Shown here: one piece after another, positions 1 to 37,780 of the stretch
Layout of the letters: each line of letters opens with the position of its first letter
Position numbering within the stretch: position 1 is the first letter of the stretch
From: Halorubrum sp. Hd13
Lineage (GTDB): Archaea; Halobacteriota; Halobacteria; Halobacteriales; Haloferacaceae
DNA length: 37,780 nucleotides
Assembly: GCF_002252755.1 (NCBI RefSeq)
Contig: NZ_NHOY01000015.1
Location: 1 to 37,780, forward strand
Direction: 5' to 3'
Program-made: the position numbers and the translations under genes
Notes under the pieces: model-generated
The model's database searches: none
What the model was told of the DNA's origin: nothing
The model's input: only the letters and a program-made list of their open reading frames with translations

Positions 1-71
1 CCTTATCTGAACACCGTCGTAGCCGGGGGGTCGTTCGCACGGGCCGGCGCGTCGAGAGGGCCGCCGACCGC

Positions 72-671
72 CTATATCCCGAGCCAGTCACTGTTCCGGA
101 TCTGGTGTCCCTCTCGCCGAGCGACCTTCGCCGCCTGCCGACGGACCCCGCGCGAAGCCGGGAGCGCCCCCTTCTCGCGGATCCGCTCGACGACCCAGTC
201 GCGGATCGCCGCGATCGCCTCGTCCTCGTCGTCGGGGCTGACCCGCTCCAGTTCTTGGAAGGTCCTCTCGTAGGCGTCGTACTGCGAGCCGTCGAGCTCC
301 TCGTTCGGTAACACCTCGCTGGTCTCGACGATCCGCTTCATCGCCGCGGCGACCGTGGGACGCCGTATCTGTACGCGGACGCGGTCCGGGGAGTCGAACA
401 CCACTCGGTCCGTGTCCGGGACCAGCTGTTCGACGGTGTGCCGCTCCGTCGGGGACGCGACCTCGCGGTCGCCGATCGTCGAGACGATCTCAGCCCCCGT
501 GACCGGGAACTCCAGCCGTTCGAGCTCGGGCTCGACCTCGCCGAGATCCGCGGTGTCGAGCTCCGGTTCGGGCTCGTCGCCGCGTTCCAGCTCCGCGTCG
601 ACGTCGCGCCGTCGCTGTCGGTTCTCCTCGTCCCGGGCTTGGTCCTCCCGTCCCGCTTTATCATCTGCCAT
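72..671 (-). CDS. DUF5789-like haloarchaeal protein
   Basis: A 199-residue soluble protein with no signal peptide or membrane segment. The first ~45 residues are highly charged and probably disordered (Glu/Asp/Arg runs). The folded part starts near residue 50 (LERLEFPVTGAEIVSTIGDR) and ends in a basic tail with DWLGI. The pattern, with PTVAAAMKR in the middle and a closing basic helix, matches haloarchaeal proteins I know as DUF5789; their function is unknown. The ATG at 671 lies 27 bp from a TATA-like box, which fits a leaderless transcript. It stands alone, with the next gene ending at 757. Confidence 0.8.
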   Translation of the reverse strand: MADDKAGREDQARDEENRQRRRDVDAELERGDEPEPELDTADLGEVEPELERLEFPVTGAEIVSTIGDREVASPTERHTVEQLVPDTDRVVFDSPDRVRVQIRRPTVAAAMKRIVETSEVLPNEELDGSQYDAYERTFQELERVSPDDEDEAIAAIRDWVVERIREKGALPASRGVRRQAAKVARREGHQIRNSDWLGI

Positions 672-694
672 TCTCCCGTGTACGACTCCCGACG

Positions 695-701
695 GTATAT
701 T
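695..701 (-). promoter_or_regulatory. TATA box of the DUF5789-like gene
   Basis: The minus strand reads AATATAC, centred about 27 bp before the ATG at 671. Just upstream lies a short imperfect palindrome (GTAGT-8 nt-ACTAC, 709-726), which could be an operator but is too short to be sure. Confidence 0.5.
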
Positions 702-756
702 GCTGTAGGTAGTGTGAAATTACTACATTCCTGAAACAATGAACGTCCGCACCGCG

Positions 757-1350
757 CTACTCGTTCCGGGCCTTCCCCTCGTGCTCGTCGATCACCGACC
801 GCAGCCGCCGGGCGAGAGCTCCCTCGACGCTCTGGACTCGCTTCTCGTCTGCGTCGTACTCGACGAGACCGGCGGCCTCCAGCTTTGGCAGGTCGGCGTG
901 ATGCAGCCTGGTTCGGGGCCGCCGCCGCTGGGCGTCCGTCGTCGTCCCCTCGCGCCGAGACTCGCGACGAACGTCGTCGACGAGCGACTCGTGGCTCGGG
1001 AACCGGACCTCGAACTGCCACGTCGACGGAGTCCCGACGCCGTCTCGGATCTGGCCCCCGTTCGCCTGCACCGCGTCCACGAGGGCGTCCCGAGTCGCGT
1101 CCCAGTCCAGCGTGAACAGCGTGCGGTCTTCGAACACGTCGACCGGGGTGGCCCCGTCGACTGTCGGGTGCCGTTGGACTCCGTCCACGAACGAGTCACG
1201 CGAGGCGTTGTGGATCCAGAACAACGGGGCTGTGGCTCCTCCGAGGGGGACGAGCGTCTCGATCTCGACGGTGGAGTTTCCCTCGACCGCGAGTATTCGT
1301 CCGAGTTCGAAGTTCCCGGACGACACGCGGAACTCCACGATCACACTCAT
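757..1350 (-). CDS. BAT-domain regulator with a DUF7344-like C-terminus (apparent chimera)
   Basis: A 197-residue protein. Residues 1-122 match the BAT domain that precedes the HTH_10 helix-turn-helix in haloarchaeal bacterio-opsin-activator-type regulators; WQFEV at 111-115 and the opening MSVIVEF align with the divergent neighbour at 1514. After about residue 123 the HTH_10 domain is missing. Instead comes a run (RLHHADLPKLEAAGLVEYD, 148-166) typical of the second half of the DUF7344 winged helix, whose usual N-terminal helices are not visible. This looks like an in-frame fusion or deletion product. The longer frame up to 1476 was rejected because MSVIVEF is where family members begin. DNA binding by this protein is uncertain. 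Confidence 0.75.
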   Translation of the reverse strand: MSVIVEFRVSSGNFELGRILAVEGNSTVEIETLVPLGGATAPLFWIHNASRDSFVDGVQRHPTVDGATPVDVFEDRTLFTLDWDATRDALVDAVQANGGQIRDGVGTPSTWQFEVRFPSHESLVDDVRRESRREGTTTDAQRRRPRTRLHHADLPKLEAAGLVEYDADEKRVQSVEGALARRLRSVIDEHEGKARNE

Positions 1351-1382
1351 TAATCGATTCCGAATGAGTGGTTCTCGACCCG

Positions 1383-1390
1383 CATACAAA
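1383..1390 (-). promoter_or_regulatory. Possible TATA box of the BAT/DUF7344 gene
   Basis: The minus strand reads TTTGTATG about 36 bp before the ATG at 1350, giving a leader of roughly 10 nt. It lies in the 163-bp divergent intergenic region shared with the plus-strand regulator at 1514. Confidence 0.35.
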
Positions 1391-1513
1391 GAAGACAGAC
1401 ATGGGATACCATGTTCGCGTCGAGCGTGACGGTCGACCGCTCGTTCGGTCCGGCGGTCGGCTACTTGGTACACCATACTCGTGCATTATCCCGGTCCGGA
1501 GCGATCGGTGGCT

Positions 1514-2155
1514 ATGGCCACGGTCATGGAGTTCACGAGCCCGGCGGACGAGTTCCCGCTGGGCACGGTGTTCGAGAACCTGCCGGGGGTGACGGTCGAA
1601 CTGGAACGACTCATCCCGGCCGCGTCGCTCATCATCCCGTACTTCTGGGTCCGCGGCGCGCGCGCGTCAGACATCGAGGCCGCCTTCGAGGCGCACCGAG
1701 GGGTCGTGAACATCGAGCTCATCGACGATGTCGACGGAGAGTACCTCATGCGCGCCGAGTGGGAAGACGACTACTACGGCGTCCTGACCGCCCTCGCGCG
1801 AGCCAATATCGTGGTGCTCTCGGGTATCGGCACCAAGGAGGGGTGGCAGTTCGAAGTCCGCGGCGAGAGCCGCGATCGGATCGGCGAGTTTCGGACGGAC
1901 TGCCAGGCTCACGACATCTCCATCGAGATCACCGCCGTCCACTCGCTGCTTCCCGTTCAGGGCGACGGGTACGACCTCACGGAGACCCAGCGGGAGGCGC
2001 TGGTGTTGGCGTACGAGATGGGGTACTTCGACTCGCCGCGGACGGCGTCGCTGGAGGAGATCGCCGCGGAACTCGGCATCTCACAACAGTCGCTGTCCTC
2101 TCGGATCAGACGCGGCCACCGCCGGCTGATCGCGAGGACGCTGATCGCGGAGTGA
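1514..2155 (+). CDS. BAT-type transcriptional regulator with C-terminal HTH_10 domain
   Basis: A 213-residue predicted DNA-binding regulator of the bacterio-opsin-activator class. The BAT domain spans roughly residues 1-145 (MEFTSPADEFPLGTVFE near the start, WQFEVRGES at 111-119). The HTH_10 domain covers roughly 154-208, with the family signature LTETQREALVLAYEMGYFDS and the recognition-helix segment ELGISQQSLSSRIRR. No PAS or GAF sensor domain is present, so any signal must act through the BAT domain or a partner. I chose the ATG at 1514 over an in-frame ATG at 1481 because family members start just before MEF; the ATG at 1526 is also possible. A CATTAT element at 1488-1493 could serve as TATA box. 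The gene is divergent from its paralogue, so the two may share control. The target genes are unknown. Confidence 0.85.
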   Translation: MATVMEFTSPADEFPLGTVFENLPGVTVELERLIPAASLIIPYFWVRGARASDIEAAFEAHRGVVNIELIDDVDGEYLMRAEWEDDYYGVLTALARANIVVLSGIGTKEGWQFEVRGESRDRIGEFRTDCQAHDISIEITAVHSLLPVQGDGYDLTETQREALVLAYEMGYFDSPRTASLEEIAAELGISQQSLSSRIRRGHRRLIARTLIAE

Positions 2156-2267
2156 CACGTCGCTGCTCGCGTCGGGATCCGATGACGACGGACATCCTTT
2201 CTGCTTGTAAATACCTCCTGTATCATCAGTGCCACACCTGAACCGACGCAGCGTGCTACGTCTTTAT

Positions 2268-2615
2268 ATGTCTGCCGAAGACACTGAAATCATTCTCGAG
2301 TCGTTTACTTTTCGTCCGGGGTCGGAGACGTATCTGGCACGCTACGACAAGGTGGAGACTTCGGCCAGTATGGCGGTTGTTGCGACCCTCACAGAGATCT
2401 CAGACGTCGATCCGACTGAGATGGACCCCCTGTTTCGATCGATCGACGTCGAGTCGCTCGACGCGCTCTTCAGGGGTGCGACCGACGGCAACGTTCGCGT
2501 CACCTCCACGGTCGCGGGACGCGAGGTCACCGTCACCAATGACGCGGTGATCGCGAACCGCACGCCCGACGACGACAGCGGGACCGTCGGGATCGGTGAG
2601 GTCCCGTCCACGTGA
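2268..2615 (+). CDS. HalOD1 output-domain protein
   Basis: A 115-residue protein. Residues about 33-98 (SMAVVATLTEISDVDPTEMDPLFRSID and on to VTVTNDAVIAN) match the halobacterial output domain HalOD1, a stand-alone module thought to act in haloarchaeal signal transduction. The ~30-residue N-terminal extension is unassigned. An upstream in-frame ATG at 2229 would add 13 residues but the shorter start looks more natural. TATA candidates are TGTAAATAC at 2208-2216 and TTTATA just before the ATG; which one is used is unclear. The stop codon lies inside the start of the next gene, suggesting translational coupling. Confidence 0.85.
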   Translation: MSAEDTEIILESFTFRPGSETYLARYDKVETSASMAVVATLTEISDVDPTEMDPLFRSIDVESLDALFRGATDGNVRVTSTVAGREVTVTNDAVIANRTPDDDSGTVGIGEVPST

Positions 2616-2797
2616 ACTCCGGAGACGAGACGCCGTCAGACGAGTCGGCGTTCCGCGACGAACTACGGTCCCTCCTCCGCCGCGCCCACGAGCGAGACGT
2701 CGACGTCGAGGGCGGGTGGGAGTGCCGGAACGGCGCCGAGAACCCGGACTGGGACATCATCGTCTCCGAGGTGCGAAAGCCGGACGAGTCCGAGTAG
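2612..2797 (+). CDS. Small unknown protein coupled to the HalOD1 gene
   Basis: A 61-residue acidic protein with a GTG start that overlaps the preceding TGA (GTGA, 2612-2615), typical of a co-translated pair. It has charged residues throughout, one cysteine and two tryptophans in GGWECRNGAENPDWDIIV, and no membrane segment. I do not recognise a named family. The GTGA overlap and haloarchaeal codon use support a real gene; a partner role for the HalOD1 protein is inference. Confidence 0.65.
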   Translation: MNSGDETPSDESAFRDELRSLLRRAHERDVDVEGGWECRNGAENPDWDIIVSEVRKPDESE

Positions 2798-2882
2798 CCG
2801 CGCCGAACGCTCTTTGCGTCGAGGCGTCTCGAACGCGTCCGCGAGCGGCGGCGTCGTCGCCGCGGCCGTTTCGACGTCTCCG

Positions 2883-2888
2883 AAAAAA
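2883..2888 (-). terminator. T-tract terminator after sufD
   Basis: The minus strand carries six consecutive T about 15 nt after the sufD stop, within a GC-rich context. T-tracts of this kind terminate archaeal transcription. Confidence 0.5.
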
Positions 2889-2902
2889 CGCGACGACTCC
2901 GT

Positions 2903-4117
2903 CTACTGGAGCCGCTGGAGGACGAGCTCCTGAACGTCGTCGCGGAACTCGTCGACCGCGATCTCCTCTAACACGGGCACGAAGAAGCCCTCGACGAGCA
3001 TGTTCCGCGCCGTGTGGGAGTCGATCGTGCGGCTCTCGAGGTAGAACAGGTCCTCGGCGTCGACCTGCCCGACCGTCGCGGAGTGCGACGCCTCGGTGTC
3101 GTGGTTGTGGATGATCAGCTTCGGCGACGCGTCGGCCTCGGCGTCGTCCGACAGCATCAGCGTGTTCTCGCGCTGGTAGCTGGACGTGTTCCACGCGTCC
3201 TCGCCGACGTCCTGAACGCCCTCGTAGACGGAGCGGGCCACGTCGTCGAGCACGCCGCGCGTGACGAGGTCGGCCGTCGTGTGCTCGGCCTGGTGCCAGA
3301 CGCGGGCGTTGATGTCGAAGTGCTGGTCGTCGGTGCCGAAGAACGTCCCGACGATCTGGCTCTCGGAGCCGTCGCCGCTCAGTTCGGTCTCGACGTCCGA
3401 GCGGGTGAGCTTCGAGCCGAAGTTGCTCTCGATCCAGTCGACCGTCGCGTACGCGTCCGTCACGCCGCGCTTCAGCGAGTACGTGTACGAGTCGTCGTCG
3501 AGGTTCTGGAGCGAGCCGAACTGGACGTTCGAGTTCTCGCCCGCGGCGATCTCGACGAGGTTCGAGAAGTAGCGGTCGCCGTCGACCGCGCTGTCACCGC
3601 TCTCGATCGACTCGAGGATCGTCACCGACGACGACTCCTCGGCGACGACGAGCGTCTGGCTGAACAGCGAGCGGGAGTTCATCTCCGCGCGCACCGTCAC
3701 GTCCTCGACGTCGACGCCCTCGGGGACGTAGACGAACGTGCCGGTCGTGAACAGCGCGACCGACAGCGCCGTGAGGTAGTTGTGCTCGGGGTCGAGCACC
3801 GAGCCGAAGTTCGCCTCGATGACGTCGCCGTACTCGTCGAACGCCTCCGTGAAGGGCAGGACGACGACCTCGTCGTCGCCGGCCGACCGCTCCGTGGCGT
3901 CGGACTGGTTCAGCGGGTCGACGAGCGCCTCGAAGTCGAGCGACTCCAGGTCTGTCCAGCGGCGCCCGGGCGTCTGGATGACGTCGGGCAGATCGGCCGT
4001 CTCCAGCGCCGAAAGCGCGTTCAGACGGGTCTCGAGTAGCCACTCGGGCTCGTCGCGTTCGTCGGCGATGCGTCGTACCGTGTCCTCCGAGAGGCTCTCG
4101 ATTGCTTGCGTGCTCAT
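2903..4117 (-). CDS. sufD: Fe-S cluster assembly protein SufD
   Basis: A 404-residue scaffold subunit of the SufBCD complex, which builds Fe-S clusters in the cytoplasm. It is a right-handed beta-helix protein of normal family length. The C-terminal family block is clear: NHDTEASHSATVGQVDAEDL (338-357) followed by FYLESR, with His345 at the position of the conserved SufD histidine in the SHxATVGQ motif. There is no cysteine anywhere in the protein; the cysteine found near this histidine in the E. coli protein is Ala here. The N-terminus (EPEWLLETRLNAL) resembles that of SufB, as expected for paralogues. It is the last gene of sufC-sufB-sufD, one base after the sufB stop. Confidence 0.95.
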   Translation of the reverse strand: MSTQAIESLSEDTVRRIADERDEPEWLLETRLNALSALETADLPDVIQTPGRRWTDLESLDFEALVDPLNQSDATERSAGDDEVVVLPFTEAFDEYGDVIEANFGSVLDPEHNYLTALSVALFTTGTFVYVPEGVDVEDVTVRAEMNSRSLFSQTLVVAEESSSVTILESIESGDSAVDGDRYFSNLVEIAAGENSNVQFGSLQNLDDDSYTYSLKRGVTDAYATVDWIESNFGSKLTRSDVETELSGDGSESQIVGTFFGTDDQHFDINARVWHQAEHTTADLVTRGVLDDVARSVYEGVQDVGEDAWNTSSYQRENTLMLSDDAEADASPKLIIHNHDTEASHSATVGQVDAEDLFYLESRTIDSHTARNMLVEGFFVPVLEEIAVDEFRDDVQELVLQRLQ

Positions 4118-4118
4118 G

Positions 4119-5549
4119 TTATCCGAGCGAGCCCTCCATCTCGAGTTCGACGAGCCGGTTGAGCTCGACGGCGTACTCGATGGGCAGCTCCTCCGTGATG
4201 GGCTCGATGAAGCCCGAAACGATCATCTGTTTCGCGTCGTCGTCGTCGAGGCCGCGCGACTGGAGGTAGAAGATGTCCTCGTCGCCGATCTTCCCGACGG
4301 TCGCCTCGTGGGCGACGTCGACCTTCGACTCGTTGATCTCCATGTACGGCATCGTGTCCGACGTCGACTCGTTGTCGAACATCAGCGCGTCGCATTCGAC
4401 GGCGGTCGAAGAGTTCTCCGCGCCGTCAGCGATGTGGACGAGGCCGCGGTAGTTGGTGCGGCCGCCGTCCTTCGCGATCGACTTCGACTCGACGGTGGAC
4501 TTCGTGTCCGGCGCGTTGTGGTACACCTTCGCACCGGTGTCGATGTCTTGGCCCTCGCCCGCGAAGGCGATAGTGATGTGGTTGTCGGAGGCGCCGCGGC
4601 CCTTCAGGATCGTCGAGGGGTACAGCATCGTTGCCTTCGACCCCATCGACCCCGAAATCCACTCCATGCGCCCGCCCTTCTCGGCGATGGCGCGCTTCGT
4701 GTTCAGGTTGTACGTGTTCTTCGACCAGTTCTGGACGGTCGAGTACTGGACGTGGGCGTCCTCGTCGACGAACACTTCCACGCCGCCGCAGTGGAGATTG
4801 AACTTCGAGTACTTCGGCGCGGAACAGCCCTCGATGTAGTGGACTTCCGAGCTCTCTTCGGCGATGATGAGCGTGTGCTCGAACTGGCCCATCCCCTCGG
4901 AGTTCATCCGGAAGTACGCCTGCACCGGCATGTCGACGGTGGTGTTTTCGGGGACGTAGACGAACGAGCCGCCCGACCAGATGGCGCCGTGGAGCGCCGC
5001 GAACTTGTTGTCGCTCGGGGGGACGCACTTCGTCATGAAGTGCTCGCGGACGAGCTCTTCGTGCTCTTGGACGGCCTCGTCCATGTTACAGAAGATGACG
5101 CCCTTCTCCTCCCACCGCTCCTGCATGTTCTGGTAGACGACCTCCGACTCGTACTGGGCGCCGACGCCGGAGAGCGCGTTCTTCTCGGCCTCCGGGATGC
5201 CCAGCTTGTCGAAGGTGTCTTTGATTTCGTCCGGGAGCTCGGTCCAGTCGTCCACGCCGGCGCGGACGTCGACGTCCGGCCGGATGTACGGGATGATCTC
5301 GTCGACGTCGACCTCGCTCAGGTCCGGCTGGCCGGGCCAGTCGGTCGGCATCGGCATCTCCTGGAACTGCTTGAGGGCGCGAAGGCGCCGCTCCAGCATC
5401 CACTCCGGTTCGTCCTTGTCCTCCGAGATGACGCGGACCGTCTCCTCGGTGAGGCCCTTCTCGGTCTGGAAAGCGGACTTCTCCTCCTTCTTGAACTCGA
5501 AGCGGGCCTCGGTGTCTGTCTCTTTGAGATCGTCTTGTTGTGAACTCAT
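4119..5549 (-). CDS. sufB: Fe-S cluster assembly protein SufB
   Basis: A 476-residue core scaffold of the SufBCD complex; it forms a heterodimer with SufD and receives ATP-driven conformational changes from SufC. Family blocks are intact: the N-terminal EPEWMLERRLRALK (47-60), GGSFVYVPENTTVDMPVQAY (193-212), and the C-terminal ECDALMFDNESTSDTMPYME (385-404) then AHEATVGKI (413-421). Cys386 sits where the E. coli catalytic Cys405 falls, and His414-Glu415 are at the conserved cluster-site positions. Five cysteines in all is few for a protein of this size and usual for haloarchaea. It lies 52 bp after sufC and one base before sufD. Confidence 0.97.
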   Translation of the reverse strand: MSSQQDDLKETDTEARFEFKKEEKSAFQTEKGLTEETVRVISEDKDEPEWMLERRLRALKQFQEMPMPTDWPGQPDLSEVDVDEIIPYIRPDVDVRAGVDDWTELPDEIKDTFDKLGIPEAEKNALSGVGAQYESEVVYQNMQERWEEKGVIFCNMDEAVQEHEELVREHFMTKCVPPSDNKFAALHGAIWSGGSFVYVPENTTVDMPVQAYFRMNSEGMGQFEHTLIIAEESSEVHYIEGCSAPKYSKFNLHCGGVEVFVDEDAHVQYSTVQNWSKNTYNLNTKRAIAEKGGRMEWISGSMGSKATMLYPSTILKGRGASDNHITIAFAGEGQDIDTGAKVYHNAPDTKSTVESKSIAKDGGRTNYRGLVHIADGAENSSTAVECDALMFDNESTSDTMPYMEINESKVDVAHEATVGKIGDEDIFYLQSRGLDDDDAKQMIVSGFIEPITEELPIEYAVELNRLVELEMEGSLG

Positions 5550-5601
5550 GATATTATGTTACGTGTTCCCCCGTTTATTCCTGTTGCGTGACCATTTGTG
5601 G

Positions 5602-6522
5602 TTACGCCGCATCGAACGCGTCCTCGCGGACCCAGTCGTACCCCTTGTCCTCGAGCTTCTCCGCGAGTTCCGCCCCGCCGCTCTTGACGACTTGGCCGTC
5701 GAGCATCACGTGGACGTGGTCGGGCTCGACGTAGTCTAAGATCCGCTGGTAGTGGGTGATCTGGAGGACGCCCGTGCCCTGCTCGTCGCGGAGGGCGTTG
5801 ATTCCCTCGGAGACGTCTTGGAGCCGGTCGATGTCGAGCCCGGAGTCGATCTCGTCGAGCACGGCGATCGCGGGCTCCAGCATCGCGGCCTGCAGAACCT
5901 CGTTCTGCTTTTTCTCCCCGCCGGAGAAGCCGGCGTTGAGGTAGCGCTGCATGAACTTCTCGTCCATGTCGAGCAGCTCCATCTTCTCCGAGAGGATCTG
6001 CTGGAACTCGGCGACGCCGATATCGCCGTCGTCGGCGGCGCCCTCCATCGGGGAGGTCTCGTAGCCCTCGTCGTCCTCGTCGGCGTCGGCCTCGTCGGCC
6101 TCCTCGTCCTCGAACAGCTCCTCCCGCTCGTCCGCCTTCGCGTTGAGCGCCTGCCGGAGGAAGTTCGTCATGGTGACACCCTCGATCTCCGCCGGGTACT
6201 GGAAGCCGAGGAAGATGCCGAGCGCGGCGCGCTCGTTCGGCTCCATCTCCAGCAGCTCCCAGTGATAGTCGTCGTCGTCGAGGTCGGCGCTGATGTCCGC
6301 GACGTCCTCCTCGTCGAGGTGGAGCAGGACCTCGCCGTCGGTGACCTCGTACGCCGGGTGGCCGGCGATGACCTTCGCGAGCGTCGACTTCCCGGAGCCG
6401 TTCGGCCCCATCAGCGCGTGGATGTCGCCGGACTCGACGGTCAGGTCGACCCCGCGAAGGATGCGTTCGCCGCCCTCTTCCGCCACTCGTGCGTGAAGAT
6501 CGTTGATTTCGAGAGTAGCCAT
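5602..6522 (-). CDS. sufC: Fe-S assembly ATPase SufC with acidic insertion
   Basis: A 306-residue ABC-type ATPase that powers the SufBCD scaffold. Walker A is GPNGSGKST (39-47), the Q-loop Gln is at 108 (GFQYP), the ABC signature is FSGGEKKQ (199-206), Walker B is IAVLDE (219-224) and the H-loop is in QITHY. The protein is about 50 residues longer than bacterial SufC; the extra length is an Asp/Glu-rich insertion at roughly 137-168, between the helical subdomain and the signature, with Glu/Ala/Asp repeats. It is first in the suf operon. The ATG at 6522 gives the standard MATLEINDLHA start. Confidence 0.96.
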   Translation of the reverse strand: MATLEINDLHARVAEEGGERILRGVDLTVESGDIHALMGPNGSGKSTLAKVIAGHPAYEVTDGEVLLHLDEEDVADISADLDDDDYHWELLEMEPNERAALGIFLGFQYPAEIEGVTMTNFLRQALNAKADEREELFEDEEADEADADEDDEGYETSPMEGAADDGDIGVAEFQQILSEKMELLDMDEKFMQRYLNAGFSGGEKKQNEVLQAAMLEPAIAVLDEIDSGLDIDRLQDVSEGINALRDEQGTGVLQITHYQRILDYVEPDHVHVMLDGQVVKSGGAELAEKLEDKGYDWVREDAFDAA

Positions 6523-6564
6523 GTGTATTCTCGTGCCTCGTACGTTGACGGTAGTGGTTGAGGC

Positions 6565-6573
6565 GGTTAATGG
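6565..6573 (-). promoter_or_regulatory. Possible suf operon promoter
   Basis: In the 133-bp gap between polB and sufC the minus strand has CCATTAACC about 46 bp before the sufC ATG, giving a leader of about 20 nt. Further upstream (6616-6636) lies an AT-rich stretch with TTTTC and GAAAA arms, which could be a polB terminator or an operator. Neither is certain. Confidence 0.35.
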
Positions 6574-6655
6574 TTACGCATCCACCCGACAAAACTCTCG
6601 AATCAAGCAAGAATTTTTCCAACGATCGAAAACTGCTTTCTCAGAGACGACCCGC

Positions 6656-9600
6656 CTACATGAACGAGCCGAGTCCGGTCTGCTCCTGTCCGGTCTTGAC
6701 TTCCTCCCACGACATGCCGAGCGCCTCGATGACGCGCTCGATGGGCCCTTTCAGCGTCTTGTCGAGCATCTTCTCCCAGTCGACCTCGAACTCCTCCGGG
6801 ACCTGGTCGGCGTACTCGAAGCAGATCACGTCGGGGTCGCGCTTGAACTCCCCGTACAGGTGGTCGCGCTGCGGGTCGAGCCCCTTCTCTCCCTCCATCC
6901 GCTGCCAGAAGTCGGGGTGAACCTTCTCGATGTAGAGCCGCTTCGGCTTCGACCCGCTCCCGAAGTTGGTCCCGAGCATGAGGTTGGCGTACTTCGCTCC
7001 CCGGACCTGCGCGGTCGGCGTGTCGTAGGCGTCCAGCTTCTTGCCGATCCCGCCCGGGATCCCGATCTCGTCGAGGTCGACGTCGCCGTCGAGCACGCGG
7101 GCGATGACGTCCACGAGGTACGCCTTCACCTCCTCCATGTCCTCGTCGATGTCGTCGCCGGTGACGATCGTCTCGATGACGTTCTGCTGGACCTCCTTCG
7201 TGATCCCGGCGATGTCGGAGCGCTTGTACTCGAAGCCGGTGATGTCGATGTCGTCGACGTCTTTCCCCTCCTTCCAGATGATGTGGCCCGCGTACCGCTT
7301 CTTCTTGCCCGCTTGGAAGAACCGGCGGTAGAGCTTCTCGAACTCGATCTGGAAGCGGTGGAACTCGGCGTTCAGCTCGTCGCGCGCGAAGTCGTCGTAG
7401 CGCTCGTTGATGTGGTCCTCTATCTCGAAGGAGGTCTCGATCGCCTCCTCTTTCGACATGTCAGACAGAGAAAGCATGACGCTGTCGGTGTCGCCGTAGG
7501 CGACTTCGTAGTCGAGCTCGTTCGCGGCCTCCTCGGTGAAGTCGATGACTTCCCGGCCGGTCGCCGTGACGGCCGCCGCGCCCTCTTTGTCGTACAGGCG
7601 GAACCGGTCCCATCCCGTCACGCCGTACAGCGACTGGCCGACGAATTGGAACTTCCCGTTCCGCCCCGCGAGGAGCGTGTGGTTGTCCTCGACGGTCACG
7701 CAGTAGACCCCGTCCTCGGCCTCGCTCCGGGACCCGCTCCGATGCATCCGGAGCGTGTTCTTCCCGCCTTCCGTGACGTAAATCCGCCAGCTCCCGCTGT
7801 CGCGGTTGTAGCTCGCGGTGATCCCGAGGTGGGCACACAGGCGGAGCACGTCGTCTCGAAGCCGCTCGCTCGACGTCGTGTACCGCCACGATCCGGTCTG
7901 CCGGTCGCCGTCGCCGTCGATCAGGGTTTCCAAGAACGCGCGTTTCTGCGCCGTGCTCGCCTCGAAGACGCGATCCGGAATTCGCTTCTCGAAGCTCCCG
8001 TCGCCACAGCTGTCTCGGAGGAGATCCCCGAGCAGCTCCGAAGTGAACTGATAGCTGCGATCGTCGACGTAGTAGTCCAACCCCATCCGGTCTAGGAGCT
8101 CGCCGATCGTCGCGTGATCGGAGCTACCGCCGTCCGCGACCGCGTCCTGTGCGATCTTGACCGTGGTGGCCGAGCCCCGAACGTTCTCCCCGAATCGCTT
8201 CTCCTCGGACGTGTACACGTTTCCTTCCGTGACGTACCACGCGAGCAGTTCGAGGAAATCGTCCCCGTCGAACGTTCGCGGGATCCATTTTCGACCTGAC
8301 TCGCGGTGAACGAAGCTCCGCTCACACACCGACTCGACGTACTCGCGGTGTGCTTCGAACTCCTCCGCCGTGAACACGTAGCCGGTTTCGCCGACGTCCG
8401 CCTTCGGAACGCGCCGCGGGGTCCATCCCAGTTCGGCGGTGAACGTGCGACCGTGGACGCTCGGCCGGACCCACACCTCGTACTCGCCGTCGACGAGTTC
8501 GGTCAGATCGACTTCGTCGATCCGCTCGCCGTCTGGTCCGGCCCAGTCATGGGGAAGCTGGTAGTTCGTCGCCCGATCGAGGTCGCCCGCCTCCACGAAA
8601 CCGTACCCGTCCTCGGTGATTCCGTTCGTCTCGTTTTTCCGAACCAGCATCCGGTGGTTCGGCGTCACGCGGAAGTCGATTTTCGAGGTCTCGATGTCGA
8701 CGAGCTCGCCTCGGTAGTCGGGGTACGCGTGGGTCTCTTCGACGGTCTTTACCTCCATCTCCTCCGTGTCGGGATCGAGCGAGTAGACGGAGTCGCCGAC
8801 CGCCAAGTCCGTGATCGACCGAACGCCATCGGGAGTCACGACTTCGGTGTCCGGCGTGAAGCAGTTCATAATAACCTTGACAGCTCCCTGCTGCCGGTCG
8901 TACTGCTCGTACGGTTCGGTGCCGGGGTCGTGGTCGTTCCGGAGCGCCTTCTTCTCCTCGCGCTCGGAGAGGAGTTCGTCGACCATCTCGCGCATGATCC
9001 CGTCCGGCTCCTTCTGGAAGTGGGTTCCGTTGGGCGCGACGTACGTCTCGCCGTCGTACTCGGCGGGGTCGACCTTCGTCTCCGGGCCGGCGTTGATCGT
9101 CACCATGCACATCGGGTACAGCGACTGTCCGATCCATTGGAGGTGGCCGTTCCGTCCGGCGAGTACAGTGTGGTTATCCTGGGCTGTGATACAGTGTACT
9201 TGTCCGTCGTGCGGTTCGGTCGTGGCGTTCGCCTTTTTCAATGACCCTTGCTTTCCGATCGAGACGTACCACGTCCCGTCGGACTGTTTCGTAACCGTCG
9301 GCTTCTCGCCACACCGCACTCCGAGCCGGACGGCGTCCTGTTTCAGCCGATCGCTTTTGGTCCAGAACTTGTTGAGTCCGCTTTCTGTCCGGCTCCCGTC
9401 GCCATCGATGAGCGTGTCGAGCAGATGACGAAGGTGGCCCGCGTCGAGACCGAACACCCACTCCGGAAGATGTTTTTCAGAGAACCCGTCGCCGCAGTGA
9501 TCCCGGAACCAATCGTGAAGGAATCGGTTTGAGATTTTGAACCGCGTTTCGTTGCTCGCGTAGTTCAGATCAATCCGTTCTAACAGATCCCGGATCGACT

Positions 9601-12600
9601 CTCGACCCTGCGGATCGCGTTGATGTAACACGATCCCGGGAACCTCACGAACAAAACTTCCCTCCGTGACGAACCAGCCCATCAGTTCAAGCCAGTCGTC
9701 CATGTTGAAGGAGAGGGGCATTTCAGCGTGTCCGCGATCGTATTTAAGAAGGGTCTCGTCGGCGTGTTCCTCGATCTGTTCGCGGTTCTGTCGATACACC
9801 TCGATCGGTATCAGATATTTTCCGGCTTTTCCATCAACCGTCGCGAGTCGAGATGTTCCCTTCGCCCGATCGAGTTCAGACTCGATTCCCACGGGCATCG
9901 CTGCTCGGAATCCGGTCAAGCCGTCGTGAGCGTACACGGCGACGTGGCCGTCTTCGACCTCCTCGAAAAGGTCGAACTTCTCGCGTTTCGATCCGGCCAT
10001 CGGTTCGTGTATGGGGAATGCGAACCGCTCGTATTCCGGCACATCACGGTATTCGCTGAACTCGAAATCCGACGGGCCGAGATCGCTCCATCCGCGGCTC
10101 TGTGACAGGAGGAACCGGTGATTCTCCGTCACTTTAAAATCGTGCGTGTTCCCGCTGACGTGGTGTAGCTCGCCGTATTCGTTTTGGTACGAATGAGTCT
10201 CGGCGACTGGCTTGATTTCGCACTCAAACGTTTCTGAATTCAACGTGTAGACGGGATCGCCGACATTCAGTTCTGTTATCGGCTTGAGCCCGTTCGGCGT
10301 TGCGACGTCCGTGTCGGCGCTGAAACACTTCAGGTCCTGGACCGTCACCATCTCCTTGACGCCGGTGATCGGGTCGAAGACGGCGCCGCCCTCGAACTCC
10401 TCCGACTCCTGTTGGCCCTTCGTCGGGAGCGCGAACTTCCCGAACGCCTTGTGGAGGACGTACATGTCGACCGTGTCGCCGGGGGTCGGCGCGTCCTCGA
10501 TCTTGCAGCCGACGAAGGTGCGCACCTCGTCCCAGAAGGCGATCACGTCCTGCTTCCGGTCGATCTCGACGCACAGCTCCACGTCGCGGATGCTGTACTC
10601 CAGCAGGCGCTCGGGGTCCTGCTCCCAGAGGTCGCCGATGTCGCCCGTGTAGCGCTCCTTCCCGACGCCGAGTTCGCGCTCGCCGACCGCGTCGAGGCGG
10701 TACGACTCCAGCTCGGTGAACATCGTGCGCTTGTAGGCGTACAGCAGGTCGAAGACGACCCGGCCCTTGATGTCGGGGCCGCCCCAGCCGGAGCGCCACA
10801 CCTCCCCGATCCGGGAGAATCGATCCACCGAGAGATCATACTCGCTTCCCGGGTCAAGCTCTTCCATCCGGTCGAAAAAGTACGGGACGTCGAAGTCCTC
10901 ACAGTTGTGAACGAGGCAATCGTCTGCGAAGAAATTGTGCGTGGTCGTCTCGATGTCGTAGGTCGTCTCCGTACCGACACGCTCCACGTCCTCAACCTTC
11001 ACAAACACGTACTCCGGCCACTCGTCGAGAATCGTTTCGTGCCGTTTGAGATCGATTCCTCGGCGGTGTTTGTCCCGACCGATCCGCTTCTCGTCAGTGC
11101 CGGTGTCCGCCTCAAAGAGCGCGTACGGAATGTTCTCGCTCCGTCCACTTTTCCCGCCGTCCAGTGCTTTTAGCGCCTCTCGCTTTTTCGAGTGAGAGAG
11201 ATGCGGGAGGACCCGATCCCTGAGTCGCTGGATCTCACGCTCTGCGTCCGGGACCCGCACCACGTTCTCACGCTGCTCTGCGTAGACGCCAAGCCGGCGG
11301 AATAGCTTCACGTACCATTCCCCGATGGATCGATTTTCGGCCGCAACGGTCACCGAAGACGAGACGTTCCCGTCCCCGTCGATGACTCCTGCCAAGAACC
11401 GTTCTATATACGACTCTGGAAGTTCGAAAACCGTCGAGAGATCGACTTCTCCCCCGTTTTTGTCACCGAACGGAATCCCGAGCCCATTGAACGTGTACAT
11501 CCGGGCGTAGTCCAGTACGTTCTGCTTGTAGCATCCCTTCCCATCGGGTTCGAGATGCGTCTCACCGGGGAACTGTTCGTGTAACTCCTCGCGCGTGTTA
11601 TAGAAACGGATTCCATCCTCGGGCGACATGGTCCCGTCCGTGAGAACCAGTCCCGCGAGATACAGCTCGTGGCCGGTGAGCTGCCTGTCGAGGTCGTTCC
11701 GCGTGCGGCGGTACTCCCTCCCGCCGTCAGGGAGCGCAACGTCGTATCGGTCAGACACAACTTGACATCGCTCCGGAGTCCAAACATCTGTCTTCGAGTG
11801 ATGTAAGGTTCCTGTGGCGAGATCGAACTCCTCTGCGAGCTCCGAAACGGCGCCGTAAGGAAGTTCAGATTTGAACGATTTGATCGCCTCTTTACTTCCG
11901 AACCGCTGGCATTCGATCGGGACGAGATCACTGAGGGTCGGGACACGCTCCGAGTCGACATTCAATTTTCGCGGCTTGAGGAGATAGTCCCCGACATCGA
12001 TCTCGCTTCCCAGCTTCCAGTCGACTTGATCATCGTCACCGACCATCACACGATGCTCCTCTGAACTGCGGAGATCAGTTCCATCCGCGAGCCTGTATCT
12101 GAGAATCTCTTTCTCGCTCTCCCACTTGTTCGTGACCTCCGCGGTCGTTGTCTGCCGTTCGTCGCTCCCTATCACCTCGTCTCCGACAGACACGTCCTCG
12201 ATCCGTTGCTCGGTCCCGTCCGCTTTGAGAATTTGACTATCCGCCGGTAGACAGTTCCACCCAGTAAAAAGATCTGGGTCGGTGTCGTCGATGTAGTCGA
12301 CGAACGCGTCGAGCATCGCGGCCTCCTCCTCGAACGTCTCGACCCTGAAATCGACCTCCTCGCCGTCGCTCGCGATCCCTTCGTAGTCGGGGAGGTCCTC
12401 GGGCGGCGGGATCTCGGCCTCGGGGGCGTCGTACAGCCAGACGACGTACTCGTCGTCGTAGGAGTCGTGGCTCGTGAGACAGATGATCGGCTCCTCGCCG
12501 TCCTCGGGGAACCCCCGGCGGTCGTCGACCTCGATGTCGAAGGTGTTCACGCGGAGGTCGGCGTCGACCTCGGCCGGCTCCAGCTGCCCCTCGTGGACCT

Positions 12601-13240
12601 GCATCGTCCCGGAGCCGTCGTCGAGCCGGCGCTCCTCGACCCGCATCCCGCCGTTGATCCCGTTGTCGATCAGGAAGCGGTTCGGGAAGAGGATGTCAGC
12701 CTCGAAGCTGGTCTCGAAGTCGTCGCGGATGTTCCCGACGTCGCGGGGCGTCCGGGTGACGATCCGGGTGAGCGGCTCGCCGCGGATGCTCTCGTACGGC
12801 TCGCCGTCCGGGCCCTCCTCGCGCGTCCCGATCACGACGTCGTACGCCTCGACGGGGTCGCGGTCGAGGTCGGCGGTGGGGACGTAGAAGTACGGCTCGA
12901 CGCCCAGCACGCGGACGTGCTCGCGGACGTCGTCCTCGACGTCGCCGTCGACGGTCGCCGCCGGGCGCCGGCCGAAGACGTGAACGACGGGGTACTCGTC
13001 GCTCCCGTATCCCTCCACGGCGTAGTCGATCTGGGTGATCATCAGCTCGACGGTCCCGGTCGACTCCGGGAACTTCGCCTCGTCGACGTCGACGACGTCG
13101 CTGACGCGGCCCCGCCCGCCGCCGGCGACGACGGCCGCCTCCTGTGCGGCGAGGTCCTCCCGTTCGGTTTCCGTGCCGCCGTGCTCCCCCTCGTCCGCGT
13201 CCGCGGGCGACGAGAAGTCCGACAGCCCCGACTGAGTCAT
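6656..13240 (-). CDS. polB: Replicative DNA polymerase B with three inteins
   Basis: A 2194-residue precursor of family B DNA polymerase. Removing three inteins (residues 330-779, 972-1372, 1460-1869) leaves 933 residues, normal for haloarchaea. Extein motifs: Exo I FDIEVD; Exo II re-formed across intein 1 as GWN-CEDFDVPYF; Exo III EYSIRDVELC; polymerase motif A re-formed across intein 2 as DLK-SLYPM; motif B re-formed across intein 3 as VIMN-SLYGVTG; motif C YGDTDSV. The enzyme can therefore be active only after all three splicing events. The C-terminus QTGLGSFM (Q2187, L2190, F2193) resembles a PCNA-interacting PIP box. The N-terminal ~45 residues are acidic and variable. A TATA box lies 28 bp before the ATG. 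The intein stretches look less GC-rich than the exteins. Confidence 0.97.
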   Translation of the reverse strand: MTQSGLSDFSSPADADEGEHGGTETEREDLAAQEAAVVAGGGRGRVSDVVDVDEAKFPESTGTVELMITQIDYAVEGYGSDEYPVVHVFGRRPAATVDGDVEDDVREHVRVLGVEPYFYVPTADLDRDPVEAYDVVIGTREEGPDGEPYESIRGEPLTRIVTRTPRDVGNIRDDFETSFEADILFPNRFLIDNGINGGMRVEERRLDDGSGTMQVHEGQLEPAEVDADLRVNTFDIEVDDRRGFPEDGEEPIICLTSHDSYDDEYVVWLYDAPEAEIPPPEDLPDYEGIASDGEEVDFRVETFEEEAAMLDAFVDYIDDTDPDLFTGWNCLPADSQILKADGTEQRIEDVSVGDEVIGSDERQTTTAEVTNKWESEKEILRYRLADGTDLRSSEEHRVMVGDDDQVDWKLGSEIDVGDYLLKPRKLNVDSERVPTLSDLVPIECQRFGSKEAIKSFKSELPYGAVSELAEEFDLATGTLHHSKTDVWTPERCQVVSDRYDVALPDGGREYRRTRNDLDRQLTGHELYLAGLVLTDGTMSPEDGIRFYNTREELHEQFPGETHLEPDGKGCYKQNVLDYARMYTFNGLGIPFGDKNGGEVDLSTVFELPESYIERFLAGVIDGDGNVSSSVTVAAENRSIGEWYVKLFRRLGVYAEQRENVVRVPDAEREIQRLRDRVLPHLSHSKKREALKALDGGKSGRSENIPYALFEADTGTDEKRIGRDKHRRGIDLKRHETILDEWPEYVFVKVEDVERVGTETTYDIETTTHNFFADDCLVHNCEDFDVPYFFDRMEELDPGSEYDLSVDRFSRIGEVWRSGWGGPDIKGRVVFDLLYAYKRTMFTELESYRLDAVGERELGVGKERYTGDIGDLWEQDPERLLEYSIRDVELCVEIDRKQDVIAFWDEVRTFVGCKIEDAPTPGDTVDMYVLHKAFGKFALPTKGQQESEEFEGGAVFDPITGVKEMVTVQDLKCFSADTDVATPNGLKPITELNVGDPVYTLNSETFECEIKPVAETHSYQNEYGELHHVSGNTHDFKVTENHRFLLSQSRGWSDLGPSDFEFSEYRDVPEYERFAFPIHEPMAGSKREKFDLFEEVEDGHVAVYAHDGLTGFRAAMPVGIESELDRAKGTSRLATVDGKAGKYLIPIEVYRQNREQIEEHADETLLKYDRGHAEMPLSFNMDDWLELMGWFVTEGSFVREVPGIVLHQRDPQGRESIRDLLERIDLNYASNETRFKISNRFLHDWFRDHCGDGFSEKHLPEWVFGLDAGHLRHLLDTLIDGDGSRTESGLNKFWTKSDRLKQDAVRLGVRCGEKPTVTKQSDGTWYVSIGKQGSLKKANATTEPHDGQVHCITAQDNHTVLAGRNGHLQWIGQSLYPMCMVTINAGPETKVDPAEYDGETYVAPNGTHFQKEPDGIMREMVDELLSEREEKKALRNDHDPGTEPYEQYDRQQGAVKVIMNCFTPDTEVVTPDGVRSITDLAVGDSVYSLDPDTEEMEVKTVEETHAYPDYRGELVDIETSKIDFRVTPNHRMLVRKNETNGITEDGYGFVEAGDLDRATNYQLPHDWAGPDGERIDEVDLTELVDGEYEVWVRPSVHGRTFTAELGWTPRRVPKADVGETGYVFTAEEFEAHREYVESVCERSFVHRESGRKWIPRTFDGDDFLELLAWYVTEGNVYTSEEKRFGENVRGSATTVKIAQDAVADGGSSDHATIGELLDRMGLDYYVDDRSYQFTSELLGDLLRDSCGDGSFEKRIPDRVFEASTAQKRAFLETLIDGDGDRQTGSWRYTTSSERLRDDVLRLCAHLGITASYNRDSGSWRIYVTEGGKNTLRMHRSGSRSEAEDGVYCVTVEDNHTLLAGRNGKFQFVGQSLYGVTGWDRFRLYDKEGAAAVTATGREVIDFTEEAANELDYEVAYGDTDSVMLSLSDMSKEEAIETSFEIEDHINERYDDFARDELNAEFHRFQIEFEKLYRRFFQAGKKKRYAGHIIWKEGKDVDDIDITGFEYKRSDIAGITKEVQQNVIETIVTGDDIDEDMEEVKAYLVDVIARVLDGDVDLDEIGIPGGIGKKLDAYDTPTAQVRGAKYANLMLGTNFGSGSKPKRLYIEKVHPDFWQRMEGEKGLDPQRDHLYGEFKRDPDVICFEYADQVPEEFEVDWEKMLDKTLKGPIERVIEALGMSWEEVKTGQEQTGLGSFM
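7634..8863 (-). mobile_element. PolB intein 3 (motif B), LAGLIDADG homing type
   Basis: A 410-residue intein after IMN and before SLYG in polymerase motif B. It starts at Cys1 (CFTPDTEVVTPDG), has block B TPNH, and ends with CVTVEDNHTLLAGRNG then KFQFVGQ. The last residue is Gln, not the usual Asn, and the penultimate one is Gly, not His; the +1 nucleophile is Ser. Two endonuclease motifs are visible: LLAWYVTEG (weakly conserved) and LETLIDGDG. It clearly resembles intein 2 in start, middle and end, so the two appear paralogous. Confidence 0.93.
9125..10327 (-). mobile_element. PolB intein 2 (motif A), LAGLIDADG homing type
   Basis: A 401-residue intein between DLK and SLYPM in polymerase motif A. 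It begins CFSADTDVATPNG, has block B TENH (FKVTENHRFLL), and ends CITAQDNHTVLAGRNG then HLQWIGQ, again with a terminal Gln and a Gly before it; the +1 residue is Ser. Endonuclease motifs are LMGWFVTEG and LLDTLIDGDG. The DNA of this stretch is visibly more AT-rich than the flanking polymerase in parts (for example 9500-9850), a sign of separate ancestry. Confidence 0.93.
10904..12253 (-). mobile_element. PolB intein 1 (Exo II), LAGLIDADG homing type
   Basis: A 450-residue intein between TGWN and CEDFD in the exonuclease II motif. It starts CLPADSQILKADG and ends TTHNFFADDCLVHN, with the canonical His-Asn end and Cys as +1 nucleophile. Two good endonuclease motifs are LAGLVLTDG (intein residues 199-207) and LAGVIDGDG (287-295). 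Block B is SSEEH, with Ser where Thr is usual. Its sequence differs from inteins 2 and 3, so it belongs to another lineage. Local base use (for example 11040-11180 and 11790-12060) is less GC-rich than polB. Confidence 0.94.
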
Positions 13241-13263
13241 ATCGGTCCTTCGGCGGCACCCGG

Positions 13264-13271
13264 CTAAAAAA
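13264..13271 (-). promoter_or_regulatory. TATA box of polB
   Basis: The minus strand reads TTTTTTAG, centred 28 bp before the polB ATG at 13240, consistent with a leaderless transcript. Confidence 0.55.
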
Positions 13272-13314
13272 CTCGGCTTTCGGGTGCGGCGAGGACTCCC
13301 GCCACGGAAAGGCC

Positions 13315-13320
13315 TTTAAT
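13315..13320 (+). promoter_or_regulatory. Promoter of the small gene at 13343
   Basis: TTTAAT preceded by a purine-rich BRE-like GGAAAGG, centred 26 bp before the ATG at 13343. Confidence 0.6.
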
Positions 13321-13342
13321 GTGTGATGACTTACCACGGTCC

Positions 13343-13516
13343 ATGTCTTCGGACCCACGTTCGGAACCCGAGGTGGCTCGCCCGACCGGTCGCGACGCGG
13401 TCGACGCCGAGGTGGAGGTGTACGAGGACGACGGGAACGTGGTGCTGTTCGACGCCGCGAACCCCCTCGCGTGGGTCGAGGCGAGCCGAACGGTCCGGCT
13501 CGCAGACGCGACCTGA
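13343..13516 (+). CDS. Small DUF7331-like protein
   Basis: A 57-residue acidic protein. Its core (VVLFDAANPLAWVEASRTVRL) matches a small haloarchaeal family that I recall as DUF7331, whose function is unknown. The ATG at 13343 is chosen because it sits 26 bp from a clear TATA box; an upstream ATG at 13319 would lie inside that promoter. It is divergent from polB. Confidence 0.7.
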   Translation: MSSDPRSEPEVARPTGRDAVDAEVEVYEDDGNVVLFDAANPLAWVEASRTVRLADAT

Positions 13517-13630
13517 CGCGGCGCTTCGGTTCCGCGCTCGTCTCATGTCCGTAGTGGCGGCGCCGGCTTCTCCGCGGCGACGCCATCCCCTCCGCGGCCG
13601 CGACGTCCCGACCGCGACCGGACGGAACCC

Positions 13631-13637
13631 CTTTGTC
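13631..13637 (+). promoter_or_regulatory. Promoter of the DUF7322-like gene
   Basis: CTTTGTC after GGAACCC, centred 26 bp before a GTG at 13660. The alternative TTG start at 13633 lies within this box, which argues for the GTG. Confidence 0.45.
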
Positions 13638-13659
13638 TCGTCCCCGCGTACGACCGCAC

Positions 13660-14172
13660 GTGTTCAGCCTCGACGAGGACGACGAGGGCGAGGTCTCCTT
13701 CGGCGAGAGCTCCGACGCCGAGCGGGAGATGACGCCGGACATCCCGAAGGCCCCCTCGGTGAAGACGTTCGACGACGGGGGCGACTTCGAGGGCGCGAGC
13801 GACGTCGACTCCGGCACGCTCCGCGCGTTCGTGGTCGCCGTGATCTACGCCAACGCCGCGGTGTTCCTCGTCGCGCTCGGCCCGATGGTTTGGTACTTCG
13901 AGGGGTGGTCGCGCGTCGGTCCGGTCCTCCTCGTCGCCGGGCTTCTCGCCGGCGTTCGGACGTACCAGACGTACCGTGCTTGGGAGCGCTCTCGGGACGA
14001 GGCGGCCGACGCGGATGCCGATACGGATGGTATCGATGCCGACGCGGACGCTGTCGAGGCCGCTCGCTCCGGGGCTGCGGACGCTAAGGCCGACGACGCT
14101 GCCGACGCCGACGACGCTGACGACGCTGACGACGCCGACGACCCGGACGACCACACGCCCCCGGAAGCGTAA
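13660..14172 (+). CDS. DUF7322-like membrane protein with Asp/Ala tail
   Basis: A 170-residue protein with an acidic N-terminal half, two membrane helices (TLRAFVVAVIYANAAVFLVA and VGPVLLVAGLLAGV) joined by a short loop with WYFEGWSR, and a long Asp/Ala-rich C-terminal tail. The tail ends in repeats of ADD coded by GAC-GAC-GCY triplets, which look like simple-sequence expansion. The general plan matches a haloarchaeal family I recall as DUF7322; no function is known. The GTG start at 13660 is preferred because of the promoter spacing. The stop overlaps an ATG at 14172 (TAATG). Confidence 0.65.
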   Translation: MFSLDEDDEGEVSFGESSDAEREMTPDIPKAPSVKTFDDGGDFEGASDVDSGTLRAFVVAVIYANAAVFLVALGPMVWYFEGWSRVGPVLLVAGLLAGVRTYQTYRAWERSRDEAADADADTDGIDADADAVEAARSGAADAKADDAADADDADDADDADDPDDHTPPEA

Positions 14173-14198
14173 TGAATTGGGGACTCTCTCCTTCGCCT

Positions 14199-14669
14199 AT
14201 GCAGACGGTCCGCGACGCCGACGGCGACACGTACCTCTTGGTGAAGCGCTCCGCGGAGTCGAGCCGCGTCCGCGACCCGGCCACGGGCGCGGAGCGCTAC
14301 GTCGACAACGACGAACTCAGCGTCGTCGACGGGGAGTCGCCGCTCGCGACCGCGGCCTCCGGAGTTCCCTCGTCGGTCCGCAAAACGATGCGCGCGGTCC
14401 ACGACGACCGGTCGCTCGGCCTGCTCGCCGTGGTCGTCGACGAGGGGCCGCTCCCCGTGATCGAGCTGCTCGACGCGACGGAGCTGTGCGAGTCCGACCT
14501 CCACGGGACGGTCACCGAGCTCCGCGCGGCCGGCCTGATCGCCGAGGTCGACGTCGACGGCCGGCGGGGGTACGCCGCGACGGACGACGCGAGCGAGGCG
14601 ATCGAGCTCCTGCGAGGCGGGCCTGAGGCGGACATCGCCGCGGGGCGCGACCGCGCCGAGGGCGGCTGA
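14199..14669 (+). CDS. DUF7346-like winged-helix protein
   Basis: A 156-residue protein. The N-terminus (MQTVRDADGDTYLLVKRS, then ERYVDNDELSVVDGESPL) looks like a small beta domain of haloarchaeal DUF7346-type proteins. The C-terminal half (RSLGLLAVVVDEGPLPVIELLDATELCESDLHG, then ELRAAGLIAE) resembles a winged helix with one Cys in the recognition-helix region. It may be a DNA-binding regulator, but no target is known. I prefer the ATG at 14199; the ATG at 14172, overlapping the previous stop, would add nine residues and also suggest coupling. It ends 13 bp from the convergent rad50 stop. Confidence 0.7.
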   Translation: MQTVRDADGDTYLLVKRSAESSRVRDPATGAERYVDNDELSVVDGESPLATAASGVPSSVRKTMRAVHDDRSLGLLAVVVDEGPLPVIELLDATELCESDLHGTVTELRAAGLIAEVDVDGRRGYAATDDASEAIELLRGGPEADIAAGRDRAEGG

Positions 14670-14682
14670 GCGACGGCCGAGA

Positions 14683-17370
14683 TCAGTCGTCCGCGAGCGA
14701 CGCGGCGTCGAGCTCGGCGGCGTCCGCGCGGCGGGCCGTCGAGCGGTTCGAGCGCGGCTCCTTCTCGACGGTGACGAGCTCGTCGGCGGCGCCCACCAGC
14801 TCGTCGTCGTGGCTGACGATGAGGATCTGCTCGACGCCGAAGCCGCGCATCTCCTCCACGAGCCGGACGAGCCGGGAGACGTGCCCGGAGTCGAGGAAGA
14901 CGGTCGGCTCGTCGAGGATAAGCGGCGGGGTCGGCGCGGCGCCTTCGATCCCCTCGGAGAGCAGCCGGTAGATCGCGCAGCGCAGCGAGAGGTTGAACAG
15001 GGCGCGCTCGCCGCCGGAGAGCTGCTCGGGATCGAGCGCCTCGCCGTCCTTCTGGTAGACTGTGAGCGCGTACTCGCCGTCGAGCTCGATGTGCGAGTAG
15101 GCGTCGTTGCCGTACACCAGATCGAACGTCTCGTTGAGCGTGCGTTCTAACTCGGCGACGTTGCGCTGGCGGAGCTCCGCGCGGAGGTCGCCGTACATCG
15201 CCTCCAGCTCGCTCGTCTCCCCGTGGAGCCCCTCCAGCGCCTCGACGGTCGTCGCCAACTCCGCTCGCTCCCCGCGGAGGGTCTCCAGCTCCCGAATCTC
15301 GCCGTTCACGCTCCCGATCGCGTTCTCCAGCTCCGTCCGCCGCTCCGCGAGCCGATCCAGCTCCCCGTCGACGCGTTCGAGGTACTTCTCGGCCTTCTCC
15401 TTCCGCGTCTTCGCCTCCTCGACCGCCGCTTCGTCGACCGCGGCCGCGAGCTCGTCGCGCCGCTCGCGCTTGTCGGCGAGCCGGTCGCGCCGCTCGTCGT
15501 TGAGCTCCCCGAGCGTCTCCCGTTTCTCGCGGCGGCGCTCGATCGCCGACTCCGCCTCCGAGATCGCCCCTACCCGCTCCTCGACCGCGTCCACCGCTTC
15601 GCGGGCCTCGTCGAGCGCATCGAGCGACGCTTCGAGTTCCGCAACGCGGTCCGCGGCCGACTCGGCCTCCTCGCGCTTTTCCGCGGCGACATCGCGGATC
15701 TCGTCGGCCTCCTCGCGCTTCTCCGCCGCGGCCTCGCGCTTCTCCGCCGCGGCCTCGCGCTTCTCAGCCGCCTCCGACCGGCGCTCGTCGACGCGCTCTT
15801 CGAGCATCTCCGTCGTCTCGTCGATCTCGTCGAGCCGGTCCGCGGCCGCCGCGAGCCCGTCCAGCTCTTCGATCCGCTCGTCGAGGCTCTCCTCGCGTTC
15901 GCGGGCCGATTCCAGCTCGGCCTCCAGCTCGTCGACGCGCGCCCGGTCATCTTCGATCCCGGCCGCGTGCGGCGAGTCCTCCACCGGCTGGCCGCACTCG
16001 GGACACTTGCCGGCCGCGAGCAGCTCCTCGGCCTCCGCGACGCGTTCGCGAGCGTTCTTCAGCTCCGCGGACAGCTCCGCGATCCGCTCGCGGACCTCGC
16101 CGCGTCGCTCCCGGAGCGCCTCGTGCTCCTCGGCGACGTCGTCGCGGTCCACGTCGGCAGCCGCGAACCGTTCGCGGAGGGTCTCGGCCTCCTCGCGGAG
16201 CTCCTCGATCGAGGACTCGCGCTCGTGGGCCTCGTCGTCGGCCGTCTCGGCCTCGTCGGCGAGGTCGTCGGCCTCTCCCTCCAGCTCCGCGGCGCGGTCG
16301 GCGAGGTCGTCGGCCTTCCCGGCGAGGTTCGTCGCCTGGTTACGGAGCGCCTCGGCGCTCACCCGTCCGTCGTCGAGCTCTTCGCGGATCGACGCCTCGC
16401 GCTCGTCGAGCTCCGCGCGGCGAGCGGCGACGGTCTCCTCGTCGGCCGCGTCGAGGCCGGCGTCGTCGAGCCGCTCCCCGATCCCGGCCTCGATCTCGTC
16501 GATCCGCTCTCGGGCCTCCCGGATCGCGTCCCGGTGCTCGTCGCGCTCGCGCTCGGCCTCGCGGATCGCCTCCTCGATCTCGCCGATCTCCGCCTTCACC
16601 GACTCCAGCTCCTCCCGCTTCTCCGCGTGGGTCGAGAGCGTCTCCGCGGCGTCGTCGCGCGTCTCCTTCGCCCGATCCCGCTGGTCCTCGTAGCGTTCGA
16701 TCTCGTCCGTCACCTCCGAGAGGTCGCTCTCGAGCCCGTTGAGCCGCTCGTGGAGGTCGCGATCCTCCTTCGCCGCGATCTGCTCGTCGAGCTGGTCGAG
16801 CCGTCCGCGGCGGTTCTCTAACACGTCCTCGACGCCGAGCCGGGCGTCCCCGGCGCGCTCGCGGTACTCCTCTAGCTTCCCGAGTTGGAGCAGGTCGTCG
16901 ATCGTGTCCTGGCGCTCCCGCGGACTGGCGTCGATCAGCTCGTTCACCTCTCCCTGCCGCACGTACGCGCAGCCGACGAACGCCTCCGCGTCCATCCGGA
17001 GCAGCTCGGTGACGAACTCGCGCACGGCCCGCGCGCCGTCGCGGGTCACGTCGCTCTCGTCGGTCGATTCGAGCGTGCACTGGTGGTCGATCCGGTCGTC
17101 GTACACCCGGAGCCGCCGCTCGATCCGGTACGGCGTTCCGTCGTGGGTGAACCACAGCTCGACTTCGGTCTCCTCTTCGCCCTTCGTGACGACGTCGTCG
17201 AGGGTGCCGCCGAGCGCTTTCGACCCGTACAGCGCGAAGAAACAGGCCTCTAAGAGCGACGACTTGCCGCTCCCGTTGAGCCCGTGAATGACCGTGACGC
17301 CCCGCGTCAGCCGGAGGTCGGCGTCGCCGTACGGCTTGAAGTTCGAGAGCCGGATTCGGTCGAAGTTCAC
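14683..17370 (-). CDS. rad50: DNA double-strand break repair ATPase Rad50
   Basis: An 895-residue SMC-like ATPase that works with Mre11 in double-strand break processing. Walker A is GLNGSGKSS (30-38). Long coiled coils flank a zinc hook CPECGQP whose cysteines are residues 456 and 459, near the middle as expected. The C-terminal lobe has the signature [14 protein letters not shown], Walker B LILDEPT and a D-loop. The coil contains a run of AAAEKRE heptads. The start is GTG at 17370, overlapping the mre11 stop (GTGA), so translation is probably coupled; the frame stays open upstream to 18396 only as an antisense-free shadow of mre11. Confidence 0.97.
15719..15775 (-). repeat. 21-bp tandem repeat in the Rad50 coiled coil
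   Basis: Two exact 21-bp units (15719-15739 and 15740-15760) and a decayed third encode AAAEKRE heptads. The unit equals one coiled-coil heptad, so copy-number change keeps the coil in register. Confidence 0.8.
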
Positions 17371-18674
17371 AGGTAATCCTCCATGGAGACTTGGCCGTCG
17401 GTCGCGGCGGTCTCGGGGGCCCGTTCGCCGTCGTCGTCGCCGTCTTCCGCGGTGTCGTCGCCGGTCCCGGTCTCCTCGTGCGCCTCGTCCCTCTCGTCCG
17501 CGCCTTCCTTGGAGTCGTCGCCTTCCTCGGCGTCGCCGCCCGCTCCGCCCCCTTCGAACGCGTCGAGGTCGTCGATTCGCTCCTCGACCCGCCCCTTCAC
17601 CGTCTTCCTGACGTTGCTGTCGGGGAGCGTGTCGGCGCGGACCGTCTCGTCGACGTCGCGGGCCGCCTCGGAGAGCGCCATCTCCTCGATCCGCTCCCGC
17701 ACGGCGTCCTCGGGGTCGGCGAAGCTCACGTCGACCTCGGCGTCGGTCTCGACCTCGCGGCGGTCGGTGACACGGGCGATGAGCGCCCCCTCCTCGGTCG
17801 CGAACTCCTCGATCGCGGCCGGGGTCACCGGCTCGCCCTCGCCGGTCACGTCGACGAGCACGACCGCGTCGTCGAGGTCGTGTTGGCGGACCTTCTCCCG
17901 CACCCGCGCCGCGCCCTCTCCCTCGCGGAGGTCGACTTCGACGAAGACGAACGGGCGCGTGTCGAGCGCGCGCCGCCGGATATCCACGCGGTCGTCGCCG
18001 CCCGCGGCGTCCGCGTCGAAGGTGACGAGGTTGTAGCCCCTCCCTTCCTTCTCGCTCGCGCTCGCTCGCTCCGTGGACCCGGGGTAGGTGACCCACGTGT
18101 CGCTCACCTCGGCGACGTCGGGCGTGTGGTTGTCGCCGAGGAGCATCGCGTCGAACTCGACGTCGCTCTCCGCGAGCACTTCTTCCGTGTCCCAGTCCGC
18201 GTAGCCGAACGGCTCGAAGAGGCCGTGCGCGACGAGGGCGGCGTAGTCGGCGTCGTGGTCCGCGAACGCGTAGTCGAGGTCGTCCCGGCGGGAGACGGGG
18301 ACGTGGTCGAGCCCGTAGAACGCCGTGTCGCCCACCACGGTCGGCTCGTCGCCGAGCCGTGTCGCGAGCCCCAGCCGCTCGAAGAGGTCGAGCCACTGGC
18401 CGCCCCGCGTCGATTCGTGATTGCCGACGACCGCGAGGAGGGGGATCCCGGCGTCGTCGAGCCGACGGAGCACGGAGATGGTGCCCATCAGGTCGACGAG
18501 CTCGGGACGTCGGTCGTGGAAGAGGTCGCCCGCGTGGATCACCGCGTCGACGTCGCCGTCGATCGCGTCGTCGATCACGGCCTCGAAGGCGTCGAGGAAG
18601 TCCTGTCGTCTGACCGGCGAGTGGTACTGCGCGTACCCGATGTGGGTGTCGCCGGTGTGGATCACCCGCGTCAT
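17367..18674 (-). CDS. mre11: DNA double-strand break repair nuclease Mre11
   Basis: A 435-residue Mn-dependent nuclease, partner of Rad50. Phosphodiesterase motifs are intact: DTHIG (9-13), GDLFHDRRP (49-57), GNHE (84-87), the HG pair at 150-151 and GDNHTPDV (180-187). The region after about 340 is a low-complexity acidic linker (Asp/Glu/Gly/Ala), followed by a conserved-looking end QVSMEDYL (428-435), which resembles a PIP box (Q428, M431, Y434). The gene is upstream of rad50 and overlaps it by four bases. A TATA box is found about 29 bp before the ATG. Confidence 0.97.
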
Positions 18675-18699
18675 CTGCCCGGACGTTGGCCGGTGTCGG

Positions 18700-18706
18700 G
18701 TTTAGG
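18700..18706 (-). promoter_or_regulatory. Promoter of mre11-rad50
   Basis: The minus strand reads CCTAAAC preceded by GGAACC, centred about 29 bp before the mre11 ATG at 18674. Confidence 0.55.
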
Positions 18707-18769
18707 GGTTCCGGGGGCGGAGCGGAAGTGGTCGGCGGTCCGGAGAGCGGGCCGCCGTCCGACCGCTCC

Positions 18770-19048
18770 TCACCGGCCTCCGCCGGCCGCCGCCTCCCGA
18801 AATCCTCGGTAGGCCGACAGCGCCGCGCGACCCCGCTCGGCCGCGGCCGCGTCGCCGTCGCGCTCGGCGGCCGCGACCGCCTCCTCCAGCCGGTCGAGTC
18901 CGACAGATTCGACGAACCCGGCGGCGCGCCGCAGGTCGGTTCGCGCGGCCTCGGCCTCGTCGATCACGGCGGCGTACGGCCGGGTTGCGGTGTCGGTACG
19001 CGTCGCCAGCGCGGCCAGGGCCCGCTTGACGCCGGTTGTCGAGACCAC
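18770..19048 (-). CDS. Small helical haloarchaeal protein, unknown function
   Basis: A 92-residue Ala/Arg/Glu-rich, probably all-helical protein ([20 protein letters not shown], then [18 protein letters not shown]). There is no signal peptide, membrane segment or known motif. The GTG start at 19048 is supported by a TATA box 26 bp upstream; the frame is open to 19105, but that extension would cross the promoter. I do not recognise a named family. Confidence 0.6.
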
Positions 19049-19070
19049 GGCGTCCCTGCGTCGGTATCGG

Positions 19071-19077
19071 GGATAAG
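19071..19077 (-). promoter_or_regulatory. TATA box of the gene starting at 19048
   Basis: The minus strand reads CTTATCC, centred 26 bp before the GTG start. Confidence 0.5.
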
Positions 19078-19127
19078 ATGATGGCTCCCGCCCGCCTCCG
19101 TCCACGTCGCTGCCGACCCCTGCCGAC

Positions 19128-19391
19128 TCACACCGCGAGCGTGTACAGCCGCTTCCGGGCGTCGGTGAAGGAGAACCGCGAGTCGACCACGTCCTCCTCT
19201 TCCAGCCGCGAGAGCGCGTACCTGACGGTTCGAGGGGGCAGCAGCGTCTCCTCGGCGAGTTCGCTCTGCGTCAGCGTGTCGTTGTAGTCGAGGACCTTCG
19301 CCACGAGCTTCGCGCTCGGGGGAAGATCGCGGACGGCGCTCCAGCGGTCCGTGACGTCCTCGTCGGCGGTGACGGCGTCGGTGGTGCTCAT
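19128..19391 (-). CDS. Winged-helix (MarR-like) transcriptional regulator
   Basis: An 87-residue single-domain DNA-binding protein. Helix-turn-helix is clear: PPSAKLVAKVLDYNDTLTQS, then ELAEETLLPPRTVRYALSRL, followed by the wing EEEDVVDSRFSFTDARKRLY. Only a short acidic N-terminal tail precedes it, and there is no ligand domain. The start at 19391 is chosen because the further ATG at 19412 adds only residues that overlap the promoter zone. It is divergent from pan with 140 bp between starts, so it could act on either promoter; this is inference from position. Confidence 0.85.
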   Translation of the reverse strand: MSTTDAVTADEDVTDRWSAVRDLPPSAKLVAKVLDYNDTLTQSELAEETLLPPRTVRYALSRLEEEDVVDSRFSFTDARKRLYTLAV

Positions 19392-19422
19392 GCGTACTCT
19401 CTCATATCTCATGCCGACAAAT

Positions 19423-19430
19423 AATATTTA
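19423..19430 (-). promoter_or_regulatory. Promoter of the MarR-like gene
   Basis: The minus strand reads TAAATATT about 35 bp before the ATG at 19391, predicting a leader under 10 nt. The surrounding 19400-19460 is the most AT-rich intergenic stretch nearby. Confidence 0.5.
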
Positions 19431-19494
19431 CTATCCATATTCATTACCATCGGACATTTATTCGCCGGACTGTACCGCTCTACTCTCCCCCACC

Positions 19495-19506
19495 CGAAAC
19501 CTCTTA
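19495..19506 (+). promoter_or_regulatory. Promoter of pan
   Basis: BRE-like CGAAAC followed by CTCTTA, centred 29 bp before the pan ATG at 19532. Confidence 0.5.
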
Positions 19507-19531
19507 CGCGCGAGACGCCTTATTACGGACA

Positions 19532-20746
19532 ATGACTGACACCGTCGACGACGTCGAGATGCCCTACGAGGGGTCGGCGTCGAGACAGGAGAAGATCGAG
19601 TCCCTCCAGGATGAGCTCGACGTGCTGGAGTCGCAAAACGAGGAGATGCGCGACAAGCTCCTCGACGCGAACGCGGAGAACAACAAGTACCAGCAGAAGC
19701 TCGAACGGCTCACCCACGAGAACAAGAAGCTGAAGCAGTCCCCGCTGTTCGTGGCGACCGTTCAGGAGATCACGCCCGACGGCGCCGTGATCAAACAGCA
19801 CGGCAACAATCAAGAGGCGCTTACGGAGATCACCGCGGAGATGCGCGAGAAGCTCGATCCCGACGACCGGGTCGCGGTCAACAACTCCCTCTCGGTCGTG
19901 AAGAAGCTGGAGAAGGAGACGGACGTGCGGGCCCGCGTGATGCAGGTCGAGCACTCGCCCGACGTCACCTACGCCGACATCGGCGGGCTCGAAGACCAGA
20001 TGCAGGAGGTCCGCGAGACCGTCGAGATGCCGCTGGAGCACCCGGACATGTTCGAGGACGTCGGCATCACGCCGCCGAGCGGCGTTCTGCTGTACGGGCC
20101 GCCGGGCACGGGGAAGACGATGCTCGCGAAGGCCGTCGCCAACGAGACGGACGCGACGTTCATCAAGATGGCCGGCTCCGAGCTCGTCCACAAGTTCATC
20201 GGCGAGGGTGCGAAGCTCGTCCGCGACCTGTTCGAGGTCGCCCGCGAGAACCAGCCCGCCGTCCTCTTCATCGACGAGATCGACGCCATCGCCTCGAAGC
20301 GCACCGACTCGAAGACCTCCGGCGACGCCGAGGTCCAGCGGACGATGATGCAGCTGCTCTCCGAGATGGACGGCTTCGACGAGCGCGGCGAGGTCCGGAT
20401 CATCGCCGCGACCAACCGCTTCGACATGCTCGACCCGGCCATCCTCCGTCCGGGCCGGTTCGACCGCCTCATCGAGGTGCCCAAGCCGAACACCGACGGT
20501 CGCGAGATCATCTTCCAGATCCACACCCGGAAGATGAACCTCGCGAGCGACATCGACTTCGACGAGCTCGCCGAGATGACCCCCGACGCGTCCGGCGCCG
20601 ACATCAAGGCCATCTGCACGGAGGCCGGGATGTTCGCCATCCGCGACGACCGCACCGAGGTCACGCTCGACGACTTCCTCGAGGCCCACGAGAAGCTCCA
20701 GCAGGACGACGAGAGCGGCGCGGACGACTCGCTCGCGTTCGCCTGA
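19532..20746 (+). CDS. pan: Proteasome-activating nucleotidase PAN
   Basis: A 404-residue AAA+ ATPase that unfolds substrates and feeds them to the 20S proteasome. In order: N-terminal coiled coil (about 15-68), OB-fold ring (70-135), AAA+ domain from 145 with Walker A GPPGTGKT (189-196), pore loop KFIGEG (221-226), Walker B VLFIDEID (244-251), and arginine fingers in RPGRFDR (306-312). The C-terminus is SLAFA. The family's HbYX docking motif ends in hydrophobic-Tyr-any residue; here the penultimate residue is Phe (A-F-A). Haloarchaea often have two PANs; which paralogue this is cannot be told here. A T-tract follows the gene. Confidence 0.97.
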   Translation: MTDTVDDVEMPYEGSASRQEKIESLQDELDVLESQNEEMRDKLLDANAENNKYQQKLERLTHENKKLKQSPLFVATVQEITPDGAVIKQHGNNQEALTEITAEMREKLDPDDRVAVNNSLSVVKKLEKETDVRARVMQVEHSPDVTYADIGGLEDQMQEVRETVEMPLEHPDMFEDVGITPPSGVLLYGPPGTGKTMLAKAVANETDATFIKMAGSELVHKFIGEGAKLVRDLFEVARENQPAVLFIDEIDAIASKRTDSKTSGDAEVQRTMMQLLSEMDGFDERGEVRIIAATNRFDMLDPAILRPGRFDRLIEVPKPNTDGREIIFQIHTRKMNLASDIDFDELAEMTPDASGADIKAICTEAGMFAIRDDRTEVTLDDFLEAHEKLQQDDESGADDSLAFA

Positions 20747-20776
20747 TCACCGCCGACGCTACCGCCTTCAGATCGG

Positions 20777-20781
20777 TTTTT
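20777..20781 (+). terminator. T-tract terminator after pan
   Basis: Five T after GATCGG, 31 bp past the pan stop and before the convergent small gene. Confidence 0.4.
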
Positions 20782-20804
20782 CTGCCGTCACGACGGTTCG
20801 GCCG

Positions 20805-20936
20805 TTACAGCGCCCGCACGATCAGATACGGAACCGCGAACAGCAGGACGAAGATCAGTCCGGTCGCGAGCGCGTAGCCGACGCCGACGCCCGCGAGCGC
20901 GCGCCAGCCGCCGTCGGTCGGGAGATCGAGGTTCAT
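20805..20936 (-). CDS. 43-residue membrane protein
   Basis: A short open frame coding 43 residues: MNLDLPTDGGWRALAGVGVG, then a single long hydrophobic helix through LIFVLLFAVPYLIV and ending RAL with a TAA stop. The opening MNLDLPTDGGW followed by a Gly/Ala-rich helix looks like a real small haloarchaeal membrane protein. Support comes from a strong TATA box 27 bp before the ATG, which would give a leaderless transcript. It is convergent with pan and 65 bp after the DHH gene stop. Function unknown. Confidence 0.7.
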   Translation of the reverse strand: MNLDLPTDGGWRALAGVGVGYALATGLIFVLLFAVPYLIVRAL

Positions 20937-20960
20937 ACCGTTCACTCCGCGGCCGCATAA

Positions 20961-20967
20961 TTAAATA
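20961..20967 (-). promoter_or_regulatory. TATA box of the 43-residue membrane protein
   Basis: The minus strand reads TATTTAA, centred 27 bp before the ATG at 20936, in an otherwise GC-rich region. Confidence 0.65.
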
Positions 20968-21001
20968 CTGTCTCCGGCTCCCGGCGACCAGCCGGCGGGA
21001 C

Positions 21002-22177
21002 TCAGACGTCGCCGGCCATCGCCCGGAACAGCGCGTCGGCGAGCTCGTCTCGGTCGACCCCCTCCGGCCCGTCCTCTCCCGTCGGGTCGATCCGCGGTGC
21101 GACGGTCCCGCCGCCCATCCGCGAGTGGCCGCCTCCGTCTCCGTTTTCGACGTCCGAGAGGACCGATTCGATCGCGTTGCCCATGTGGACCCGATCGTCA
21201 CGGGAGCGCCCGGAGAGGTGGACCGTCCCGTCCCGCTCGCCGATCACCACGACGGCGCTGACCCCTTCGAGCTGGATCAGCTCGTCGGCCGCCTGCGGGA
21301 TCGCGTCGACGTTGTTCACGCCGCCCACGTCCGCCACCGCGAACGAGCCCTCGACGCGGCGCCCGGCGATGGCTCGCGCCTTCACTTCCAGCACCTCCGC
21401 GTCGACCGCGGGGTTGGCGATGCGGTCGAGGCAGTCCTGATCGACGCCGGGGTACACGTACGCTGCGGCCGCGAAGTCCGGCTCGCTCGCCCCGACGGTG
21501 AGGTGTTTCGTGTCGGAGAGGATACCGTACAGCAGCCCGGTCGCGGTGTCCGTCGGGAGGGTGAGGTCGCTGTCGGTCTCGCTCGCGTGCTTGTCCGGCG
21601 GGACCGGGATCGCGTCGTTCTCCTCGAAGTACTCGGCGACGACGGAGGCGGTCGCTCCGTAATCGGTGCGGACGTCGGTGAACCGCTCTCCGGCGCCGTC
21701 GCCGGGGTGGTGGTCGACGACGGCCGTGGGGAGGACGCCGTCGGCGCCCGCGAACCCTCGCGGCTCGTTGTGATCGACTAGCACGACGGACCCGGCGGCG
21801 AGGTCGCTCACGTGTTCGATCGGTTCGAGCTCCAGATCGAGCACCGTTCGAAACGCGCGGTTCTCCTGATGACGGATCTGTCCGGGGTACTGCACCGTCG
21901 CGTCGACGTCGACTTGAGACGCGAGCGACGCGACACCGAGGGCGGACGACATCGCGTCCGGGTCGGGGTTCGGGTGCATCAGCACCGCGATCTCGTCCTG
22001 GTCGGCGAGCAGCCGCCGGAACCGCACTCCGGTCGTCCAGCGGGCGCGGAACAGGAGGTATCCCCCGGCGACCGCGACGAGTGCGACGCCGACCGCGATC
22101 GCGGTCAGCTCCGGGTTCTCCCGCGCGAGCGTCCCCGCCTGCGAGAGTCGCTCGTCGGCCGCACTCAGGCTCCACAT
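21002..22177 (-). CDS. Membrane-anchored DHH-family phosphoesterase
   Basis: A 391-residue protein with one N-terminal membrane helix (about 24-43, IAVGVALVAVAGGYLLF) and a DHH/DHHA1 phosphoesterase body on the cytoplasmic side. Motifs: HPNPDPDAMSSA (68-79), VDHNEP (134-139), the DHH triad at 155-157, and the DHHA1 glycine motif GGGHSRMGGG near the C-terminus. Such enzymes (RecJ, NrnA and cyclic-di-AMP phosphodiesterase relatives) hydrolyse short nucleotides or cyclic dinucleotides with Mn; the substrate here cannot be told. The ATG at 22177 precedes the membrane helix; the frame upstream is a shadow of the next gene. Confidence 0.9.
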   Translation of the reverse strand: MWSLSAADERLSQAGTLARENPELTAIAVGVALVAVAGGYLLFRARWTTGVRFRRLLADQDEIAVLMHPNPDPDAMSSALGVASLASQVDVDATVQYPGQIRHQENRAFRTVLDLELEPIEHVSDLAAGSVVLVDHNEPRGFAGADGVLPTAVVDHHPGDGAGERFTDVRTDYGATASVVAEYFEENDAIPVPPDKHASETDSDLTLPTDTATGLLYGILSDTKHLTVGASEPDFAAAAYVYPGVDQDCLDRIANPAVDAEVLEVKARAIAGRRVEGSFAVADVGGVNNVDAIPQAADELIQLEGVSAVVVIGERDGTVHLSGRSRDDRVHMGNAIESVLSDVENGDGGGHSRMGGGTVAPRIDPTGEDGPEGVDRDELADALFRAMAGDV

Positions 22178-22256
22178 GTGTCCCCGAGACTCTCTCCCCC
22201 CACATGAAGGTTCGTCACTGTTTCGACCGATCGGCGACGCCCGCCCGTGGCGTCGC

Positions 22257-23177
22257 TTACTCTCGGGTCGCGCGGAACGACCGCACCGCGTCGCGGTACC
22301 CCTCGCGGAAGGTCGGATAGTCGAACTCGTACCCGAGCGCGCGGAGCCTGTCGTTCGAACAGCGCTTGCTCGTCCGGATCCGGCGTTCGGCGGCCGCTGA
22401 GAGGTCGCCGGCCGCGATCCGCTCGGCCTTCGACCGCTTCTCCGGCCGCGGCACGCCGCACTCGTCGGCGAGCCAGTCGGCGAACGCGTGCTTGTCGACC
22501 GGTTCGTCGTCGACGACCACGACCGGCTCGCCGCGTGCGCGATCCGTCTCGAGGAGGTGCCGGATCGCCCCCGCGGCGTCGTCTCGATGGACCATGTTGA
22601 GGTACCCCGCGGTGACGGGCCCTTCGACGTACCGCTCCAATCGGTACCGCCCGGGGCCGTACAGTCCCGCGAACCGAGCGACGGTCCCGCCGATCCCGGC
22701 GTCGCCGGCGGCCTCCAGCGCGATCCGTTCCGCCTCGGCGAGGACCCGCGTCTTCTCCGTGGTCGGATCGATCGGCGTCTCCTCGTCGACCCACCCGCCG
22801 TCATGGTCGCCGTACACGCCCGTCGACGACGTGTAGACGAGTCTGTCCGGCGACGACGACCGCGCCGCGTACTCCTCGATGACGTTTCGGAGGCCGTCGA
22901 CGTACACCTCGCGGGCCGCCTCGGCGCCTCGGCCGCCGGAGCTGGCCGCGAAGACGACGGCGTCCGCGTCGGGCAACGCGTCGAGCGAGGGCGGATCGGT
23001 CGCGTCCGCTCGTATCGCGTCGACCGCGCCGTCGCCGTCGACGCGTTCCCCGACCTCACCGATGGCGTCGATCCCCGCGTCAGACCGCCGCACGCCCGTC
23101 ACGGCGTGGCCGCGATCGGCGAGCTGCGACGCGAGTTCGATCCCGACGTAGCCGCAGCCGACGACGACGGCCCTCAT
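22257..23177 (-). CDS. SDR-like NAD(P)-binding protein (epimerase/dehydratase superfamily)
   Basis: A 306-residue Rossmann protein of the extended SDR type. The dinucleotide-binding motif GCGYVG is at 7-12, and the strand-4/5 region is AVVFAAS and LVYTSSTGVYG (113-123). The usual catalytic YxxxK is not seen: the expected site reads PTTEK (138-142), with Pro where Tyr would be, so it may be a YeeZ-like atypical SDR with a different activity or none. The start overlaps the stop of the DUF5791-like gene (ATGA), so the two are co-translated. No substrate can be assigned. Confidence 0.85.
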   Translation of the reverse strand: MRAVVVGCGYVGIELASQLADRGHAVTGVRRSDAGIDAIGEVGERVDGDGAVDAIRADATDPPSLDALPDADAVVFAASSGGRGAEAAREVYVDGLRNVIEEYAARSSSPDRLVYTSSTGVYGDHDGGWVDEETPIDPTTEKTRVLAEAERIALEAAGDAGIGGTVARFAGLYGPGRYRLERYVEGPVTAGYLNMVHRDDAAGAIRHLLETDRARGEPVVVVDDEPVDKHAFADWLADECGVPRPEKRSKAERIAAGDLSAAAERRIRTSKRCSNDRLRALGYEFDYPTFREGYRDAVRSFRATRE

Positions 23178-23653
23178 CGCTTGCGGCGCTCGATGACCGC
23201 CATGACCTCCGCGAGCTGTTCCAGCGTCATCCCGGCGCGTCCCTCGAGGGCCTGTTGGACCTCTTGGCCGGTGAGATCGGCGTCGATCCCCGCCGCGACG
23301 GTGTCGACGTCGAGCACCGCGGTCGCCATCCCCATCAGGAGGTGATCGCGTAGCTCCGCGACGAGCGCGTCGGCGTCGCGGTCGGCGGTCACGGCGACGA
23401 TCGCCGCCGCGTCGTCCACGCTGAGGTCCGCCGCGTCGCCCGCGGCGGCCGCCTCGACGGCCGCCTCGTCGACGCCGGTCTCGACGCCGACGCGCTCGCG
23501 CCCGGCCTCGGCCACCGACTCGCGCACCATCACCTCGAACGCCGCGAGCAGCGCGCCCGGGGTCACCTCGCCCGCGTCGACATCGGGCGTCCCGTTGGCG
23601 CCGACGGCGTCGACACCGGACACCGTCCCGTCCTCGACGACCTCGTGAAACAT
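23174..23653 (-). CDS. DUF5791-like haloarchaeal protein
   Basis: A 159-residue acidic, Ala/Val-rich, helical protein (LLAAFEVMVRESVAEAGRER; then MTLEQLAEVMAVIERRKR at the end) that fits a haloarchaeal family I recall as DUF5791, of unknown function. There is no membrane segment. It is the first gene of a two-gene operon with the SDR-like gene, overlapping it by four bases. A TATA box is 27 bp upstream of the ATG. Confidence 0.75.
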   Translation of the reverse strand: MFHEVVEDGTVSGVDAVGANGTPDVDAGEVTPGALLAAFEVMVRESVAEAGRERVGVETGVDEAAVEAAAAGDAADLSVDDAAAIVAVTADRDADALVAELRDHLLMGMATAVLDVDTVAAGIDADLTGQEVQQALEGRAGMTLEQLAEVMAVIERRKR

Positions 23654-23674
23654 GGTCCCCCTCGGTCGGCGTCT

Positions 23675-23684
23675 CTCAAAACGG
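23675..23684 (-). promoter_or_regulatory. Promoter of the DUF5791/SDR operon
   Basis: The minus strand reads CCGTTTTGAG, centred 27 bp before the ATG at 23653. It lies in the 42-bp gap after the large DUF7286-like gene, and its four T could also help end that transcript. Confidence 0.4.
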
Positions 23685-23695
23685 CTACGGTCGAC

Positions 23696-26600
23696 TCACG
23701 AGGTCGCGCACTCTCTCGCTCCTCCGTCCGACGCTCCCCCGGCTCTCGGGCAGGGCCACCCGGCGGAGGTCTCGTCGCGGGTGCCGTCGACGTCGCCGAC
23801 GCCGGGCGGGCCGGCGGGCACCGCGACGGCGACGACGGTCTCCGTCTCGAACCGAATCGGCTCCGTCGCACCGAGCCGAACGGTCTCCCCGCCAACGTCG
23901 AGGGCCACGTTGTCCTCCCGTCGAACGTACTCGAACGGCTCGCCTGGCGTGCCGACGTCGGCGCGCAGCGCGAACCGCGGGTACTCCCCGCGGACCTGCA
24001 CGCGCCAGGCGTTCACCGTCGTCACCCAGTAACCGGGCACCGGCGCGACCGGAAGCCCCGCCCCGACGCTCCGGGCGGGCTTCAGCGACCACTTCTCGCC
24101 GAGGTCCTCGGCCGCCCTCTCGCTCAGCTCCTCGGTCGCGGTCCGGCCGGCGCGCGTGGCCTCCCTCTCGATCGCTTTCTCCATGCGGTCCCTGAGCAGG
24201 ACCCGCGCGCCCTTCGTCGGCGGTTCGACGACCCGCGTCGGCACCCGAACGTCCTCTCGACCTGCCGCCTTCCGCGTCGCGACGCGGAGGTGCGCGGCCA
24301 GCGACGCCTCCGCCGCGGTCGAGAGCGATCCGTCGGCCGCGGCCTCTGCGGCGACCCGCTCGGCGTACTCGCCGTCACCGACCGCGGCCGCTCTGTCACC
24401 GGTCGAGTCGTATGACGCGGCGGCCTCGTCGACCGCGTCGCGACGCGCCTCCCGCGACAACGAGGTCCGCTCCCGAAGCACGCCCTCAACTTCGCGATCG
24501 ACTTCGCGAAGCGAGCCGTCGACCCGTTTCGTGAGCGCGTCCCGGTCGGCGCGGAGTCCCGGGTCGTCGCTCGCGGCCAGCGCCTCGTCGGCGAGCAGGA
24601 GCGCGCGCCCGGCGGTACCGAGTCGGACCGTGTCCCCGGCGCCGAGGATCCGATCCACGATCCCGCTCGACAGATCGCCGTACGGAACGGTGACGTAGTT
24701 CACGTTGCGGACGGCGAGCGGTCGCGTCGGGGCGTCGCTCGCGCCGTCTGTCCGTTCGCCGTCGACCGTCGTCCGCGGCAGGTATCCCGGCGCCCCTCGC
24801 GGCGAGAACGTCACCGCTCCCCCGGGACCGTCGCCGGCGACCGTGTATGTGCCCGGGTCCGTCGCGGCCTCGCGGGCGGCGATCGCCTCGCCGACCGAGG
24901 GGCCGCCGAAGGCGCTGTTCACCCGATCGAGAAACCCGTCCGTCGCCCGCTCGCGGTCGGCAGAAGCCGCTTCCAGCTCCGCGACGACGGCGTCGACGTA
25001 CGCCGCGCGGGCGGCGACCCGCGCCCGATCGACCGCGCCGTCGTACGTCTTCGGCGCGTCGACGAGCGCCGCTCGGCGATCGCGGACCGCGTCGGCGAGG
25101 TCGGCGTACGGCTCCGCCTTGCCGACCGCCGCCGCCTCCATCGACGCGTCGGTCTCGAACGCCCGGACTTCGACGGCGAGCGCGGCGACATCCGCCGCCA
25201 CGCGGTCCCGTTCGGTCTCCGTCCACGAGCCGTGGACCACCGTCGAGTCGTCGACGTCTCCGCTCCGGACGGCGTCCCGGGCCAGTCGGTCCACGCCGGC
25301 CGCCGTGTCGACGCCGAGCGACGAACGCGCGGCCGCCGGCGTCCCGCGTAGGTCGGGTCCGTCACCTCCCGCTCCGAACGTCGCGGCGGGCCGGTCCGCC
25401 GCGCCGTCGGTCGGCGCGTGTCGCCCCGTCACCGAGACGCGGACCCGGTAGCGGTCGGCCGCTTCGTCGGCGGTGGTCGTCCGATGGACGGTGCGGTCGA
25501 CGACGCTTCCGTTAGGGCCCCGTTCCACGACTTCCCGTTCCCACGTCGCAGTCGCGGTGCGTTCGACCGTCACCTCGCGGATCGCGTCTCCGAACGCGAC
25601 CGGCTCGTCCGGATCCACGGTCCTCGCGGGAACCCCGCGCGGCACGTCGCTCCCGGCGACGTCGGTCAGCCGCTCCGACCGCTCCACGTCGACGCGATCC
25701 CACTCGCCGGTCGCCGCGACGGCCGGCGTCGGCGGCGCGATTCGTCCGCCGTCCGCGATCTGCGTCGTCGCCGTCCGCACGTCGGCCTCGACTCGGTACG
25801 CGCCCTCGATCACCTCGTCGAGGTCGTCGTGGACCCGAACCGCCCCGACGTCCGCCGCGTGCCCGATCGGAACCGGCGTCTCCTCGTCGGACCGGTCTCG
25901 TTTCGACTCGAATGCGTCGTCCTCGCTCCCCGCCCCGTTCGGGTGCGTGCCGGCGCTCGGTTGCGTCGCGGTCTCCCCGGAACCGGTCGGCGTCGGCGCT
26001 CCGAGAACCGCGTCGGTCCACGAGTCCTCTCGAACGCCGGTCGGCGCGAGGAGGTCGCTCATCCCGGTCCGGGCGGTCGCCCGTGCCACTCCGCCGCGGG
26101 CGCTCGGGTCGCTCGTCCCGAAGACTGCCCGCTGCGTCCGGACGATCCCGGCGTTCGTCGACAGTTCCACGTGCCGGTTCGCGAGGACGTTCTCGACCGG
26201 CGCCCCGGCGTACTGCGCGTATCCTCTCGCCCACGTCATCGGATAGAGGCTCGCGGTGAGCTGTCGACCGAGACCCGGTCCCTCAACCGGACCCCTGTCG
26301 AGCCGCTCTTCGAACCGCTCCGTCCGCTCGTGAGCGGCGAGCGTCGGGACGGCCACCACGACGGTCCTGTCCGCGGTGCGGTTCACGACCGTTCGGCCGT
26401 TCCGTGTCGCGGTGATGTCGACCTCCTCGAAAGTGACGCGAGTCGCGGTCCCGTTGGCCGCCGGCTCGACGCGGACGCGGTCGCGGGCCGCGGTGAGGTC
26501 CTCTCGCCCCCCGACCGCCGGTAGCGACGCCGTCGCCGTCACCGATCCGACGTCAGCGTCGACCGCGGAGAGCGCGTCTGCCCCGGTGACTGCCAGTCGT

Positions 26601-26944
26601 ATCCGAAGCGCGTCCGTGAACGCCGACTCCTCGCGCACCGCCTCGGCCGCGGCACCGCTCTCGGGCGCCCGCGTCACCGGTTCCCGCGCCGCGTCGTGCG
26701 CCGCCTCGCGCGCCGCGGCGCGCAGCGCTGCGGTGGCGTCGGCGTCGACGCGCTCGACGGCCCGCTCGACGCTCCGGTCCTCGCCGACGAGCCCCTGATC
26801 CGCGATCCCCGCTGCGTACGTCGTGCTCGTCACGAGCAGCAACACGCCGATCAGGGCGAACGGGACTCGCGCCCGCTCGTCGACCGCGAACCGTCGCCCG
26901 ACCCGCTCGGAGTCGGATGCTCCGCCGCGTTTCCCCACGCTCAC
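23696..26944 (-). CDS. Very large single-anchor surface protein (DUF7286-like)
   Basis: A 1082-residue protein, the largest of the pilus-like locus. A cytoplasmic basic N-terminus is followed by one membrane helix (FALIGVLLLVTSTTYAAG, about residues 29-46), and the remaining ~1000 residues should be outside the cell. They are rich in Ala, Asp, Arg, Thr and Val, with no cysteine evident. The arrangement recalls haloarchaeal DUF7286 proteins and, loosely, bacterial TadG-type assembly proteins; the comparison is structural inference. Two GTG codons (26947, 26944) could start it; GTG at 26944 makes a GTGA overlap with the previous stop and is preferred. The last gene of the locus. Confidence 0.8.
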   Translation of the reverse strand: MSVGKRGGASDSERVGRRFAVDERARVPFALIGVLLLVTSTTYAAGIADQGLVGEDRSVERAVERVDADATAALRAAAREAAHDAAREPVTRAPESGAAAEAVREESAFTDALRIRLAVTGADALSAVDADVGSVTATASLPAVGGREDLTAARDRVRVEPAANGTATRVTFEEVDITATRNGRTVVNRTADRTVVVAVPTLAAHERTERFEERLDRGPVEGPGLGRQLTASLYPMTWARGYAQYAGAPVENVLANRHVELSTNAGIVRTQRAVFGTSDPSARGGVARATARTGMSDLLAPTGVREDSWTDAVLGAPTPTGSGETATQPSAGTHPNGAGSEDDAFESKRDRSDEETPVPIGHAADVGAVRVHDDLDEVIEGAYRVEADVRTATTQIADGGRIAPPTPAVAATGEWDRVDVERSERLTDVAGSDVPRGVPARTVDPDEPVAFGDAIREVTVERTATATWEREVVERGPNGSVVDRTVHRTTTADEAADRYRVRVSVTGRHAPTDGAADRPAATFGAGGDGPDLRGTPAAARSSLGVDTAAGVDRLARDAVRSGDVDDSTVVHGSWTETERDRVAADVAALAVEVRAFETDASMEAAAVGKAEPYADLADAVRDRRAALVDAPKTYDGAVDRARVAARAAYVDAVVAELEAASADRERATDGFLDRVNSAFGGPSVGEAIAAREAATDPGTYTVAGDGPGGAVTFSPRGAPGYLPRTTVDGERTDGASDAPTRPLAVRNVNYVTVPYGDLSSGIVDRILGAGDTVRLGTAGRALLLADEALAASDDPGLRADRDALTKRVDGSLREVDREVEGVLRERTSLSREARRDAVDEAAASYDSTGDRAAAVGDGEYAERVAAEAAADGSLSTAAEASLAAHLRVATRKAAGREDVRVPTRVVEPPTKGARVLLRDRMEKAIEREATRAGRTATEELSERAAEDLGEKWSLKPARSVGAGLPVAPVPGYWVTTVNAWRVQVRGEYPRFALRADVGTPGEPFEYVRREDNVALDVGGETVRLGATEPIRFETETVVAVAVPAGPPGVGDVDGTRDETSAGWPCPRAGGASDGGARECATS

Positions 26945-27645
26945 CACCTCCTCACGACGATCCGAACGGGATCGTCCGTCTCGGCCGCGTCCGGCGTCGG
27001 CTGCGTGACCACCGCCGTCGTGACGTCGGCGTTCCGCGGCGGCTCGGCCCCGACGACGACCGCTATCGCGTTCCCGTCTCTCCCGGGGCGAGGCCGCTCG
27101 GTTCCCCTCGAACCGCCGTCGGTCCGGTCCGGACCCTCCCGGGACTGGCCGGCGGTTCGCTGAGGGGATCGCGGCGCGTTCGGTGTCCCAGACGCCGCTA
27201 TCCGGCCGGTTGCGGGTCGACAGCCACGCGGAGCCGGAGGCCGACGGTCGACGGCTCGCTGCGTCGAGTTGGGTTCCCGGCTCGGAACCGCCGGGACCGT
27301 CGCGTCGACCCGGGTTCGCTCGCCGAGGCCCGCGGCGATCGCGGCCGTCGCTCGCGGCTCGAACGCGCCCTCGCCGTCGACGGCGCCGCGCTCATCGCCC
27401 GCGCTTCCGGGAGCCGCGACGAGCAGCGCGAGCAGTTCGGCGCGCGTCGCGTGTACCGTTCGGGTGCCGTTCGCCGCCCGCGGCGACCGGTACCGCACGG
27501 TCACGGTCTCCGTCACTATCCGGTCGGCCGCCCCCTCCGCGGTCGGCCCGCGCGTCCCCGCGTCCCCGCCGACGCCACCGAGCGCGACGACGCTCGCGGA
27601 CACGCACAGGAGCAGCACCGTCACGTCGAGCACGGTGCTCGTCAC
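26941..27645 (-). CDS. Membrane-anchored protein of the pilus-like locus (DUF7284-like)
   Basis: A 234-residue protein with an N-terminal hydrophobic helix (VLDVTVLLLCVSASVVALGG, residues 5-24) that may be a signal anchor, then a Gly/Ala/Arg/Pro-rich extracytoplasmic region. Recognisable segments include RIVTETVTVRYRSPR, HATRAELLALLVAA, and near the end NADVTTAVVTQPTPDAAETD. It matches haloarchaeal proteins I recall as DUF7284 that sit beside type IV filament ATPases. The GTG start at 27645 overlaps the previous stop (GTGA), and its own stop overlaps the next start the same way. Confidence 0.75.
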   Translation of the reverse strand: MTSTVLDVTVLLLCVSASVVALGGVGGDAGTRGPTAEGAADRIVTETVTVRYRSPRAANGTRTVHATRAELLALLVAAPGSAGDERGAVDGEGAFEPRATAAIAAGLGERTRVDATVPAVPSREPNSTQRAVDRRPPAPRGCRPATGRIAASGTPNAPRSPQRTAGQSREGPDRTDGGSRGTERPRPGRDGNAIAVVVGAEPPRNADVTTAVVTQPTPDAAETDDPVRIVVRRW

Positions 27646-28082
27646 CGGCGGACCACCACGCGAAGGGTCCCGCGGACGTTCCGCCCCGGACCGACTCGCA
27701 CGGTCACCGGTCGCTCGGCCGTCCCGATCGCTCCGTCGTCTCCGACCGCCGCGCGTTCGGGCGCGTCATCGCCGAACTCGATCCGCCACGTCTTCCCGCC
27801 GGCCCTCACCGTCACCGCCGTCGGATACCGGAAGCCGTCGGCGCCGCGGAGCTGGTCCGGTTCGACGACGCCGCCGGCGGTCGCCGTTCGCTCGGCCCTG
27901 TCGAGGACGGTCTCGGCACCGGGCCGCTCCCGATCGACCGTCGCGTCGTCGAGCGCGGCCGCGTACAGACTCAGCGCCGCCCCGACTACCAGCACCGCGA
28001 CGAGCGCGGCGAGCGGTTCGACCGCGGCGCGATCCGCGGCCCCGCTTCCGGCGCCGGACGGGTCACCCGACGAGCGTGACAT
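27642..28082 (-). CDS. Candidate pilin-like protein (DUF7285-like)
   Basis: A 146-residue protein. After a 19-residue Ser/Gly-rich leader comes DRAAVEPLAALVAVL and a ~22-residue hydrophobic helix, then DD and a beta-rich domain. R18-A19-A20-V21 fits the archaeal prepilin peptidase pattern (charged residue, Gly/Ala, then hydrophobics), and the mature start AVEPLAAL resembles the xVxPxxxx start of haloarchaeal pilins, with Pro at +4. This supports a pilin or pseudopilin role but is inference. The start at 28082 lies 20 nt inside the previous gene; the frame runs upstream to 28247 only as a shadow. Confidence 0.75.
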   Translation of the reverse strand: MSRSSGDPSGAGSGAADRAAVEPLAALVAVLVVGAALSLYAAALDDATVDRERPGAETVLDRAERTATAGGVVEPDQLRGADGFRYPTAVTVRAGGKTWRIEFGDDAPERAAVGDDGAIGTAERPVTVRVGPGRNVRGTLRVVVRR

Positions 28083-28548
28083 GCACCCCTCCGTAATGCA
28101 CCCGCCGCACGGTGAGCCGCTCCGGCGCCGGTCGCCACCCGCTGTCGGCGCTCCGCGCGCGCTCCGCCGCCGCGGCCAGCGCGTCGGGGTCGTCGAACGC
28201 GGCGTCCGGCGGAACGCCGTCGAGGACCCGCCGAAGCCGGTCCCCACTTCCGCTTCGATCGACCGGTGGGACCGGCGTCACCCGCGGCGCGTGGAGCGGC
28301 GCCCGTGCGTCTCCCCCGTCTCCGCCGAGCGAGACCGACCGCGGCGTGAGTCGGATTCGGTCCGCCGCGATCCCGTGTTCCGCCGTCGCGGGGTACTCTC
28401 CGCCGGCTACCGTCTCGATCGTGTGCGCGACGCCGGCCGCGTCCGGCGGCGGCGACGCCGGGAGCGTCGCGGCGACGCCGGCCGTCGCGACGCTCACCAC
28501 GGCGAGGCCGAGCCACGCGTACGTCGCGTCGAGGTGAGTCTCGAACAC
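28063..28548 (-). CDS. Membrane-anchored protein of the pilus-like locus (DUF7283-like)
   Basis: A 161-residue protein with an N-terminal membrane helix (AWLGLAVVSVATAGVAATL, about 11-29) and an extracytoplasmic domain. PPPDAAGVAHTIETVAGGEY follows the helix, and the protein ends WRPAPERLTVRRVHYGGVHV then TLVG. This fits haloarchaeal DUF7283. The start is GTG at 28548, placed 27 bp after an excellent TATA box, so it should be the first gene of a four-gene unit (with 28082, 27645 and 26944). It overlaps the next gene by 20 nt. Confidence 0.78.
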   Translation of the reverse strand: MFETHLDATYAWLGLAVVSVATAGVAATLPASPPPDAAGVAHTIETVAGGEYPATAEHGIAADRIRLTPRSVSLGGDGGDARAPLHAPRVTPVPPVDRSGSGDRLRRVLDGVPPDAAFDDPDALAAAAERARSADSGWRPAPERLTVRRVHYGGVHVTLVG

Positions 28549-28570
28549 GGGCCGGCTGGCCGCGGCTTGG

Positions 28571-28578
28571 TATTTAAA
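28571..28578 (-). promoter_or_regulatory. Promoter of the four anchored-protein genes
   Basis: The palindromic element ATTTAAAT within TATTTAAATG is centred 27 bp before the GTG at 28548. It stands in the 64-bp gap between the platform gene and the DUF7283-like gene, so these genes can be expressed apart from the ATPase. Confidence 0.7.
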
Positions 28579-28612
28579 TGATCGGCGAGGACACGCGGCT
28601 GCGGTCCGGTCG

Positions 28613-30427
28613 TTACAGCAGCGCTCCCGCGCCCGCGAACGCGACGAGGTACGTCGCCGTCGCAGTCGGCAGCGCGATCCCCACGCGGTAGGCCACCAGC
28701 GTCCGGTCGAAGCCGCGCTCCAGCCCGGTCGCCAGCGCGGTGAGCAGCGCCGCGAGGATCAGCACGTAGGCGCCGACGATCCGGCCGAGTACCGGGACGG
28801 AGAGCGCTCCGGCGCCGGATTCCGCGGTCGCCTCGGCCGCGCTCCCGCCGCCGGCACCAGTACCGCCGCCCCCGACACCGAGCGCGTCCGCGCCGGCGGT
28901 CGCTCCGGCGCCCAGTCCCCCGGCGTCGACGGCGTCGACCCCCGTGGCGAGCGCGACCGTCGCGCCGCCGACGAGCGGCGCGAACACCGCCGCGGTGTTC
29001 GTCAGCGTGCCCGTCACGGTCGCGAGCTGACGTCGCGCGTCGGTTTCGAGCGCCCGGAGCTCCTCGAGCTGGTCGGCGAGCTCGAGGAGCACGTCGCCGG
29101 CCGGGCGACCCTCCCTGGCGGCGACGGCGAGCAGCGCGACCGCGCCCCGGACCCGCGGCGACGGGACCGGAACCGCGGGGCCGCCCCGGCCGAGGAACGC
29201 CTCCCGCACGCCGACTCGGAGGGTCTCGCTTCGGCGCCCGGCGCGCTCGAACAGCTCGCCGGTCGCCCCGTCGAGCCGCTCGCCGGCGTTCGCGATCGCC
29301 CTCTCGACCGCGACGCCCTCGGCCACGTCGCCGCCGATGACCGTCATGGCGTCCGGGAGCCCCCGTTCGACGGCCCGGATCTCAGCGAGCGCGGCCCGCC
29401 GGCGTCGCACGCCGACGAGGAGCGCCGTCCCCGCCCCGACGCCGACCCCGGCCACGGGTGCGGCCCACCCGGTGACTAGCCGCGCGGCGATCGCGGCCGC
29501 GGCGACTCCGGCGGCCGCGCCTGCCGCGGCGGCGTGTTGCGCCCGCTCGGGGACGTCCGGGTGGTCGCCGTCGATCGACGGCGGCGCGAACGCGACCGGT
29601 CTGCGCGAGAGCAGCCACGCCGACGCGGCGAACAGTCCGGCGGGGAGCACGACGAGGTAGAGTCCGGCGACGACCCTCGACCCGACCGGAACGCCGGACG
29701 CGGCCGCCGCGGGTAGCAGAGCTATCAGGGCCAGCGGGAGGAGCACGCCGAAGGCGTACAGCGCCGAGACGGGGCCGCGGACCTTGCCGACGAACGCCGC
29801 GAGCCGGTCGGTCGTCCCGGAGATCGTCGCGTCGAGCGCGCGGTCCAGACACCGTCCCCGCCGCTCTGCCGGCGCTGACGCGGCCGTCCGCACTAACGCG
29901 GCGGCGCGGTCGATCGCGGGGAACCACGGTCGCCACTCGCGGGCGAACGCCCGGAGCCCGCTCGTCGGCCCGTCCGCGCTCCCGCGCTCGTGACGCGCCA
30001 GCCCGTCCGCGAGCGGTCCGTCCCCGGTGCGGGCGGCGAACCGAACCGCGCGTTCCGCCGACGGGTCCAGTCGCATCCGTAACACGAGACGGCCGACGAG
30101 ACCGGGGGCCGCACCGAGCGCTCGAGTCCGACGGAGCGCGGCGAGCCCCACCGGTGCTCGATGGACCGCGTGAGTCGCCGCCAACCCTCCGGCGAGCCCA
30201 GCGAGCGCACCCGGAACCGGGCCGACGAACGCCGAGAGCGCGACGGCACAGAGGAGGCCGACCCCGAGCCCGACCCGATACCCGAGCTCGACGACTCGTT
30301 CGGCCGAGGCCTCCCAGCCGAGGAACGCGACCGCGCGCCGGAGCTCTGCCGACTCGTTCGCGTCGACCCCCTCGCTCGGGGGTGCCGTCGGCGAGCCGTC
30401 GGTCGCCTCGTCGACCGCTCCGGTCAT
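28613..30427 (-). CDS. TadC/PilC-like membrane platform protein
   Basis: A 604-residue inner-membrane protein with about nine predicted hydrophobic segments: near 52-70, 71-88, 220-243, 251-273, 300-340 (two), 475-497, 547-570 and 580-603. Two soluble helical blocks, about 92-215 and 341-470, sit where the two T2SSF (GspF/TadC) domains occur. The second contains ERGLPDAMTVIGGDVAEGVA, close to the archaeal TadC signature. A Gly-rich low-complexity loop at 503-540 lies between membrane segments. It overlaps the ATPase stop by ATGA, so platform and ATPase are co-expressed. It should anchor filament assembly. Confidence 0.88.
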   Translation of the reverse strand: MTGAVDEATDGSPTAPPSEGVDANESAELRRAVAFLGWEASAERVVELGYRVGLGVGLLCAVALSAFVGPVPGALAGLAGGLAATHAVHRAPVGLAALRRTRALGAAPGLVGRLVLRMRLDPSAERAVRFAARTGDGPLADGLARHERGSADGPTSGLRAFAREWRPWFPAIDRAAALVRTAASAPAERRGRCLDRALDATISGTTDRLAAFVGKVRGPVSALYAFGVLLPLALIALLPAAAASGVPVGSRVVAGLYLVVLPAGLFAASAWLLSRRPVAFAPPSIDGDHPDVPERAQHAAAAGAAAGVAAAAIAARLVTGWAAPVAGVGVGAGTALLVGVRRRRAALAEIRAVERGLPDAMTVIGGDVAEGVAVERAIANAGERLDGATGELFERAGRRSETLRVGVREAFLGRGGPAVPVPSPRVRGAVALLAVAAREGRPAGDVLLELADQLEELRALETDARRQLATVTGTLTNTAAVFAPLVGGATVALATGVDAVDAGGLGAGATAGADALGVGGGGTGAGGGSAAEATAESGAGALSVPVLGRIVGAYVLILAALLTALATGLERGFDRTLVAYRVGIALPTATATYLVAFAGAGALL

Positions 30428-32349
30428 TCGATCTCACCGCTCGCGCCGACGGAGTCGACGTACCGCTCCGGCTCCGTCCGACCGGTGGCGACCGCCTCGC
30501 GGATCCGCTCGCCCCGTCCCCCGACGGCCGCCCTGATCGACGCGTACGTCTCGTCGGGTCCCGCGAGACGATCGAGGAGTCGGCTCTCGCCGCGGTCGAC
30601 CCGCCCGGTCGGCGTCAGTCCCTCGTCCGTGCGCTCGAACAGCGATTCGAACGCGGCGCCGTCCTCGTGACCGACTACCTCGGCGATCACGTCGACGCGG
30701 TGGTCGTCGAGGAGAACGATCAGGTCGGTCGCCGCGAACGACGAGGGCGACACGCCGAGGTCGGAGACCACCCGCTCCCGGACGGCGGCGGGGTCCTCCC
30801 CGTGGATCGTCCCGAGCACCGTCTCGCCGGCCGCGCCGACGCGCATCGCCTCGTAGAGGGCCTGCGCCTCCTCGCCGCGGACCTCCCCCACGACGATCGC
30901 ACCGCCGCCGAGCCGGAGCGCGGTCCGGACCGCGTCGCTCGGCGACGGCTCCGCCCCGTCGCCGACGCAGAGCCGCTGCGCGTCTCGCCCGGCGGTCGCT
31001 AGGGCGCTCGTCGGGAGCTCGGGCGTGTCCTCTATCAGTATCGACCGCGACTCCGCGGGAAGATCCCAGAGGAGGGCACCGAGCGCGGTCGTCTTTCCCG
31101 CACCCCGCCCGCCGGCCACGAGCCCCGTCACGCCCCGCTCGACGGCGACGGAGAGGAGCCCGGCGGCCGCCGGCGTGAGCGTCCCTGCGTCGACGAGTCG
31201 TGCGAGCGTCCACGCGTCGGGATCACCGCGGCGGAACGCGAACGAGAGCCCGTCGCTGGCGGGGTCCGTCGTCGCGGCCACGCGGACCCGGCCGGCGTCC
31301 GTCTCCAGGGTCGCGTCGAGCGTGGGGCTCGCCCGAGAGAACCCCCGCCCGCTGGTCCGCCGGAGTCGGGACGCGAGCGTGGCGGCCCCCTCGGGCGGGA
31401 GTCGCACGTTCGTCCGGCAGCGCTCGCCGTCGACGACGACGCGGAGCGGGTTCTCGGTCACGGGCGCCGAGAGCGTCGCGTCGCTCACGCGCTCGTCGGC
31501 GAACACGTGTTCGAACGCCCCGTACCCGCGCGTGTGCCGCCGGAGCACATCGGTCAGCGTCGAGACGGGATCGCCGTCCTCGGCGGCCGTCCGGACCGCG
31601 CGGCCGGGCGCTCGCCCGCCCCCGGTCGGATCGTCGAGCAGCCGTCGCTTGGCGTCGTCGAGCCGCTCGACGGCCCCGTCGTCGAGCTCTCGAACCGGCG
31701 GCGTGAGGTGGTACGTCCGGAGCGGTCCCGACCCCTCGTACAGCCGGACGGTCGCGCCGGTGTCGAGATCCCAGCGGTCGGCGAGCGCGGCCCCCGGCGG
31801 CGGCGCGGTCGCGATCCGCGCCGCCGCGATTCGGGGCCCGGCGTGTGCCCGAAGCACGTCTCCGACCTCGTCTGCCCCTTCGACGATCGCCGACAGCCCG
31901 GTCTCCGCGGCGATCCGGGCCGGCGGTCCCTCGCGTCCGGCGGCCTCCCGAGCGGCGCTGACCGGATCGCGCAGCACGCGGTCGGCGAGCCGCGTCTCGT
32001 GGAACCCGACGCGCTCGCGGAACCGGCCCGCGGCGACGAGACACGCGGCGGCCCGCCCGGCGTAGGCCCGCTCGCGCCCGCGATGACGGGTCCTGATCAC
32101 CTCGGCGTCGCGCTCCGCGAGCGCCTCGATGACGGTCGCCAGACAGTCAGGGCTCTCGGCGAGGTCGCCGCGCCCCGGGCAGTCACCGGCGTCGACCGCC
32201 AGCACGACGCGGTCGCCGACGCCCGTTCCGACCGGCTCTCTGAACGTCGGCTCGCACCGGCAGTCGCGATCGGCGTCGCTCCACGGCAGCGATCGCAGCG
32301 AGGGCTCGCCGCCGCCGATCCGCGACAGCGAGGGGAGATCGAGGTTCAC
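30424..32349 (-). CDS. Type II/IV secretion ATPase (PilB/TadA/FlaI family)
   Basis: A 641-residue hexameric motor for a type IV filament system. Walker A is GGRGAGKTT (413-421), the Asp box is ILIEDTPELP (437-446), Walker B is GGAIVVGEVRGEE (482-494), and the His box is TIHGEDP (514-520). The N-terminal domain holds four cysteines (30, 32, 57, 69), two in CRC, which may bind a metal; the FlaI-type core starts near 265. A GTG start at 32349 lies 26 bp from a strong TATA box. It comes before the platform gene in the same unit, overlapping it by ATGA. Confidence 0.93.
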   Translation of the reverse strand: MNLDLPSLSRIGGGEPSLRSLPWSDADRDCRCEPTFREPVGTGVGDRVVLAVDAGDCPGRGDLAESPDCLATVIEALAERDAEVIRTRHRGRERAYAGRAAACLVAAGRFRERVGFHETRLADRVLRDPVSAAREAAGREGPPARIAAETGLSAIVEGADEVGDVLRAHAGPRIAAARIATAPPPGAALADRWDLDTGATVRLYEGSGPLRTYHLTPPVRELDDGAVERLDDAKRRLLDDPTGGGRAPGRAVRTAAEDGDPVSTLTDVLRRHTRGYGAFEHVFADERVSDATLSAPVTENPLRVVVDGERCRTNVRLPPEGAATLASRLRRTSGRGFSRASPTLDATLETDAGRVRVAATTDPASDGLSFAFRRGDPDAWTLARLVDAGTLTPAAAGLLSVAVERGVTGLVAGGRGAGKTTALGALLWDLPAESRSILIEDTPELPTSALATAGRDAQRLCVGDGAEPSPSDAVRTALRLGGGAIVVGEVRGEEAQALYEAMRVGAAGETVLGTIHGEDPAAVRERVVSDLGVSPSSFAATDLIVLLDDHRVDVIAEVVGHEDGAAFESLFERTDEGLTPTGRVDRGESRLLDRLAGPDETYASIRAAVGGRGERIREAVATGRTEPERYVDSVGASGEIE

Positions 32350-32371
32350 GGCGGGCGTGCTCCCGGCATCG

Positions 32372-32378
32372 TATATAA
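32372..32378 (-). promoter_or_regulatory. Promoter of the ATPase/platform genes
   Basis: The minus strand reads TTATATA, centred 26 bp before the GTG at 32349, in the 33-bp gap after the DUF7311-like gene. Confidence 0.7.
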
Positions 32379-32382
32379 GCGA

Positions 32383-32895
32383 TCACCCTACCCTGGTGAC
32401 CCGGACGGTCGGTCCGCCGTCGTCGACGAGCCGGAGGGCCAGTCGGCTCTCGCCGCCCGGTCGGAGCGCGATCGCGCCGCCGTCGACCGACACGGTCGCG
32501 TCCGTGCCGCCGGGACCGATCGGCGCGGTTCGTTCGGGCCCGCCGTCGATCCGATACCGGAGCGCGACGTCCGGGCCGGGTGACGTCTCCTCGGCGACGT
32601 TCGCCTCCGCGCCGACCGTCTCTCCGCTGGCCCCCGTTTCCACGATCGCGACGCGGTCGATCGGCGCCGCTCCGAACCCGCTCGGGACGCGGACGGTGAC
32701 GGTCGTCCGCGCGGCGAGCGACGGGTCCGCGACGCTCACGGAGCCCGCGACGAGGCCGCCGACGGCCCGCTCGACGCGGTCCGCCTCGGCGTCGATCCGC
32801 TCGGCGGTCGTGGTCGCCCGGGCGTCTTCCAGCGCCGGGGTCGCGGCCGCGAGGAGGGCGACGGCGACGAGGACCGTGAGGACGACGCGGATCAC
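32383..32895 (-). CDS. Anchored extracytoplasmic protein (DUF7311-like)
   Basis: A 170-residue protein. An N-terminal hydrophobic helix (VVLTVLVAVALLAAATPAL, about 4-22) is followed by a helical segment TTTAERIDAEADRVERAVGG and a beta-rich domain with TVRVPSGFGAAPIDRV and RLALRLVDDGGPTVRVTRVG at the end. A helix-then-beta layout after a membrane anchor is typical of pilin-like or minor-pilin folds; whether it is processed is unclear, as only MIR precedes the helix. It fits haloarchaeal DUF7311. The GTG start at 32895 follows the DUF7310-like gene by 60 bp. Confidence 0.75.
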   Translation of the reverse strand: MIRVVLTVLVAVALLAAATPALEDARATTTAERIDAEADRVERAVGGLVAGSVSVADPSLAARTTVTVRVPSGFGAAPIDRVAIVETGASGETVGAEANVAEETSPGPDVALRYRIDGGPERTAPIGPGGTDATVSVDGGAIALRPGGESRLALRLVDDGGPTVRVTRVG

Positions 32896-32955
32896 GGCTC
32901 GCCGGCCTCCGTCTCGACTCGCGCCGCGATCCCGGTTCCCGCTCCCCGGTCCAGC

Positions 32956-33528
32956 TTACAGGGACTCACGGAGCCGGTCCAGCGCCTCGTCCCGCCACGA
33001 TCCGTCCGCGTCGTCCGACCGCCTCGCGTCGCCCCGTCCCACCCCGCCGTTCCGATCGGCGGCGTCCGACGGGACGGCGGCGTCGAGGGCGTCCTCGCTC
33101 GGCACGGCGTCGGCGGTCGCGCCGCCGCTCTGGAGTCGGGTCTCCGTGCCGGCGTCCTCGCCGCGGCTCGCCCTCGCCAGCGCGAGGTCGGCCCGCCGCT
33201 CGACCTCGCGGTTGACCGCTCGAATCGATCCGACGTACCCCCGGATCGCCTGCGTGGCGGCCTCCAGCTCCTCGACGCGCGACTCGAGCTCCTCGACGCG
33301 CGACTCCAGCGCCTCGCGCTCCGCGGCCGCGGCGGCGCCGTCGCCGAGGTCCGCGACGGCCGCGTCGGACCCGGTCAGGGCTCGCTCGACCGCGCTGAGT
33401 CGCTCTCCGAGCCGGTCTCCGCTGCTTCCGTCGCTCGGTCCGCCGGCGCCAGCGGTCTCGTCGCCCTCGGCGGTCGGCCTCTCCCCGCGGCCCGACGTCC
33501 GACTTCTCTCGTCGGTGGCGTTCGACAT
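32956..33528 (-). CDS. Coiled-coil protein (DUF7310-like)
   Basis: A 190-residue soluble protein. The N-terminal third is Gly/Ser/Asp-rich, then comes a coiled coil with heptads ALESRVEELESRVEELEAAT (about 93-112), RAVNREVERRADLALARAS, a low-complexity linker and the tail SWRDEALDRLRESL. No membrane helix, so likely cytoplasmic. The heptads are coded by a 21-bp near-repeat (33265-33310). It fits haloarchaeal DUF7310 coiled-coil proteins, which adjoin DUF7311 and the filament ATPase. First gene of the locus, with a strong promoter 28 bp upstream, divergent from cetZ. Confidence 0.75.
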   Translation of the reverse strand: MSNATDERSRTSGRGERPTAEGDETAGAGGPSDGSSGDRLGERLSAVERALTGSDAAVADLGDGAAAAAEREALESRVEELESRVEELEAATQAIRGYVGSIRAVNREVERRADLALARASRGEDAGTETRLQSGGATADAVPSEDALDAAVPSDAADRNGGVGRGDARRSDDADGSWRDEALDRLRESL

Positions 33529-33552
33529 GCTCGCGACTGGCCTCGATTTCGC

Positions 33553-33560
33553 ATTTAAAT
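33553..33560 (-). promoter_or_regulatory. Promoter of the DUF7310-DUF7311-like genes
   Basis: The element ATTTAAAT, centred 28 bp before the ATG at 33528; the same octamer drives the DUF7283-like gene at 28571. Confidence 0.7.
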
Positions 33561-33573
33561 CTCGGGGGGAAAG

Positions 33574-33580
33574 CGTAATA
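33574..33580 (+). promoter_or_regulatory. TATA box of the cetZ-like gene
   Basis: CGTAATA preceded by GGAAAG, centred 28 bp before the ATG at 33605, only about 20 bp from the divergent DUF7310 promoter. Confidence 0.55.
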
Positions 33581-33604
33581 CTCCGGATCGGTTACCGTTC
33601 GATC

Positions 33605-34684
33605 ATGAAGGCAGTCCTCCTCGGCGTCGGGCAGGCGGGCGGGAAGCTCACGACCGCCCTCGCGCAGTTCGACGCCGACGCCGGCTACGGCGCGGTGCTC
33701 GACGCGCTCGCGGTCAACACGGCCGCGACGGACCTCGACCCGCTCCCGCTCGACACGGTCCTCGTCGGGCAGTCGCGGGTGAACGGCCACGGCGTCGGCG
33801 GCGACAACGAGCTCGGCGCCGAGGTGATGGACGAGGACGCGGTCGAGGTGCTCGACGCGCTCGCGTCGAAGGTGACCGCGGAGGCCGAGGCGCTGTTCGT
33901 GGTCGCCGGGCTCGGCGGCGGCACCGGCTCCGGCGGCGCGCCGGTGCTCGTCCGGGAGCTGAGCCGGGTGTACGACGTGCCGGTGTACGCGGTCGGGATC
34001 CTCCCCGGTCGCGACGAGGGGGCTATGTACCAAGTGAACGCGGGCCGGTCGCTCAAGACGCTGGTCCGGGAGGCGGACGCGACGATCCTGCTCGACAACG
34101 ACGCGTGGCGCTCCTCGGGAGAGTCGATGGAGGGCGGTTTCGCGGCGATCAACGAGTCGATGGCGAGACGCGTCGGCCTCCTCCTGGCCGCCGGCGAGTC
34201 GGTCGAGGGCGTCGCCGAGTCGGTCGTCGACACCAGCGAGGTGATAAACACGCTGCGGGCCGGGGGGATGGCGGCGGTCGGGTTCGCCTCGGCGCCGGCG
34301 GCCGAGGACCCCGAGGAGAACGTCACGACCGTGATGAGCACCGTCAGGAGCGCGGTGATGACCGGGATGTCGCTCCCGAACGCGACCGAGGCCGACGCCG
34401 CCCTCGTCGCCGTCGCCGGCGACCCCGACCGCATCTCCCGGAAGGGCGCGGAGAAGGCCCGCAAGTGGCTGCAGGAGGAGACCGGCTCGATGCAGGTGCG
34501 GGGCGGCGACTTCCCGCTCGACTCCGACCGGATCGCGGCGCTCGTGCTGCTCGGCGGCGTCGAGCGCTCCCGCCGGGTCGAGGCGTTCCTCGAGCGCGCC
34601 CGACAGGCGGTCCGCGACGAGCCGGAGGCGGAGCCGGACCCCGCGGCGGCGTTCGACAACGACGAGCTCGACGACCTCCTCTGA
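33605..34684 (+). CDS. cetZ: CetZ-type tubulin/FtsZ-family GTPase
   Basis: A 359-residue tubulin-superfamily protein. The start [14 protein letters not shown], the T4 loop GLGGGTGSG (102-110) and the T7 region [14 protein letters not shown] (209-222) fit haloarchaeal CetZ rather than FtsZ (no NxDxADV). CetZ proteins polymerise with GTP at the membrane and in known cases control cell shape and motility. The C-terminal tail is acidic and ends NDELDDLL, possibly a partner-binding tip. Which CetZ subgroup this is cannot be told without a tree. Divergent from the pilus-like locus, with 76 bp between start codons. Confidence 0.93.
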
Positions 34685-34763
34685 GCGGCGCGTCGGCCGC
34701 GTCGGTGCGCCGGACGGAACGACGAGCGGAGCCGCCCGTCCGGGGAGCGGCGGGGCAGGTTCC

Positions 34764-34778
34764 GCACCTTTTTGGTGC
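34764..34778 (+). promoter_or_regulatory. Hairpin with a T5 loop: cetZ terminator and/or GGGP synthase promoter
   Basis: A perfect 5-bp stem around five T (GCACC-TTTTT-GGTGC). The T-run is centred 29 bp before the ATG at 34800, matching a TATA position, and also lies 80 bp after the cetZ stop, so it may serve both uses. Confidence 0.45.
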
Positions 34779-34799
34779 CGCCCGGTGGAGTCGTTTCCG

Positions 34800-35498
34800 A
34801 TGAGTAACCCGTGGGACGACTGGGACCACGTGCTGAAGGTCGATCCCGACAAGGAGCTGCGGGACGGCGAGACCTTCGAGGACGTCTGCCGCACCGGCAC
34901 CGACGCGATCGAGATCGGCGGGACCCTCGACATCACCGCGGAGAAGATGACGCGCGTCGTCGACGCCGCGGCCGAGTACGACGTCCCGCTGTATCAGGAG
35001 CCGTCGAACCCGGGCGTCGTCGTCGATTCGCCGGCGCTCGACGGCTACCTGATCCCGACCGTGTTCAACGCCGGCGGGCCCTTCTGGATCACCGGCGCCC
35101 ACAAGGAGTGGGTCCGGATCGACGAGCTCGACTGGGACCGGACGCACACCGAGGCGTACATCGTCCTCAACCCGGACGCCGCGGTCGCCGAGCTGACGAA
35201 CGCGAACTGCGACCTCGCGGCCGACGACGTGGGGGCGTACGCGAAGGTCGCCGAGCGGATGTTCGGCCAGGAGATCGTCTACGTCGAGTACTCGGGCACC
35301 TTCGGCGACACGGAGAAGGTCTCGGCCGCGCACGACGCGCTCGACGACGCCACGCTCTTTTACGGCGGCGGGATCGGCGACTACGAGTCCGCGAACGAGA
35401 TGGCCGCCCACAGCGACGTGATCGTCGTCGGCGACCTGCTCCACGACGAGGGCGTCGACGCCGTCCGCGAGACGGTGAAGGGCGCGAAGGACGCCTGA
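34800..35498 (+). CDS. Geranylgeranylglyceryl phosphate synthase
   Basis: A 232-residue cytoplasmic enzyme that joins geranylgeranyl diphosphate to sn-glycerol-1-phosphate, the first committed step of archaeal ether lipids (phosphoglycerol geranylgeranyltransferase, EC 2.5.1.41). TIM-barrel-type features: the start [21 protein letters not shown] near 40, and the phosphate-binding Gly-rich [11 protein letters not shown] followed by [12 protein letters not shown] near the end; [10 protein letters not shown] marks the family. The ATG at 34800 gives [13 protein letters not shown], the usual start; the ATG five codons earlier is rejected. The riboflavin synthase gene converges 32 bp downstream. 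Confidence 0.93.
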
Positions 35499-35530
35499 AG
35501 CGACCGGTATCGTCTCGCCCCGGACGCCGG

Positions 35531-36151
35531 CTACCCCGCGTACCCGTCGACCATGTTCTCGACGTACTTCGCGATCACGTCGACCTCCAGGTGGACCGGG
35601 TCGCCGACCGACTTCTCCGAGAGCGTCGTGAGCTCGTAGGTCGTCGGGATGATCGCGACGTCGAACTCGCCGTCGCGCTTCTCGGCGACCGTCAGCGAGA
35701 TGCCGTCGAGCGTCACCGACCCCTTGTCGACGAGGTAGTCCGCGTGGCCCTCGGGGATCGCGAACGCGAACCGCCAGTCCTCGCCGACGCGCTCGATCCC
35801 CGTCACCTCGGCGACGGTGTCGACGTGGCCCTGCACGACGTGGCCGTCGAACCGGCCGTCGGCGGGCATCGCGCGTTCGACGTTGACCGCGTCGCCCTCG
35901 CCGACGTCGCCGAGGTACGTCTTCGCGACCGTCTCGCTCGCGAGAAACACCTCGAACCAGTCGCCGCCGGCGTCCGACCTCTCGTCGCGGACCGCGTACT
36001 CCTCGACCGTGAGACAGACGCCGCTGACGCTTATCGACTGGCCGTGGTGGAGGTCGTCGAACCCGTCGACGCCGATCCGAAGTCGGAGCCCGTCCGCGGT
36101 CTCGGTCCGGTCGCGGACCGTGCCGGTGTCCTCGACGATGCCGGTGAACAT
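35531..36151 (-). CDS. ribE: Riboflavin synthase (lumazine-binding, alpha-subunit type)
   Basis: A 206-residue enzyme that dismutates 6,7-dimethyl-8-ribityllumazine to riboflavin. The diagnostic start MFTGIVEDTG is present, and the two lumazine-binding repeats are visible: ISVSGVCLTV in the first and KGSVTLDGISLTV in the second. This is the bacterial-type trimeric enzyme rather than the pentameric archaeal one; haloarchaea commonly carry this type, likely from bacteria long ago. The ATG at 36151 is chosen by the motif; an in-frame ATG at 36175 lies on the promoter. Convergent with the GGGP synthase gene. Confidence 0.95.
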   Translation of the reverse strand: MFTGIVEDTGTVRDRTETADGLRLRIGVDGFDDLHHGQSISVSGVCLTVEEYAVRDERSDAGGDWFEVFLASETVAKTYLGDVGEGDAVNVERAMPADGRFDGHVVQGHVDTVAEVTGIERVGEDWRFAFAIPEGHADYLVDKGSVTLDGISLTVAEKRDGEFDVAIIPTTYELTTLSEKSVGDPVHLEVDVIAKYVENMVDGYAG

Positions 36152-36173
36152 ACCCGATCTGGGCGCGCGCGAC

Positions 36174-36180
36174 ACATATC
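36174..36180 (-). promoter_or_regulatory. TATA box of the riboflavin synthase gene
   Basis: The minus strand reads GATATGT, centred 26 bp before the ATG at 36151. Confidence 0.5.
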
Positions 36181-36283
36181 GGTTCGGTGTTCGGGGCGGC
36201 TCGCGCTCCGGGACGGCCGGCGGTTCGACGCGACCGGGCGCCGTGCCGCCGTCGGCGGCGCCCGAGCGACCGCCGCCGCGTCG

Positions 36284-36290
36284 CTTTTGA
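36284..36290 (+). promoter_or_regulatory. TATA box of the 89-residue membrane protein
   Basis: CTTTTGA, centred 28 bp before the ATG at 36315. Confidence 0.45.
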
Positions 36291-36314
36291 ACGCTGGGCG
36301 CGAATCGGGGGTCA

Positions 36315-36584
36315 ATGAACCTCGGCCTGATGGATATGATCGGGCTGGCGGCGTCGCTCGTCTTCGCGCTGCCGCTCGCGAACTACGCCGTCATCCGGCT
36401 GGCCGCCGGCGAGATCGCGCTCGGCGCCGGACTGCTCGTCGTCGCCGTCGCGATGGTCGTGCTCCCGCAGTACTTCCTCGACCCGGCCCGGATCCTCCGC
36501 GGGCTGGTCTCGGGACTGCTCCCTCGACAGCTCCGGGGGGAAGACGACGCCGCCGGCTCCGAGGGCGATTCGATCGAGAAGTAG
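36315..36584 (+). CDS. Small two-helix membrane protein (DUF7533-like)
   Basis: An 89-residue membrane protein: helix 1 about 6-30 (MDMIGLAASLVFALPLANYA), helix 2 about 34-53 (ALGAGLLVVAVAMVVLPQYF), then an acidic cytoplasmic tail ending GDSIEK. GLAASLVFALPLA resembles haloarchaeal proteins I recall as DUF7533; no function is known. The gene has its own promoter and ends 14 bp from the convergent surface-protein stop. Confidence 0.7.
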   Translation: MNLGLMDMIGLAASLVFALPLANYAVIRLAAGEIALGAGLLVVAVAMVVLPQYFLDPARILRGLVSGLLPRQLRGEDDAAGSEGDSIEK

Positions 36585-36597
36585 CTCGGTCCGGCTT

Positions 36598-37620
36598 TCA
36601 CTCCCGCCGCCGGGCCGCGAGCGTGACGGCGAGAACCGCGAGCCCGCCGGCGACGACTCCGAACCCGGGCGTCTCGAGGTCGAGGCCGCCGCTCCCCTCG
36701 ACGCCGACCTCCTCGTCGACGATGAGCACCTCGCGGGAGTCCGACTCGTTGACCGCCTCGTTCCCGCGGACGGTCAGCGTCGCGCGGTCGCCGTGGCTCG
36801 TCCGGCTCAGGTCGAACGTCGCGCTCGCCGTGCCGTTCTCGACGGACGCCTCCTCCGTCATGAGGAAGGCCGGGCTCGCGTCTCCGGCCGAGCGGATCCG
36901 GAGGTTCACGGTCTCGCCGTCGTCGACCGCCACCGGCACGCTCACCTCGCTCTCCGCCGGAGCGACGACGATGTCGGCCGCTTCGACGTCCGCCTCGGTG
37001 ACCGTGGCAGGCTCGGCCGATCCGCCATCGCTCCCGTCTGCGTCGTCTCCGTCGCTCCCGTCTGCGTCGTCTCCGTCGCTTCCGTCGTTTTCGCCCTCCC
37101 CGCCCGTTGCGTCTTCGACGACGAGGGTACCGACGTCGACGGTGTCGCCGCCGACGAGCACCTCCGCGTCGTAGCTACCGGGAGCGATCTCCTCGCTGAG
37201 GGAGGTCTCGTAGTCGGTCTCGACTTCGGCGCCGCCGTCGGCCGTCAGCGTGGCGCCGCCCCCGCCGGTTCGGGCGTGGTCGAAGACGAGGGTCGTGACG
37301 CCGTCGCCGTCCGGCGTCACGGTGGCGCGGAGCTCGTACCCGGCCTCCTCTTCGCCGCCGACAACGACCTCGAACGCGTCGACGCCGTCGGTTTCGACGG
37401 GAATCTCGGCGGTTCCGTCCTCGCCCACGGTGACGACGTCCGCGTCGAGGTCGGCGGTTCCGTCGGCGGCGACGGCTCCGGTCCCGGCGACGACGACGCC
37501 GACGAGCGCGAACGCGGCGACCAGAAGCGTCACCGCGGTCGGGAGTCTCTTTCTCGCGATACGCCGCACCGACTCGGAGCCGGCAGTCTCGCCGGTTCTG
37601 ATGGAGGGATCGGATCGCAT
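36598..37620 (-). CDS. PGF-CTERM surface protein with two similar domains
   Basis: A 340-residue secreted protein. A long N-region precedes a signal peptide (TAVTLLVAAFALVGVVVAGT, then AVAADG, about 28-53). Two beta-rich domains follow (about 60-170 and 200-305). They align with each other (TLVFDHARTGGGGATLT versus SATFDLSRTSHGDRATLT), suggesting internal duplication. They are joined by a DGDDADGS repeat linker. The C-terminus has TPGFG then a hydrophobic helix and ARRRE: a PGF-CTERM signal that archaeosortase A removes and replaces with a lipid anchor. The ATG at 37620 is supported by promoter spacing; 37668 is a possible earlier start. Confidence 0.88.
   Translation of the reverse strand: MRSDPSIRTGETAGSESVRRIARKRLPTAVTLLVAAFALVGVVVAGTGAVAADGTADLDADVVTVGEDGTAEIPVETDGVDAFEVVVGGEEEAGYELRATVTPDGDGVTTLVFDHARTGGGGATLTADGGAEVETDYETSLSEEIAPGSYDAEVLVGGDTVDVGTLVVEDATGGEGENDGSDGDDADGSDGDDADGSDGGSAEPATVTEADVEAADIVVAPAESEVSVPVAVDDGETVNLRIRSAGDASPAFLMTEEASVENGTASATFDLSRTSHGDRATLTVRGNEAVNESDSREVLIVDEEVGVEGSGGLDLETPGFGVVAGGLAVLAVTLAARRRE
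37029..37086 (-). repeat. 24-bp tandem repeat in the surface-protein linker
   Basis: Two exact 24-bp units (37029-37052 and 37053-37076) and a partial third encode the SDGDDADG linker. It can change in length in frame by slippage. Confidence 0.85.
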
Positions 37621-37643
37621 GCGTCTCGGCGTTCGACCGGCGG

Positions 37644-37652
37644 CCGAAAAGG
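37644..37652 (-). promoter_or_regulatory. TATA-like box of the surface-protein gene
   Basis: The minus strand reads CCTTTTCGG, centred 28 bp before the ATG at 37620. Confidence 0.4.
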
Positions 37653-37692
37653 GGCGCCGATAGCTCAAACAGCGGTCGTAGCTATCCGCCGC

Positions 37693-37779
37693 TCACCCGC
37701 GCTTCTCCGGCACGATCCCGAACGGGTACTCCGCCAGGATCTCGTACCCGTCGTCGTCACCGACGACGGGTACGAGATC
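37693..37779 (-). CDS. 3' end of an unidentified gene (partial)
   Basis: An open frame enters from the right edge and stops with TGA at 37693. The visible 28 residues end DDGYEILAEYPFGIVPEKRG. Too little is present to identify the protein, and the outer part (37737 on) lies in a perfect inverted repeat, so its first residues may not be genuine. Confidence 0.5.
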   Translation of the reverse strand, partial: DLVPVVGDDDGYEILAEYPFGIVPEKRG

Positions 37780-37780
37780 C
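37737..37780. repeat. Perfect 20-bp inverted repeat with a 4-nt loop at the window edge
   Basis: Left arm 37737-37756 (GGATCTCGTACCCGTCGTCG), loop TCAC (37757-37760), right arm 37761-37780, an exact reverse complement that runs to the last base. The repeat may continue past the window. Confidence 0.95.

What the first reader, a model, noticed from the sequence alone, without database searches (positions are those of the whole stretch)
23696..33528. Uncharacterised type IV filament/Tad-like machine in eight genes
A secretion ATPase and platform protein are joined to six haloarchaeal proteins of unknown function: one coiled coil and five with single N-terminal membrane helices. The order is DUF7310-DUF7311-ATPase-platform-DUF7283-DUF7285-DUF7284-DUF7286-like, all on one strand in under 10 kb with four-base overlaps. 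It resembles a bacterial Tad locus in logic (motor, platform, pilin-like subunits, large anchored protein), but no typical pilin or prepilin peptidase is present. It is the best candidate here for an undescribed surface system.
Basis: partly seen in the sequence, partly recalled or inferred. Interest (0 to 1): 0.65.

Follow-up and report, generated by a model that had tools for sequence, protein, structure and literature searches.

The report
Known haloarchaeal PilB2 pilus, extra parts
The eight genes are the already catalogued but functionally untested PilB2/PilC2 type IV pilus locus of salt-loving archaea; new here is that two genes elsewhere in the genome, a pilin and a HerA-family (DNA-pump-type) ATPase, are inherited and lost together with it, which gives the pilus a probable subunit and raises a testable possibility that it moves DNA.

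Summary
Observation confirmed: eight co-oriented genes, DUF7310-DUF7311-PilB2-PilC2-DUF7283-DUF7285-DUF7284-DUF7286, in a Halorubrum-like genome. The claim that the system is undescribed fails. It is the pilB2/C2 regulon beside cetZ2 (Makarova 2016 subclade 4F; Hbt. salinarum pil-2, Losensky 2015; Brown and Duggin 2023). I found no published mutant or filament for it. "No pilin" is also wrong: DUF7285, DUF7284 and DUF7286 orthologues mostly carry prepilin-type leaders, and the genome encodes PibD elsewhere. Tad membership is not supported.

New here: in 145 Halobacteria genomes every PilB2 genome (105) also has DUF7286 and an unlinked DUF7382 pilin, which 35 of 40 PilB2-less genomes lack. This pilin is probably Makarova's predicted major pilin. 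A HerA-family ATPase lies within 3 kb of the pilin in 92 of 103 genomes and heads the pilB2 operon in some Natrialbaceae. It occurs in 101/105 PilB2 genomes versus 2/40 others, and decays with the system. Adjacent CetZ2 does not follow this pattern (97/105 vs 27/40). I did not find the ATPase linked to this pilus in the papers searched.

Most likely: a type IV pilus for adhesion or cell contact with a second, soluble ATPase. A DNA-transport role is possible, unproven.

The parts
32956..33528 (-). DUF7310 protein, 190 aa, no membrane helix, coiled coil; probable cytoplasmic accessory protein (fits Makarova's coiled-coil arCOG07564 of subclade 4F; equation inferred)
   Evidence: PF23991 E 2e-29; no TM; orthologues at the same place
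32383..32895 (-). DUF7311 protein, 170 aa, hydrophobic from residue 1; pilin-like minor subunit without a class III leader
   Evidence: PF23993 E 4e-38; found in 107/145 genomes; leader motif only 5/42; homologue beside the HerA-like ATPase and an A24 peptidase in a methanogen locus, L217, E 1.6e-5
30424..32349 (-). PilB2 assembly ATPase, 641 aa, with a conserved N-terminal four-cysteine motif (C30, C32, C57, C69)
   Evidence: PF00437; alignment A3; tree
28613..30427 (-). PilC2 (TadC-like) membrane platform, 604 aa, 7 predicted helices by hydropathy
   Evidence: PF00482 weak; hydropathy; always next to PilB2
28063..28548 (-). DUF7283 protein, 161 aa, one N-terminal membrane helix, no class III leader
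   Evidence: PF23954 E 6e-53; leader motif 2/43
27642..28082 (-). DUF7285 prepilin-like protein, 146 aa (DRA/AVEPLAALVAV; family consensus RGQTEPLAALVAV); model = long N-terminal helix plus four-strand sheet
   Evidence: PF23956; leader in 42/46 orthologues; alignment A2; model pLDDT 85
26941..27645 (-). DUF7284 prepilin-like protein, 234 aa; Halorubrum form short and without the leader that 32/50 orthologues have
   Evidence: PF23955; alignment A4
23696..26947 (-). DUF7286, 1083 aa, large exported protein with a prepilin-like N-terminus (DERA/RVPFALIGVLLL); likely tip, anchor or surface component
   Evidence: PF23957; leader in 48/56; AlphaFold2 pLDDT 77.9 with no PDB match better than E 0.3
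33553..33560 (-). TATA-like box (ATTTAAAT) 25-32 bases before DUF7310
   Evidence: same kind of box in 18/31 orthologous loci
32372..32378 (-). TATA-like box (TTATATA) 23-29 bases before PilB2
   Evidence: 14/33 orthologous loci, against 1-2 at junctions without a box
28571..28579 (-). TATA-like box (ATTTAAATA) 23-31 bases before DUF7283; suggests the DUF7283-7285-7284-7286 set has its own promoter
   Evidence: 31/39 orthologous loci
33605..34684 (+). CetZ2 tubulin-like GTPase, divergent neighbour; probably not an obligate part
   Evidence: best PDB match 4b45 (HvCetZ2) 511 bits vs 4b46 (CetZ1) 311; present in 97/105 PilB2+ and 27/40 PilB2- genomes
23174..23653 (-). DUF5791 protein, conserved downstream neighbour (position fits arCOG04674; inferred), not shown to be part of the machine
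   Evidence: PF19104
22257..23177 (-). NAD-dependent epimerase/dehydratase-type gene, conserved downstream neighbour (position fits arCOG03095; inferred)
   Evidence: PMC9856176

Best explanation
This is the PilB2/PilC2 type IV pilus of a Halorubrum (Makarova subclade 4F). PilB2 powers and PilC2 anchors assembly of a filament. Its probable major subunit is a DUF7382 prepilin encoded elsewhere in the genome (contig C15 of this assembly), processed by PibD (contig C48). DUF7285, DUF7284 and DUF7286 are co-inherited prepilin-like subunits; by size DUF7286 is the likely tip, anchor or surface protein. DUF7311 and DUF7283 are membrane-anchored minor parts, and DUF7310 is a cytoplasmic coiled-coil helper. 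A soluble HerA-family ATPase encoded beside the pilin is a further, obligate or near-obligate partner. Most likely output: surface adhesion or cell-cell contact, with the HerA-like ATPase as the second, soluble ATPase that other archaeal filaments also tend to have (ArlH, MinD/FleN). SHOWN here: gene content and order, leader motifs, co-inheritance and co-decay, ATPase grouping. INFERRED: subunit roles, PibD processing, filament, adhesion.
For: Pfam assignments of the eight genes. Published descriptions of the same locus: PMC4858521, PMC4292770 pil-2 (seven ORFs co-transcribed, three FlaFind prepilins, pilB2 8.5-fold up in adherent cells), PMC9856176. ATPase tree: PilB2 joins methanogen, Archaeoglobi, Thermoplasmata and DPANN ATPases (97/93) apart from the five other T2SSE ATPases of its own genome. 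Co-inheritance in 145 genomes: PilB2 105; all 105 have DUF7286 and the DUF7382 pilin; 101 have the HerA-like ATPase; tallies and Fisher p about 1e-27 to 1e-28. All nine searched genomes whose PilB2 locus lacks an adjacent DUF7286 have DUF7286 elsewhere. Some Natrialbaceae loci read <pilin >HerA-like >DUF7310 >DUF7311 >PilB2 >PilC2. Class III-type leaders. PibD-like gene.
Against: No filament or phenotype has been reported for this locus in the papers searched. The window's own DUF7284 lacks the leader, and DUF7311 and DUF7283 lack it generally. No PDB fold match confirms pilin folds. Four PilB2 genomes, all of one genus, lack the HerA-like ATPase. Fisher values ignore shared ancestry. The equation of the pilin with arCOG02981 and of DUF7310 with arCOG07564 rests on description and position, since arCOG tables were not available here.
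Confidence: 0.8

Rival explanations
1. DNA-transport machine: the PilB2 filament captures DNA or brings cells together and the HerA-like ATPase pumps the DNA, a haloarchaeal counterpart of the crenarchaeal Ups pili plus Ced system.
For: The co-inherited ATPase is of the HerA family (DUF87 match over cut-off, invariant Walker A GKRGxGKS, Walker B DEAH and ATQRP motifs), a family of DNA translocases; weak NCBIfam similarity to CedD and CedB. In Sulfolobales a HerA/VirB4-like ATPase (CedB, CedD) works with a type IV pilus in DNA import (PMC11868833; PMC9905601). DNA uptake is reported in haloarchaea but its import machine is unknown (PMC3929857; PMC6759562).
Against: No CedA/ComEC-like channel or nuclease was found beside the genes; HerA-like matches to CedB/CedD are weak; deletion of pibD did not affect Haloferax mating (PMC7749143); HerA-family ATPases also serve other tasks.
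Confidence: 0.2
2. Tad-like pilus (TadE/TadF/TadG logic): DUF7285 and DUF7284 as TadE/F, DUF7286 as TadG.
For: ATPase resembles TadA/CpaF; DUF7285-DUF7284-DUF7286 is an ancient triad kept in methanogens; leader RGQTEPLAAL recalls Tad pseudopilins (memory, not tested).
Against: No TadE/TadF/TadG/Flp Pfam match for any of 46 DUF7285 or 21 DUF7284 sequences even at E 1; weak links go to other haloarchaeal DUF families instead; one platform gene; no fold match.
Confidence: 0.07
3. Protein secretion or S-layer remodelling machine: the large DUF7286 is an exported effector or surface-layer protein moved by PilB2C2 and not a pilus part.
For: DUF7286 is by far the largest product, conserved in all 105 PilB2 genomes, with an unknown fold; Makarova called a gene of this system S-layer-like.
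Against: It has a prepilin-type N-terminus, and a dedicated pilin is co-inherited, which points to a filament.
Confidence: 0.1

Closest known systems
Haloarchaeal pilB2/C2 regulon (H. volcanii, next to cetZ2; Brown and Duggin 2023, PMC9856176)
   Same: Same ATPase-platform core, several predicted pilins, one surface protein, divergent cetZ2, downstream epimerase and hypothetical gene.
   Different: That report names neither the unlinked DUF7382 pilin nor the HerA-like ATPase in the text read; here CetZ2 proves poorly co-inherited with PilB2.
Archaeal T4P subclade 4F (Makarova 2016, PMC4858521)
   Same: Cysteine-rich N-terminal ATPase domain, coiled-coil protein, S-layer-like protein, dedicated stand-alone PilA-family pilin, ftsZ-like neighbour, methanogen and DPANN members.
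   Different: HerA is mentioned in the main text only for the ATPase superfamily, not as a component; supplementary tables could not be read.
Hbt. salinarum pil-2 locus, OE1347R-OE1332R (Losensky 2015, PMC4292770)
   Same: pilB2-pilC2 plus downstream prepilin genes, restricted to haloarchaea.
   Different: There pilC2 has an in-frame stop (strain R1) and pilB2 an insertion (strain NRC-1); the window copy is intact and has DUF7310-DUF7311 in front.
Ups pili and Ced/Ted DNA import systems of Crenarchaeota (PMC11868833, PMC9905601)
   Same: A type IV pilus associated with HerA/VirB4-family ATPases.
   Different: No CedA-type channel found here; the HerA-like protein is short (about 350 aa), soluble and only weakly similar to CedB/CedD.
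Bacterial Tad pilus
   Same: TadA/CpaF-type ATPase with TadC-type platform; small leader-bearing proteins and one large protein.
   Different: No Flp, TadE, TadF, TadG, TadB or TadZ family match in the locus.

Membership tests
Archaeal T4P subclade 4F / pilB2C2 regulon | Assembly ATPase groups with methanogen and DPANN ATPases, apart from other haloarchaeal PilB and ArlI | tested here: met
   support 97/93; caution: long branches
Archaeal T4P subclade 4F / pilB2C2 regulon | Cysteine-rich N-terminal domain on the ATPase | tested here: met
   C30, C32, C57, C69 in at least 90% of 37 sequences
Archaeal T4P subclade 4F / pilB2C2 regulon | TadC-like platform next to the ATPase | tested here: met
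Archaeal T4P subclade 4F / pilB2C2 regulon | Coiled-coil cytoplasmic protein and large surface protein in the locus | tested here: met
   DUF7310 and DUF7286; arCOG identity not tested
Archaeal T4P subclade 4F / pilB2C2 regulon | Dedicated major pilin, usually encoded elsewhere | tested here: met
   DUF7382 prepilin in 105/105 PilB2 genomes; identity with arCOG02981 inferred
Archaeal T4P subclade 4F / pilB2C2 regulon | Filament on the cell surface | not testable with these tools
   needs microscopy of mutants
Type IV filament superfamily | Prepilin peptidase in the genome and class III leaders on subunits | tested here: met
   PibD-like gene on C48, PF06847 match just under the cut-off but DVRTRRLPN and GGADAK motifs present; leaders on DUF7285, DUF7286, many DUF7284 and the pilin
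Bacterial Tad pilus | Flp, TadE, TadF, TadG or TadZ homologues | tested here: not met
   no such Pfam match among the locus proteins or in the DUF7285 and DUF7284 families
Bacterial Tad pilus | Two platform genes (TadB and TadC) | tested here: not met
   one platform gene
Ced/Ups DNA exchange system | CedA-type membrane channel | not tested
   no family search for CedA was run; none of the locus proteins matches one
Ced/Ups DNA exchange system | CedB/CedD-type membrane-bound HerA/VirB4 ATPase | tested here: not met
   HerA-like protein is about 350-400 aa and far below the CedB and CedD cut-offs
HerA (DUF87) ATPases, for the unlinked partner | Family match over cut-off, Walker A/B and ATQRP motifs | tested here: met

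The most novel reading that the evidence does not exclude
The PilB2 pilus plus its co-inherited HerA-family ATPase is a DNA-handling surface machine of haloarchaea and related methanogens (uptake or cell-to-cell transfer), an independent euryarchaeal counterpart of the crenarchaeal Ups/Ced pairing. The weaker form, that the HerA-like ATPase is an undescribed component of this pilus whatever its task, I hold at about 0.75.
Probability: 0.2. Interest if true: 0.85.

Novelty: already known. Interest (0 to 1): 0.48.

Why it matters
The locus sits in about 70% of sampled Halobacteria genomes, yet no mutant or filament for it was found in the papers searched. Linking an unlinked pilin and a HerA-family ATPase to it by joint inheritance and joint decay gives experimenters the missing filament subunit and a third target gene, and makes an open question (what moves DNA into haloarchaeal cells, and what PilB2 is for) directly testable in Haloferax volcanii. 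It also warns against assigning CetZ2 to the system on position alone.

Tried and rejected
Undescribed system: rejected on literature. Tad pilus: no family or fold support. Novel fold as proof of function: DUF7286 and DUF7285 models gave no significant PDB match; the ribosomal-protein matches to DUF7285 (E 0.04) are noise. First AlphaFold job for DUF7286 failed and was rerun with fewer sequences. CetZ2 as an obligate part: rejected on co-occurrence. PilB2 'TGA inside' flags in several genomes: in the one traced (G036/L066) the match simply runs over the terminal stop, so not a pseudogene. Loci L079/L080 without PilB2: the genomes have PilB2C2 elsewhere. Halovenus-like loci without the DUF cassette: all have DUF7286 elsewhere. 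A first leader regex missed DUF7284 and the pilin because charged residues sit at +6/+7; rerun. DUF7311-like and DUF7283-like genes in methanogen cassettes L087-L092: position and look fit, but HMM support is absent or weak, so only DUF7285-DUF7284-DUF7286 is claimed there. Profile comparison of DUF7285 with the DUF7382 pilin: not significant.
Full report
WHAT IS THERE. Junctions differ from the description: two 4-base overlaps, one of 7, one of 20, and three gaps of 33-64 bases. TATA-like boxes stand 23-32 bases before DUF7310, PilB2 and DUF7283, and recur in 18/31, 14/33 and 31/39 orthologous loci, against 1-2 of 31-41 at the other junctions. This suggests that DUF7283-7285-7284-7286 can be transcribed as its own unit. 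The divergent gene at 33605-34684 is CetZ2. The closest named relatives are Halorubrum species (ATPase 80% identical in Halorubrum salipaludis).

IT IS PUBLISHED. Makarova et al. 2016 (PMC4858521) describe subclade 4F: cysteine-rich ATPase, coiled-coil protein, S-layer-like protein, stand-alone PilA-family major pilin, ftsZ-like neighbour in Halobacteria. Losensky et al. 2015 (PMC4292770) found the Hbt. salinarum pil-2 locus co-transcribed over seven ORFs, with three predicted prepilins and pilB2 8.5-fold up in adherent cells. Brown and Duggin 2023 (PMC9856176) named the pilB2/C2 regulon beside cetZ2. I found no mutant phenotype or filament for it.

CONSERVATION. Of 72 named Halobacteria loci found through the ATPase, 53 hold all eight genes, and 51 of these are in the same order on one strand. 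In 145 Halobacteria genomes the PilB2 model matches 105 and DUF7286 matches 111: the same 105 plus six, most of which are remnants or contig-broken. DUF7311 matches 107. Where the operon is split, DUF7286 is elsewhere in the genome: nine of nine searched. DUF7286 also occurs in methanogens of the same phylum; three of those loci (L087-L089) keep DUF7285-DUF7284-DUF7286 in one block, away from their own PilB-PilC genes.

THE DUFS. Orthologues of DUF7285 (42/46), DUF7286 (48/56) and DUF7284 (32/50) have a [KR][GA] pair followed by a hydrophobic stretch at the N-terminus, the mark of class III (prepilin) leaders; DUF7311 (5/42) and DUF7283 (2/43) do not, and serve as internal controls. Starts were chosen by script, so single cases may be off. 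The window's DUF7284 is a short form without the leader. DUF7285 is modelled as a long helix plus a four-strand sheet (pLDDT 85); DUF7286 as a long mixed protein (pLDDT 77.9). Neither has a significant PDB match. No TadE/F/G or Flp match appears.

TWO UNLINKED PARTNERS. Beside PilB2-PilC2 in methanogens, an Archaeoglobi contig and several Natrialbaceae lies a small protein with the leader D[ED]RA/IEGLPIRLVIALVVGV and an Ig-like region (DUF7382). In this genome it is on contig C15 (L255). It occurs in 105/105 PilB2 genomes and in only 5 of 40 others. This fits the dedicated, usually stand-alone major pilin that Makarova predicted (arCOG02981; equation inferred).

Divergent from that pilin, within 3 kb in 92 of 103 genomes, is a HerA-family ATPase (DUF87). 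It occurs in 101/105 PilB2 genomes, the four exceptions being one genus, and in 2 of 40 others. One of those two carries stops (G125); the other (G121) has its DUF7286 and DUF7311 at contig ends, so PilB2 may be missing from the assembly only. G056 has remnants of DUF7286, pilin and ATPase. In 13 genomes the ATPase is within 4.5 kb of PilB2, and in Natrialbaceae such as L226, L078 and L085 it stands directly before the pilB2 gene set. In the methanogen loci L217 and L219 it is beside PilB-PilC, in L217 with an A24 prepilin peptidase. CetZ2, the immediate neighbour, is a useful control: 97/105 against 27/40. Fisher p values are about 1e-27 to 1e-28 for DUF7286, pilin and ATPase and 4e-4 for CetZ2; shared ancestry makes them too small, but PilB2 is absent from members of several families, so losses are repeated.

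ATPASE IDENTITY. In a tree of 45 secretion ATPases PilB2 joins methanogen, Archaeoglobi, Thermoplasmata and DPANN sequences (97/93) and is apart from the other five of its own genome. Its N-terminal cysteines are conserved. Both agree with subclade 4F.

HOW IT MOST LIKELY WORKS. PibD trims the pilin and the leader-bearing DUFs; PilB2 and PilC2 stack the pilin into a filament; DUF7285, DUF7284 and DUF7286 prime, anchor or cap it; DUF7310 acts in the cytoplasm; the HerA-like ATPase is a second soluble motor or regulator. Archaella have ArlH, and other archaeal pili are expected to use MinD/FleN ATPases, so a second ATPase would not be odd. Adhesion or cell contact is the most likely output, supported only by the expression data of Losensky. 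DNA transport is the exciting alternative, since HerA-family enzymes translocate DNA and Sulfolobales pair a pilus with HerA/VirB4-like ATPases; nothing here shows it, and mating in Haloferax does not need pibD.

VERDICT. Locus: already known, function untested. New: joint inheritance with the pilin confirmed on a larger set, and a HerA-like ATPase that I did not find linked to this pilus in the papers read (Makarova main text searched; supplements not readable).

Noticed in passing
L255 (window genome, contig C15, pilin about 11196-11648 -, ATPase about 11850-12902 +): Divergent pair of DUF7382 prepilin and HerA-family ATPase, unlinked to the window but co-inherited with its pilB2 locus.
   Followed up: yes
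window 28571-28579, 32372-32378, 33553-33560: TATA-like boxes inside and before the gene set, conserved in many relatives, suggesting three promoters.
   Followed up: partly
L228 (G125) about 8460-9980, and G125:C1:2000809-2002359: Decaying system: DUF7310 beside CetZ2, remnants of DUF7311 and DUF7286 side by side, HerA-like gene with two stops, pilin still intact.
   Followed up: partly
L095 1-4384: Methanogen-phylum contig with three tandem pairs of a DUF7286 C-terminal domain protein and a roughly 200 aa exported protein; the DUF7286 C-terminal domain seems mobile.
   Followed up: no
L074 (G045): DUF7285-DUF7284-DUF7286 kept next to CetZ2 in a genome without PilB2; either a relic or use of another assembly ATPase.
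   Followed up: no
L087-L089, L092 and L217: Methanogens carry DUF7311- and DUF7283-like small membrane proteins before DUF7285, too diverged for the Pfam models; L217 has an A24 prepilin peptidase overlapping the HerA-like gene end.
   Followed up: partly
window 26941-27645: DUF7284 of Halorubrum is short, has a low-complexity insert, lacks the prepilin leader and matches only the first 164 of 278 profile positions.
   Followed up: partly
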